This document shows positions 1 to 64,000 of a stretch of DNA of 64,000 nucleotides, one piece after another. The translations under genes were made by a program, and so were the position numbers. Below the pieces are notes generated by a model, which was not told the origin of the DNA, did no database searches, and saw nothing but the letters and a program-made list of their open reading frames with translations. The stretch's first letter is position 1. Each line of letters begins with the position of its first letter. This DNA is from Hysterangium stoloniferum (taxonomy: Eukaryota > Basidiomycota > Agaricomycetes > Hysterangiales > Hysterangiaceae): the NCBI GenBank assembly GCA_015178975.1, contig WHVD01000044.1:310001-374000 (forward strand), read 5' to 3'.

Positions 1-125
1 TGTTGGATATCCCCTTAGCTGACCAATGGATCTTAGGATTGGAGAACCATTGACAGGTGGCATGGGATTTGATCGCATGAGCACAAGAAACACAAGCTCG
101 CAGCTACAATAAGAAAAGGAGATCA

Positions 126-575
126 GTGGAAGATATCTCAGAAGGAGATTATGTTCTAATCAATCCTCATTCCCTTGAGCTTGTCGAAGCGAAAGGACCT
201 GGGAGGAAACTTATACAAAGATGGATAGGACCGTTCGAAGTCTTGGAGAAGATCAATCCTCAAGTCTTTCGACTCTGCATTACCTCAGAATATCAACTAC
301 ACCCAGTGATCAACCAAGAACATCTTAAAAAGTACCATCTCTCCCCCAAGGAATTTGGACCAAGGGCGCTACTCAAAAATCCTCAGGAACTAGACCATAA
401 TGACAAGGAGTACAAAGTAGAGGCTATAGTAGGACACAAAAAGCATTGAAATCGACTCCTTTTCCAAGTTCAATGGAAAGGATGTGGACTGGAAGAGGAC
501 ACCTGGTTAAACAGCAACGACCTTCATAATGCCCCCACTCTTCTCAGAGCTTACAAAACTATTTATTGAATCTAA
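126..575 (+). pseudogene. Integrase C-terminal and chromodomain-like remnant of element B copy 2
   Basis: The reading frame from 126 has the typical end of a Ty3/Gypsy integrase: a GPFEVLEKINPQVFRL-type stretch followed by the HPVINQEHLKKY motif. A chromodomain-like segment with a VQWKGCGLEEDTWL signature follows. The match in element B lies on the minus strand at about 11061-11430. It is a fossil coding piece and is not expected to work. Confidence 0.85.
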
Positions 576-650
576 TGATCATTTTACCTTCTCATGACAA
601 CAACACTGTTTATTTACTTTTACCTCTACTCTTCAATCTTCATCCCCCTC

Positions 651-1286
651 TGTGAAGAGTGGTGGAAGATCTAACCATTCTATATATGAAGAATATCAAC
701 TGTTTAGGTACAACATGAAGATGTATTGACTATCTAAGTCTAATACAGACCAAATGCATATTGACTGTTTAGTTCAATACGGTCAAGTGAAATAGCTATC
801 TAAAGTAGAATAGAGAGCTAAAATGAATAAAGAGAATCAACTGTGAAGTACGATTCTGAGTAGCTGCTCGAGTGTAGAAGAGAATAACGAGAGAGTCAAA
901 TAACAGAGTAGTGCAGATGTAGTCCACGCAGATTGAGATAAAAGGTGGAGTTTCGACTAGGATAGTTCAAAACTCTGATTGCATAGATAGTCAAAGCTTG
1001 TCTGTGATGGTTGAGACGATACCCCAATCACAACTTACAGGACACTAACTGGTGTCTGGGTAAGTTGTGGTTGCAGGGTAAAAAGTGTGTGGGTTCTAAC
1101 TACGGGTGCTAGAATACATACATTTGGCATGTATGTGCCCACAAGAGTTGATGTACCACATACATAGGTCGTCAAACTAATTATAAGTGTATAATAAAAT
1201 AGAGAGAAAGTAGAAATAATATTGGAAATATAGTATGAGCTCATCCAGACTATATTTCTTGAGTATATTTCACTGTACCTCTCACA
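651..1286 (-). repeat. Solo LTR of Ty3/Gypsy family B
   Basis: A 636-bp unit starting TGTGAAGAGTGG and ending ACCTCTCACA, flanked on both sides by the 5-bp duplication CCCTC (646-650 and 1287-1291). The same LTR occurs at 5772-6400 (opposite orientation), 8696-9326, 13517-14147, 29059-29693 and 58308-58911. No internal sequence accompanies it, so it is a solo LTR left by recombination between the two ends of an element. Orientation is judged against element B, whose sense strand starts TGTGAGAGG. Confidence 0.93.
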
Positions 1287-1465
1287 CCCTCAGCCTTTCA
1301 CCTCAATAACTGAGTAAAGCTTAAAATTAATATAAAATACATAAATCCTCTAAAGAAATTTTTATCCCCATCTCTTCCCTCCACGTCAACCTCACAAGTC
1401 AGTACACTATGTCGCAGGAACAACAACCCAAACCCAAGTTCCCCAACTTCAAAAGAATACCACAA

Positions 1466-1775
1466 CCCCAACCTATCAATACTTCTACCACATTGTCTTG
1501 TACTGAAAATGTCGAGCACTGTACAAGTAATTCTGGGATGCCATCGTCAATGCACTTCACCACCGTGACCCCAACCTATCAATACTTCTACCACATTGTC
1601 TTGTACTGAAAACGTTGAGCACTGTACAAGTAATTCTGGGATGCCATCGTCGATGCACTTCACCATTACGACCCCAACCTATCAATACTTCTACCACATC
1701 ATCTTGTACTGAAAATGTCGAGCACTGTACAGGTAATTCTGGGATGCCATCATTGATGCACTCCACCACACAGGA
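1466..1775 (+). repeat. Three tandem copies of a 103-bp unit
   Basis: Units begin CCCCAACCTATCAATACTTC at 1466, 1569 and 1672, a constant spacing of 103 bp. The third copy fades at about 1768. The array lies in the internal part of the broken + strand Gypsy element. The period is not a multiple of three, so it is a DNA-level tandem duplication and not a protein repeat. Confidence 0.85.
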
Positions 1776-2062
1776 CAACACGGCAGGAACCTCCACCAAC
1801 TCGGGGAGCGGAACTGTTTTCACTCCATATACTCCTCTCCCCAGACCCCGACTTCCCAACTTTAAAAGGATACCTCGACCCTAAACAACGGTTCCTCCTT
1901 CCCCACCACCTCGAACAGAGATTGTCGAGTGCTTGGGGGAGGCCTCTTTGTCCACATATCCTACTCGGACAGACCCTGTTCCAAAAGCTGCACCCCTGTC
2001 CTCTGATACTTGGGGGGCTCCCTCAGGAACATGGAGTGAAACCTCCCCACCCCCTCATAGTA

Positions 2063-3672
2063 CAGTGAGGGACAAAACTCTTCCAATGATTTTTAATTGT
2101 GCAAAGATTCTTGAATAACTCAAGAACCACTGTAAATACAGACCTGAAATTTGGTGATTGGTTAGGCCTATATGTTACCTACATATATGCCTTTCAAATA
2201 TTATGACATAAGCATTAGTATTTCCCATGTTATAAATAAAATAATAACAAAATCACATTGAAAGGGTTTTGTCCCAGTCACATGATTGGCACAAAACCTT
2301 ATTGATTATCTGCAAATAAGGTTTTGTTTAACCATGTGACCTATCAAAATTAGATATATATATAGCTGTTCACTTTCTAGTTCAACAACATCCCCACAAC
2401 TCAACATTCTACACCATGGAAGCTCTTACTCCTGCTCAGGTTAGCCACATTCTCACTTTGCTCAATAAGGGCAAGTCTGCTTCTCAGATCACTGCAATCA
2501 CTGGCAGAGGTCTGTCTATTATATCCAGAATTCACTTTACCCATTGCCCATCACTTGCCAAGCACCTGGTGGCCATCCATGCAAGCATTCTTTCTCAGAT
2601 ATTCATTATTCCATCCAACAAACCACTTCTCAGAAGGCAGAACATGCCACTGAGGTCACCAAAATCCTTCAAAATAGGACTGGAGAGTCCATTTCAGTGA
2701 AGACTGTTCATAGAGCACTCAAGAAGGCTGGAATGAGGGCTGTTGTGAAGAGAAAAGGCCTTTACTCACTAAGAGGCATAGGAAGGCAAGGATGGACTCT
2801 GCTCTGGCACACAAGGACTGGACTGTGGATGATTGGAAGAGGGTTGTTTGGTCAGATGAGACAAAAATCAATCATTTGGGGTCAGATGGGAGGAAGTGGG
2901 TGTGGAAAAGGGCAGAAGAGGGGCTCAGTGATAGGCTGGTTGAGGGGACAGTCAAGTTTGGAGGAGGAAATCTGATGTTGTGGGGCTGTATGTTGTGGGA
3001 AGGACCAGGGTATTCCACCAAGATTGATGGAAGGATGGATGCTGACCTTTATGTTAGCATTCTGGAAGATGATCTTCAAGCAACCATGGAGTATTATGGC
3101 AAGAACACAGAAGATATGGTCTTTCAGCAAGATAATGATCCCAAACACAAGAGCAAGAAGGCCACCAATTGGTTTAAAGACAATGGATTTGTGGTCATGG
3201 TATGGCTACCTAAGTCTGCTGACCTTAATCCAATTGAACACCTCTGGTATTACCTCAAAAAGAGGCTGGGAGAGTACTGTATGACATGGCACCCAAGAGT
3301 ATCCATGAGTTGTGGGAGAGGGTCAGACAGAGTGGGAGAAGATCCCTGCCTCTACTTGTCAGAACTTGATATAAAGTATGCCTAGAAGGGTTGAGGCTGT
3401 TTTGAAGGCCAAGGGAGGCTATACCAAGTACTAGATTGTTTGATTTGTGTTCTTTTTATACCAGGGACAAAATCCTTCCAATGTGATTTTGTAATTATTT
3501 TATTTATAGCATGGGAAATACTAATGCTTATGTCATAATATTTCAAGGGCATATAGATAACATATAGACCTAACCAACCACCAAATTTCAGGTCTGTATC
3601 TGCAGTGGTTCATGAGTTATTCAAGAATCTTTGCACAACAAAAAATCATTGGAAGGGTTTTGTCCCTCACTG
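2063..3672 (+). mobile_element. Tc1/mariner-like DNA transposon with about 210-bp inverted repeats
   Basis: The 1,610-bp element begins CAGTGAGGGACAAAAC and ends with its inverse, GTTTTGTCCCTCACTG. It is flanked by TA on both sides (2061-2062 and 3673-3674), the hallmark TA duplication of the Tc1/mariner superfamily. The inverted repeats are long, about 2063-2275 and 3462-3672, and similar throughout. Each end carries a second inverted copy of the GGGACAAAA motif at its inner edge. A DDE transposase relic lies between. The element sits inside the broken Gypsy element 1-6400, so it is younger than that. Confidence 0.92.
2416..3434 (+). pseudogene. Tc1-like transposase, frameshifted
   Basis: The coding path starts at ATG 2416 with a helix-turn-helix region (ALTPAQVSHILTLLNKGKSA, then ITAITGRGLSII). 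It moves to a second frame around 2640-2790 (HRALKKAGMRAVVKRKGL), then to a third with the catalytic core: VVWSDETKIN (first D), VFQQDNDPKH (second D) and SADLNPIEHLW (third acidic residue E), so the DD34E signature is visible. A last frame change near 3290 is needed to reach the family C-terminus (MPRRVEAVLKAKGGYTKY) and the stop at 3432-3434. At least three frame changes make it non-functional, although the three catalytic acids remain. Related pieces are found at 30349-33384, 52744-52789 and 59293-60256. Confidence 0.9.
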
Positions 3673-3805
3673 TATCTTCTCTTCCACCGAGGACGAGATC
3701 AGGAAAAAACGGCAGTCCAAGGCTTCTCCACACAGGTTCAGGAGGAACTGAAAATGCTCAAGAGGAAGAGGAGGGAGGAGTACTTACATAGAAGGACAGC
3801 GAAAG

Positions 3806-5760
3806 ATGGGTGCTAGGGATAATGTCCCCTCAAAGCGGACATGGCAGGAATGGAGGGGAATGGAAGGAAGCAACAACCCTTCAACCATCGCTCCCCCCCT
3901 GGGCCATAAGTGGATGGATTTCACTGAGACAGATTGCAGCAATGGGGGCATGCCATGTGTTCGGAGTGTGGGACAGAAAAGCAGGAAAGGAAAAGATGGG
4001 GTCACCTTCTACGATTGAGACAGAGTATGGAGGATCAAACTACAAAGCATTGCATTGCGACATGGGGATGGAGTTGCACTACCTCCCAGACCTCCTTCCC
4101 AACATGGGCCCCAGGAACGAACCTACTGGATGGGGCCCATCGATTTCTCATCTGATTTGGAGGATGACCAACCATGCTACCCCACCTATGACAACAAGCA
4201 CCTCGGTGCTGATTGCCACGAAGGTTTTTTACTTCCCGACAACATTCACTTCTTCACGAGTGACGCTAACCAATGACGAAAATTGCCGACTTCCATCAAA
4301 GTTTGGAGGGGGTATCATCCAGTCCACCCTGCAATGCCATCCAGCTCCACTCACCTCTCTCCACCTCTGCCCATTTCTTCCACACCCCCACTGCAGTGCT
4401 TTACACCCTTTTCAGAGCAGCTGGGAAATCTTGAACCATCCACCAACCCACCTCCTCTTCCCCCTATACCTTTACCCCTTCTCTCCCCAGGACCTTCCCT
4501 CATACCACCGCCCTCACCCACACCCAAGCCCTCTCCAGCACTGCGGCCAACCCCACCCCTCCGCACATCACCTGACCCCCTTGTCACCACCCGCTCTACC
4601 CCAATGCCATTGTTCTCTGCGGTGTCAGACACTTCCCTTGTTCCCCTGCCAGCTCAGAGTCCACTGCTGCCTCTCCCTGCTCACCTTGCATTTCCCTGGG
4701 GAGCCCCATTCATCAACCCAATATTACAGTGATGGATGTTGATCACCCTATCCAGGAAGTCCTTGAGGCATCTCCCTCAGTCATGGAGGAAGTCCTCAAG
4801 GTGCCTCCCTCAGTCATGGATGTCTTCGAGGAACCCCCCCCAGCCATGGAGGTCTTCAAGGAACCTCCCCCAGCCATGGAAGTCTTCAGGAGCCTCCCCC
4901 TTAAGTGAAAAGGTGAAGAGGAAGTGGAAGACTGATGTTCAGGCCAACGAGCCCCTTGCCATTGACCCCTTCCTGGCCAACCCCGTTTGCAGCCCCCTGC
5001 CACAGCCACCTTCTTCCCCTCACTCTCAGGACATGGCCAACTTGGCTCGTTTCTTACAGGCAGGTTGGATGCATGTGTCCATTAACTACCCCTCCGACAT
5101 TTTCACTGTGGGACGCACATTAACGCGACTGGGGCCAACCTTGCGGCACCCCCTTCTTAAAGGGCTTATCCAGGGGTATAGCAGGTCTCTCACACTGTCG
5201 GACTGCATGAGTGCACTTTATTTACATGTCAACGACCCTAAGGAATAGCTGCATTTAGCAGAGGACATCAACCGGGTTGAGCTCTCCATGTTTCGGTCTC
5301 TGCTCATCGACTCCACTTGTGTCCTTCCTGAGCATGCACCGATCCACTCAGCTGTGGACCTAGTTGACCTGTTGGAGCATCTGTTGTCGGATTCTGACAC
5401 CCTGGGAGGACTTCCCTCTGGTGGAGATGTGAGCTGTGCACCACTTCCCACTCCTACCCCCCCATCACTACACCCCTGGCCCCCTCTCATTGCCCGCATT
5501 ACAGACGCCTCTGCTGATCACATTTGCGCCATCATTTGAATGCGCCAAAAGGCCTATGGTCATTGGGTCTCTTCAATCCAGAAGCTGGATGGGTTGACAT
5601 CTGCCAATGACATTTTGAACCAGGAAGACATTGCCCTTTCCTTTCATGCCAAGTGTCTCACCTGGGGAAACACTATCCTGCACCTTGGAGGTTCTTTGCA
5701 GGACACATGGGGAGGAGTTCCAAGCGTCCTTCAACACCTTCTTTGACATAGCTCTTTGAC
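3806..5760 (+). pseudogene. 3' region of element B copy 2, unknown proline-rich product
   Basis: Fossil coding region downstream of the integrase and just upstream of the polypurine tract and 3' LTR. Its first half is rich in Pro, Ser and Thr. Around 4750-4900 it carries 36-39 bp tandem repeats coding a PPPAMEVFKE-like motif. The second half is more globular (LSDCMSALYLHVNDPKE, HLLSDSDTLGGLPSGGD). The same product is encoded inverted at 9352-11036 in element B. I do not recognise the family. It occupies the position where some Gypsy elements carry an extra 3' gene, but I see no membrane or signal segment that would argue for an envelope. Confidence 0.6.
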
Positions 5761-5771
5761 CTGGGGGGCAC

Positions 5772-6400
5772 TGTGAGAGGTACAGTGAAATATACTCCGG
5801 AAATATAGTCTGGACAAGCTCATACTATATTTCCATCATTATTTCTACTTTCTCTATACTTTATTATATGCATATAATTAGTTCAATGACCTATGCATTC
5901 AGTACATTGACTCTTGTGGGCGCATATGTGCCAGACTTATGTATTCTAGTGCTGGTAGTTAGAACTCAGACACCTTTTGCCCCACAACCACGACTTACCC
6001 AGACACCCAGTTAGTGTCCTGTAAGTTGTGATTGGGGTATCATCTCAACCATCACAGATGGGATTTAACTACTAGAGCTTCAAACTATACTAGTCAAAAC
6101 TCAAACCATTATCTCAATCCATGCAGACTACATCCGCACTACTCTGTTATTTGACTCTCTCATTATTCTCTTCAACACTCGAGCAGTCATTCAGAATTGT
6201 ACTTTACAGTCAATTCTCCTTTATTCATTTTAGCTCTCTATTCTACTTTAGATAGCTAATTCATTTGACCATATTGAACTAAACAGTCAATATGTGTTTG
6301 GTCTGTATTAGACTTAGATAGTCAATACATCATCATGTCATACCTAAACGGTTGATATTCTTCATATATAGAATGGTTAGAACTTCCACCACTCTTCACA
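5772..6400 (+). repeat. 3' LTR of element B copy 2
   Basis: A 629-bp LTR beginning TGTGAGAGGTACAGTG and ending ACCACTCTTCACA, in sense orientation for a + strand element. It is preceded by the polypurine tract CTGGGGGGCAC, exactly as for the 3' LTR of element B (mirror image at 9326-9337). The flanking 5-mers do not match (GGCAC and TTGTG). This is expected, because the left neighbour is the element's own interior. Confidence 0.9.
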
Positions 6401-7090
6401 TTGTGTGCCCATGCAGTGTGCTCATGTGCCCATGCAGCATGTTTGCATGCTTGCACACCTGCACAGCTATGTGCTCACGCACTGCATCCAGCTCTTGATT
6501 GTTTCATTGGCGAGACTGGTGACACAGTTGTTTGCACACTGCCACACCTGCATCCATGCACTGAACTCCATATCCACATGCTGCACACCCACATCCATGC
6601 GCCAAACACCCACATCCATGCACTGCCACCTCCACATCCACCTGCCACACCTGCATCCATGCACTGCACCCCATATCCTTCAAACTGTGCTTGCGCACCA
6701 CACTTGCACACCTGCAGGGCATACTGGCATACCTGTGTGGTGCAGTCATGCACCCGCACATCCGTGCAGTGTGATTGTGCACTCATGCATCGCAGTCATG
6801 CACTTGTGCAGTGCCATTGTGCACTCACGCAGCACAGGCACGCACTCATGCAGTGGAATCGTGCACTCGTAGCCACACACTCACACACTCATGCAGCACA
6901 GTTGCACGCTTGCGTGCTTGTGTACCTGTTTGGTGCACTCATGCACCCGCACAGTGCACTTGTGCACTCTCACAGCATGCTCACACAGCATGTTTGCACA
7001 CTGCGCACCCACACAGTATGTTTTCACACTTGCATACCTGTGCAGCTACAGGGTCACACACTGCACCCAGCTCTCAACCATTTCATCAGC
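6401..7090. repeat. Degenerate low-complexity array rich in TGCACTCATGCA-type words
   Basis: About 690 bp made of variants of GCAC, CATGCA and TGCACTCATG words with an irregular spacing of roughly 14-18 bp. The word CTGCATCCAGCTCTTGATTG near 6482 recurs as CTGCACCCAGCTCTCAACCA near 7061, suggesting an older larger duplication. Apparent open frames here (Cys, His and Thr rich) are by-products of the repeat. I see no gene. Confidence 0.7.
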
Positions 7091-7752
7091 AAGACTTCTC
7101 CTATACCCCATACACTGCCCCCCCTGTTGCGATATTGTTGTTCCAGAACTATCTCGCAACATAACAATCATCCCCCACGCGACATAATTTTTGAGGGAGC
7201 ATCCCAGGTCAAATGGGAATGTATCCGTCCTTGGCTTGGTCCATCGAGAGGTGTCCAGTGTGGCATGTCTATGGTTACTTTCCATTCACAAAAACTTCAT
7301 CAGTGTCCCCCATTATGGGATTAGGGGTTTATGTTGACGAATTCCCAGTGGTGTCTCCATGGGAAGGCTTTTGTTAAGCTCTGCGGGATGGGATGGCTTT
7401 ACCATTGGTGAGTCCTGTCCTGGGCCTTTCCTATCATCAAAACCATCATCTGATTTCTGCCCCCAGTTCCCAAGTCTTTATCACAGTCCCAATTGTTTGA
7501 GTTATTGGATGACTTGTTGGAGGGTCCACTCGGGGGAGTAAATGGGATAGGATGGATAGGTGATGGATGGCGAGATTCATCAGGACACTGCGAATCTTAA
7601 CCTGAGGATGATGGAGAACTAGAGATGACTTTGACTGTGATCTTTTCTATAGACACATTTGAAAAAGATGACTTTCCTTTTTTGGCAGTCGATCTGGCAT
7701 GGATCCCATGACATTCTCCATGAAAGGGACCAGAGCTGGAGGATGAGGGTGT
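7091..7752. other. Unassigned interval, no gene seen
   Basis: About 660 bp without a convincing coding region. It contains an imperfect inverted repeat around TTGCGATATTGTTGTTCC and CTCGCAACATAACAATC (7127-7172). The right part probably belongs to the decayed interior of element A, whose gag remnant begins just downstream, but I could not match it to a domain. Confidence 0.4.
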
Positions 7753-8576
7753 TCATTCTGGCTCATCAAACCCACTGAGCAATTCCACCATCATCTTGTT
7801 ACATCTCTCCAGGTTGTGCATCAATCTTGACCTGAGAGTAAAGTAGGCAAAACACACATTCAAGGGTTTGCCGGATATAGATTCCTTCAACATTTGAATG
7901 TATATGAAATCTGTATCAACCCTTGGCACGATGTGGTCCCCTCTGAGCAATACATGCATAATCTGTAGCAGATCATCATGCATGCAAAGTAATCAGTGAG
8001 CAGAATGAACAGTTCCATCTTGATACCCACTATTCCCTTTTCTCTCGGAAGAACATCACTTCATTTGACCACTTTAGGATCAACTTTGTTACCTCGTCGA
8101 GAGTTCCAGGCCAAGTGAATAAGTCATGTGCTGATATGATGCCATGGTACTTTCCCAGCCAGATGGCTATTCTCATAGGCATGGATGGGTACCTTGTCTT
8201 GTAATCCTTTGTGGCAGTGACGACCTTATCCCTTGAAACTCGAGAAGCATAGTAAGAGCCCCACTTCACATTGACAGGCTCCGAATAAAGTAGTTGGCCA
8301 TGATGCTTGAGCATAACCTGCCTCAGCGGGAAGACCAGAAATTCTAACTACACAGCTGTGAGGGTGTCAACATTCGTGACTTTGCAAAACACTGTCTGGA
8401 ACTCCTCGCATGCTGAGCATCACGAATCTGGTTAAATGGAAGGTAACCTGAACTTCGAGCAGTCAAGTCCCTTGGAACGGCAAAATGCTCCCAACTTCAT
8501 GAAGGATACCAGTATTAGATAGTTGAATAAAATGTTTTTCTTCATAGGGAAAGTACGGTCCAGCCCGGATCACCAC
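7753..8576 (-). pseudogene. gag-like remnant of older Ty3/Gypsy element A
   Basis: Minus-strand fossil coding sequence whose SEPVNVKWGSYYAS and RIAIWLGKYHGIISAHDLFT segments parallel AEPINVKWDMYYAN and VIIAVWLGCYQAILLAQDLFT in the gag region of element B (about 28473-28700). It directly follows an LTR end at 8577. Between them lies the same putative primer-binding sequence that B has: on the minus strand GTGGTGATCCGGGC follows the LTR. It is broken and more diverged than element B, hence older. Confidence 0.75.
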
Positions 8577-8695
8577 TGTGAAGAGTGGTGGAAGTTCTGA
8601 CCATTCTATATATGAAGAAATGAGTAGAATGGGAGGAAGGATGCTTCAAGTGGAGGCCTTGACTGTTATAGTTTGAGGCCAGAAGTGTTCGCTAG
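8577..8695 (-). repeat. LTR of element A, first half (split by element B)
   Basis: Starts TGTGAAGAGTGGTGGAAG like the family B LTR, but after about 40 bp becomes a diverged sequence. It is cut at 8695 by the GCTAG duplication that brackets element B, and its other half resumes at 29699. It is the 5' LTR of element A when read on the minus strand. Confidence 0.7.
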
Positions 8696-9326
8696 TGTAA
8701 AGAGTGGTGGAAGTTCTAACCATTCTATATACGAAGAATATCGACCATTTAGGTACGACATGAAGATGTATTGACTATCTAAGTCTAATACAGACCGAAC
8801 ATGTATTGACTACTTAGTTCAATACAGTTGAGTGAAATAGCTATCTAAAGTAGAGTAGAGAGCTAAAACGAATGAGGAGAATTGACTGTTAAGTATGACT
8901 CTGAATGACTGCTCAAGTGTAGAAGAGAGTAACGAGAGAGTCAACTAACAGAGTAGTGCGGATGTAGTCCATGTGGATTGAGATATAGATGGAGTTTCGA
9001 CTGGTACAGTTCGAAACTCTGATTGCGTAGATAGTTAAAGCCCATCTGTGATGGTCAAGACAATACCCCAATCACAACTTACAGGACACTAACTGGGTGT
9101 CTGGGTAAGTCGTGGTTGTAAGGCAAAAAGTGTCTGAGTTCTATGTAACTACTGGCACTAGAATACATAAGTCTGCGCCCAAAAGAGTCGATGTACTGAA
9201 TGCATAGGTCATCAAACTAATTATATGCATATAATAAAATAGAGAGAAAGTAGAAATAATGATGGAAATATAGTATGAGCTCATCCAGACTATATTTCCT
9301 GAGTATATTTCACCGTACCTCTCACA
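8696..9326 (-). repeat. 3' LTR of element B
   Basis: A 631-bp LTR, TGTAAAGAGTGG to CCTCTCACA on the + strand. It is followed on its element side by GTGCCCCCCAGGTC, the reverse complement of the polypurine tract also seen at the other family B copy (about 5758-5771). It pairs with the 5' LTR at 29059-29693. Confidence 0.92.
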
Positions 9327-9351
9327 GTGCCCCCCAGGTCAAAGAGCTATG

Positions 9352-11036
9352 TCAAAGAAGGTGCCAAAGGACACTTGGAACTCCTTCCCATGTGTCCTGT
9401 GATGAACCTCCAAGGTGCAGGATAGTGTTTCCCCAGGCGAGACACTTGGCGTGAAAGGAAAGGGCAATGTCTTCCCACTTCAAAATATCATTGGCAGATG
9501 TCAACCTGTCCAGTTTCTGGAATGAAGAGACCCAACGACCGTAGGCTTTCTGGCACGTTCGAATGATGGCGTGAATGCGATCAGCAGAGGCATCAGTAAT
9601 GTGGGCGATGAGAGGAGGCCAGGGGTGTAGTGATGGTGGGGCAGGAGTGAGAGGAGGTGTGCAGCTCGCATCTCCACCAGAGGGAAGTCCTCCCAAGGTG
9701 TTGGAATCCGACAACAGATGCTCCAACAGGAATAAGTCCACAGCTGAGTGGATCAGTGCATGCTCAGGAAGGACACAAGAGGAGTCAACAAGCAGGGACC
9801 GAAACATGGAGAGCTCAACCCGTTCAATATCCTCTGCTAAATGCAACTGTTCCTTAGGGTCATTGACGCAGAAGTAAAATGTACGCATGCAGTCTGACAG
9901 CATGAGAGACCCGCTATACCCTTGGATATGCCCTTGGAGAAGGGGGTGCCGCAAGGTTAGCCCCAGTTGCATTAATGTGTGTCCCACAGTGAAAATGTCA
10001 GAGGGTAGTTAATGGACACACACATCCAACCTGTCTGTAAGAAACGAGCCAAGTTGGCTGTGTCCCGAGAGTGAGGGGAAGAGGGCAGCTGTGGTGGGGG
10101 GCTGCAAATGGGGTCGGCCAGGAAAGGGTCAATGGCAAGGGGCTTGTCAGCCGGAACATCAGCTTTCCACTTCCCCTACGCTTTTTCACTTAAGGGGGGA
10201 GGCTCCTCGAAGACTTCCATGGCTGGGGGAGGTTCCGTGAAGACCTCCATGACTGAGGGAGGCACCACGAGGATTTCCTGGATAGGGTGATCGACATCCA
10301 TCAATGTAACATTGGGTTAATGAATGGGGCTCCCCAGGGAAATGCAAGGTGAGCAGGGAGAGACGGGAGGTGGACTCCCCACTGGCAGGGGAACAAGGGA
10401 AGTGTCCGACACTGCAGGGAACAATGGTGCCGGGGTAGAGTGGGTGGCAACAAGGGGGTCAGGTGACATGTGGGGGGGTGGGGTTGGCCACAGTGCTGGA
10501 GAGGGCTTGGGTGCGGGTGAGGGTGGTGGTATGAGGGAAGGTCCTGTGGGGGGAGGGGCAACGGTATGGGGGAAGAGAAGGCGGGTCAGTGGATGGTTCA
10601 CAACCTCCTGGCAGCTCTGAAAAGAGTGTAAAGCACTGCAGTGGGGGTGTGGAAGAAATGGACAGAGCTGGAGAGAAGTGAGTGGAGCTGGATGGCATCG
10701 CAGGGTCGGCTGGACAATACCCCCTCCAAACTCTGACTGAAGTTGGCAGTTTTCATCGTTGATTAGGATCACTCATGAAGAAGAGAATGTTGTCAGGAAG
10801 TAAAAAACCTTCGTGGCAATCAGCACCGAGGTACTTGTCATCATAGGTGGGGTAGTGTGATTGGTCATCCTCTGAATTGGATGAGAAATCAATGGGCTCC
10901 ATCTGGTAGGTTCATTCCTGAGGCCCATGTTGGGAAGGAGGTCTGGGAGGTAGTGCAACTCCATCCCCACATCACAATGTAATGCTTTGTAGTTTGATCC
11001 TCCATACTTTGTCCCAATTGTAGAAGGTGACCCCAT
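9352..11036 (-). pseudogene. 3' region of element B, unknown product
   Basis: Minus-strand counterpart of the + strand region 3806-5760. It has a proline-rich first half and a second half with LRHPLLQGHIQGYSGSLML and LLSDSNTLGGLPSGGDAS segments. It lies between the integrase and the polypurine tract. The function is not recognised. It is a broken fossil. Its occurrence at the same place in two family members shows that it is a regular part of this family and not a chance capture in one copy. Confidence 0.6.
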
Positions 11037-11060
11037 CTTTTCCTTTCCTGCTTTTTTGTC

Positions 11061-14000
11061 CTACACTCCAAACACATGGTGTGCCCCCGTCGCTGCAATC
11101 TGTCTCAGCGAAATCTGTCCATTTATGGCCTGAGGATTCTCGAGTAGCTCCCTTGATCCGAATTCCTTGGGGGAGAGATGGTACTTTTTAAGATGGTCTT
11201 GGTTGATCACTGGGTGTAGTTGATATTCCGAGGGAATGCGGAGTCGAAAGACTTGAGGATTGATCTTCTCCAAGACTTTGAATGGTCCTATCTGTCTTTG
11301 TATAAGTTTCCTCCCAGGTCCTTTGGCTTCGACAAGCTTGAGGGAATGAGAACATAATCTCCTTCTGAGATATCTTCCACCGATGTCCTTTTCTTATTGT
11401 AGCTGCGAGCTTGCATTTCTTGTGCTCACGCAATCGAATCCCATGCCACCTGTCGATGGTTTTCCAATTCTAAAATCCATTGGTCAGCTAAAGGGCTATC
11501 CGACAATTCCCTGGGAACCACGGGGTCATCCCCTCCAAGGCAGCGAGACATTCCTCTTGGTAGGTATCCCATCAGCAAAAAGGCCAGTGTGTAACTTGTT
11601 GAACTCTAAACTGTAATTGTAGGTATGAGCCACCACCTGAGTCCATTTAGACCATTCCTCTTTTGAAGATGTGCAGTACGCTCTGAGCATTTGCTCAACG
11701 ATGGCATTGGCGTTCTCCGTTTGACCATCAGTTTGAGGATGATGAGATGAGGATACCATGAGGGTGCTTCCGTATACCTTGCAGACCTCTCTCCAGAACC
11801 TACAGGTCCATCTCTTGTCTTGATCACAGATTATCCTTGAGGGTAGGCCAAAAGGAGCAGCTACATACTTTATTCACAAAGATTCATGCAAATCCTTCTG
11901 CGGATAGATCTGAAGTTGTGGGCTCACAAATTAAAAAACACGTGAGTTTATCCACAGCAACAAAGATGGCTGAGTAAGCACCCTCTGTGGAAGGAGGCAA
12001 TCCAGTAATTAGGTCCATTGAGACAACCTCAAACAGCCTGAAGGGTACATCTGCGGGTCGAAGAGCTCCCTGTCGAGCGGAATGATCAACCTTAGTTTTC
12101 TGGCATATGTCACAGCTGCAAGCATATGCCATACAGTCCTGCAACATCCTCGGCCAGAAAAACTGGTCCTTCATCAGCTGAAAAAGTCTGTGACCACCTG
12201 CATGAGCTCCTTCAAAGAGGTTGTCATGTATCAATTTGAGTATGGTTGACGTCATGCTGCTAGGTATGCAGATTCAACTTTTCCAGTCCGAATCTCGAAA
12301 GAATAATAGCTTATTCTTGCTGATGAAATAGTGCAAGGGGGTAGCTACCATATTTGGGGAAATGGGCACAGTGGCGTAATGATTTCTGAAGGCGGGATCT
12401 CTCTGATATCCGTCGCGAAGTTCCTTAGTATAATTCCCATCGATTTCTATAAGCAATTGGGGGTTCGAGAGAGTAAAGTTTGCCTCGTCAAGTTCATCAT
12501 TTCTGGGGAGGTTATGCAAATCCCATTTCGTTTGGGGGACCTCTTCCATCATTCCAACTGGTTCAACTACCTTGTGGTGAGTGAGAAAGATGGCCTTTTC
12601 TGCTGGTTTGTTCTCCCATAATGTCTCATTGTCATTCCGGTTGTGAGAATCTGCTACGATTGGTAAGAGGTTGTCTCTCGTGGGACTAGCACAGTCAGGT
12701 ACTCGAGGAAGTCTAGACAGTGGGTCAACATTGCTGTGTATCTGTCCCACTCGATGTAAGATTTCCAGACCGGGGTATGCAGCATATACCGCCCCCCATG
12801 TAGCCAGTTGACGATTGGTATTCTCATAAGGTCTGGCCCATTGTAACGCCACATGGTCAGTGATCAGAAGGATATGTTCTCCCTCAATAAAGGGCTGGAA
12901 ATGGACTAGTCCCTCTTTAGCAGCTAACACTTCTCACTCTGTGGCTGAGTAATTACATTCTGCTTTCTTGAGTGTGTGGCTCCAATAGGTGATGATGCAC
13001 TTGACAGTGACACTGGTGTTGTCAAAATTTGAGGCCCAGGAATCTGTCCAAGTGAATTCTGGCTCCTTGGTTTTGTAACGAGTAATGAAAATGGGCACGT
13101 CTTGAGATTGATTGAAGGCTGATCTTGCTTGGGCATAGATTTTAGTATCTTTTAGATCCCTGAGTGTCATTTTCTGTATTTGTTGAAGACAACATCCCAG
13201 TCTGAAGTCTGAAGTGTCCATGTATAGCCGATAAGGCATGCCACTTGTGGGGTGTCCAAGTACTGGAGCAGAGCTCAATGCAACCTTGATGTCTTCAAAA
13301 GCTCAGGCATGTTCAGAATCCCAAGTCCAACGGACTCCTTTCTTTAAGAGGTTGAAGAGCGGAGCAACTGTCCAGGAATAAAATGGTATGTAAGCTGAGA
13401 AGTACAGAACCATCCCGAGGAAGCATTGAAGATCTGCTATCTTGGAAGGTGTAGCTAGTTCCAGTATGGCAGTGACCTTCTCTTGATGGGTCAAAAAACC
13501 GAGTCTAGACACCTTATGTGAAGAGTGGTGGAAGTTCTAACCGTTCTATATATGAAGAATATCGACCATTTAGGTACGACACAGAGTTGTAGTGATTGTC
13601 TAAGTCTAATACACACTGAACGAGTATTGACTATTTAGTTCAATACGTCTGAGTGAAGTAACTATCTAAGGTAGAGTAGATAGCTAAAACACATAAATGG
13701 AATCAACCGTTAGGTGCGATTCCGAATGACTGCTCGAGTGTAGAAAAGAATAACAAGAGTCGAATAATAGAGTAGCGTGGATGTGGTCCACATGGATTGA
13801 GATATAAGTGGAGTTTCAACTGGCACAGTTCAAAACTCTGATTGTGTAGATAGTTGAAGCCCGTCAGTGACAGTTGAGATGATACCCCAATCACAACTTA
13901 CAGGACACTAACTGGTGTCTGAGTAAGTCATGGTTGCAGGGTAAAAAGTGTCTGAGTTTTAACTACGGGTGCTAGAACACATAAGTCTGGCATATATGCA

Positions 14001-15869
14001 CCCACAAGAGTCAATGTACCGCATACATAGGTCGTTGAACTAATTATAAGTGTATAATAAAATAGAGAGAGTAGAAATAATAAAGGAAATATAGTATGAG
14101 CTCATCCAGACTATATTTCCTGAGTATATTTCGCCATACCTCTCACACCTTATGTCCTAGTAATAGAATGGAGTTATACCCAACGTAGCATTTCTTGGGC
14201 GAGAGAGTGATTCCCACTGCAATTATGGCTTGTAGAACCTGGTCTAGATGCTCTAAATGATCATCCCATGTCTTAGAAAAGATCCCAATGTCATCAATAT
14301 AAACCAGGCAGAATATCCATAAGTAAGGTGCAAGTACAGTTTGCATAACTCTCTGGAATATAGAGGGTCCATTACAAAGTCCAAAGGGCATTCTCCTGAA
14401 TTGCCACAGTCCTCAATGGGATCTGAAAGCGGTCTTTGGTTTATCTTCTTCTAACATTTCAAGTTGGGTAAAGCCGGCTAATGTGTCAAAGGAAGATAGG
14501 ATGTTGGATCCTGAAAGTGCTTGCATGATTTCAGACTGGCGTGGCAACGGGAATTTGTCGGGAACTGTTAGGCTGTTCAGCTTCCTATAGTCAATCACCA
14601 CTCTCAGTTTCCTGTTGCAATAGATGACAAAGGCTGGCGCCCCCCAAGGACTTTTGGACAGTTCTATTACTCCCTGTTGAAACCAAGTATCCATTAGTTC
14701 ATCAATGACCTTGCTATTGGCTGTGGAAGTTGGAAACATTGACATTGAAATAGGTTGTGCACTTTCTTTCAATGGGACATTGACCTTGACGTCTACTTGT
14801 CCTAAATGCCCATCTACTCCAAAGGCTTGGATGTTCTTAGTCAATACCAACTCCAAGTGGGAGGAGACGTCAGCAGGAATGTCAGGTCCTAAGTTAACCA
14901 ACTTATGTAGGTCCTCCGCATGAAATGTTTCCGTGGTGGCAACCTCTGACATTTCAGGGCTTGCTGGGTCAAAATCATCTGCGAGTTCCCATTCTGGGGG
15001 CTGTCCAGAAGGTCGAGGATTAAGGACATGCTCCTCTTCTATTCTTGATAGGCTCTCTATGAGGTGAGTGATCTTGGTTGCCATTGATTGCATTGATCCC
15101 TTCTCAGTTGAAGATCTAGGCGTCTGAACCTATTTGTTCACATTGTGAATTAATCCAACAGTTTCCCCTCGTCTAATGATTCTTGGTGTCAGAGAGGGAT
15201 TAGCGAGAGATCATGGCGCATTCCCTAGAGATAGCAGTGGTGGGAGTGGCTAGTATACTTCCATCATCATTCTGCAGGACAACTCCCTCGACTATCCATT
15301 GGTCACTGATAAGATCTCTGACAAAGATTGGTACTAGTCGAGCTGATTCCAGTTCTATAGTACAATCCTGTAGGGCCCATGCGACTCTTTCAGTACGCAC
15401 CCCTTTGTCTGGTTTGGAGGTTAATTCAGGTGAGTCATTGGCTAGTTCCTCAAGGGGGATCTTGCTAATTGAGAAGGCTAAAGGCTGCGGCTCCTTGGAG
15501 GAACTGGCTGGGATAGACCCCATCCTCCCTGGCAGAATCAATCTAGAGCCCAACGGCTGGTCTGGTAGTGTCCCGATCTCATAGTTCACGTGAAAGTCCT
15601 CTCCAAGAAGAATTGGGACGGTCATGCCTCAGACAATGTATGTTTCGGTGGTAAATTTAAGGAGCATACCGGTGTTGTCTTTGAGGTAAATGGGGATATT
15701 GACGTATCCTAAGACCTTAGCATTACCAGTAAGCTGTACGAGACGTAACTTGAGTCCTTGCTTGAGCTTGGGGCGGTCCTCTAGCTCCTTATAAAAATCC
15801 TCCAAAATTAAGGAGAGGTCAGCCCCAGCATCCAGCCTGATTTTAATAGGACTAGAGGCTTCTGAGTTC
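11061..15869 (-). pseudogene. pol region of element B (protease, RT, RNase H, integrase)
   Basis: On the minus strand the domains follow the Ty3/Gypsy order. Protease is near 15629-15869 (RLDAGADLSLI, the D-A/S-G type active site). Reverse transcriptase is around 14143-15093 (FCLVYIDDIGIFS, a YxDD box) and continues around 13303-13512. RNase H lies around 12930-13278 (PYRLYMDTSDFRLGCCL), and the integrase zinc region and core around 11526-12255 (CDICQKTKVDHS, VSMDLITGLP). It is split by a solo LTR. It is broken in many places and is fossil only. Confidence 0.88.
13517..14147 (-). repeat. Solo LTR of family B inserted in the RT region of element B
   Basis: 631 bp, TGTGAAGAGTGG to ACCTCTCACA, flanked by the perfect 5-bp duplication CCTTA (13512-13516 and 14148-14152). 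It sits within the reverse transcriptase region of element B. This is a case of the family inserting into its own member, and it is younger than element B's own insertion. Confidence 0.94.
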
Positions 15870-15882
15870 TGTAATGTATTAG

Positions 15883-16602
15883 TGTTACGACCGTGTCGCA
15901 ACCCTATCGGCCCCGAGGTTATCGCCACTTGTCAACGTTTCAAGTCGTCCCCTCGGAAACCATCGGCCCCGAAGCTGACGAATGTTTCGCGAAGATCAAA
16001 CTCCATTTACGCCCACGTCAAATAACTCGTATTGTCTGGTCAAACTTTGATACGTCCCCTTTATTATGTTGATCCGTTCAATCTTATGTTTCGCATATGT
16101 CTATCTATATTTGTAGTCCTCGAACCATTTCCTTTTATCGTAATTCCGCTCTCGGTTATCATCGGCCTCCGAACTAATCATGAACTTCCCGTTCCTAGTC
16201 AAGCTTATTGTTAATACCGTGTTCCGCCCTTCTCCCCATTAGTATTTTCCAGACGCCTGTTACTTGTATATGAACCCGCTGTAATTGTAGTTACTGGACA
16301 ATCAGAATATCGACTCAGAATACCCTCATACACCTGTATCAGTCTCATACTAAGACTTCCCCCATCCGCCTTCGCGTGCGCTCGCCCACTTCCGGCCCCG
16401 ACCCCTTGGCCCGACGCTCGACTTGTCCTTCGATTCCGATCGGTATCACGCCGAAAGGTACTCACTAGGACTAGTCTTCACCCGCCCGAAATTTAAGGAC
16501 ATCCTGCGGATATTTGCGAGGGCGCAGCCCATAAGCTGAAGCCAAGTCCTTCCGATCGGTCCCTGTCGGCCACCGACATTAGTCAGTTTCCAGTTCTTAA
16601 CA
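15883..16602 (+). repeat. 5' LTR of chromovirus C
   Basis: 720 bp, TGTTACGACCGTGTCGC to CCAGTTCTTAACA. It is identical by eye to the 3' LTR 22869-23588 and to the inverted solo copy at 37348-38067. The short open frames inside it, present in all three copies, are LTR by-products. Confidence 0.95.
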
Positions 16603-16640
16603 GTATATTCTGATTTCACACTCGCATTTTCCGTCTAAAC

Positions 16641-17939
16641 ATGCCTCCGAGGAAAAATGCCAAGCCTAGCGGCGAAGCAGAATCTTCCACTCTCAAGTCT
16701 CCTTTTCTGTATACAGCCCGAGCTACTCAGAAAACTCCGCTACCAGAAACCTCCGAAGAATCTCGCTTTGTGGAGATTACCGGCGATGCTGAAGAAGTAA
16801 CTGAAGCAACCGATCCCGAAGCAACTGAGGAGATTAACAATCAACCAGTTTCGGAACACGAACCCGAGGATGGCGACCAACCTCAGGCTAGTGGCTCCAA
16901 GAAGTCTGCAAAGAAGAAACCGGCTCTCGACCCTGAAGAAACATGGGAATTGTTTTCAGGTACACTAGGATCCCTTAATGAATTCCTTAAAAGCAATATC
17001 AAGGAAAAGGAACCTGGGCAAACCCGAGTCAACAAACCCGAGCCATTTACTGGCTCAAACCCGAAGAAATTGCCGACATTCCTTATGCAATGTCGATTCA
17101 ACTTTCGGGACCGCCCGGCTGCATTCGCAACGGATGACCGAAAGGTAAACTTCGCACTCTCATACCTTAAGGATTCCGCAGCAGCCTGGTTTGAACCCGC
17201 ATTTTCTGGCCTCACCTCTGAAGACCCCGATTGGCTCCATGATTGGGATGCCTTTGTCGAGGAACTCGAAACCAACTTCGGCCCCTACGACCAAACCGGC
17301 GATGCCGAAACCGCGCTTTCTAATCTCAAAATGAAAGACACTCAGCGCATCACCGATTATATCGTCCAGTTCAACAACCTCGCCGCGCGTTGCGACTGGG
17401 GCGATTCGGCCCTCCGTTACCAGTTTTACTCCGGCCTTCCGTCTCGCCTCAAAGACGAAGTCTCCAAAGGAGAGACCGGCAAGCCGAAAACCCTCCCTCT
17501 CATGCGCCTGAAAGCCCAAAACGCAGACGCTCGATACTGGGAACGACGTTCAGAAATCAGTCGCGAAAACCCGTCGGACAAAAAATCATCGGACAACAAA
17601 AATGCCAATAAGTCTGGTAACCAAAACACCAATATAACTGGCAACTCGACTTCCGATAAGAAGTCCGAAAACAAAGGGTCTAACGACAAAAAAGGCAAGG
17701 GCAAACAGTCGAATAAGTCTCAAGACAAAGACAAACCCGACCTAACTGGCAAACTCGGCTCCGATGGCAAGCTCCTACCACAGGAAAAGCAACGCCGAAT
17801 GGACAACAACCTTTGTTTGTTGTGTGCAGATCCCGGACACCGAGTCGCTGCATGCCCAAAAGCCACAAAAGCCCGATCGGCCAACACGGCCACGACCTCA
17901 CAACCGGCCAAGCCGGCTGCCGAGTCGAAAAAAGATTAA
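16641..17939 (+). CDS. gag of chromovirus C
   Basis: 432 residues starting at ATG 16641, 38 bp after the 5' LTR. It has an acidic, low-complexity N-terminal third. A retrotransposon gag-like core follows around residues 130-290 (PEPFTGSNPKKLPTFLMQC, YLKDSAAAWFEPA), then a Lys/Asn/Ser-rich linker. A CCHC zinc knuckle (CLLCADPGHRVAACPK) lies near residues 393-408. This layout is typical of Ty3/Gypsy gag. It overlaps the start of the pol frame, which lies in the -1 register. Confidence 0.93.
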   Translation: MPPRKNAKPSGEAESSTLKSPFLYTARATQKTPLPETSEESRFVEITGDAEEVTEATDPEATEEINNQPVSEHEPEDGDQPQASGSKKSAKKKPALDPEETWELFSGTLGSLNEFLKSNIKEKEPGQTRVNKPEPFTGSNPKKLPTFLMQCRFNFRDRPAAFATDDRKVNFALSYLKDSAAAWFEPAFSGLTSEDPDWLHDWDAFVEELETNFGPYDQTGDAETALSNLKMKDTQRITDYIVQFNNLAARCDWGDSALRYQFYSGLPSRLKDEVSKGETGKPKTLPLMRLKAQNADARYWERRSEISRENPSDKKSSDNKNANKSGNQNTNITGNSTSDKKSENKGSNDKKGKGKQSNKSQDKDKPDLTGKLGSDGKLLPQEKQRRMDNNLCLLCADPGHRVAACPKATKARSANTATTSQPAKPAAESKKD

Positions 17940-20900
17940 GCAACTCTCTGGATTCCGTGCGGTTGGAGAGTTGCGTTGAATCTCCTCGCACACCGGAAAA
18001 TTGTCATCTTAACGCATCCGCATTGTATGATCCTAATTCTTTGTTCATAAATCTTACTTCGGAACCTCTCGGGAGTTTCACTTTTCGAGCTCTCATAGAT
18101 TCAGGTTCAACCCATTGTTTTATAGATACAAGTTTTTCCAGAAAAAATCAGTTGAAAACCTATGCAATAGATCCGATTCCGCTCCGACTTTTTGATGGTA
18201 CCTCAAACTCCGTAATCTCGCAAGCCTGCGAACTCCGACTTCGGTTCCCGTGTGGAACCTTTCAGACAGTTACGTTTTTTGTAACACAGTTGGACTCGAG
18301 CTGCTCCGTGGTTCTAGGACATAACTGGCTCACCCGCTATAATCCGTTGATTGATTGGGTATTGGGCAGTATCCATTTCCGAACCCCGTCGGCACCCGAT
18401 ACGACTGTTCCGTTTCCGCCTGTTTCGGCAAATATGGCCTCTACAGCACCTCCGGCCCCCGTGGCAAATCCGAGCTCTCCGCCGCCTGTCTCTCTAATAA
18501 ACGCCGCAGCTTTTATGAGAGCCATCAATTTGGACGGCTCCCGAGCATTTACAGTCAATCTTAAAGTTGACGAAGTCACCGGTCGCTTTGCATCCCCGGT
18601 GACCGAACCGATCGCAGATTTAGAAGGTGTTCCTAAAAAATACCATGAATTTGCAGATGTCTTCAGTAAACAAAAAGCCGATCGACTCACCCCTCACAGG
18701 CCTTACGATTTGAAAATTGATATTGAAGATGGTTCACATCCGCCCCTAGGCCCAGTTTATCCTCTCTCGCAGTCCGAATTATCGGCTATCCGAGATTTCT
18801 TGGATGAACATTTGGCTATAGGTTTTATCCGACCCTCAAAGTCTCCCTATGGAGCCCCTGTCCTATTCGTTCGGAAAAAAGACGGTTCCCTTCGACTTTG
18901 CGTTGACTTTCGAGGACTAAACGCGATTACTCGAAAAGACAAGTACCCATTACCATTAATCTCCGATTTACTCGACGCCCCTCGGAAGGCCCGAATTTAT
19001 ACAAAGATAGATCTCAAACACGCCTATCATTTGGTTCGGATCGCCGAAGGCGACGAATGGAAAACGGCTTTTCGCACTCGCTATGGCTCCTTTGAATGGT
19101 TAGTAATGCCTTTCGGCCTCACCAACGCTCCGTCGGTCTTTCAACGTTTTATCAACGATGTCTTTTCCGACCTCCTTGACGTCTTTGTCATTGTGTACCT
19201 AGACGACATCCTCATCTTCTCCGAAGACCCTACACTTCATGATGAACACGTCCGTGAAGTCCTCCGAAGACTCCGAAAACATGGTCTTTTTGCGAATGGT
19301 AAAAAATGTTCTTTTGATGTCGACACGGTTGAATACTTAGGCTTCATGATGGGACCCGATGGTCTCCGCATGGACGACGCTAAAATTCAAGTCATTCAAG
19401 ATTGGCTGGAACCCCGAAAGGTTAAAGATATTCAATCCTTTTTAGGCTTCGCCAATTTTTATCGCCGTTTCATTCACAATTACTCAAAAATTACCGTTCC
19501 GCTCACTCGTCTTACTCGCAAAGACGCCCCGTGGAATTTCTCCGAAGAATGCCGATCGGCATTCCAGGAATTGAAAAGTGCGTTTACATCCGCCCCTATC
19601 TTGTCGCACTGGAAACCCGACGTTCAACTCATCGTGGAAACTGATGCTTCGGACTATGCGCTTGCCGCGATATTGTCCATTCTGGACACCGATGGTGAAG
19701 TACACCCAGTAGCTTTTCTGTCTCGCACATTTTCGGCGCCCGAACTCAACTACGACGTTCACGATAAGGAATTACTCGCAATATTTGAAGCTTTCAAGAC
19801 ATGGCGACATTATTTGGAGGGCTCGGCCCACCCGGTAGATGTTATTACAGACCACAAAAATTTAGTTTACTTTTCAACCACAAAACTTCTCACCCGTCGA
19901 CAAGCTCGATGGTCCGAATACCTCTCCGCTTTCAACATGGTAATCCGCTTCCGTCCCGGCCGCCTTGGTGGAAAACCCGACGCTATGACTAGACGATGGG
20001 ACGTCTATCCTAAAGAGGGGAGTAGCGACTACGCCACAGTTAATCCGCATAATTTCAAACCTATGTTTTCATCGGAACAACTGTCCGCATCTATCCGAGC
20101 CACTTACCTCATTCATCCAGTCTTGCGAAGTGTTATCCTTATGGATACCGAAAAGTTACATCAAGACATGCTATCGGCAATTCCATTTGACCCAGTCACC
20201 AAAGCACACCTCGATAACCCGTCCGACCCCGATCAGCCCCGATGGTCATTAGACTCACAAGGTTTCATTCGACTTGACAATCGCATTTATGTACCGGATT
20301 CCGACACCCTTCGGCTGCGAATCCTACAACATAAGCACGACCACCCAATCTCAGGACATTTCGGCCTCAATAAGACCCTCTCACTCATTAGAAGAGAATA
20401 TACATGGCCCGGCATCCGAGATTTTGTTAAGCACTATTGTAAATCCTGTACTACGTGTTTACGCTCTAAATCACAGCGACACAAACCATATGGCCTACTC
20501 AAACAATTACCGATACCGGAAAAACCCTGGAACTCGATTTCTATGGATTTTATCGAGCACCTACCGGCATCCGAAGGTCACACAGCAATCCTAGTTGTTG
20601 TGGATCGGCTCTCAAAGCAAAGTATTTTCATTCCAACATATGACACGATAACATCTGTACAGTTAGCTGAATTATTCGTTACCCACGTATTTTCCAAGCA
20701 TGGCATTCCGTCGCATGTCACATCCGATCGCGGCTCCGAGTTTGTCTCTCACTTCTTTAGGTCACTCGGAAAAGCACTAGACATGAAGTTACACTTCACT
20801 TCGGGCTATCACCCGGAAGGCGATGGACAAACCGAACGCATGAATCAAACCTTGGAGCAATACATCCGTGTCTATTGCAACTATCAACAAGACAATTGGA

Positions 20901-21625
20901 AATCACTACTACCGCTGGCCGAATTCGCATACAACAACGCACCAAATGCCACTACTGGCATTTCGCCTTTCTTCGCAAATAAAGGCTACAACCCCAACAT
21001 CGCAATCCACCCGGAACGCGATCTCGCATCCGCCCGTGCTCAAGACTTTGTTACAAACCTCGACGAGCTACATCAAGAACTTCGTAAAACTATCGCAATG
21101 GCTCAAGAACGATACCAACGGTCTGCGGATAAAAACCGACTTCCACCTCCTGATTTCAAGATCGGAGACCAAGTATTCGTTAAAGCCGAGTTTTTCCGAA
21201 CTACTAGACCTTCTAAGAAGCTCTCTGAAAAATATTTAGGTCCTTTCGAAGTTATAGCACAAGCCGGCACACTTTCATGGACGCTTCGGCTCCCCGACAA
21301 CATGCGTGCAGTGCACCCGGTATTTCATGTATCTATGTTAGAACCTTGTGTTCCTAACAATATACCGGATCGCATACAGCCACCACCTCCACCCGTGATT
21401 ATTGATGGGGAACCCGAATTCGAGATATCAGAAATCCTAGACTCAAAAATCGACAATCGCCGACGCTCATGCAAATTACTTTATTTGGTCAAATGGGCTG
21501 GCTATGAAGGTACAGATGAAGAAACTTCATGGATCCTAGCTACAGAGCTCGGTAATGCCTCGGAAATCGTTTTAGGGTTTCACCAAGCTTATCCGAACAA
21601 ACCCGGTCCTCTCAATTCCTTATAA
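17813..21625 (+). CDS. pol of chromovirus C (protease, RT, RNase H, integrase, chromodomain)
   Basis: A 1,270-codon open frame. In order it shows an aspartic protease motif (ALIDSGSTHCFID), reverse transcriptase with the YLDDILIFS box, RNase H (VETDASDYALAAIL), the integrase HHCC zinc region (CKSCTTCLRSKSQ), the integrase core (ISMDFIEHLPASEGHTAI, HVTSDRGSEF) and a C-terminal chromodomain (LYLVKWAGYEGTDEETSWIL). The frame overlaps the end of gag by about 127 bp in the -1 register, as in Ty3/Gypsy elements that use frameshifting or re-initiation. The true start of the pol product cannot be fixed from sequence alone. Confidence 0.95.
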   Translation: MFVVCRSRTPSRCMPKSHKSPIGQHGHDLTTGQAGCRVEKRLSNSLDSVRLESCVESPRTPENCHLNASALYDPNSLFINLTSEPLGSFTFRALIDSGSTHCFIDTSFSRKNQLKTYAIDPIPLRLFDGTSNSVISQACELRLRFPCGTFQTVTFFVTQLDSSCSVVLGHNWLTRYNPLIDWVLGSIHFRTPSAPDTTVPFPPVSANMASTAPPAPVANPSSPPPVSLINAAAFMRAINLDGSRAFTVNLKVDEVTGRFASPVTEPIADLEGVPKKYHEFADVFSKQKADRLTPHRPYDLKIDIEDGSHPPLGPVYPLSQSELSAIRDFLDEHLAIGFIRPSKSPYGAPVLFVRKKDGSLRLCVDFRGLNAITRKDKYPLPLISDLLDAPRKARIYTKIDLKHAYHLVRIAEGDEWKTAFRTRYGSFEWLVMPFGLTNAPSVFQRFINDVFSDLLDVFVIVYLDDILIFSEDPTLHDEHVREVLRRLRKHGLFANGKKCSFDVDTVEYLGFMMGPDGLRMDDAKIQVIQDWLEPRKVKDIQSFLGFANFYRRFIHNYSKITVPLTRLTRKDAPWNFSEECRSAFQELKSAFTSAPILSHWKPDVQLIVETDASDYALAAILSILDTDGEVHPVAFLSRTFSAPELNYDVHDKELLAIFEAFKTWRHYLEGSAHPVDVITDHKNLVYFSTTKLLTRRQARWSEYLSAFNMVIRFRPGRLGGKPDAMTRRWDVYPKEGSSDYATVNPHNFKPMFSSEQLSASIRATYLIHPVLRSVILMDTEKLHQDMLSAIPFDPVTKAHLDNPSDPDQPRWSLDSQGFIRLDNRIYVPDSDTLRLRILQHKHDHPISGHFGLNKTLSLIRREYTWPGIRDFVKHYCKSCTTCLRSKSQRHKPYGLLKQLPIPEKPWNSISMDFIEHLPASEGHTAILVVVDRLSKQSIFIPTYDTITSVQLAELFVTHVFSKHGIPSHVTSDRGSEFVSHFFRSLGKALDMKLHFTSGYHPEGDGQTERMNQTLEQYIRVYCNYQQDNWKSLLPLAEFAYNNAPNATTGISPFFANKGYNPNIAIHPERDLASARAQDFVTNLDELHQELRKTIAMAQERYQRSADKNRLPPPDFKIGDQVFVKAEFFRTTRPSKKLSEKYLGPFEVIAQAGTLSWTLRLPDNMRAVHPVFHVSMLEPCVPNNIPDRIQPPPPPVIIDGEPEFEISEILDSKIDNRRRSCKLLYLVKWAGYEGTDEETSWILATELGNASEIVLGFHQAYPNKPGPLNSL

Positions 21626-21735
21626 GACTATCACGCGGTATCCGACCTTTTTCCGACTATGCCTTATGTTTTCACGCTATGATTTGTTTGTTTAAAAAGA
21701 AAAACCGATATATTTCACTATCTAATTTTCTCCCT

Positions 21736-22696
21736 CTACAACTTCTCCCTCCTCTCCGACCTCCGAACCCACCTCCGCACTACAGCCACCGATACCACAT
21801 CACCGACCTTCTCCGAAACCCCAATTTCATGCCCACCGCAACTCGAGACTTCCAAATACTGCTCAAGTTGACCACCGAGAGACTCGATAACACTGGTCTG
21901 TTTCTCCAGCCCGACGCCCAAGAGTCGCAATTGCTCAGTTACGAGCCCTTGTTGTCGCAACATCTCATATCGGTACCGGCTCGTCTCCGAGAAGTAGGTC
22001 CGCATGAGGCGGTTTTGCTCTTCTAGAGCATCGGCCTGTCGCTCCTGGAATGAGCCATCGGCCCCCGGAAAAACACACCCAAGCTTCTGATCAGCGCACT
22101 CTTGACAAGTGCGGCCCCGACCATTGGTCCGGGGATGACAGGTTCGGCCCCGTTTCGTGCACCGATTGCACTTGGGGTCATTTTCGGGCCCCGCCTTGGG
22201 GGCCTGCTTTTGTTTCTATAAAAAATTATTTGGGAAGTTTTATTTTAGGAAACCGAACCCACCTTGGGGCTCGACGGCCCCGGTGCATCCTCCTCGTCCT
22301 CCTCTCCCTCTTCGTCATCGGACTCCGAAGGCGTTGCAGCCTTGCGCTAACAGATATTGTCAGTAAGGTTCACAAAAGACACCAAAGCCGACTCACTTTT
22401 CCCTCCCGCTTTTTTTTCGCCGCCTCCTCCCGTGCCCGATCGGCCTCCTGCTGCTTGTTCTTTGCAAGCACTGCTTCCCAGTGCTTGCGCGCGGCCTCTT
22501 CTGCCGCCTGTTTCTTTTCCTCGGCCTCGATGGCCGCCAACTCCTCCTTCTCTTTCTGCTCCTCCTCTTCACGCGCCTTTTTCTTCTGCTCGAGTATACG
22601 CCGACGCTCTTTCGCGTTCGCCGTACCACTCGGCGCCGACATGGGCGCAACTGTTAACCTAACCGGGAAGGGCTTTGACCCCGAGCCTATGGTCAT
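21736..22696 (-). CDS. Antisense reading frame of chromovirus C, coiled coil plus Cys-cluster
   Basis: On the minus strand between pol and the 3' LTR lies a coding-like stretch. First (22370-22696) comes a Lys/Glu/Ala-rich coiled coil (KERRRILEQKKKAREEEEQ). An acidic, Ser/Pro segment follows near 22260-22330. Last (about 21736-22215) comes a cysteine cluster of the form CNRC, then C, then CQEC, then C, reminiscent of a fungal Zn2-Cys6-type binuclear cluster, followed by a leucine-rich helix. The pieces are separated by intervals with GT...AG borders of about 50 bp, typical of fungal introns. I infer a spliced antisense gene carried by the element, perhaps a DNA-binding protein. The product and its use are unknown. 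Confidence 0.6.
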
Positions 22697-22868
22697 GGTG
22701 GTTAGAGGAAGGAAAGTGGATTTTCAAGCGCCAGGAACTCTCAAACTTTTATATGCAAACTTTTGCCGAGTCACATGATGTTTGACACACCCAGCCGTAC
22801 CCGACAAGTTTTACGTACGGGATCTAGATTTTCGGCCTCCTTGGGATTTCGGCCAAAAGGGGAGATAC

Positions 22869-23588
22869 TGTTACGACCGTGTCGCAACCCTATCGGCCCC
22901 GAGGTTATCGCCACTTGTCAACGTTTCAAGTCGTCCCCTCGGAAACCATCGGCCCCGAAGCTGACGAATGTTTCGCGAAGATCAAACTCCATTTACGCCC
23001 ACGTCAAATAACTCGTATTGTCTGGTCAAACTTTGATACGTCCCCTTTATTATGTTGATCCGTTCAATCTTATGTTTCGCATATGTCTATCTATATTTGT
23101 AGTCCTCGAACCATTTCCTTTTATCGTAATTCCGCTCTCGGTTATCATCGGCCTCCGAACTAATCATGAACTTCCCGTTCCTAGTCAAGCTTATTGTTAA
23201 TACCGTGTTCCGCCCTTCTCCCCATTAGTATTTTCCAGACGCCTGTTACTTGTATATGAACCCGCTGTAATTGTAGTTACTGGACAATCAGAATATCGAC
23301 TCAGAATACCCTCATACACCTGTATCAGTCTCATACTAAGACTTCCCCCATCCGCCTTCGCGTGCGCTCGCCCACTTCCGGCCCCGACCCCTTGGCCCGA
23401 CGCTCGACTTGTCCTTCGATTCCGATCGGTATCACGCCGAAAGGTACTCACTAGGACTAGTCTTCACCCGCCCGAAATTTAAGGACATCCTGCGGATATT
23501 TGCGAGGGCGCAGCCCATAAGCTGAAGCCAAGTCCTTCCGATCGGTCCCTGTCGGCCACCGACATTAGTCAGTTTCCAGTTCTTAACA
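22869..23588 (+). repeat. 3' LTR of chromovirus C
   Basis: 720 bp with the same ends and sequence as the 5' LTR by eye. It is preceded by a purine-rich tract and followed by the target duplication ATTAG at 23589-23593. Confidence 0.95.
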
Positions 23589-24570
23589 ATTAGCCTTATA
23601 GTGTTTTATTCTATATCTAATCTTTTGACATGTTTGTAAATATTTTTCCTGTTTGATAAATAGTATAAAATATATATAAACTAGCTAGAATTGAAGTTAA
23701 ATCTAGCTTCAGAATCAGTGAATTGTTATTCATATTTTAGTAGTTGTTTTCACAGAAAAAGAACAGCTTGCAAAAGCAGCTCTCAAAACCTTTTTTGTGA
23801 AGTAGGGTGCATATATTCAAGTAAACTCTTGACTTCAAGGGTTCTAAGTCTATTTAGGCTGCCACTGATTAATATCAAATACTTAAATTATTTTACCTTG
23901 CAGTGAATTGAGTATTTGCACATTTTGATAGAGCATTGGACTCCTTTTTCGGAAAATAGTATTAAAATAAGGCTAATACATCACAAATTGGTGGATGTTC
24001 TGGGAAATACTGTGATACTAACTTATCAGGATCTTAATGTAGTCTTAAGGATCTTGCAAGGATATTCTTAGTATTTATTTATGTGAATATGCTTTACTGA
24101 TTCACAATAAATGAGCAATGGAACAGGGATTATTTGTAATGGAATAAACAGTCAAATTACTCAACTAGAGGTGACTGAAGTCTTAGACTACAAATAACAA
24201 TGTAGAAGGATTATTAATCAGTACTCAATTAAGAGGTGATTATACTATAAGATTATTTATATATTATTGGTTGATAGTCAACAACTCTAACCAAGGTGGA
24301 AATAATAATATATAAAAACCAACTATTCAATTAAGAAGTGGCAAGGGGGAACAAATAAAAGTCAATAACTCAGATTGAGGTGACAAGGGATCTGATTGGG
24401 CCAACAACTCTGATAGAGGTGGAATTAGATGTCCAACTGCCTAGATTGGGGTGGAGTAGCCTGCTTGCTGCAGTCACACACAGATGTGGTGGGTTGATAA
24501 GATGATAAAATTTGTTGATTTATTCTCAAGGCTGGAGCTGAGCTCCTTATATACATTTTAGTCTGAGACA

Positions 24571-24587
24571 TTTAGAAGATTCTAGAA
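24571..24587 (-). promoter_or_regulatory. Heat-shock-element-like motif in long LTR L1
   Basis: GAAGATTCTAGAA at 24575-24587 has the alternating GAA-nn-TTC-nn-GAA form of a three-unit heat shock factor site. It lies about 18 bp upstream (in LTR sense, minus strand) of a TATA-like TATATAAGGAGC sequence at about 24543-24556. The same pair occurs in L2 and L3. Confidence 0.55.
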
Positions 24588-24861
24588 GATTGAATGATGT
24601 CATTTAGAATTTTCTAAAATTTTCTAGAGCATTGTGGAAGGTTCTAACTACTTCTAAGACACTATAGAATATTCTTGGCATAATAGAACATTCTAGAATT
24701 TTATAGAATGTTCTACTATATTCTATCTACCATTTGTATCTATTATCTACTGTTCCTTTGGAAGCCACTGGAATATTCCAGTTTTTGCTGTAGTAGCATA
24801 CATGATGACTCTCGCACCTGTGTGTGTATGACACCCTTTGCGTCTTGTGACTGTCATGCAC

Positions 24862-25380
24862 CTTTGTGACCATTGCGCGCCTTTGTGACCGTTGCACGCC
24901 TTTGTGACCGTTGTGCACCTTTGTGACTGTTGTGCGCCTTTGTGACCGTTGCACGCCTTTGTGACCATTGCGTGCCTTTGTGACCATTGTGCACCTTTGT
25001 GACTGTTGTGCGCCTTTGTGACCGTTGCGTGCCTTTGTGACCATTGGGCGCCTTTGTGACCGTTGCATGCCTTTGTGACCGTTGTGCGCCTTTGTGACCA
25101 TTGTGCGCCTTTGTGACCGTTGCGCACCTTTGTGACCATTGCGTGCCTTTGTGACCATTGCGCACCTTTGTGACCGTTGCACACCTTTGTGACTGTTGTG
25201 CACCTTTGTGATCATCACATGTCTTTGTGACCATCACATGTCTTTGTGACCATCACATGTCTTTGTGACCATCACATGTCTTTGTGACCATCACATGTCT
25301 TTGTGACCATCACATGTCTTTGTGACCATCACATGTCTTTGTGACCATCACATGTCTTTGTGACCATCACGTGCCTTTGT
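24862..25380. repeat. 19-bp minisatellite inside long LTR L1
   Basis: About 27 direct copies of a 19-bp unit of the type CTTTGTGACCATTGCGTGC, changing at about 25200 to a homogeneous block of CTTTGTGACCATCACATGT. Measured starts at 24862, 24881, 24900 and 24919 give a 19-bp period. Shorter or different 19-bp arrays sit at the matching place in L2 (about 31090-31240) and L4 (about 38826-39020). The apparent HKGAQRSQR-like peptides on the minus strand are by-products. Confidence 0.9.
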
Positions 25381-25866
25381 GACAACTGTCACCTGTTGTG
25401 ACGGCTGTCACTCATTGTGACGATTTTCCTGTGCACTGTGTAATAAATGCCAGGTGGCCGTTTTGATATTATTATATAATTATTATATTTACTTTTAGTT
25501 AACTATAAATATAATAATATTTTATTATAATAATATATATTGCCTTGAATATGTGTGATTATTTCACATCAGATTTTGTCCTTGTCGGAGTTTGAAATGT
25601 CATGTGAATATCACATGATCTCTTCACATGTTGTGCATAAGCGCTGAGTCACCAGCATATTAATCAAAAAAGAATAAAAGGTAGAATTCAATAACTTGCT
25701 CAATTTATAAGATAAAAATACAAAGTAAATTGCATAAATTCAAGATAAATCAAGACAATATTGTACAATTTTATCGTCACAATATAAATACATTTAAACT
25801 TACTTTTTTGCAATTTGTTAGGGGAGATTGGTTTAAAAAATGGAAAAGGCTTAGAAATACATAACA

Positions 25867-28800
25867 AGTTCCCTACATGTCCATAGACATGTAATGCTGA
25901 GATCCCAATACTGGAGTATCCACCTGGGGGATCCCTTCTGCAGTAAATGATGGTCAAATCCTCTTTCATAAGCCAACTGGATCGAGGGTATTGGACCCTG
26001 GGTCTTTTGCTTTCCTTTCTTGTGGCCAGTTTGACATTCCTCCTGACATGTCTACCGTTAGGTACCTCAGGCATAGCGTTCAGAATGAAGTCGTCCACTT
26101 CAGAGTCTGACTCCTCACAAGGAATTAGGTTGGGTAACTGCCCTGGGTCAAAGGGGAAGTTCTCCTCCTCTGATCCCTCTAACTCAGAGGGGTCTTTTAT
26201 AACGTAGGTCTGACTTATTTCTTTAGATCGGTTCACAAATACTTCCTCATCAATGATTTCCTCAATGGTAGGAGGTTCAGATCACAATAAGGCTCCCATC
26301 TCAGTCAGACCTTTCCAGTTCTGACAATGAGCATCCAGCCAGTCTCCTTTCTTAAGAAAATCACAGTCTGATATAGAAACATAGACTTGCAATGCTTCAT
26401 TCTCATATGAGGATGAACTCGCGTCTAAACAATGTTGTCCTCTGATTGAGGAAGGTAGACAGAAATGAAAATCGATTCCTCATCAATGTTATGTACTTGT
26501 CCCTGTATGCTTAATCCATAAACCGTTTCGTAAGCCCTCTGATCCTCCACCTCCTTGGTTGGGTTCTGCACGGAGCATTTGTTAATAGAGACATAGTGCG
26601 ACATCCTACCAGCATGAGGGTAGTCAATCTTAAAATGCTCTAAACTCCCACAAATCCAGCACTCCTTTGGGGGTTTAGCGATGCTTTTCTTGTTGCTTTG
26701 TTCAAAAATGAACTTGCCATGTTTCTTACCCTGTTTCATGTTGGATCTCCTAGGGACAGTTTTATCTTCAGCTTCACTGAGAAGGACATGGTCTCAATTA
26801 GTGGGGTTGATTCCTCTAGAATGTTCTTCCTCATGCCAGGGATCTGACCCTTCCTGTTCGGCGATCATGACTCTGGGCTTCTGAAACCGATAATGCTCTC
26901 AATGTGTTTGGATCCAAGCATTAATCAGAGCCTCTTGTAGATTGTTAGCATAAGTCTGCAAGCTCATGATGTCGTCGATGGGTTGTCCTTGTAGAAGGTA
27001 AAGCCATTCTGTGGGCAGCATCAGGATGAGTCTGCATGTTTCATCCTTTCAATTTTGGTGGAACCCATACAAGAATCGATAAAGCTTAATTTTTTGTTGA
27101 ATGTAGTGAACAGGTGTCTCACAATCATGGCCAGCTTGTCAAAATTTCATGGCTTCCCATTCTAAGGCTAAGGATTCGTGCCAATGAGTTCCGAGTAATC
27201 CCTCTACAATACCCCAGAGGAATGATCCGTGAGATTGACTGAATTCAGTGTGATGTTCACAGTCCAGGGTGCTCCACCAGATCTTGGCATTGCCAGTGAG
27301 TCGTCTTGGCAGAGCGACTCCTAACAACATGCTCATGGAGTCTGAGATCTCTGAGAGACTCATGATATCCATGATGTAGTCCAAAGCTTTGGATTGAGTT
27401 CCATCATATTTGGGAAGGTCAGACCATTTTATCTTGATGTCATTGGTGTTAAGACTGATCCTTTTATCCTTAGGTAAGTCATCGATAAGTGCACTGGCTC
27501 GAGGCTGCATCGGAGTTTGAAAGAGAGAGTTAGGTACTCCACCGTGATGCCCCCCATGTCCTGAATTTCCTCCATAGTCTGAACTATTAGAACTCCTGGA
27601 TGAACTGCTAGGGGGTCCTCCTGGTGGCAGAAAGGGATTAGAGGAGATTGGCAGGGAATGGCAGGGATCGTCTGGATTCAGCGATCCTCAACCAGCAACC
27701 TGACCAGCTATACCCTTGGTGAATGCGGTAGAGAAGGATGGTTGACCCCTGTTGGCGGCTGATTGATTCCTAGTCACAGGTTGTTCATCACCAAAGTTAG
27801 GATTATCTGGAATTCTTTCGAACATGATATGAGAGCGATGGATCCCCTGATGGGGTGCAGGGCTGGGTTCTGTCACAATTTCCCTCTCAATTTCGATCAT
27901 ATTCAAAGGCCGACGTGGCTGAGGCTGATGTAAGGGAGTGCAGACTTCAATCCCCTTTTCCTGAAGACGATCTACAACTTGCATCCTCATATCCAACGGG
28001 AAGTCTTGCAAAATAACAGGATGATTGAGTGAATGGAGGAAATGAGTATCAGGAGACCCATTTAGGTTGCAAACAAACAAATTACTCATGGAGATGGGTG
28101 AATCGGGCACTTGAATTGAATTATTATAAGGGTAAAGCACTTCCAAAACCATTTTATCGAGTCTCCTCTGATTTCACTTCAACCGGCCCCTTAGAGTAAA
28201 GTATTGTATGCAAACGATACATTTCATGTGACTCCATTAAGAGATTCCTCCAACATTCGGATGTACATATACTGGTAGTCAACCTTGGGCATGATATGAT
28301 CCCCACTGAGTAGGACATGAAGGATTTGCAATGCATCATCATGTGCATGGAGCACTTCGAGGAATAAAGAGAACACTTCCTGCTTGAAAATCATCCTTCC
28401 CCCTTCCATAATGGATGTAACATCATTTGACCATTCGGGAATCGAGTGTGTCAGATCCTCAAGGGTTCCTGGTCATGTAAATAAGTCCTGCGCCAATAAG
28501 ATGGCCTGATAACAACCTAACCAGACTGCTATAATCACTGGTAAAGAAGGGTAATCCATATTGTACTCCTCCACGAAAGGAGTAATCTGATCCATGGAGA
28601 TTTGATTGGCATAGTACATGTCCCACTTCACATTGATAGGCTCAGCATAAACCATATGACCCCCAAAGAACTGTTTGATGATGACCTGCCTTGGTGGGAA
28701 CAAGAGAACAGGCTCAGGTGCACGGGTAGACTTGACATTAGCTCCAGGGGTGCTCAACTGCCCAGTTGATGGATGTTCCTCATGTGGATCAGGGGGAGTA

Positions 28801-28982
28801 TTCATTGACAGTCCAGCTGCTGCTCCAGGGGAATTCCTAGGAGGAACTGGTCCTTGAAAAGTCAATGAAGACTTCCTCATGGTGACGTTATGGGGTGGTT
28901 CCAGACTAGCAGGTCTTTGATGAGGTTTTGAACTACTCGGGGTCATTGAAGATCTTGGTGTTTGGTTCTTGCCAGTGGTCAT
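25867..28982 (-). pseudogene. gag region of element B with zinc knuckle
   Basis: Minus-strand fossil coding sequence between the 5' LTR side and the protease. It has an N-terminal part with VIIAVWLGCYQAILLAQ (about 28473-28560), a gag-core-like part with KWSDLPKYDGTQSKALDYI and LPRRLTGNAKIWWSTL (about 27250-27440), a zinc-knuckle-like CWICGSLEHFKIDYPH (about 26620-26670), and an acidic tail toward 25900. It is larger than usual for Ty3/Gypsy gag. It is broken in several places. Confidence 0.75.
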
Positions 28983-29058
28983 TTACATGCTTAGAAATTA
29001 ATAGTTGTAGAGTAATGTTTTCTTTGTAGGGAAAGAGTGGTCCGGCCCGGATCACCAC

Positions 29059-29693
29059 TGTAAAGAGTGGTGGAAGTTCTAACCATTCTATATACAAAGA
29101 ATATTGACCATTTAGGTACAACACAAAGATGTATTGACTATCTAAGTCTAATACAGACCAAACGTGTTTTGACTACTTACTTCAATACAGTTGAGTGAAA
29201 TAGCTATCTAAAGTAGAGTAGAGAGCTAAAATGAATGAGGAGAATCAACTGTTAAGTACGACTCTGAATGACTGCTCGAGTGTAGAAGAGAGTAATGAGA
29301 GAGTCAACTAACAGAGTAATGTGGATGTAGTCCACACGGATTGAGATATAGATGGAGTTTTGACTGGTACAGTTCGAAACTCTGATTGTGTAGATAGTTA
29401 AAGCCCATCTGTGATGGTCGAGACGATACCCCAATCACAACTTACAGGACACTAACTGGTGTCTGGGTAAGTCATGGTTGCAGGGTAAAAAGTGTCTGAG
29501 TTCTAACTACAGGCACTAGAATACATAAGTCTGGCGTGTATGCACCCACAAGAGTCAATGTACCGTATACATAGGTCATCAAACTAATTATAAGTGTATA
29601 ATAAAATAGAGAGAAAGTAGAAATAATAATGGAAATATAGTATGGGCTCATCTAGACTATATTTCCTGAGTATATTTCACCGTACCTCTCACA
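29059..29693 (-). repeat. 5' LTR of element B
   Basis: 635 bp, TGTAAAGAGTGG to CCTCTCACA on the + strand, with GCTAG following at 29694-29698. Just inside the element the minus strand reads GTGGTGATCCGGGCCGGACC, a plausible tRNA primer-binding site starting TGG one base after the LTR. I cannot name the tRNA. Confidence 0.93.
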
Positions 29694-29698
29694 GCTAG

Positions 29699-29980
29699 CT
29701 CAGATAATGCTACCTATGTGGTAGCTGACACATTCCCCTGATCACCGCTTGCTGTAGACCTAGTTTGTGTCTTATGAGTGGTGGTGCTTGGGTAAAAGTG
29801 TGTCTGTTTGTTTGGTGCCAAGTGCACCCACAAGTATACACAGAGCTTCAAACTAATGAAATGGTACAATATTTGAAGAATATAAAGGATAGAAAAATAT
29901 GAATCAAATGTGTAAAATATAAATAAAATAAAAGGAGTGTTTTACCGCAATGAAACTGTGGTAAAAGCATATCCTTCACA
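29699..29980 (-). repeat. LTR of element A, second half
   Basis: Continuation of the LTR begun at 8577, displaced by element B. It contains a diverged version of the family B LTR block (AAGTGTGTCTG, then GTGCACCCACAAG, then CTTCAAACTAATG) and ends CCTTCACA at 29980. The pairing with 8577-8695 is supported by the GCTAG duplication at the two break points. Total LTR length would be about 400 bp. Confidence 0.6.
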
Positions 29981-31092
29981 AGGGGTAATCTGAGTCAATA
30001 TTGGAACTGGAGAGTTGTAGCATATACAGTAACCCCCAAAAAAGCATCCAGATGTTTGGTGAAATTTGAAAGAGAGGTTCACAGCTCCAGAAATAAAATA
30101 GATAAAAATCAGAAAAAATCAGAAGTAAGAGATATATATCTGATTTATATGATGACATAGGCATGTCATTATAGCTTTCCTCATCAGGAGAGTAAAAAAT
30201 GAACAATGGACATGGTGCATCTGGACACTTTTTGCTCTGTCAACTGATATATGAAACTCAACTGAGGTTCATATGACTGTGGGAATTTCTGGTTAGATTC
30301 AACATGGTCATGTGACCACATGTTTAGATAACACATTTATATAAACCTTTGCCTCATTTCACCCACCACATTATGAAGAAGCATTCTGCTAAAACAAGAC
30401 TCTCTGTCATTTCCCTTCTCCAGGAGGGTCACTCCTGCAGAACAATTGCTTCTAAACTCCATATTGGGCACTCTACAGTATCAGAAATTCACTCCCAACT
30501 CCCTGGTCCACTTCCAACACCTTCCAGAGGTTTGTCCTCCCAAGCTCTCCCCAGGAATCATCACCTGGTCCATTATATCACCTCTGGACAGGTTGATAAT
30601 GCTGTTATGTATTTTTAGCTTTTTTCCGATTTTTAAACAATTTCCCCTAACAAATTGTGAAAACAAATATTCAAATGTATTTATATTGCGACAATAAAAT
30701 TGTACTATGTTTGCCTGATTTATCTTGAATTTATACAATTTATTTTGTATTTTTATCTTATAAATTGAGCAAGTTATTAAATTTTTACTTTTTATTCTTT
30801 TTTGATTAATATGTCGGCGACTCAGCGCTTATTCACAACGCATGAGTAATCATGTGATATTCACATGACATTTCAAACTCCGACGCCGACAAAATGCGAT
30901 GTGAAATAATCGTGCATAATCAAGACAATATATATATTTTTATATTATTATAATAAAATATTATATTTATAACTAACTAAAAATAAATATAATAAATATA
31001 TAATAATATCAAACCGGCCACCTTTTATTACACGGCGTGTGGGAAACTCATTACAACGAGTGACAGCCGTCACAACAAGTGACAGTTGTCAC

Positions 31093-31246
31093 AAAGGCAC
31101 GCAACGGTCACAGAGGCATGAGATGGTCACAAAGGCGCGCAATGGTCACAAAGGCGCACAATGGTCACAAAGGCGCGCAATGGTCACAAAGGCGCGCAAT
31201 GGTCACAAAGGCACGCAACGGTCACAGAGGCGCATGACAGTCACAA
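31093..31246 (+). repeat. 19-bp minisatellite inside long LTR L2
   Basis: About eight copies of GGTCACAAAGGCGCGCAAT, the reverse complement of the 19-bp unit at 24862-25380. This fits the opposite orientation of L1 and L2. Confidence 0.85.
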
Positions 31247-31497
31247 GATGCATGCGTGCGCACAAGCGCGAGAGCATTATATAATTATATATGCTACTAC
31301 AGCAAAAACCGGAAATTCTCTGGAATATTCCAGTGGCTTCCAAAGGAATAGTAGATAGTAGATACTAATAATAGATAGAATATTCTACAATATTCTATAA
31401 GATTCCAGTAAGTTCTATTATGCCAAGAATATTCTATAGTGTCTTAGAAGTAGTTAGAACCTTCCACAATGCTCTAGAAAATTCTAGAAAATTCTAA

Positions 31498-31715
31498 ATG
31501 ACATCATTCCTTCCAGAATGACATCATTCAATCTTCTAGAATCTTCTAAATGACATCATTCCTTCCAGAATGACATCATTCAATCTTCTAGAATCTTCTA
31601 AATGTCATCATTCCTTCCAAAATGACATCATTCAATCTTCTAGAATCTTCTAAATGTCATCATTCCTTCCAGAATGACATCATTCAATCTTCTAGAATCT
31701 TCTAAATGTCTCAGA
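31498..31715 (+). promoter_or_regulatory. Four tandem heat-shock-element-like motifs in L2
   Basis: TTCTAGAATCTTC occurs at 31534-31546, 31586-31598, 31638-31650 and 31690-31702, an exact 52-bp spacing. Each is a TTC-nn-GAA-nn-TTC array, the three-unit form recognised by heat shock factor in eukaryotes. Other TTCTAGAA-like words lie just upstream (31380-31495). The L1 and L3 copies have a single such motif at this place, so L2 gained extra copies by tandem duplication of a 52-bp segment. Confidence 0.6.
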
Positions 31716-31723
31716 CCAAAATG

Positions 31724-31732
31724 TATATAAGG
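31724..31732 (+). promoter_or_regulatory. TATA box of long LTR L2
   Basis: TATATAAGG lies 22 bp after the last heat-shock-like motif and is conserved in L1 (about 24546, inverted) and L3 (about 35660, inverted). The following GAGCTCAGCTCCAGCCTTG is also conserved and may hold the transcription start. Confidence 0.6.
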
Positions 31733-31863
31733 AGCTCAGCTCCAGCCTTGAAAATAAATCAATCTTTACTACATTTTATCAGCCACATCAGTGTGCCACT
31801 GCAGCAAGCAGTTATATTCCACCCCTAGTTGGGCTGTTGGACAAATACATACAAACACTTAGT

Positions 31864-32060
31864 CACCTCTAGTTGAGCTGCTGACCTAAGCTATCTCAGG
31901 ATCCCTTGTCACCTCTAGTTGAGCATCTGATATAATAATCCTACCCCCTTGTCACCTCTAGTTGAGCTTCTGACAAACAACTTGTTCCCTTTTTGCCACC
32001 TCTTAGTTGAGTAGCTGGCTATCCTTTATTACTAATCCACCTCTAGTTGAGTAGTTGGTT
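31864..32060 (+). repeat. Five irregular repeats of CACCTCTAGTTGAG in L2
   Basis: Copies near 31864, 31911, 31955, 31997 and 32040, spaced about 40-47 bp, lie downstream of the TATA box. Related copies are inverted in L1 (about 24160-24450), L3 (about 35280-35570) and L4 (about 38230-38500). Confidence 0.75.
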
Positions 32061-33622
32061 ATCAATTAAAGTAATAAATATATTATGTTATATTGAGATT
32101 AGGAATACATATATTCTAATTTCTACCTGGTTACAAATACTGAGAATATTCTTGCAGAATCCTTAAGACTACATTAAGATCCTGATAAGTTAGTATCACA
32201 GTAGACCCTGTAGGTTAGTGTAAATAAAGCATATATTAGCCAAATAGTGTTTTATTCTATATCTAATCTTTTGACCTGTTTATAAATATTTTTACTGTTT
32301 GATAAATAGTATAAAATATATATAAACTAGCTAGAATCGAAGTCAAATCTAGTTTCGGAATCAGTGAATTGTTATTCATATTTTATTAGTGTTTTTACAG
32401 AAAAAGAACAAGCTTGCACAAGCAGCTCTCAAAACCTTCTTTGCGAAGTAGGGTGCATATATTCAAGTAAACTCTTGACTTCAGGGGTTCTAAGTCTATT
32501 TAGGCTGCCACTGATTAATATCAAATACTTAAATTATTTTACCTTGCAGTGAATTGAGTATTTGCACATTTTGATAGAGCATTGGACTCCTTTTTCAGAA
32601 AATAGTATTAAAATAAGGCTAATACATCACAAATGCCTCCCAGGCCAAGTTCCATCTCTCCCTCAATGTCTGCACTGAAGAAAGAGAATTTGAAGGCTGT
32701 GGCAAAGGCCAAAAGACCCCTTCTTGCCTCTTGACACATCAAGGCTCAATATGAGTTTGCTGTCAAGTACCAGCATTGGACTGAGGAGGATTGGTTTAGG
32801 GTTATCTTCTCAGATGAGACCAAAATCAATTGTTTGGGCTCTGATGGAAGGTTGTGGGTGTGGAAAAGACCAGGTTCTGCACACACTCAGCAGCATATTA
32901 ATGGAACTATCAAATTTGGAGAGGGGAATCTTACAATTTGGGGATGCATGACAGCATATGGTGTGGGGTACATGTGCAAGGTAGATGGGAGGATGGATGG
33001 GGAGATATTCAGGGATATATTGGACTATATCTTCAAAACAGTAGAGTATTATGGGATGGACAGGGAAAGGTTTGTCTTCTAGCAGGATAATGACCCTAAA
33101 CATACTTGCAAATTGGGCAAGGATTGGTTCAAGGGCCATCAGGTGGAGGTTTTAGACTGGCCTGCACAGTCTCCAGACTTGAATCCAATAGATCACTTAT
33201 GGTGGGAGTTGATGAGAAGACTTGGAACATACCTGAGGCACCCAAGAGCATGTTGGAGCTCTGGGAGAGGGTGGAGGTGGAATGGGAGGGTATTCCAAGG
33301 GAAAAATGCCTTGAATTGATCAAGAGTATGCCTAGAAGGGTTGCTGCAGTGCTAAAGGCCAAGGGGGGATACACTAAATACTGAAACTGGTAAAAACTGG
33401 TAGTTAATTACAAAAGCAAAAAAGTGTCCAGATGCACCATGTCCATTGTTCATTTTTTACTCTCCTGATAGGGAAAGCTATGATGTCATGCTTATGTCAT
33501 CATATAGTTCAGATATATACCTCTGACTTCCGAATGTTACTGATTTTTATCTATTTTATTTCTGGAGCTGTGAACCCCTCTTTCCAATTTCACCAAATAT
33601 CTGGACACTTTTTGGATCACTG

Positions 33623-33818
33623 GTAGGACCTTTATCCTTTATACAAAGGTGTAATGGATGAGCAGAGGACTGATCATGATCAAGGAAGTGGGAAGTAGTG
33701 ACAGATCAAAGGAAGCATAGGAAAGGGTAGGAATCAGACTAGAACTAAATATAATGTAGTAACACTATTCTAGAAGGTATGAGATGGCAAATAACATTTA
33801 TGAGTGGAAAAGGTGATG
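33623..33818. other. Gap between elements, holds a degenerate repeat
   Basis: About 200 bp with no gene. The part from about 33680 (GGAAGTGGGAAGTAGTGACAG to GAGATGGCAAATAACATTTA) is similar to 36839-36925 (GGAAGTGGGAAAAGGATCAA to GAGATGGCAAATAAAATGTA). It belongs to the same decayed repeat family as the other gaps. Confidence 0.55.
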
Positions 33819-34464
33819 TGTTATGACCGGACAATCCCACCGGACTCCAGGCACTAACCCGTACACCCCCACACGCTACAAGCACCAATTGTTTGTTTAT
33901 AGGATTTCCCGCCCGGACTCCGTTATGTCAAGACTTGTTACGCTCGACCTCATTATGACACATATCAGTCACCGGACTTCCCCCAGACTCCGTCTCTGTC
34001 TATGTCCGTCTTCATCCCACATATCAGTCACTGGACCCCACTCAGAATCCCGTCACCGCTCTAATCGAGCCCTGTTCCCATTTTAGTCAAATGACCTGTC
34101 ACGATTTAGGACTCCACTCCCACTCCATTTCCCATTATGGGTTATGCTTTGTCATGATTCAGACTCCGCTCCATTCCGTTCCGTTCCTAACACCAATTTG
34201 GTGTTTACTATTTCCGTTTTATGTTTACTATTTCCGTTTTATGTTTTGTTAGTTTCGTTTCGCCATTACTGGATTTGGTATGTCATTCACTCCATGGTCT
34301 ATATAAACTGGCAGATGTTGTACATACAATCCAGTCAGAAAATTAGCTTAGATTCCCCCCAGTAATCTAATAACATTTTCCGCTCTAAAAACCTTACTTG
34401 ATTCACATCGCTTGCACTAGTCGGAGCCCACAGGCTCCGGCACATCTATCTCTCTCAACTATCT

Positions 34465-34703
34465 CGACTCACGACCTACAACCTCCAACTTATGACCTAT
34501 GACCTCCGACTTACAACCTACAACCTCTGACTTGCGACCTACAACCTCTGACTTACAACCTACAACCTCCGACTTACAACCTACAACCTCCGACGTACAA
34601 CCTACAATCTCCGACTTACAACCTACGACCTCCGACTTACAACCTACGACCTCCGACTTATGACCTATGACCTCCGACTTACAACCTACGACCTCCGACT
34701 TAC
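34465..34703. repeat. 21-bp minisatellite in LTR D
   Basis: About 11 copies of the 21-bp unit CTTACAACCTACAACCTCCGA with small changes. The array is cut by L3 and resumes at 36482-36520. The frame-compatible period produces a VVGCKSE peptide repeat on the minus strand, which I take as a by-product. Confidence 0.88.
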
Positions 34704-36481
34704 TGTGATGTATTAGCCTTATTTTAATACTATTTTCCGAAAAAGGAGTCCAATGCTCTATCAAAATGTGCAAATACTCAATTCACTGCAAGGTAAAATA
34801 ATTTAAGTATTTGATATTAATCAGTGGCAGCCTAAATAGACTTAGAACCCCCTGAAGTCAAGAGTTTACTTGAATATATGCACCCTACTTCACAAAGAAG
34901 GTTTTGAGAGCTACTTGTGCAAGCTTGTTCTTTTTCTGTAAAAACACTACTAAAATATGAATAACAATTCACTGATTCAGAATCTAGATTTGACTTCGAT
35001 TCTAGCTAGTTTATATATATTTTATACTATTTATCAAACAGTAAAAATATTTATAAACAGGTCAAAAGATTAGATATAGAATAAGACACTATTTGGCTAA
35101 TATATGCTTTATTTACACTAACCTACAGGGTCTACTGTGATACTAACTTATCAGGATCTTAATGTAGTCTTAAGGATTCTGCAAGGATATTCTCAGTATT
35201 TGTTTATGTGAATATGCTTTACTGATTCACAATGAATGAACAATAGAACAGGATTATTTGCAATGTAATAAACAGTCAAATTACTCAACTAGAGGTGACT
35301 CAAGTTTTAAACTACAAATAACAATGTAAAGAAAACTAATAATCGGTACTCAATTAAGAGATGACTATAGTATAAAGGATTAATACCAGAAGCTCAACAA
35401 GAGGTGGCAGGGAATCCTGATTGGTCAGAAGAGTGACCAGGGGGTAGGATTATTGTCAGAAGCTCAACAAGAGGTGACAAAGGGATCCTGAGATAACTTA
35501 GGTCAGCAGCTCAACTAGAGGTGACTAAGTATTTGTATTTATTTGTCCAACAGCCCAACTAGGGGTGGAATAAACTGCTTGCTACAGTGGCACACTGATG
35601 TGGCTGATAAAATGTAGTAAAGATTGATTGATTTATTTTCAAGGCTGGAGCTGAGCTCCTTATATACATTTTGGTCTGAGACATTTAGAAGATTCTAGAA
35701 GATTGAATGATGTCATTTAGAATTTTCTAGAATTTTCTAGAGCATAGTGGAAGGTTCTAACTACTTCTAAGACACTATAGAATATTCTTGGCATAATAGA
35801 ACTTACTGGAATCTTATAGAATATTCTACAATATTCTATCTATTATTAGTACCTATTAACTACTATTACTTTGGCAGCCACTGAAATGTTCCAGAGATTT
35901 CCGGTTTTTGCTGTAGTAGCATATATGATTATATAATGCTCTCACACCTGTGCACGCGCATGACATCCTTCGTGTCTTGTGACTGTCACATGTTGTGACA
36001 GTCGCGCGCCCTTGTGACAACTGTCACTTGTTGTGACGGCTGTCATTCATTGTGACGAGTTTCCGGCGCGCCGTGTAATAAAAGGTGGCTGGTTTGATAA
36101 TTTTTAGTTAACTATAAATATAATAATATTTATAATAATCATATAAATATATATATTCCCTTGAATATGCATGATTATTTCACATCGCATTTTGTCAGCG
36201 TCGGAGTTTGAAATGTCATGTGAATATCACGTGATCACTCACGCATTGTGAATAAGCGCTGAGTCGCCGACATATTAATCAAAAAAGAATAAAAGTTTGA
36301 AATTCAATAACTTGCTCAATTTATTAGATAAAAATACAAAATAAATTGTATAAATTCAGGATAAATCAAACAAATATTGTACAATTTAATCGTCGCAATA
36401 TAATTACATTTGAATATTTGTTTTTGCAATTTGTTAGGGGAAATTGTTTAAAAATCAGAAAAAACTTAGAAATACATAACA
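34704..36481 (-). mobile_element. Long LTR 'L3', 1,778 bp, solo
   Basis: Starts TGTGATGTATTAGCC, ends AATACATAACA, and is flanked by the perfect duplication CTTAC (34699-34703 and 36482-36486) within the 21-bp minisatellite of LTR D. It has a single heat-shock-like motif (GAAGATTCTAGAA, 35688-35700) and an inverted TATA region near 35660. It is shorter than L1 mainly because the 19-bp minisatellite is nearly absent. Confidence 0.88.
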
Positions 36482-36672
36482 CTTACGACCTACAACCTCC
36501 GACTTACAACCTACGACCCACGAACCCCACCCGGACTCCCCGGGATCCCCATCTGTCTGTTTGAAATTGGACAACACGATCTAGCGAGGGTGCAGCCTAT
36601 AAGCTGAAGCCAAGTCCTACCGGATATCCCGTGGATTTCTCTGGAGACCCGGCCTGTGTGTGTATCCTAACA

Positions 36673-36968
36673 TAATGGGAGAGTATTGGGAAGAATGATG
36701 GAAGGGGAAAACCATAGTGAAACAAATGTCAGGGTGCCATAGGTGGTGACACTATAGTTGGGAGTGCTGTTGGCAGGATGCTGGAGGATGGGAAGAGTAA
36801 AACAAGATTGCAGGGGCTAAATGACTGGGATCTCAATAGGAAGTGGGAAAAGGATCAAGGATCAAACTAAGACTAAATGTGATGAAACACAAATATTCTA
36901 AAGATTGTGAGATGGCAAATAAAATGTACACATTGAATGGATGACAGAAGTGCATCAGGATGGAGATG
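36673..36968. other. Gap between elements with a degenerate repeat
   Basis: About 300 bp with no gene. It is similar in part to 33680-33800 and to 39300-39440 (shared words CAGGGTGCCATAGGTGGTGACACTATAG and CAGGGCACCACAAGCAGTGACACCATAG). The similarity is moderate, so this is an old repeat that I cannot classify. Confidence 0.55.
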
Positions 36969-37347
36969 TGTGATGTATTAGCCTTATTTTAATACTATTT
37001 TCTGAAAAAGGAGTCCAGTGCTCTATCAAAATGTGCAAATACTCAATTTACTGCAAGGTAAAATAATTTAAGTATTTGATATTAATCAGTGGCAGCCTGA
37101 ATAGACTTAGAACCCCTGAAGTCAAGAGTTTACTTGTTTGAGAGCTGCTTCTGCAAGCTGTTCTTTTTCTGTGAAAACAACTACTAAAATATGAATAACA
37201 ATTCACTGATTCCAAAACTAGATTCAACTTCAATTCTAGCTAGTTTATATATCTTTATCAAATAGTAAAAATATTTATAAACAGGCCAAAAGATTAGATA
37301 TAGAATAAAACACTTATTTGGCTAATATATGCTTTATTTACACTAAC

Positions 37348-38067
37348 TGTTAAGAACTGGAAACTGACTAATGTCGGTGGCCGACAGGGACCGATCGGAA
37401 GGACTTGGCTTCAGCTTATGGGCTGCGCCCTCGCAAATATCCGCAGGATGTCCTTAAATTTCGGGCGGGTGAAGACTAGTCCTAGTGAGTACCTTTCGGC
37501 GTGATACCGATCGGAATCGAAGGACAAGTCGAGCGTCGGGCCAAGGGGTCGGGGCCGGAAGTGGGCGAGCGCACGCGAAGGCGGATGGGGGAAGTCTTAG
37601 TATGAGACTGATACAGGTGTATGAGGGTATTCTGAGTCGATATTCTGATTGTCCAGTAACTACAATTACAGCGGGTTCATATACAAGTAACAGGCGTCTG
37701 GAAAATACTAATGGGGAGAAGGGCGGAACACGGTATTAACAATAAGCTTGACTAGGAACGGGAAGTTCATGATTAGTTCGGAGGCCGATGATAACCGAGA
37801 GCGGAATTACGATAAAAGGAAATGGTTCGAGGACTACAAATATAGATAGACATATGCGAAACATAAGATTGAACGGATCAACATAATAAAGGGGACGTAT
37901 CAAAGTTTGACCAGACAATACGAGTTATTTGACGTGGGCGTAAATGGAGTTTGATCTTCGCGAAACATTCGTCAGCTTCGGGGCCGATGGTTTCCGAGGG
38001 GACGACTTGAAACGTTGACAAGTGGCGATAACCTCGGGGCCGATAGGGTTGCGACACGGTCGTAACA
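37348..38067 (-). repeat. Solo LTR of chromovirus C
   Basis: 720 bp, TGTTAAGAACTGG to GGTCGTAACA, flanked by the perfect duplication CTAAC (37343-37347 and 38068-38072). It is identical by eye to the LTRs of the element at 15883-23588. The uninterrupted target sequence can be read in L3 at about 35113-35130 (ACACTAACCTACAGGG). Confidence 0.95.
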
Positions 38068-38825
38068 CTAACCTACAGGGTCTACTGTGGTACTAACTTA
38101 TTAGGATCTTAATGTAGTCTTAAGGATCTTGTAAGAATATTCTCAGTATTTATTTATGCCAAAAACCGGGGTAGAAATTAGAAATGTATTCCTAATCTTA
38201 ACTATGATGACCAAGATTGTTTATTACTTTTATTGATAACTAACAACTCAACTAGAGGTGGATAAGTAATAAAGGAAAGCCAGCTACTCAACTAAGAGGT
38301 GGCAAAGGGAACAGTTGATATGTATGTTTATTTATTTATTATTGATTGATAACCAACAGTTCAACTAGGGTGGTTAAGGGATTGGATTATGCTAACAGCT
38401 CAACTAGAGGTAGCAATGAGATTGGCTTATGTCAACAGCTCAACTAGAGGTGACTAAGTGTTTATATGTATTTGTCCAACAGCCCAATTAGGGGTGGAAT
38501 ATAACTGCTGCTGCAGTGGCACACTGGTATGGCTGGTTAAGATGGTTAAATTGAGTTATATTTCAGTGGTGGAGCAGAGCTTCTTATATACAGTAAAATC
38601 TGAGATATGGGAGAATGTTCTAGTTACTTGTTTTACCTATTTTTAGCTATTTTACCTGGAATCTGCTGGAATATTCCAGAAGTTTCTACTACTTTCCATT
38701 GTAGGATATATGCTGATGTAATGTTCTCACACATCGTGAAGTTGCTGATTTTCATGCGTGCACACTGATTACTTAATTTTCCTGTGTATGTCACACAATT
38801 GTGACAAGTTGTTGGATTTTGTGAC

Positions 38826-39030
38826 AATAGTCACTTGTTGTGACAATGGTCACTTGTTGTGACAATGGTCACTTGTTGTGACAATGGTCACTTGTTGTGA
38901 CAATGGTCACTTGTTGTGACATTGGTCACTTGTTGTGACATTGGTCACTTGTTGTGACATTGGTCACTTGTTGTGACATTGGTCACTTGTTGTGACATTG
39001 GTCACTCATTGTGACAAATGTCACCTGTTG
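38826..39030. repeat. 19-bp minisatellite inside L4 with palindromic units
   Basis: About ten copies of GTGACAATGGTCACTTGTT or its GTGACATTGG variant, period 19 bp. Each unit holds an inverted pair GTGAC-nnnn-GTCAC. Confidence 0.88.
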
Positions 39031-39281
39031 TGACAAATATTGTGCAATAAGTGCCAGATGGCCGACTTGAAGATATTTAGATAAAAAAGAATAAACAGTA
39101 GAAATTTGATAGCTCTCCCAAAATAAATGATAAAAATATGAAATAAATTGTAAAAATCAGGTTAATTTCAGGAGACTATTGTAAAATAATTCTGTCACAA
39201 TATAAGTACATTTAAACTTGTTTTTACCAATTTGTTAGGGGAGATTGGGTAAAAATCAGAAAAACCTAAAAATACATAACA

Positions 39282-39589
39282 AGATGGCATAGGATGACTA
39301 AAAGGATAATCTACAGAAAAACATATATCAGGGCACCACAAGCAGTGACACCATAGCCAGGGATACCAATAGTGGGGTGCCAGAGGATTACAAGAGTAAA
39401 ACCAAGTTACAGAGTCTGAAGTAATAGGATCCTAACAGGTTTTCACCATTCATCCACTCAGAAACTATATTGTCAAACTACAATGTTATTAATAGTCCAT
39501 GTCTATCCATTTGCAAGATTAAGGCCTGAATGTGTTCAGAAGAAATATCTTCCATAAAATGTATTATGAAGGATAAAATATGAGCAACT
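39282..39589. other. Gap with a decayed repeat, then unassigned sequence
   Basis: 39282-39440 resembles the repeat at 36700-36840. From about 39440 to 39589 I see nothing recognisable. It could include 3' untranslated sequence or a further exon of the gene that ends here. Confidence 0.4.
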
Positions 39590-42454
39590 TCAAGAATGGT
39601 ATAGCTTACACAAGCTACCAAGATTAACACTCATGGCAACTAGAGGATACAAACACTTACTACATTTCAAGATAATTTCAATCAGTGTACAATAATGTTG
39701 CAGAGGTGGTGTGGGTAAATATAGATGGCACAATGCAGACAGGACTATCTGCAGCTTAATGTTGGGAAGGTACCCTGCAAGACTCTGAAAGGAGTCAATT
39801 ATGCAAAGAATTAAAGCTTACCATATTGAGCAAAAGCTACAAACAATTTTCCACCAGCTGAGATGGCTGTGTCATTGTCGGCATCAACAAGAGACATACA
39901 GTGATGTTGTAAGTTACAGTTAATAATAGCTTCACGAAAGCAATCTTTAAAAACATGGGTGAGGGGAAGGTGTTGACTTGGGTGTCAAAGGCACACACCA
40001 TGAGCTACTAGCTTAACGAGCAGGTCAACAACTTCTGCTTGAGTGTGTGAATGTGTGTCTTCCAACAGTGCAACAATGTCGGGAATGGCACCCGCAAAGG
40101 CGGCCAGGAATTCGGCTGTGGTCAAATGTCAGCTGGATTCCCGTCTCATTGTCACACACCGCACCTTGCTCTGAAACTTTCCCCAGGGCCGATACTGCCC
40201 TTGATCGAACGTACCGATCAGAGTCCTTCAACAGTGCAACAATGTCGGGAATGACACCCGCAATGGCGGCTCGAAAGTCGGCTGTGGTCAAATGTCAGCT
40301 GGATTCCCATCCCATTATCACACACCGCACCTCGCTTCGAAACCTTCTCCAAGGCCGATACTGCGTTTGATCGAACGTCAGAGTCAGAGTCCTTCAACAG
40401 TGCAACAATCTCGGGAATGACACCCGCAATGGCGGCTCGAAATTCGGCTGTGGTCAAATGTCATCTGGATTCCCATCCTATTGTCACGCACCGCACCTTG
40501 CTCTGAAATCTTCCCCAGGGCCGATACTGCCCTTGATCGAACATCAGAGTCAGAGTGCTTCAACAGTGCAACAATGTCGGGAATGACACCCGCAATGACG
40601 GGTCGAAATTCGGCTGTGGTCAAATGTCAGCTGGATTCCCATCCTATTGTCACATACCGCACCTTGCTCTGAAACCTTCCCCAGGACCGATACTGCGCTT
40701 GATCGAACGTACCACTCAGAGTGCTTCAACAGTGCAACAATGTCGGGAATGACACCCGCAATGGCGGCTCGAAATTCGGCTGTGGTTACATGTCATCTGG
40801 ATTCCCGTCTCATTGTCACACACCGCACCTTGCTCTGAAACTTTCCCCAGGGCCGATACTGCGCTTGATCGAACGTCAAACTCAGAGTGCTTCAACAGTG
40901 CAACAATGTCGGGAATGACACCCGCAATGGCGGCTCGAAAGTCAGCTGTGGTCAAATGTCAGCTGGATTCCCATCCTATTGTCACACAGCGCACCTTGCT
41001 CTGAAACCTTCCCCAGGACCGATACTGCCCTTGATCGAACGCGCGAGTTAGAGTCCTTCAACAGTGCAACAATCTCGGGAATGACACCCGCAATGGCGGG
41101 TCGAAATTCGGCTGTGATCAAATGTCAGCTGGATTCCCATCCCATTGTCACACACCGGACCTTGCTCTGAAACCACCCCCACGGCCGATACTGCGCTTGA
41201 TCGAACGTCAAAGTCAGAATCCTTCAACAGTGCAACAATGTCGGGAATGACACCCGCAATGGCGGGTCGAAATTCGGCTGTGGTCAAATGTCATCTGGAT
41301 TCCCATCCCATTGTCACACACCGCACCTTGCGCTGAAACCTTCTCCAGGGCTGATACTGCGCTTGATCGAACGCGCGAGTTAGAGTTCTTTAACAGTGCA
41401 ACAATGTCGGGAATGACACCCGCAATGGCGGCTCGAAATTCGGCTGTGGTCAAATGTCAGCTGGATTCCTATCCCATTGTCACACCGCACCTTGCTCTGA
41501 AACCACCCCCAGGGCCGATACTGCGCTTGATCGAACGTCAGAGTCAGAATCCTTCAACAGTGCAACAATCTCGGGAATGACGCCCGCAATGGCGGGTCGA
41601 AATTCGGCTGTGGTCAAATGTCATCTGGATTCCCATCCCATTGTCACACACCGCACCTTGCGCTGAAACCTTCTCCAGGGCTGATACTGCGCTTGATCGA
41701 ACGCGCGAGTTAGAGTTCTTTAACAGTGCAACAATGTCGGGAATGACACCCGCAATGGCGGCTCGAAATTCGGCTGTGGTCAAATGTCAGCTGGATTCCT
41801 ATCCCATTGTCACACCGCACCTTGCTCTGAAACCACCCCCAGGGCCGATACTGCGCTTGATCGAACGTCAGAGTCAGAATCCTTCAACAGTGCAACAATC
41901 TCGGGAATGACGCCCTCAATGGCGGCTCGAAATTCGGCTGTGGTCAAATGTCAGCTGGATTCCCATCCCATTGTCACACAGCGCACCATGCTCTGAAACC
42001 TTCTCCAGGGCCGATACTGCCCTTGATCGAACATCAGAGTCAGAGTCCTTCAACAGTGCAACAATGTCGGGAATGACACCCGCAATGGCGACTCGAAATT
42101 CGGCTGTGGTCAAATGTCAGCTGGATTCCCATCCCATTGTCACACACCGGACCTTGCTCTGAAACCACCTCCAGGGCCGATACTGCGCTTGATCGAACGT
42201 CAGAGTCAGAATCCTTCAACAGTGCAACAATGTCGGGGATGACACCCGCAACGGCGGGTCGAAATTCGGCTGTGGTCAAATGTCATCTGGATTCCCATCC
42301 CATTGTCACACACCGCACCTTGCGCTGAAACCTTCTCCAGGGCCGATACTGCGCTTGATCTAACGTCGAGGTCAGAGTCCTTCAACAGTGTAACAACGTC
42401 AGGAATGGCGGCAGTAATGGCGGTTCCAAATGCGTCTGCAAATCCATGAATCAT
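39590..42454 (-). CDS. HEAT-repeat protein gene 2 (15 one-repeat exons plus C-terminal exons)
   Basis: Predicted start is ATG at 42454; exon 1 is 42454-42319 and codes the first HEAT repeat (AIPDVVTLLKDSDLDVRSS). Thirteen 117-nt exons follow (first 42269-42153), then a diverged terminal 117-nt exon (40115-39999). Next come a 123-nt exon (39944-39822, DCFREAIINC to KLFVAFAQY) and a last exon (about 39774-39590). All introns are phase 1; the repeat introns are 49 or 47 nt. Summing the exons gives 2,082 nt, an intact frame of about 693 residues. The product is expected to be an alpha-solenoid with no membrane segment. There is no N-terminal effector domain, so it may be a duplicate or fragment of the upstream gene. 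Exon choice at the 3' end is the least certain part. Confidence 0.7.
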
Positions 42455-45240
42455 GGCAGTTTACGAGGAATTGGTGCACGGACCAAATATATGCAGAGCA
42501 GTGACCACCCTTAACAGACCAAACTTTCCATTTCGCGCTTTCAGGTCAAATCTGGGTAAGGGAAGGTAAAAATTCCGCGCTTTAAAGTGGGATGGAAATT
42601 AGTGAATGAATAATACACGACCTGTCATTACATACATGTAATTGTTAAACATTGAATGATCTTGATGTCTCGATGACGCGAAATACTATCAGTACTATGC
42701 AAGAGATCCACAATTGACGACAGAGGACGGGTAGACAATCCGGGGAGGTCTCGCATATCGGGCACACATGCTAGATTACGGTAGTATTGATCAGAATAAG
42801 AGGGAAAAAAAGAGGGAATGGGAATGCTTTGAACTGGGATTGGAAGTGACTCACGCAGCGTTGGTTGCTTCGACAGTCCTATGGCCGCATGTATTGTAGC
42901 CCTGACGAGAGGGAGAAACTCCCCTGTGGAGATTTAAGACAGATCCTTTGACAAGATTTATTGGATCACCTTGTTCTGAAAATTTCCCCAGGGCCGATAC
43001 TGCGCTTGATCGAACGTCAGACTCAGAATGCTTCAACAGTGCAACAATGTCGGGAATGACACCCGCAATGGCGGCTCGAAATTCGGCTGTGGTTACATGT
43101 CATCTGGATTCCCGTCTCATTGTCACACACCGCACCTTGCTCTGAAACTTTCCCCAGGGCCGATACTGCGCTTGATCGAACGTCAAACTCAGAGTGCTTC
43201 AACAGTGCAACAATGTCGGGAATGACACCCGCAATGGCGGCTCGAAAGTCAGCTGTGGTCAAATGTCAGCTGGATTCCCATCCTATTGTCACATACCGCA
43301 CCTTGCTCTGAAACCTTCCCCAGGACCGATACTGCGCTTGATCGAACGTACCACTCAGAGTGCTTCAACAGTGCAACAATGTCGGGAATGACACCCGCAA
43401 TGGCGGCTCGAAATTCGGCTGTGGTCAAATGTCAGCTGGATTCCCATCCTATTGTCACATACCGCACCTTGCTCTGAAACCTTCCCCAGGACCGATACTG
43501 CGCTTGATCGAACGTACCACTCAGAGTGCTTCAACAGTGGAACAATGTCGGGAATGACACCCGCAATGGCGGCTCGAAATTCGGCTGTGGTCAAATGTCA
43601 GCTGGATTCCTATCCCATTGTCACACCGCACCTTGCTCTGAAACCTTCCCCAGGACCGATACTGCGCTTGATCGAACGTACCACTCAGAGTCCTTCAACA
43701 GTGCAACAATGTCGGGAATGACACCCGCAATGGCGGCTCGAAATTCGGCTGTGGTCAAATGTCAGCTGGATTCCCATCCTATTGTCACACAGCGCACCTT
43801 GCTCTGAAACCTTCCCCAGGGCCGATACTGCCCTTGATCGAACGCGCGAGTTAGAGTCCTTCAACAGTGCAACAATCTCGGGAATGACACCCGCAATGGC
43901 GGGTCGAAATTCGGCTGTGATCAAATGTCAGCTGGATTCCCATCCCATTGTCACACACCGGACCTTGCTCTGAAACCACCCCCACGGCCGATACTGCGCT
44001 TGATCGAACGTCAAAGTCAGAATCCTTCAACAGTGCAACAATGTCGGGAATGACACCCGCAATGGCGGGTCGAAATTCGGCTGTGGTCAAATGTCAGCTG
44101 GATTCCTATCCCATTGTCACACCGCACCTTGCTCTGAAACCACCCCCAGGGCCGATACTGCGCTTGATCGAACGTCAGAGTCAGAATCCTTCAACAGTGC
44201 AACAATCTCGGGAATGACACCCGCAATGGCAGGTCGAAATTCGGCTGTGGTCAAATGTCAGCTGGATTCCCATCCCATTGTCACACACCGGACCTTGCTC
44301 TGAAACCTTCCCCAGGGCCGATGCTGCGCTTGATCGAACGCGTGAGTTAGAGTTCTTTAACAGTGCAACAATCTCGGGAATGACACCCGCAATGGCAGGT
44401 CGAAATTCGGCTGTGGTCAAATGTCAGCTGGATTCCCATCCCATTGTCACACACCGGACCTTGCTCTGAAACCTTCCCCAGGGCCGATGCTGCGCTTGAT
44501 CGAACGCGTGAGTTAGAGTTCTTTAACAGTGCAACAATGTCGGGAATGACACCCGCAATGACGGCTCGAAATTCGGCTGTGGTCAAATGTCAGCTGGATT
44601 CCCATCCTATTGTCACATACCGCACCTTGCTCTGAAACCTTCCCCAGGACCGATACTGCGCTTGATCGAACGTACCACTCAGAGTGCTTCAACAGTGCAA
44701 CAATGTCGGGAATGACACCCGCAATGGCGGCTCGAAATTCGGCTGTGGTCAAATGTCAGCTGGATTCCCATCCTATTGTCACATACCGCACCTTGCTCTG
44801 AAACCTTCCCCAGGACCGATACTGCGCTTGATCGAACGTACCACTCAGAGTGCTTCAACAGTGCAACAATGTCGGGAATGACACCCGCAATGGCGGCTCG
44901 AAATTCGGCTGTGGTCAAATGTCAGCTGGATTCCCATCCTATTGTCACACAGCGCACCTTGCTCTGAAACCTTCCCCAGGGCCGATACTGCCCTTGATCG
45001 AACGCGCGAGTTAGAGTCCTTCAACAGTGCAACAATGTCGGGAATGACACCCGCAATGGCGGCTCGAAATTCGGCTGTGGTCAAATGTCAGCTGGATTCC
45101 CATCCCATTGTCACACACCGGACCTTGCTCTGAAACCTTCTCCAGGGCCGATAGTGCGTTTGATCGAACGTACCACCCAGAGTCCTTCAACAGTGCAACA
45201 ATGTCGGGAATGGCACCGACCATACCTCTCGGGAATCTAG
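39999..45240 (-). repeat. Array of 29 tandem 166-bp exon-intron units
   Basis: Fifteen units (39999-42454) and fourteen units (42970-45240), separated by about 515 bp of other sequence. Unit spacing is 166 bp, or 164 bp where the intron lacks two bases (for example near 41480, 41810, 43620 and 44110). Each unit has a 117-nt exon coding 39 residues of the pattern AEFRAAIAGVIPDIVALLK. An inter-helix loop and VRSSAVSALEKVSEQ follow. The intron starts GTGCGG or GTCCGG and ends GACCACAG, with a CTGAC or ATGAC branch-like site. The 166-bp period is not a multiple of three, so the frame stays open only if the introns are removed. Confidence 0.92.
42455..42627 (-). promoter_or_regulatory. Short intergenic region before HEAT gene 2
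   Basis: Only 173 bp separate the stop of gene 1 from the ATG of gene 2. On the minus strand it holds AAAGCGCGGAATTTT, then GAAAGCGCGAAATGG (a TTTCGCGC, E2F-like core), then CATATATTT about 45 bp before the ATG. It could be a compact promoter. The alternative is that genes 1 and 2 are one transcription unit and this is an intron. Confidence 0.35.
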
Positions 45241-47171
45241 CTGAACACCGATGCATATTATATTGTACTTCTCCTCCACTTGGCATTTTCTTACCACATT
45301 CCACTAGTAATTGTTCTACAGAAACATCTGCTTTTTTAACCCTTTTCTTCATCCACTCTTTTCCTTTTCCTGTTGGGATAATAATCAGGTACATGTGTTT
45401 TGACTCATGGTATACGCAGTTTACCTGCCATTAAACCTTTTTCTTTCAGCATTTTCCGGCAATCCGCTGTCCATTGATCAGTTTCTTTGCCGGAGCCATG
45501 GAAAAAATCCTTACAAAGATCCCAATATGCTAATATTAACCGTTCGCAGGTTACATCTAAGCCCTTCTTTTCCGACAGTGCTCCATCAATAGCCGCCGCC
45601 ATTAACGTCCTTCGCTCGTATGGTGCTGCACCCATAGTGGCCACCGTTTCAATTTGTCGTTCTGTCGGCACCTCTAGGTTACCGTCATCCATGTTTACCC
45701 AAATACCAATGTGAACCGCCCAACCCAATGTCTTCACGCAAGGATTTAAATTATCCAACCGATGTAATGGTCTCCCAACATGTAGGAGTCTTTTGAAGGG
45801 CGTAAGGTACTCTTTGTTCATGAGTTTGTCTGTTGGCGGCAATAGGACTCGTGACATTGCAAGGAGAGAAACCTCCGCAAGCGCTGCATCCCGTATAGTG
45901 ACGACGCCTGCGGTAAAGTGAAAGCAGTTCTCCAAAGTTTTGCATAATTTCTCCGTGACGGCTAGTTTACACAAGGCAATCCGCAACTGTTGACATTGTT
46001 TAGCACCCGCTACAGCCCTAAGTGCCTCCTTAAGTGCCTCCTCCGATGTGGAGTTTGCAATCATCCATGCCAGGATATCAGCTTCAAGTTCGGCCCGTGG
46101 AGGCCTGCCATGCAATTCGGCGAAGAACCGAGCAAGGCTTTCTAGCCATTCAGAAATTCCGAATGTGTACGTCCTTGTCTGTGGCGAAGACCCACAGTAG
46201 TCTGAGGTGGACGAGTCATACTTTGCGCTTGCAGACACGACTGGGAAAAACCGTGACGCTGTTGTCTGAAAGGGACAAGCGGGGGAAAACAAGGGAAAAA
46301 CCGTGCCGAGTGCATATAGCACGACTGCAAATATGGTCAAAAAAAGCATAAGAACGCCCAAAGCTACACTGTTATTCCACGTGAATAAGACGAGACCTGC
46401 CGAGAAAAGGAAGAGAGCTATTTGAATCAAAAGCGGGATTCCAGTAACAACTGACTCGAGGCGCCATTGCTGTGCTCTCTTAACACGAAGGAGACGTTGG
46501 CATGCATCACTTGAGCGACTTCCAGGGGACACCGGAATATACTTCGCCAACCATTCTCTTGCAAGTACAGCACAAAGAGCACTGAAGAGAGTCAGACCGA
46601 GACTAGTGAACCACAAATAGTTAACAATAAGGGATGATTTGGAGACTTCAAGAGGCTGAGAGGTAGGTACAGCGAAGTGATTTTGAAGCGCCTGAAGGAT
46701 TTCCTGAACAGGATCTACCTGCAAATCCTTCCTACTTTCGATCAGGAACGCGGTAAGAATCGCTCCGAACAAACCCGCCTGAAAAACTGTGAATTAATTG
46801 AATATCAATGAAGGAGAACGTATTCAACATACAAATATTAGAAGCTCGTCGACACCAACTTGCAATGAAGTGGCAAGCTCTTTGTCCTCTTTTTCCGTTT
46901 CCTTCAGATATAATGACCATATGGTTGAATCGGATTCAACGTGCTTGCTATAGGGGTTATCGTCCTCGCTTTCTAAGCCATTATCACCACTGTATGCCGC
47001 CTCGGTTGGGCTTGAGGGAACATTAGTAGACAAAGGTTGACGGTTAGTCGTTCCTTGTTCCTCTGCTTGTGTGCCTCAGTTTAGAATAAGTGTAAACTTT
47101 GATTTAATACCTGAGACAAACGGTATCTGTGATTCGGCGCAACTAAGGTCTTGTGCATACTGCGAAGACAT
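42628..47171 (-). CDS. DUF6535-like membrane domain plus HEAT-repeat protein, gene 1
   Basis: Predicted exons: 47171-47111, 47065-46833, 46778-45425, 45369-45124, thirteen 117-nt HEAT exons (first 45074-44958, last ending 42970) and a final exon 42923-42628. The sum is 3,711 nt, an intact frame of about 1,236 residues. Exon 2 has WSLYLKETEKEDKELA. Exon 3 starts AGLFGAILTAFLIESRK and holds three likely membrane helices (LIVNYLWFTSLGLTLFSALC; IPLLIQIALFLFSAGLVLF; LGVLMLFLTIFAVVLYALG). This is the layout of the basidiomycete DUF6535 family. Exon 4 carries the first HEAT repeat. All introns after exon 3 are phase 1. The likely role is a membrane-anchored receptor or scaffold; the function is unknown. 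The last exon may hide one more intron (GTGAGT near 42852), which would keep the same frame. Confidence 0.78.
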
Positions 47172-48574
47172 TGTCTGAGTCAGTTGGGGGCTTCAAACGC
47201 CAACAACAGCCAATATGTATGTGCTCCATTTCAATAAGCCCCCGAAGTGCACGAGAATCACATTAGCTATAATCAATTCGGTATAGCCGACGAGTGACGC
47301 GCGTTAACCAAACCTTATTTGCCATCAATTAATTATCCTTTCTATTTCTACCGCAACCAACGTCGTCCATTGCTGGTAACCTTTTAGGCTGTACTTTTTG
47401 TAGAAGACTGTACATGATTTTGTAGATGGTCTTGTGGCAAACTTGACAGTTTTTGTAGAACTTTTAGTGTGACAGCTTCTCTATTCAGATTTTAGACGCA
47501 GGTTTATTCAAAGAGGACGTCGGGTATTGATAATGTATAGAGTTTTTACAAATCAAACTAAAGAGAGTTTAGGGTTTACTCAACGCTGTCCATGACGCAC
47601 TTTCCCTATCGACACGTGCATACGCCAGATGCCTCGCAGTCGGGTCGTAAAAACCACCTCTCAAGGGGTTTATATTTTCTGTACGTCTGTTCCTTCCTTT
47701 GGTTAGCGTGGCATTGGTCATCTCTTCTAGCACCGTGACCTTCTGTACGGTTACTGGGCACTCAAGTCTCCTACAGCCGTCAGAAAGTACGATTGAAAGT
47801 TATCTTTCCCATGGCCAAGACTCCGTCGCTTGTACATACTTCTTACGATCCAATTTATGAGTTGCACTACTTAAGTAATGAGAATTGCCATATGCTGTCG
47901 CTGTTTGCGGTTTGCAAAGTGTGTCAGTGACATCAGCCCGAGCACTTTCTCTGACAGAGACAGAGATCGCGAATTGGAGCCCAGTAATGGACTGCGCCGA
48001 TTGATTGCATGTCGAAAGATACTGTCTTTCAATGTTTGTATCTAGCCCAGGGATGGTATTCCGTTTTCGGTTATCTGGCGACATTGCTGGCAGATTTGTC
48101 ATTAGCGTTCGACAAGCACTTTGATCCCGAGTCCCGCGATCGCGGGCATACTTCACAATTCCTAGTTCCATCTAAAACCGAAGAATTCAAGACACTACTC
48201 CCTTTATATGGGACAAGATACGTTGTAGAGAGATAACATGTTGACGTGGCAATACCCGTGTCACGCCACTGTCACCTCTTCATACTTTTCACCACATGCG
48301 AATATTCCGACTGAGCTATCTGCCGATCGGGTGCTGATGATGTTTGCACTAAAAGTGTGTGCAACTTTGGCTCTTCATATCGTGGCACAGTGAGGGTCCC
48401 GATGGGTTTTGTAGTGATATATGACCGGAAGTCTCGCCAAGGGGTAGGTGTGTCGATCCTCGTATTTATACATTTGCTGTTTGCTAATGTATACGTTTTT
48501 GTCCATAGATATTGCCCATCGCACGTCATTCCTCCCCTTGGCGATGTAGCCTTCACAAATATTCCAAGCGCTCA
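47172..48574. other. Intergenic region, no gene recognised
   Basis: About 1.4 kb upstream of HEAT gene 1. The first 150 bp should hold its promoter, and TATTGGCTGTTG (minus strand, about 47203-47214) contains a CCAAT-box-like inverse. The short open frames here show no family features, and I do not support any of them as genes. Confidence 0.4.
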
Positions 48575-49640
48575 ACAAGATGAACTTGAGAGCTAGCATG
48601 GTTTGGAGAATCCGATGTCAGCTATCCAACCTTCATCAATTGTAACAGATTACACTTTCTCCTCATCTATGGTTCGCCCTTTGTACTTGTCTTTTTTCTT
48701 GGTTCCCTTTACTGTTCCCTATAACCGTGGCCTCTTCACTCCATTCTACTTTGACATACGTGGCTATTATTGTGGCTCCATTATATCTCGCCATTGGATT
48801 ACAGTGACTTCGCTTCTGGCTTCATCGTCGTTGATCCCCCTCCGCTGCACGTTCCTTTCTAACATTTGTCACGTCTGTCAAGAATTTCACACACGCCATG
48901 TTCCTCGCGCAACATTTCACTTTAAGCTCACCTAACCCTCCTTACGAAGACAATCTATGTTCGATGCTATAATTTCGCTCTGAACCCACTCTCATGACGA
49001 CGGCTGGTACTCAGTTCTCCCAGCCGCGAAGATGCCTCGATCCGGACGGTTGTTGAACCATGTACCGTCATACAAGTATCAGACTGTCATTCTTGCCACT
49101 AGGTTAAATAAGACGATGGGGGAAAACTTAGTGCGTATGGAGCCTATTTGAGGCAATTTTTGAACGAATGACGATGCTGACGTTTACATTTATGACAGAA
49201 ATACGGCGGATTATACACTCTGTGTGTGTATCTTAAACCTGAAGTCGATTTATTACGTGGCCCTGCGCCAAACACCGCGCCACGATTGCCCACGATGATA
49301 TTGAGGGACGGTGAAGGACGATGTCGTTCTATGGATATGTCTGAATCTAGTATGGAGAGGAGCAAGTGCTGGACCATGGACATGCGCCATTTTTACGGTT
49401 AAAGATAGGTATGACGATCGCGACTGCGACGTACTCGTTGACTATCTTGGCATCGATACTAATGACCTTTGTTTACATTCAGCACTAAATATGGCTGTCC
49501 TCAGCGGCTTCTACTGCATGTACCTCTTTCCTGCTACGTTCCTAAGCGTAACAACCTACCCCATTCTCCATGCCGGAAACAGCTCAAGGCCAGCAATAAT
49601 GCGTGGTCGAACGCGCATATCTCTTTGACCTAGCTTCGGG
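48575..49640. repeat. Decayed duplicated segment, copy 1
   Basis: Begins ACAAGATGAACTTGAGAGCTAGCATGGTTTGG and contains ATATCTCGCCATTGG, GATATGTCTGAA and TAATGACCTTTGTTTACATT. The same words in the same order recur at 50276-50760 with many differences and deletions. No intact reading frame remains. It could be a decayed gene family or an unclassified mobile element. Confidence 0.6.
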
Positions 49641-50275
49641 CGTGGCCCCTACAACTTGACAATAAGAAGACGTCGGATAATGGGTGTGGGTTATGACAAA
49701 TTGTCTGACCATACAATTTTAATTAACACTTGCTCACCTAGATGCAGTGTTTCAACATATCTGGAGAATGTAGAGTACGATTAGCGCGTATCTCCAATGG
49801 ACTCGGTTACTACAACCTATCTATATGCGGTAAAGAGCCCGGATATTAAACAATCTCATAGGAAGTTCACTATTGTGCACTTGTTCTACGTATCACGAAG
49901 CAAAGGGATTTTCTCATAAGTATCATCTCTAGCTGTTTCCTATTGAACTAATCTCTTTAACGCGACTTTCCCATACGCAGAACTTGAACGCCAGATTAGG
50001 GGAACTATGGAACCTACGCCACCTCGAGACCGCGCCGTGACAGCCACGTTCCCTCTACTTCCTTTCCTTTGACTCCAATGCAACCTTTTACCCTGTCCCA
50101 TTGAGATCTGTCCCGGCGGCCCTTAGCGCAGCGGTCACAGTAGGCGATGTTTTAGAGGGTATCTATTACAACTGATTGCGACATCTCGCAGGGTGCACTT
50201 GTTAACACCAGGAAGCGCATCAGGGCAGTCGTCGCTCCGCCGTTGCAAACTGTAGTTGACATAGTGACCACTCGA
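49641..50275. other. Unassigned interval between duplicated segments
   Basis: About 635 bp in which I see no gene, repeat or RNA that I can support. A stretch CCCTTAGCGCAGCGGTCA near 50130 looks a little like the start of a tRNA, but no matching B box follows. Confidence 0.4.
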
Positions 50276-50760
50276 CAAGATGAACTCGAGAGCTAGCTAG
50301 CTAGCATGGTTTGGCAACTCTAGCGCCAGCTGTCTGTCCTTCGCTATGTCTAAGCTATTATGTGTCCCCCTTCTCATATACCCATTTGTCCTTTGAACTT
50401 GTCTTCTCTTGGTCAACCTGTTGCCTGTCAGCATGACATCCTCTTCACTGCATTCTCTTTCAACACACGGGGCTAAGAAGTACACACCGTTATATCTCGC
50501 CGTTGGGTTGCTGTGACTTGGCTCAAAGGGTCAAGACCGACATTGTCGTGATATGTCCGAACTTAAGGGTAGAAAGCCACGAGCGCTAGTCTGTGGATAT
50601 GCTCTAAGATTGCGGTTAAGGATAGTTATGACCATCGTGACTGCAACATGTTCGCTGGTCATCTTGACATCAACCGTTAATGATCTTGACTTCTGTTTAG
50701 CACTAAATGTAGGCGCCTTCAATGACTCCTGCCGCATATACCTCTTGCATTGCTTTAGCC
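50276..50760. repeat. Decayed duplicated segment, copy 2
   Basis: Begins ACAAGATGAACTCGAGAGCTAG and shares CATGGTTTGG, TATATCTCGCCGTTGG, GATATGTCCGAAC and TTAATGATCTTGACTTC with 48575-49640 in the same order. Identity is moderate, so the duplication is old. It continues directly into the better-conserved repeat 50745-51003. Confidence 0.6.
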
Positions 50761-51003
50761 CTTAAAACTTGTATTATGATCTCCCATTGCTGCCTGTTTT
50801 TTGGCACATATGTTTATCTTCTTGCAACAATATTCCTTCGGCCAGTTGGGGTAGTTCAAAATTGTCATCCACTTCATCAGATCAAAGGTAGGTGCCAGCT
50901 CGTGTTGAGTTTTATTCTGACATAAAATGGAGGATGAATCAATAATAAAGATATACACCATCCTGACGGAAATGATGGGCGATGGTGGGTGACAGCAATA
51001 TCT
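50745..51003. repeat. About 260-bp repeat, copy 1 of 2
   Basis: TTGCTTTAGCC to GACAGCAATATCT, well conserved with 52966-53217. Shared stretches include GTTTATCTTCTTGCAACAAT, GGTAGTTCAAAATTGTC, TTCATCAGATCAAAGGT and AAAGATATACACCATCCTGA. No coding capacity is shared, and the unit type is unknown. Confidence 0.8.
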
Positions 51004-51186
51004 AATGCAACGTCTGCTCCATAAACTTAGAGCTGAACATAGGAAGGTGCCTGACTATGGAAGAGTCTACTGAACTCTGGTAAATAAATATTTTTTACAT
51101 CTCAGAATTATACAGCTAGACATGATGGAAAAATGCTTAATGGGTTTGTTATTAAAGATAGTATGAGTTGACATATTGTAATACAC

Positions 51187-51731
51187 TGTTAGGACCTGTT
51201 CCCGGATGTTTTCAATATCTGACTTCTGATATCTGACTACGGAACATCATAGTTACCGTATCATCCGCGTTCTTCCCTTGTTCTGCATTTGGTAATTTGT
51301 CTGTTGACAAGTATTCACTCGTTTGTTTATTGTATTCCCGTTTTGGAATATTGTCTCCCTAATATGTCTTATTGTATTTCCATTTTAAGAACATTTCTGT
51401 TTCCATCTTATTATGGTCTTAGTTTGTAGTACAATAACGAGTAGACTTATCTTAGTTTCCGCAAATTTGTACTTTACCTCAGATCTGATATCGACTTAGT
51501 TTCTTATTCCTTCTCCCATCTTTCTGTACGCTCGATATTCAGAACTCTTCGGAACTCTGAATATCCGTATCTTCCATTGTAAGTCTCACCTCTGAAATTA
51601 AGGACTTTGAGCGTTTGCGTAGAGGCACAGCACATAAGCTGAAGCCGACGTCCTGACCCTATCCGATAGTTCCCGACTTCCCAGTGACTTTCCGATAGTT
51701 CCGGAATAAGTTCCTGACACAGCACTTAACA
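51187..51731. repeat. Solo LTR, 545 bp, related to LTRs C and D
   Basis: Starts TGTTAGGACCTGTTCCC, ends GCACTTAACA, and is flanked by the perfect duplication TACAC (51182-51186 and 51732-51736). The sequence ATAAGCTGAAGCC at 51633-51645 is shared with the LTRs of chromovirus C (16531-16543) and D (36599-36611). It is a different, smaller Gypsy-type family. Confidence 0.85.
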
Positions 51732-51736
51732 TACAC

Positions 51737-52743
51737 AATCTACAAGGGTTTAATAGACTTGTAAAAGAGTACTTGTGTGTCAATCAATGTGTCAGTTAGT
51801 GAACCATCTGCTGACATGATAGGTTGGTGATAGTTTAGGTGTACATGGCCCACAATTTGCATTTTCATATAAAGGGGTAAAGGAGATGACCTGCTGCTAG
51901 GAGAAGGGCATTTCATCATCATTTCCCACATTTTTTTGATCAGGTCCAAGTTTAATCCTTGTCCCAGATTCACTTAGGTAGCTGTAAATAATTTACCCAC
52001 CTTATTCCAAATTTTAATTGTATTAAATAAGGACAACATCAATGCTCACATGTCTGGCTCCAATACTGTATCTGGCCACACAGGGTCATTTATCCAACTG
52101 GGCTCCACATTATAAGAAGTACATAACTGCACATCCAGGACAGGTCCCCTTGAGGGCCCAGAAATATAATGTGGAGAAATAACTTCAAACAAGAATAGGC
52201 CTAGACGGGTCTATATCTCCAGGGTGACTAAATTACTGTCAGACACTACATTAATAAAGGGTAAGTGAGACATAAAAATCCTGAGACATTTCCACAACCA
52301 CCCTGTCCCCAGTTGAGTTACTATTGTCACGAAGGGTTTAACATCATTGATAAATGGACTTCCATGCTTACTGATCATCAAATTGTGTGCAGGGATGCCC
52401 TCAATCACACTTTTCTCTATGCAAAGTGGAGCATATACTCTCCATGTATCAGATGAAAGTGAACCCCACTGTAAGACTAGTATCTGCTGCAGGTGCAGAC
52501 AAACACTAGAATGAGTGATAGGGAATAAACCACTACTGTATTGAAATCCACATGTACATAATATATACTGGTGGAGAACAATAGAATGTGAGCAACAATG
52601 GGATGTGGACTACAATGGAATGTGGACAACAATAGAGCTAACTATTACCAAATCACAGTGTAGGGAGTCTCACTCTGTTACACCACCACCCCCAGCTGAA
52701 AGGCCTGACAATAATGTGTGCTAGCGAAGCCACAAAGTTTAAT
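51737..52743. other. Unassigned decayed sequence
   Basis: About 1 kb without an intact gene. Short minus-strand frames (51740-51973 and 52211-52408) have protein-like composition but no motif that I recognise. It may be part of an old mobile element. A short AATGTGGACTACAATGGAATG-type direct repeat lies near 52595-52630. Confidence 0.4.
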
Positions 52744-52789
52744 GTGGCTGTGGAAAAGGGCAGGACAGGGGCTCAGTGATAGGCTGGTT
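52744..52789 (+). pseudogene. 46-bp relic of a Tc1-like transposase
   Basis: TGTGGAAAAGGGCAG, a four-base difference, then GGGGCTCAGTGATAGGCTGGTT is nearly the same as 2898-2942 of the first Tc1-like transposase (region coding VWKRAEEGLSDRLV). No inverted repeats accompany it. It is a tiny fragment, perhaps from repair or incomplete loss of an element. Confidence 0.75.
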
Positions 52790-52965
52790 CTTTCTCAGCT
52801 CACCCATCAGTAGTTCAAGCCTGCTCCCGCCTAGAATCCATGTCGGAGTATTGCATCGCTCCGAGTGATAAATTTACCACACCGTTGGAAATCGATCATT
52901 GTCTATGTTTCTTTACAGAGGGCTTCGCTTCTGATTGCTGTGCCAATTTCCTGGGCATAGTACCA
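52790..52965. other. Short unassigned interval
   Basis: No gene seen. The words AGAGGGCTTCGCTTCTGATTGCTGT weakly resemble GTGACTTCGCTTCTGGCTTCAT at about 48803, so it may be a third, poorly kept copy of the duplicated segment. Confidence 0.35.
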
Positions 52966-53217
52966 GCATTGCTTTAGCCTCTTTAAGCTCGTCCAATTGG
53001 CTCGTTCTTTGGTACATGTGTTTATCTTCTTGCAACAATATCCCTTCGGCCAGTGGGGTAGTTCAAAATTGTCGTCCGCTTCATCAGATCAAAGGTTGGC
53101 GCCAGCTGGCGTTGAGGTTTATTCCTACATAAAGTGGAGGATGAATCGATAATAAAGATATACACCATCCTGACGGAAATGATAGGCGATGGTGCTTGAC
53201 AGCAATATCTCGCAGTC
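52966..53217. repeat. About 260-bp repeat, copy 2 of 2
   Basis: Counterpart of 50745-51003 in the same orientation, roughly 85-90% alike by eye. The solo LTR at 51187-51731 lies between the two copies. Confidence 0.8.
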
Positions 53218-53823
53218 TTTCGTTCTTATTAATGTGTGCAGCAACAGAGAGAAATTAAATACAATTTAGTTGTACTACAAATCACATAGACAGGCCGTAA
53301 TCCTTCAAGATCCCCCGGATTGTCGATAATGACCTGTTTGTGGCGAACTTGGTAATAGCGTTCACCTCATTTGGGTGGCAATGTTTGGTCCTGATATCCA
53401 GGAGCCCTCCACAAAAACCGGATTTCAAGTGGGAAATTGAAGTAGCATTGCCATGCACCTTCTGTTAAATGGGTGACTTGAGGAAGAGTGGTAACAATAT
53501 TGATTTGGCGCTGCCATCTGTACTGTCGGTTCAAAACTACTACTACTACATAATTGTCGTTTATTGTTATAATAATATCGGGCTCAAATTATGCAATTTG
53601 CGTGCTGGGAACATTCTTCTTCGAATCTATCGCTGCGTCCTCTTTGGAATTTTTAAGATTTGTCTTTAAGTCCGCCACCTGATGAGCTGTCACATCTGTC
53701 ACATCCTCATAAATCCCTCTCCTCTTCCACTAGCACGCCCGTCATCAACCGCGACTAAATACTTTTAATAAATATGAGCGTACGTAGTAAGTGGTATCAG
53801 GCGATTTAATTTCATTGATACAG
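53218..53823. other. Unassigned interval before the ISWI pseudogene
   Basis: No gene recognised. ATGAGCGTACGTAGTAAGTGG at 53774 followed by TTGATACAG could be the remains of a first exon and intron of the ISWI-like gene downstream. Confidence 0.35.
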
Positions 53824-56800
53824 ACTCTCGCACCACCCCCTGGTATCGAAGAGGACAAGTTAAGTGATGTAATTCCCGATAGTAATGATATCTCCCGCCA
53901 GGTAAATTCTTTTTTTCACGTCACATACGTGTTTTATGTTTTTTAACTTGATATTTTATTAGGTGAGCGAACGTCCGTATGAGGACCTAAGCTTGCACTC
54001 GGCCATTGAGGGCCAAGAAAGCAAAATGGACGAATTGGAATCTGATTTGGAGGCACCCGAAGGGGCAAGAAAAAATGTGGCGTTATATGTTGTTGTATTA
54101 ATGGCTCTAAATTAATCGCACTTGACGCGTTTTTCTCCCAGTTTCCTGATGAGCCAGTGTCACCATCCCGGGTCACCCAACAGGTTCAAGCAGCCGAAAA
54201 GCGGCAGAAGCGGAGTGTCAGGAAGGGTCAAGAGGGAGAACTTGTTAATAACAGGAAAGAAATGGATAAGGCGAAGGTATTTTGGACGTGATTTATGAAT
54301 GTTCGCCTGCATTTATTGATGCGCTTCGGATAGATTACGGATTCTATCAAGCGATACTCATACCCGCTTGGACAGACAGATATTTTCCGTCATTTTGTAG
54401 ATGTAAAGGTTCGTTAGTACTGGTTAAGACTCCTATTTTACTCTCTGACTTGTTTGCAGCGCGCTCGAGAACCTGAGTATGCAGCGCTGATGGACGCGCA
54501 GCCTAAGCCAAAAGGTCGTGGGCGGAAAAAGGCTACGTAAGTACTTGTGCATTGTGTTCTACACGTGTTCGACGCGATTGATTTATCTGTTACATTTGTA
54601 GCGCTGATAATGACAAACAACATCGGAAAAGTGAAAAGGAAGAGGACGAAGAAATGTTGAAAGGTGGAGAGCGGGCGGTTGACAGCGATGATCAACCATT
54701 TGTCTTTGAGGACTCGCCACCATGCACGTGTTTTATGCATCTTTTATACTGTCTATGACACTAATACTTGGCACCAGTCATTCACGGAGGGAAAATGCGT
54801 GACTACCAGATTCAAGGGCTTAACTGGATGGTATCGCTGCATCATAACGGTCTTAATGGTATTCTGGCAGACGAGATGGGTCTTGGAAAAACCCTTCAAA
54901 CTGTCTCCTTTTTGGCTTACCTCAAGCACTACTGAGATATGTCCGGACCACATCTTATCGTGGTCCCAAAGAGTACATTGCAAAACTGGGCGCGAGAGTT
55001 TGCAAAATGGGCACCCGACTTTGAAGTTGTAGTTCTGACTGATACCAGAGAAGAAAGGGTCCGTGTACTGTATTCATGGACGTTTGTCACAGCCACTGAC
55101 CAGACGACCTGTAGGCGGAGATTGTTGCTTCACGGCTACTGCCTCAGAAATTCGAAGTTTGTATCACCTCTTATGAGATGTGTCTCCGAGAGAAGAACGT
55201 ATTCAAGAAGTTTTCCTTTTCATACATCGTGATCCACGAAGCCCACCGGATTAAAAATGTCGACTCTATTCTCTCCCAGATTGTGCGCATATTCATTTCC
55301 CGTGGTCGGATGCTCATCACCGGTACACCACTCCAAAACAACCTCCAAGAACTCTTTTCACTCCTCAACTTCATCTGTCTGGAGATCTTCTCGGACTTTA
55401 AAGATTTGGATAGTTTCTTGCACAAGGATGATAAATCGGGATCGGGGGAGGATGCGAGCAAGAAGGTTGTGGAAGCTTTGCATAAGATTCTGCGCCCGTT
55501 CTTGCTCCGGAGGGCGAAGTTGATGTAGAGAAAAACCTTTTGCCTAGTGAGTGTTTTCAAGATTATGCTGATGGAGACGAGTCTGAATTGCATACCTAGA
55601 AAAGGAAGTCAATATATACGTCGGTCTAACTGACATGCAAAGGAAATGGTATCGATCAGTGCTAGAGAAAGATATAGATGCTGTAACCGGTATGTCCGCA
55701 CACCGCTCGGTTGTGCACTTGAATCTAATGGAAGCTTAAGCTTGAGTGGTAAGAAGGAAGGTAAGACGAGGCTGATGAACATCGTCATGCAACTTCGAAA
55801 AGGTTGGGAGTTGTCTTCTCATTGTCTTTGTGGACGATACTGATACCTCCCTCATGCAGTCACTTGCCACCCATACTTGTTTGATGGATCTGTCTGTCTC
55901 TATGCTATCGTGTTACTTAGTTGTTCTTACACTCCGGATCCCTTAGGAACCTGGCCCTCCCTACACGACCGATGAGCACCTCATAGACAACTGCGGCAAA
56001 ATGATTATCCTAGACAAGCTCCTACACCAAATGAAAGCCAAAGGCTCTCGCGTTTTCGTATTCAGTCAAATGAGTCGTGTCCTAGACATTTTAGAAGACT
56101 ATTATACATTCCGGCGGTATCGTGCGTAATCTGTCTCTAGTTGTTCTCGTCTGCCATTCTGACTATCCGGTTTCATACAGCACATTGTAGAATAGACGGG
56201 GGTACAGCCCACGAAGACCGAATAGCTGCCATTGATGAATACAATCGCCCTGGTAGCGAGAAGTTCGTATTCCTTTTGATGACTGCCGATATTGTCGTCT
56301 TGTATGACAGCGATTGGTTAGTATATGATGTTTTACCGTTTGGACCTCTTAAAAAACGCCGTTCTTCGTTATTTAGGAACCCCCAAGCCGACCTACAGGC
56401 TATGGATCGTGCCCATCGTATTGGACAGACGAAACAGGTCTACGTTTTCCGGCTGATTACCGAGGTAGGGAATTCCCTTTGCTTTGGACTGGATACGTCG
56501 TCATAATTTATGCTGACTTTTTCGTAGAATTCAGTCGAGGAGCGTATGCTTGAGAGGGCTGCACAAAAGCTTCGACTGGATCAACTGGTCATCCAACAAG
56601 GCCACACGAAGATCACGAAAGGTAACATGTGCTACTGCCTGCTGTGGTTTGATAAAGTACTCACATGCACTTTATTCAGCCACAAATAAAGAAGAGCTTC
56701 TCGATATTATCCACCATGGTGCCGAGAAGATTGTCAACTCAAATGACGAGTATGTAATTCCTTTCCCCTGAATTTTGAAGCTCATAAAATACGATAGTCT

Positions 56801-56957
56801 TCTTGTAAACGCCGATATCGATGAGATCATTCATCGTGGTGAGGAACGTACGGAAGAAATCAATAAAAAATACGCAGAATTGAGCATCGATGATTCGAAC
56901 AACTTCAAATCTGACTTCAGCATTAAGTAGTGGGAGGGCGAAGAATTCGGTAGCAAG
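53824..56957 (+). pseudogene. ISWI/SNF2-family chromatin remodeller pseudogene
   Basis: Exons with plausible introns follow ISWI order. There is an N-terminal region (APPPGIEEDKLSDVIPDSND, then SERPYEDLSLHSAIEGQES), helicase motif I ([19 protein letters not shown], about 54865) and LIVVPKSTLQNW (about 54953). Motif II reads YIVIHEAHRIKN (about 55228), where the usual DEAH is HEAH. Then come [38 protein letters not shown] (about 56043), [20 protein letters not shown] (about 56380) and ERTEEINKKYAELSIDDSNN (about 56845). Damage includes TGA after LKHY near 54931, a frame change and stop near 55520, loss of part of the motif before [12 protein letters not shown], and TAG at 56927. The HAND-SANT-SLIDE end is missing. 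A working copy presumably exists elsewhere. Confidence 0.9.
53993..54403 (+). repeat. Left arm of a 411-bp inverted repeat
   Basis: This part of the ISWI-like 5' region is repeated in inverted orientation at 57393-57802 with high identity (for example CATTGAGGGCCAAGAAAGC and TGATTTATGAATGTTCGCCT on both). The arms are separated by about 3 kb holding the rest of the pseudogene. Confidence 0.9.
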
Positions 56958-57392
56958 GTACATGCTGTCATCGCCTTCTTTGACTGTGTATCTTGTTTAC
57001 ATCGCCGTCTTTAATCCTAGAACAAATCCCTTGAAGTAGCTACATGATTTCAGTTTGACATCATTCATGATTTCATTCCTATGTAATTCCTATACTTTCT
57101 TCTTGTGTGACTTTTTTGTGGGTACCACTGCTACTACATTCCAATTGACTGACGCAACGATTTTACATCTGCGACTACAACCAGAGAACGACACCTTTCC
57201 ATCTTGGTAAATCATCTTGATAACAGAAGATCTCATTCAAAAAGGTAAGCCCGATTCACATTAAATATACATCATATATACAAGTTGACATGGCATAATT
57301 TAGCAGAACTGAACCAAGCACAATTACATAGGCATCTAATTCCTATACCTTCTTCTTCTTGTGTGACTTTTTTGCAGGTGCCACTGCTACTG
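56958..57392. other. Interval between pseudogene end and inverted arm
   Basis: No gene. CTTCTTGTGTGACTTTTTTG with following CCACTGCTACT occurs at about 57098-57139 and again at about 57351-57390, a direct repeat about 255 bp apart that borders the inverted arm. Confidence 0.5.
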
Positions 57393-57802
57393 CATCTACA
57401 AAATGATGGAAAAGATCTGTCTGTCCAAGCAGGTATGAGTATTGCTTGATAGAATCCGTAATCTATCTGAAGCGCATCAATAAATGCAGGCGAACATTCA
57501 TAAATCATGTCCAAAATACCTTCGCCTTATCCATTTCTTTCCTGTTATTAACAAGTTCTCCCTCTTGACCCTTCCTGACACTCCGCTTCTGCCGCTTTTC
57601 GGCTGCTTGAACCTGTTGGGTGACCCGGGATGGTGACACTGGCTCATGAGGAACTGGGAGAAAAACGTGTCAAGTGTGATTAATTTAGAGCCATTAATAC
57701 AACAACATATAACACCACATTTTTTCTTACCCCTTCGGGTGCCTCCAAATCAGATTCCAATTCATCCATTTTGCTTTCTTGGCCCTCAATGGCCGAGTGC
57801 AA
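57393..57802 (-). repeat. Right arm of the inverted repeat (second ISWI 5' fragment)
   Basis: Inverted copy of 53993-54403. Where the left arm has a GC donor (GGGGCAAGAAAAAATG at about 54062), this arm keeps GT (GGGGTAAGAAAAAATG on the minus strand). This copy is therefore closer to the ancestral sequence at that site. Confidence 0.88.
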
Positions 57803-58307
57803 GGGGCTATAGGAAAGTGCCGTGCAGGGTGTCGTGCAAGTGCCACAACATGTTTCTTTTTTCAAAATCAGTAGATACTTCGTCAATTTTGTATTGAAAA
57901 TTACCAAAATAAAATTATATTTGACATTATATCATCAAAACATGAGCACTGTTACACCTGTCATTGTTCCAAAGGTTAATCAAGCTACATTATTCTCGAT
58001 GATGGAATGTGTCCTGCAAAGAATCCAATGAAACAACTGTACTAGCTAAACATGTGTTCAAGGCCGGCAAATACCACTTGAAATTGATATCTCTTGAAGT
58101 TAATTCTGCTGTAGCCACTGCAGTGTTGTAGTTATTTGTGCAGATCTAAATATGACTCTCAGTGAGTGATAAACCTTCACTGTGATATATATTGTTATCT
58201 ACCTAAATATGACTAAAGTAAACTATTACAGCTGTTTCAGGTACATAGTGTGGAGTTTGAAAATCAATAAAAAAATTCTGCTTTGGTCCCAAAAATATAC
58301 TGCCATG
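57803..58307. other. Unassigned AT-rich interval
   Basis: About 500 bp, AT-rich, with no gene or repeat that I recognise. Confidence 0.4.
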
Positions 58308-58911
58308 TGTGAAGAGTGGTGGAAGTTCTAACTGTTCTACATATATATGAAGAATATTGACTGTTTAGGTACGACACGAAGATGTATTGACTACTTAGTT
58401 CAATATGGTTGAGTGAAATAGCTATCTAAAGTAGAGTAGAGAGCTAAAACGAATAAAGGGAATCAACTGTTAAGTACGATTTTGAATGACTGCTCAAGTG
58501 TAGAAGAGAGTAACGAGAGAGTTGAATAATAGAGTAGCGTGGATGTAGTCTGCGCGGATTGAGATATAGATGGAGTTTCAACTGGTACAATTTGAAACTC
58601 TGATTGCATAGATAGTTAAAGCCCATATGTGACGGTCGAGACGATACCTCAATCACAACTTACAGGACACTAATGGGTGTCAGGGTAAGTCGTGGTTGTG
58701 GGGTAAAAAGTGTCTGAGTTCTAACTACAGGTGCTAGAATACATAAGTCTAGAGTGTATGTGCCCACAAGAGTTGATGTATCGCATACATAGGTTGTCGA
58801 ACTAAATATAAGTGTATAATAAAATAGAGAGAAAGTAGAAATAATAATGGAAATATAGTATGGGCTCATCCAGACTATATTTCCTGAGTATATTTCGCCA
58901 TACCTCTCACA
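58308..58911 (-). repeat. Solo LTR of Ty3/Gypsy family B
   Basis: 604 bp, TGTGAAGAGTGG to ACCTCTCACA, flanked by CCATG (58303-58307) and CTATG (58912-58916), a duplication with one mismatch. It ends seven bases before the start of the third Tc1-like transposon. Confidence 0.88.
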
Positions 58912-58918
58912 CTATGTA

Positions 58919-60256
58919 CAGTGCCTCAAAAAACCCTTCTCATGTTTTATATTTCAGATGTATATTCCATGTAATTCAAAGAATAAAAATGGAAAAAATA
59001 TCAAAGATATTTGTGAATATACTCTATCATATCTAGATTGTGGAAGTACAATACCATTACAAAATCTCCAAGTATGGAAATTTTGCAAATATTTATATAC
59101 ATACAAGAGATTCATGAGAAGGATTTTTTTGTGGCAAGTTTGATGACTATAAGTGCTTATAGTCATGTGACTTTGTTGATTTTTTACTTCCAGTTGGGTC
59201 CTATCAACAAAATCATATGATGTCACATGACCATGTTGTACTGGAGTATAAATATATGGCTTTTAGCAACCAGCAATGCCCCAAATCCCAAAATGCGCAC
59301 TTTATCTCTTGCCAGCCAGAATCATATCCTCTCATTGCTTGATGTTAGCCATTCAGCTAGCCACATTGCAGCTTCTACTGGTCATAGCATTTCCACAGTC
59401 TCTGAGCTTTGCTCTAAGCATCGTTCTCATCTCTCAAAGTCCATTGGTGGTCGTCCCTCAAAGCTTTCCCCTACCAACATTTACTATGCACAGCGCCTTA
59501 TCAGCTCTGGGAAGGCTGACACTGCTGTTGATGTGACCAAAGCCCTTAAGGAATCTCACCAACCAGTCCATCTCTACCCAAACTGTGTGCAATAGTCTCA
59601 AGATGGTTGGGATGAAGGCTGTGATGAAGAAGAAAAAGCCCCTTCTCAGCAAGAAGCATAGGAAGGCAAGGATGGACTTTGCTATAGCACATCAGCATTG
59701 GACTGTGGAGGACTGGAAGAAGGTGGTATGGTCTGATGAAACCAAAATCAACAGGTTGGGGTCAGATGGGAGGAAGTGGGTCTGGAAAAAGGCTGGGGAG
59801 GGCTTGAGTAACAGGCTGGTTCAGGAGACTCAGAAGTTTGGAGGAGGATCTGTGATGGTATGGGGGTGCATGCTGTGGGAAGGACCTGGGTATGCTTGCA
59901 AGATAGATGGGAGGATGGATGGAGATCTTTATCTCAAGATTATGGAGGAGGACCTTCAAGCCAGCCTCAACTATTATAGAAAATCTGTGGGTGATGTTAT
60001 CTTCCAGCAAGACAATGACCCCAAACATACCTGCAAGAAGGCCCAGACTTGGTTTCAAAATAATAATTTCAATGTCCTCCCATGGCCAGCACAATCTCCA
60101 GACCTCAACCCCAGTGTACCAAAAGGGATACTGGAGTTGTGGGTGGAGGAGGAGTGGAGCAAGATTGATGCAGAGGTGTGTCAGAATTTGATTGGGAGTA
60201 TGCCTAGGAGGGTTGCAGCTGTGTTGAAGGCAAAGGGTGGCTATACCAAGTACTGA
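58919..60256 (+). mobile_element. Third Tc1/mariner-like transposon, right end not found
   Basis: Starts CAGTGCCTCAAAAAACCC after a TA (58917-58918), the expected form of a Tc1/mariner left end, and contains a transposase (59293-60256). I could not find the matching inverted end downstream of 60256. A GGAGGCACC word near 60266 is too short to count. The element may be truncated at its right end. Confidence 0.72.
59293..60256 (+). pseudogene. Tc1-like transposase lacking the third catalytic acid
   Basis: ATG 59293 starts a helix-turn-helix domain (ASQNHILSLLDVSHSASHIA, STVSELCSKHRSHLSKS). A frame change at about 59590 leads to the long second frame with VVWSDETKINRLGSDG (first D), IFQQDNDPKHTCKKAQ (second D) and WPAQSPDLNPSVPKGILELW. 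In this last motif the usual IEHLWxxLKKRL segment is missing, so the third catalytic E is absent. It ends MPRRVAAVLKAKGGYTKY at 60256. It is the best-preserved transposase of the three but is catalytically dead by deletion. Confidence 0.9.
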
Positions 60257-60956
60257 ATATAACACTGGAGGCACCCCAAGATTTTTGGAGTTGCAAAACC
60301 TTCAGAAAATCTTGCTATTTGGCCAAATTTGCTAAGCATTCTTTGAACTGAAAAACTGTTTGAAAATCTTGAGTTTTAGTAGGTTTTTCTGAGGACAAAA
60401 ATTGTATCTGAAAACCCTAAAAATGTTGATCAGGAAATTCTAAGGAAACATTGTGGAAATAGCCTATTTTCTGTGGATTTTCTAAATAGGAAAATTCTTA
60501 AAAAACCCTGGGTTTTGTTAGGGTTTTTCCACCCAACAGAATTCTATGAAAACTGTAATAATTTGCCTAGAGAAATCAATTGAAAACCACATATTTCTAC
60601 TCAATTTTTCTGCTCAGGGAATTGGGTGAAAACTATAATTTTTTACCAGGAAAATCTTGTGCCAAGACAATGTTTTGTTAATGTTTTGTCAAGGGGAAAA
60701 CCCATAATGAAATTGACAATTTAATTATATGGGAAATCATTGAATAATTATAGATTTTAATAAGATTTTCCTTGGCCACAAACATTATGGAAATTCAAAA
60801 AATGTGTTGGTGAAATTTTGAAGAAATTAACATTTTCGCATGAGTGTCTTAAAGGTTTTTCAAGATGAGAAACCTTGAACTGATTTTTCCTGATTGAGCA
60901 TGATTCACAATTGTTTGGAATGGTACAGTGGGATTTACAAATATTTAAGAGGATTG
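60257..60956. other. AT-rich interval, no gene
   Basis: About 700 bp rich in GAAAATCTT, AAAACC and GGTTTTTC words, suggestive of a simple decayed repeat. No coding or RNA gene seen. Confidence 0.45.
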
Positions 60957-63217
60957 TTTTAGATTCAGGTAGATTCTTTTAGATTCAGATAGATTCTTTG
61001 AGATTCAGATAGATTCTCTTAGATTCAGATAGATTCTTTTAGATTCAGATAGATTCTTTTAGATTCAGATAGATGCTTTTAGATTCAGATAGATTCTTTT
61101 AGATTCAGATAGATGCTTTTAGATTCAGATAGATGCTTTTAGATTCAGATAGATGCTTTTAGATTCAGATAGATGCTTTTAGATTCAGATAGATTCTTTT
61201 AGATTCAGATAGATTCTTTTAGATTCAGATAGATTCTTTTAGATTCAGATAGATTCTTTTAGATTCAGATAGATTCTTTTAGATTCAGATAGATTCTTTT
61301 AGATTCAGATAGATTCTTTTAGATTCAGATAGATTCTTTTAGATTCAGATAGATTCAGATAGATTCAGATAGATTCAGATAGATTCTTTTAGATTCACAT
61401 AGATTCAGATAGATTATTTTAGATTCAGGTAGATTCTTGTAGATTCAGGGAGATTCTTTTAGATTCAGATAGATTCTTTTAGATTCAGATAGATTCTTTT
61501 AGATTCAGATAGATTCTTTTAGATTGACATAGATTCAGATAGATTCTTTTAGATTGACATAGATTCAGATAGATTCTTTTAGATTGACATAGATTCAGAT
61601 AGATTCTTTTAGATTGACATAGATGCAGATAGATTATTTTAGATTCAGGTAGATCCTTGTAGATTCAGATAGATTCTTTTAGATTCACATAGATTCTTTT
61701 AGATTCAGGTAGATTCTTTTAGATTCACATAGATTCAGATAGATTCTTTTAGATTCTTTTAGATTCTTTTAGATTCAGATAGATTCTTTTAGATTCAGGT
61801 AGATTCTTGTAGATTCAGGTAGATTCTTTTAGATTCAGATAGATTGTTTTAGATTCACATAGATTCTTTTAGATTCAGATAGATTCTTTTGGATTCAGAT
61901 AGATTCTTTTAGATTCAGATAGATTCTTTTAGATTCAGATAGATTCTTTTAGATTCAGATAGATTCTTTTAGATTCAGATAGATTCTTTTAGATTCACAT
62001 AGATTCTTTTAGATTCAGATAGATTCTCTTAGATTCAGATAGATTCTTTTAGATTCAGATAGATTCTTTCAGATTCACATAGATTCAGATAGATTCTGTT
62101 AGATTGACATAGATGCAGATAGATTATTTTAGATTCAGGTAGATTCTTGTAGATTCACATAGATTCTTTTAGATTCAGGTAGATTCTTTTAGATTCACAT
62201 AGATTCAGATAGATTCTTTTAGATTCTTTTAGATTCAGATAGATTATTTGAGATTCAGGTAGATTCTTGTAGATTCAGGTAGATTCTTTTAGATTCAGGA
62301 TAGATTCTTTTAGATTCACATAGATTCTTGTAGATTCAGGGAGATTCTTTTAGATTCAGATAGATTCTTTTAGATTCAGATAGATTCTTTTAGATTCAGA
62401 TAGATTCTTTTAGATTCAGATAGATTCTTTTAGATTCAGATAGATTCTTTTAGATTCAGATAGATTCTTTTAGATTCAGATAGATTCTTTTAGATTCAGA
62501 TAGATTCTTTTAGATTCAGATAGATTCTTTTAGATTCAGATAGATTCTTTTAGATTCAGATAGATTCTTTTAGATTCAGATAGATTCTTTTAGATTCACA
62601 TCGATTCAGATAGATTCAGATAGATCCAAATAGACTCTTTTAGATTCACATAGATTCAGGTAGATTCTTTTAGATTCACATATATTCTTTTAGATTCAGA
62701 TAGATTCTTTTAGATTCACATAGATTCTTTTAGATTCAGATAGATTATTTTAGATTCAGGTAGATTCTTGTAGATTCAGATAGATTCTTTTACATTCAGA
62801 TAGATTATTTTAGATTCACATAGATTCAGATAGATTCTTTTACATTCAGATAGATTCTTGTAGATTCACATAGATTCTTTTAGATTCACATAGATTCTTT
62901 TAGATTCACATAGATTCTTTTAGATTCAGGTAGATTCTTTTAGATTCAGATAGATTCAGATAGATTCAGATAGATTCAGATAGATTCAGATAGATTCAGA
63001 TAGATTCAGATAGATTCACATAGATTCACATAGATTCACATAGATTCACATAGATTCACATAGATTCACATAGATTCAGATAGATTCAGATAGATTCAGA
63101 TAGATTCACATAGATTCACATAGATTCACATAGATTCACATAGATTCACATAGATTCAGATACATAGATTCTCTTAGATTCACATAGACTCTTTTAGATT
63201 CACATAGATTCTTTTAT
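60957..63217 (+). repeat. Satellite with 10-bp period, AGATTCNNNN
   Basis: About 2.26 kb of the unit AGATTC plus a variable tetranucleotide, most often TTTT or AGAT, also ACAT, AGGT and TTGT. AGATTCAGAT and AGATTCTTTT mostly alternate, giving a 20-bp higher order, with blocks of pure AGATTCAGAT and AGATTCACAT near 62940-63150. Rare one-base slips occur (near 62300). No coding capacity. Confidence 0.95.
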
Positions 63218-64000
63218 GGTTTAGGGTGAATCTAAAAGAATCTAAAAGAATCTATCTGAATCTCAAACAATCTATCTGAATCTATGTGAATCTAAAAGAA
63301 TCTACCTGAATCTAAAAGAATCTATCTGAATCTCAAAGAATTTATCTGAATCTAAGAGAATCTACCTGAATCTAAAATAATCTATCTGAATCTATGTGAA
63401 TCTGAAAAGAATCTATCTGAATCCAAAAGAATCTATCTGAATCTCTCTGAATCTTTGTGAATCTATGTGAATCTATGTGAATCTATCTGAATCTATGTGA
63501 ATCTAAAAGAATCTATCTGAATCTAAAAGAATCTAAAAGAATCTATGTGAATCTAAAAGAATCTATCTGAATCTAAAAGAATCTATCTGAATCTAAAAGA
63601 ATCTATGTGAAGCTATGTGAAGCTAAAAGAATCTATCTGAACCTAAAAGAATCTATCTGAATCCAAAAGAATCTATCTGAATCTAAAAGAATCTACCTGA
63701 ATCTACAAGAATCTACCTGAATCTAAAATAATCTATCTGAATCTAAAAGAATTTCAAAGAATCTATCTGAATCTATGTGAATCTAAAAGAATCTACCTGA
63801 ATCTAAAAGAATCTATGTGAATCTAAAAGAATCTATCTGAATCTACAAGAATCTACCTGAATCTAAAATAATCTATCTGCATCTAGTCAATCTAAAAGAA
63901 TCTATCTGAATCTAAAAGAATCTATCTGAATCTAAAAGAATCTATCTGAATCTAAAAGAATCTATCTGAATCTAAAAGAATCTATCTGAATCTAAAAGAA
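63218..64000 (-). repeat. Same satellite in inverted orientation, cut by window end
   Basis: After a short junction (TTATGGTTTAGGGTGAATC, about 63214-63232) the array continues as the reverse complement, GAATCTAAAAGAATCTATCT, to the last base. The array certainly extends beyond the window. Confidence 0.95.

Follow-up and report, generated by a model that had tools for sequence, protein, structure and literature searches.

Why should a tandem array in a fungal genome repeat not only a coding segment but also, unit after unit, the intron beside it? We asked whether such an array in Hysterangium stoloniferum, found in a 64,000-nt stretch of contig WHVD01000044.1 (the window, whose first letter is position 1), belongs to a spliced protein-coding gene, and what its repeats might do. 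The window also contains satellites and transposon-like frames.

A minus-strand gene of HEAT-repeat exons

The array is real: TRF finds 166-nt tandem units at 40063-45217, with open 117-nt phase-1 exons and GT..CACAG introns, as an initial annotation had proposed. Together with its flanks it forms one minus-strand gene, 47171-39590, of 38 exons and 1,904 amino acids, whose spliced frame is open throughout and whose introns have GT..AG borders in 37 of 37 cases. Its features are as follows.

39590..47171, minus strand: whole gene, comprising DUF6535 membrane domain, linker, HEAT array 1, spacer, HEAT array 2 and C-terminal helical part; the order in the Mycena homolog P0001 is identical
46374..46919, minus strand: DUF6535 (PF20153) with hydrophobic helices (Pfam match, genome profile match at the site, hydropathy)
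46832-46779, minus strand: intron splitting the DUF6535 stretch
45514-45467, minus strand: probable 48-nt intron upstream of the array, open here; paralog copies have in-frame stops
45124..45369, minus strand: 246-nt exon with HEAT repeat 1 at its end (gene model)
45123-45075, minus strand: 49-nt intron ahead of array 1
42970..45074, minus strand: array 1, 13 one-repeat 117-nt exons and the 12 introns between them (gene model)
42436..42969, minus strand: spacer, a divergent coding stretch with its frame open in the window (19-spacer alignment)
42969-42924, 42854-42771, 42631-42552 and 42483-42436, minus strand: spacer introns
42923-42855, 42770-42632 and 42551-42484, minus strand: spacer exons
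39999..42435, minus strand: array 2, 15 one-repeat 117-nt exons and 14 introns of 49 or 47 nt (gene model)
39590..39998, minus strand: C-terminal part, with introns 39998-39945 and 39821-39775 and exons 39944-39822 and 39774-39590 (open frame only)

The C-terminal part appears to be the weakest section of this model, and we are least certain of it. The stretch 45514-45467 is modelled as an intron because, of 17 paralogs that could be aligned across it, 14 carry in-frame stops there; 16 residues of it, probably intronic, are included in the protein pieces used for the Pfam scan and homolog search, and likewise in the N-terminal exon used for dN/dS.

Of the 29 one-repeat exons first described, the repeat count stands and the exon count becomes 28 (13 before the spacer, 15 after it), because the first of the 29 HEAT repeats ends a 246-nt exon. 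The HEAT identity of the repeats holds well above the Pfam cut-offs, with seven spliced units matching PF02985 at 130.7 bits (cut-off 23.5) and PF13646 at 118.6 bits (27.7), and the gene model bears out the co-amplification of an intron with each one-repeat phase-1 exon. The 27 repeat introns are near-identical (GT..CACAG), 23 of them 49 nt and four 47 nt long, so that two-base length changes within the window are indeed intronic.

The same annotation had assigned the blocks of 14 and 15 units to separate genes. We find instead that the 534-nt gap at 42969-42436 is a spacer with three exons, conserved among paralogs, which joins the blocks into one gene; we reject the two-gene reading on the alignment of 19 such spacers, drawn from 18 of 20 array loci (among the 20 compared, L038 and L047 have no spacer of this kind). 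All four GT..AG introns are present in 17 of the 19 and the spliced frame is open in 18; the second spacer intron lacks its usual donor in L036 and L039, and the second spacer of L043 has a frame break. P0001, an 'armadillo-type protein' of Mycena albidolilacea, follows the order of the window gene, with repeats, an odd middle and repeats again.

Splicing signals recur across 529 units from the window and 19 paralogs: donors are GT in 513 and GC in 13, acceptors are AG in 516, and a branch-like CTRAN is found in 441 of 487 introns. In-frame stops occur in only four of the 529 units, confined to three genes, and 501 of the 513 family exons with AG..GT/GC borders measure exactly 117 nt. Exons change length by a multiple of three in 10 of 12 cases, introns in 8 of 129 (Fisher 4e-9, an optimistic p-value since the copies are related). 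P0001 has 15 of 21 repeat spacings equal to 39 residues, and its repeats join as SEQ-AEFR with no residues between, matching the prediction of the spliced window model. Removal of the introns by splicing is thus an inference with strong support, and the window array is almost certainly a spliced protein-coding gene.

A genome-wide family and its turnover

The 111-Mb genome matches the 166-nt unit 596 times and the intron 3' pattern 1,112 times (the reversed control never), which makes a chance origin of the array not credible; a pattern of intron plus exon has 1,115, about equal to the intron alone. The layout of the window gene was found again in 19 of 20 paralogs fetched, these being the best 20 of 47 DUF6535 matches of at least 100 bits, among which the window's own ranks 24th. 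Thirty short loci (L001-L030) are excluded from every unit count; the overlapping loci L032(-) and L037(+) were removed before the pN/pS, held-out and fourfold-site, nearest-unit, splice-site and length, and spacer and stop counts, and retained in the per-codon and exon-intron divergences and the count of introns outside arrays.

Paralogs differ in repeat number by whole exons, the 17 stop-free arrays ranging from 22 repeats up to 44 or more, bearing out the modular gain and loss of units expected from their phase. Several members are decaying: three of 20 arrays (15, 27 and 11 repeats) contain stops, L043 has its frame break, and the N-terminal part of L048 is interrupted by a stop at residue 411. 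Beyond Hysterangium, Mycena provides the closest full-length match, P0001, which aligns with 98% of a 985-aa query at 41% identity. The strand and the intron at 45514-45467 are corrections to the initial annotation; DUF6535, the genome-wide family and the hypervariable codons described below are additions to it.

With ties shared, the nearest relative lies in the same gene for about 174 of 519 units, against 27 expected, and in another gene for about 345, as recent paralogs as well as exchange would give. We suggest that unequal crossing-over or gene conversion between near-identical units, introns included, keeps reshuffling the repeats. Because all repeat exons are phase 1-1 with interchangeable splice sites, combinatorial variants of one locus are conceivable; that many solenoid variants arise per locus, by skipping of exons or by somatic unequal recombination at the near-identical introns, is a long shot, which if true would give a fungus an immune-like repertoire of combinatorial solenoids exceeding its germline genes.

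The N terminus matches DUF6535 at 152.8 bits (curated Pfam cut-off 23.9), and the exon that encodes it looks constrained, with a median dN/dS of 0.42 over 188 pairs with pS of 0.03-0.6 and no pair at or above 1. The Pfam scan covered four pieces (the N-terminal 634 aa, seven repeats, the spacer with flanking repeats, and the C-terminal 180 aa), in which neither NACHT/NB-ARC (NOD) nor ROC-COR domains, nor any recognised effector or signalling domain, were found, the seven-repeat piece being represented by the best 25 of its 42 matches. NACHT genes were considered as hosts of arrays and rejected: none of the 38 NACHT matches in the genome was shown to be part of an array gene, and one of them, on C24, lies ~2.5 kb away from a DUF6535 match. 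A model of the DUF6535 part from Mycena venus P0002 (mean pLDDT 82) retrieved with Foldseek, among the 50 matches listed, what are by title ARM/HEAT proteins or complexes holding them, at TM no higher than 0.28 by query length, a similarity too low to bear on DUF6535; NCBIfam matches to P0001 and P0045 all fell below curated cut-offs, several being HEAT-type lyases. In the literature searched, DUF6535 appears in one paper, as a table entry, and the array gene family offers it a candidate role: DUF6535 may tether the solenoid to the membrane with both ends cytoplasmic.

Hypervariable codons and competing readings

By counting, the repeats are internally conserved with hypervariable sites, as those of fungal NLRs are: structural codons are uniform across units, and the hypervariable ones number three or four per repeat, most of them close to where helix B begins. 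At codons 23, 24 and 28, pN is 2.10 times overall pS (1.89-2.34, bootstrap over 19 loci) and 3.64 times intron divergence (3.04-4.33); for codons other than 9, 23, 24, 28 and 29 the corresponding ratio is 0.67, and choosing codons on held-out data gives 2.09 (1.89-2.33, 100 splits). Positions 1 and 2 differ in 0.52 of pairs at codon 23 and 0.50 at codon 24, fourfold sites there in 0.27 and 0.22. Introns diverge less than exons in seven of eight loci compared, the exception being L036 (0.262 against 0.206). The hypervariable codons show elevated synonymous variation too (local pS 0.43; fourfold sites 0.25, against 0.16 outside codons 23, 24 and 28), so that local pN/pS is only ~1.1 and the excess could be partly mutational. 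These tests count changes without a codon model, on unit divergences that are not independent, and L047, with too few pairs, is left out of the per-locus pN/pS table. Codons 23, 24 and 28 are very probably under diversifying selection.

Three rival readings of the array deserve little credence. The company of satellites and transposon-like frames might suggest a non-coding satellite that mimics exons and introns, which we judge highly improbable given that 525 of 529 units are stop-free, that structural codons and the DUF6535 exon are constrained, and that the Mycena homolog is annotated as a protein. Long tandem arrays are error-prone in assembly, and exact repeat counts may be off; that the array itself was falsely expanded or collapsed is equally improbable, since separate loci have distinct unit orders, conserved ends and shared anatomy. 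Over a thousand near-identical intron 3' ends in a single genome could also recall introner-like elements spread by insertion into repeats, an idea we reject as the least probable of the three: all 398 intron-pattern matches from the window and the 20 stretches fetched fall inside arrays, no copy was found there in unrelated genes, the genome counts with and without the exon are near-equal, and unit duplication accounts for the copies.

A stronger competitor accepts the spliced genes and takes the HEAT solenoid for an ordinary scaffold, its variation due to repeat turnover by unequal crossing-over and relaxed surface constraint, with no recognition. Of the solved structures, the PP2A scaffold subunit matches the sequence best, and the raised local pS and the decay of several members fit this reading too; yet relaxation alone should not push nonsynonymous change past introns and fourfold sites, and tens of paralogs differing in repeat number are atypical of a scaffold. 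We consider it unlikely, though worth keeping in view. The best explanation, and on balance a probable one, is that the window gene belongs to a large Agaricomycete family of membrane-anchored HEAT solenoids, most likely diversified recognition receptors. On this explanation the variable solenoid face would bind fast-changing ligands, as the WD40, ANK and TPR sensors of fungal NLRs do, making the genes candidate nonself-recognition or pathogen receptors; for this recognition role we see the chances as even. With change concentrated at a few putative partner-touching surface positions, the genes resemble a ready-made recognition library.

Comparison with known systems

The organisation had been called unusual, and for fungi this holds in the literature searched, which offered no precedent for one repeat per exon (nor any match for HEAT repeat, Mycena and genome together). 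It does not hold more widely: the LRR-ROCO and NB-TPR candidate immune receptors of brown algae have one repeat per exon, including one LRR per exon in the ROCO genes (PMC11378527). Both systems have symmetric one-repeat exons, shuffled repeats, diversifying selection and many paralogs, but the algal genes combine LRRs in 72-nt phase-2 exons with ROC-COR, and those of H. stoloniferum HEAT repeats in 117-nt phase-1 exons with DUF6535 (PMC11378527).

Fungal NLRs of the HNWD type (het-d/het-e) share with the window gene near-identical repeats of varying number, with hypervariability at a few sites of the binding face; the window gene differs in having no NACHT/NB-ARC in its scanned pieces and in its intron-split repeats, and the word 'intron' does not occur in the main text of either account (PMC4986451, PMC12222747). 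The tandem-repeat AGL surface proteins of Glomeromycotina are fast-evolving, with introns more conserved than mature coding sequence, but their genes are described with one or two introns, placed close to the signal-sequence boundary, rather than one per repeat, and are not HEAT (PMC8786786). P0001 of Mycena resembles the window gene in its DUF6535-like start, its linker, its two runs of HEAT repeats on either side of a divergent middle, and its C-terminal part; its repeats, with 22 matched starts, are more diverged.

The unit of alphaRep, an artificial binder library, has 31 residues and is shorter than the 39 of the window gene. Aligned by sequence, codons 23, 24 and 28 correspond to its variable positions 18, 19 and 23, and this HEAT-like unit thus resembles the natural one in varying at these positions and, more weakly, at 30; it differs in being man-made, in randomising positions 22 and 26 (codons 27 and 31, not hypervariable here) and in giving no variable position at hypervariable codon 9 (PMC3754942). 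The variable positions of the HEAT solenoid thus largely coincide with the choices made for an engineered library. Gene finders may split or overlook such genes. A single genome holding over 1,000 exon-intron units makes it testable whether introns help or hinder repeat turnover. In the literature searched the precedent is brown-algal; the present family suggests that fungi, too, have recognition-like genes built as one repeat, one exon.

A single, probably spliced gene on the minus strand

Features of the window (coordinates, strand, description)
40063-45217, minus strand: tandem array found by TRF, period 166
47171-39590, minus strand: spliced gene model, 38 exons, 1,904 residues
16641-21625, plus strand: Ty3/gypsy-like gag and pol open frames (translations read, no profile search)
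12274-15093, minus strand: fragments of another Ty3/gypsy-like element (translations read, no profile search)
59585-60256, plus strand: Tc1/mariner-like transposase fragment (by eye)
24845-25423, 31053-31233, 36012-36058 and 38819-39036: 19-nt tandem repeats of a related TTGTGAC..GTCAC type, in separate places
60952-64000: satellites of low GC content and periods of 20, 10 and 40 nt, reaching the window end

Read on the minus strand, the array resolves into 117-nt exons alternating with GT..CACAG introns, an alternation that the initial annotation had already proposed. The gene model, its start and end placed by open frame, has GT..AG borders in all 37 introns, and the start call gains support from a visual comparison with P0002, a Mycena venus relative that begins similarly. 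Its HEAT repeats number 29, as first counted, but not with a separate exon for each: 28 occupy exons of exactly 117 nt, while the first ends the preceding 246-nt exon. The 27 repeat introns comprise 23 of 49 nt and four of 47 nt.

The array had also been taken for two genes, a reading we reject on account of the 534-nt gap between the blocks: this is a spacer conserved among paralogs, and in the window its three exons carry the frame onward. Among 20 array loci (window included), 18 hold 19 spacers; L043 has two, and none was seen in L038 and L047 (L-numbers denote other loci of the family). In 17 of the 19, GT..AG borders flank all four spacer introns, the usual donor of the second being missing in L036 and L039, and 18 are stop-free after splicing at such borders, with a frame break in the second spacer of L043. 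The same order of repeats, odd middle and repeats is found in P0001, a Mycena albidolilacea 'armadillo-type protein' homolog.

Unit statistics, covering 529 units (repeat exon plus intron) from the window and 19 paralogs, extend this pattern. Donors are GT in 513 units, GC in 13 and other in 3; acceptors are AG in 516 and other in 13, six of the latter go back to a single exon type, which the search reported as two pieces because of an in-frame insertion. Of 513 exons bordered by AG..GT/GC, 501 measure 117 nt, and length changes are multiples of three in 10/12 exons versus 8/129 introns. Stops occur in four units, only in L035, L044 and L047. Constraint shows in the N-terminal exon, where the 188 pairs of pS 0.03-0.6 have a median dN/dS of 0.42, although that of L048 holds a stop; an annotated Mycena protein is colinear with the spliced model, introns absent. 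In L033, L037, L043 and L048 the unit after the spacer has lost its usual AG acceptor; the frame would survive if splicing there used an AG 12 nt further in. Of 516 units measuring 117 nt, 368 have such an AG, at exon nt 11-12. To judge from its sequence, the array looks like spliced coding sequence, and we infer that splicing itself removes the introns.

A genome-wide family with hypervariable codons

A search of the assembly (111,116,353 bases, 554 contigs), in which the window spans 310001-374000 of contig C377, returned 596 matches to the repeat unit and 75 to DUF6535, 47 of these at 100 bits or more; an array is present in 19 of 20 fetched DUF6535 stretches, L031 having none. Counted as profile hits, the 17 stop-free arrays carry from 22 to at least 44 repeats, the 44 of L050 being a lower bound where the fetched stretch ends; arrays with stops have 15 (L035), 27 (L044) and 11 (L047). 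For the intron 3' end, a genome-wide pattern search gives 1,112 matches at up to three mismatches (reversed control, 0), and because this pattern gives 398 matches in stretches with 559 unit hits, we roughly estimate some 1,500 units genome-wide.

Across 488 distinct unit sequences, structural codons such as 7, 11, 14, 17, 18 and 33 of the 39-codon repeat are near-constant, in contrast to the hypervariable codons 23, 24, 9 and 28. The prominent residues at codons 23 and 24 are Ser, Trp, Glu, Tyr, Asp, Phe, Arg and His. By a counting method that leaves recombination unmodelled (347 units, 19 loci with enough pairs), pN at codons 23, 24 and 28 is 2.10 times pS (1.89-2.34, bootstrap over loci) and 3.64 times intron divergence (3.04-4.33). 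All 19 loci have a ratio to pS above 1, and when codons are selected in one half of the loci and assessed in the other, the ratio is 2.09 (range 1.89-2.33, 100 splits). Three observations speak against selection: at these codons pS is itself high (0.43), fourfold sites differ by 0.25 at hypervariable codons versus 0.16 elsewhere, and in L036 introns are more diverged than exons. We read the pattern as diversifying selection, probably with some local mutational excess.

Introns of the family diverge less than pS (pS/intron 1.74) and almost as much as fourfold sites, with similar values for the intron middle (0.139) and the full intron (0.131). Homogenisation or compact constraint may underlie the low intron divergence.

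Membrane part, proposed turnover and a candidate role

Membrane topology generally follows the positive-inside rule. The DUF6535 part has several hydrophobic stretches (residues 91-271), and the AlphaFold model of a Mycena relative has long helices in this region, followed by many paired helices. Because the loop after the second hydrophobic stretch is mildly basic, both protein ends would lie in the cytoplasm. With symmetric phase-1 exons, the gain, loss or skipping of a whole unit would leave the frame unharmed, and near-identical introns would extend inter-unit homology, so that unequal crossing-over should be easy. Of 519 units, about 174 are closest to another unit of their own gene (27 expected), with roughly 79 of these one to three units off, and 345 are closest to a unit in another gene. 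A recognition receptor family is the candidate that fits best.

Among protein relatives, P0045 (Mycena pura) carries its HEAT repeats after a Tle1-like lipase domain (PF09994), hinting that elsewhere such repeats are joined to effectors. P0044, labelled Acaulospora colombiana and on a 15.7-kb contig, combines a DUF6535-like start with HEAT repeats; either contamination or a genuine case outside Basidiomycota could explain it.

Comparison with known repeat systems

Helix B lines the concave side of HEAT folds. Placed in register through the D..VR..A motif, our codons 23, 24, 28 and 35 correspond to 18, 19, 23 and 30 of the variable positions listed for the alphaRep library of artificial HEAT-like binders (18, 19, 22, 23, 26 and 30; PMC3754942), whereas our 27 and 31 (alphaRep 22 and 26) are mostly Ser and our codon 9 has no counterpart among those listed. 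Since interface residues of alphaRep A3 in its complex with bA3-2 are reported at randomised positions (PMC3754942), the variable face is plausible as a candidate binding face.

Fungal NLRs likewise combine internally conserved repeats with hypervariable sites (PMC4986451, PMC12222747), but no NOD domain is among the Pfam families listed for the pieces of our gene scanned (N-terminal 634 aa, seven repeats, spacer with flanking repeats, C-terminal 180 aa). In brown-algal ROCO genes each LRR is described as having an exon of its own, and shuffling, diversifying selection and alternative splicing are reported as well (PMC11378527). Truffle NLRs are described as having 3-bp microexons, as cited in a review (PMC10197012). 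Our literature search found no report of fungal one-HEAT-per-exon genes.
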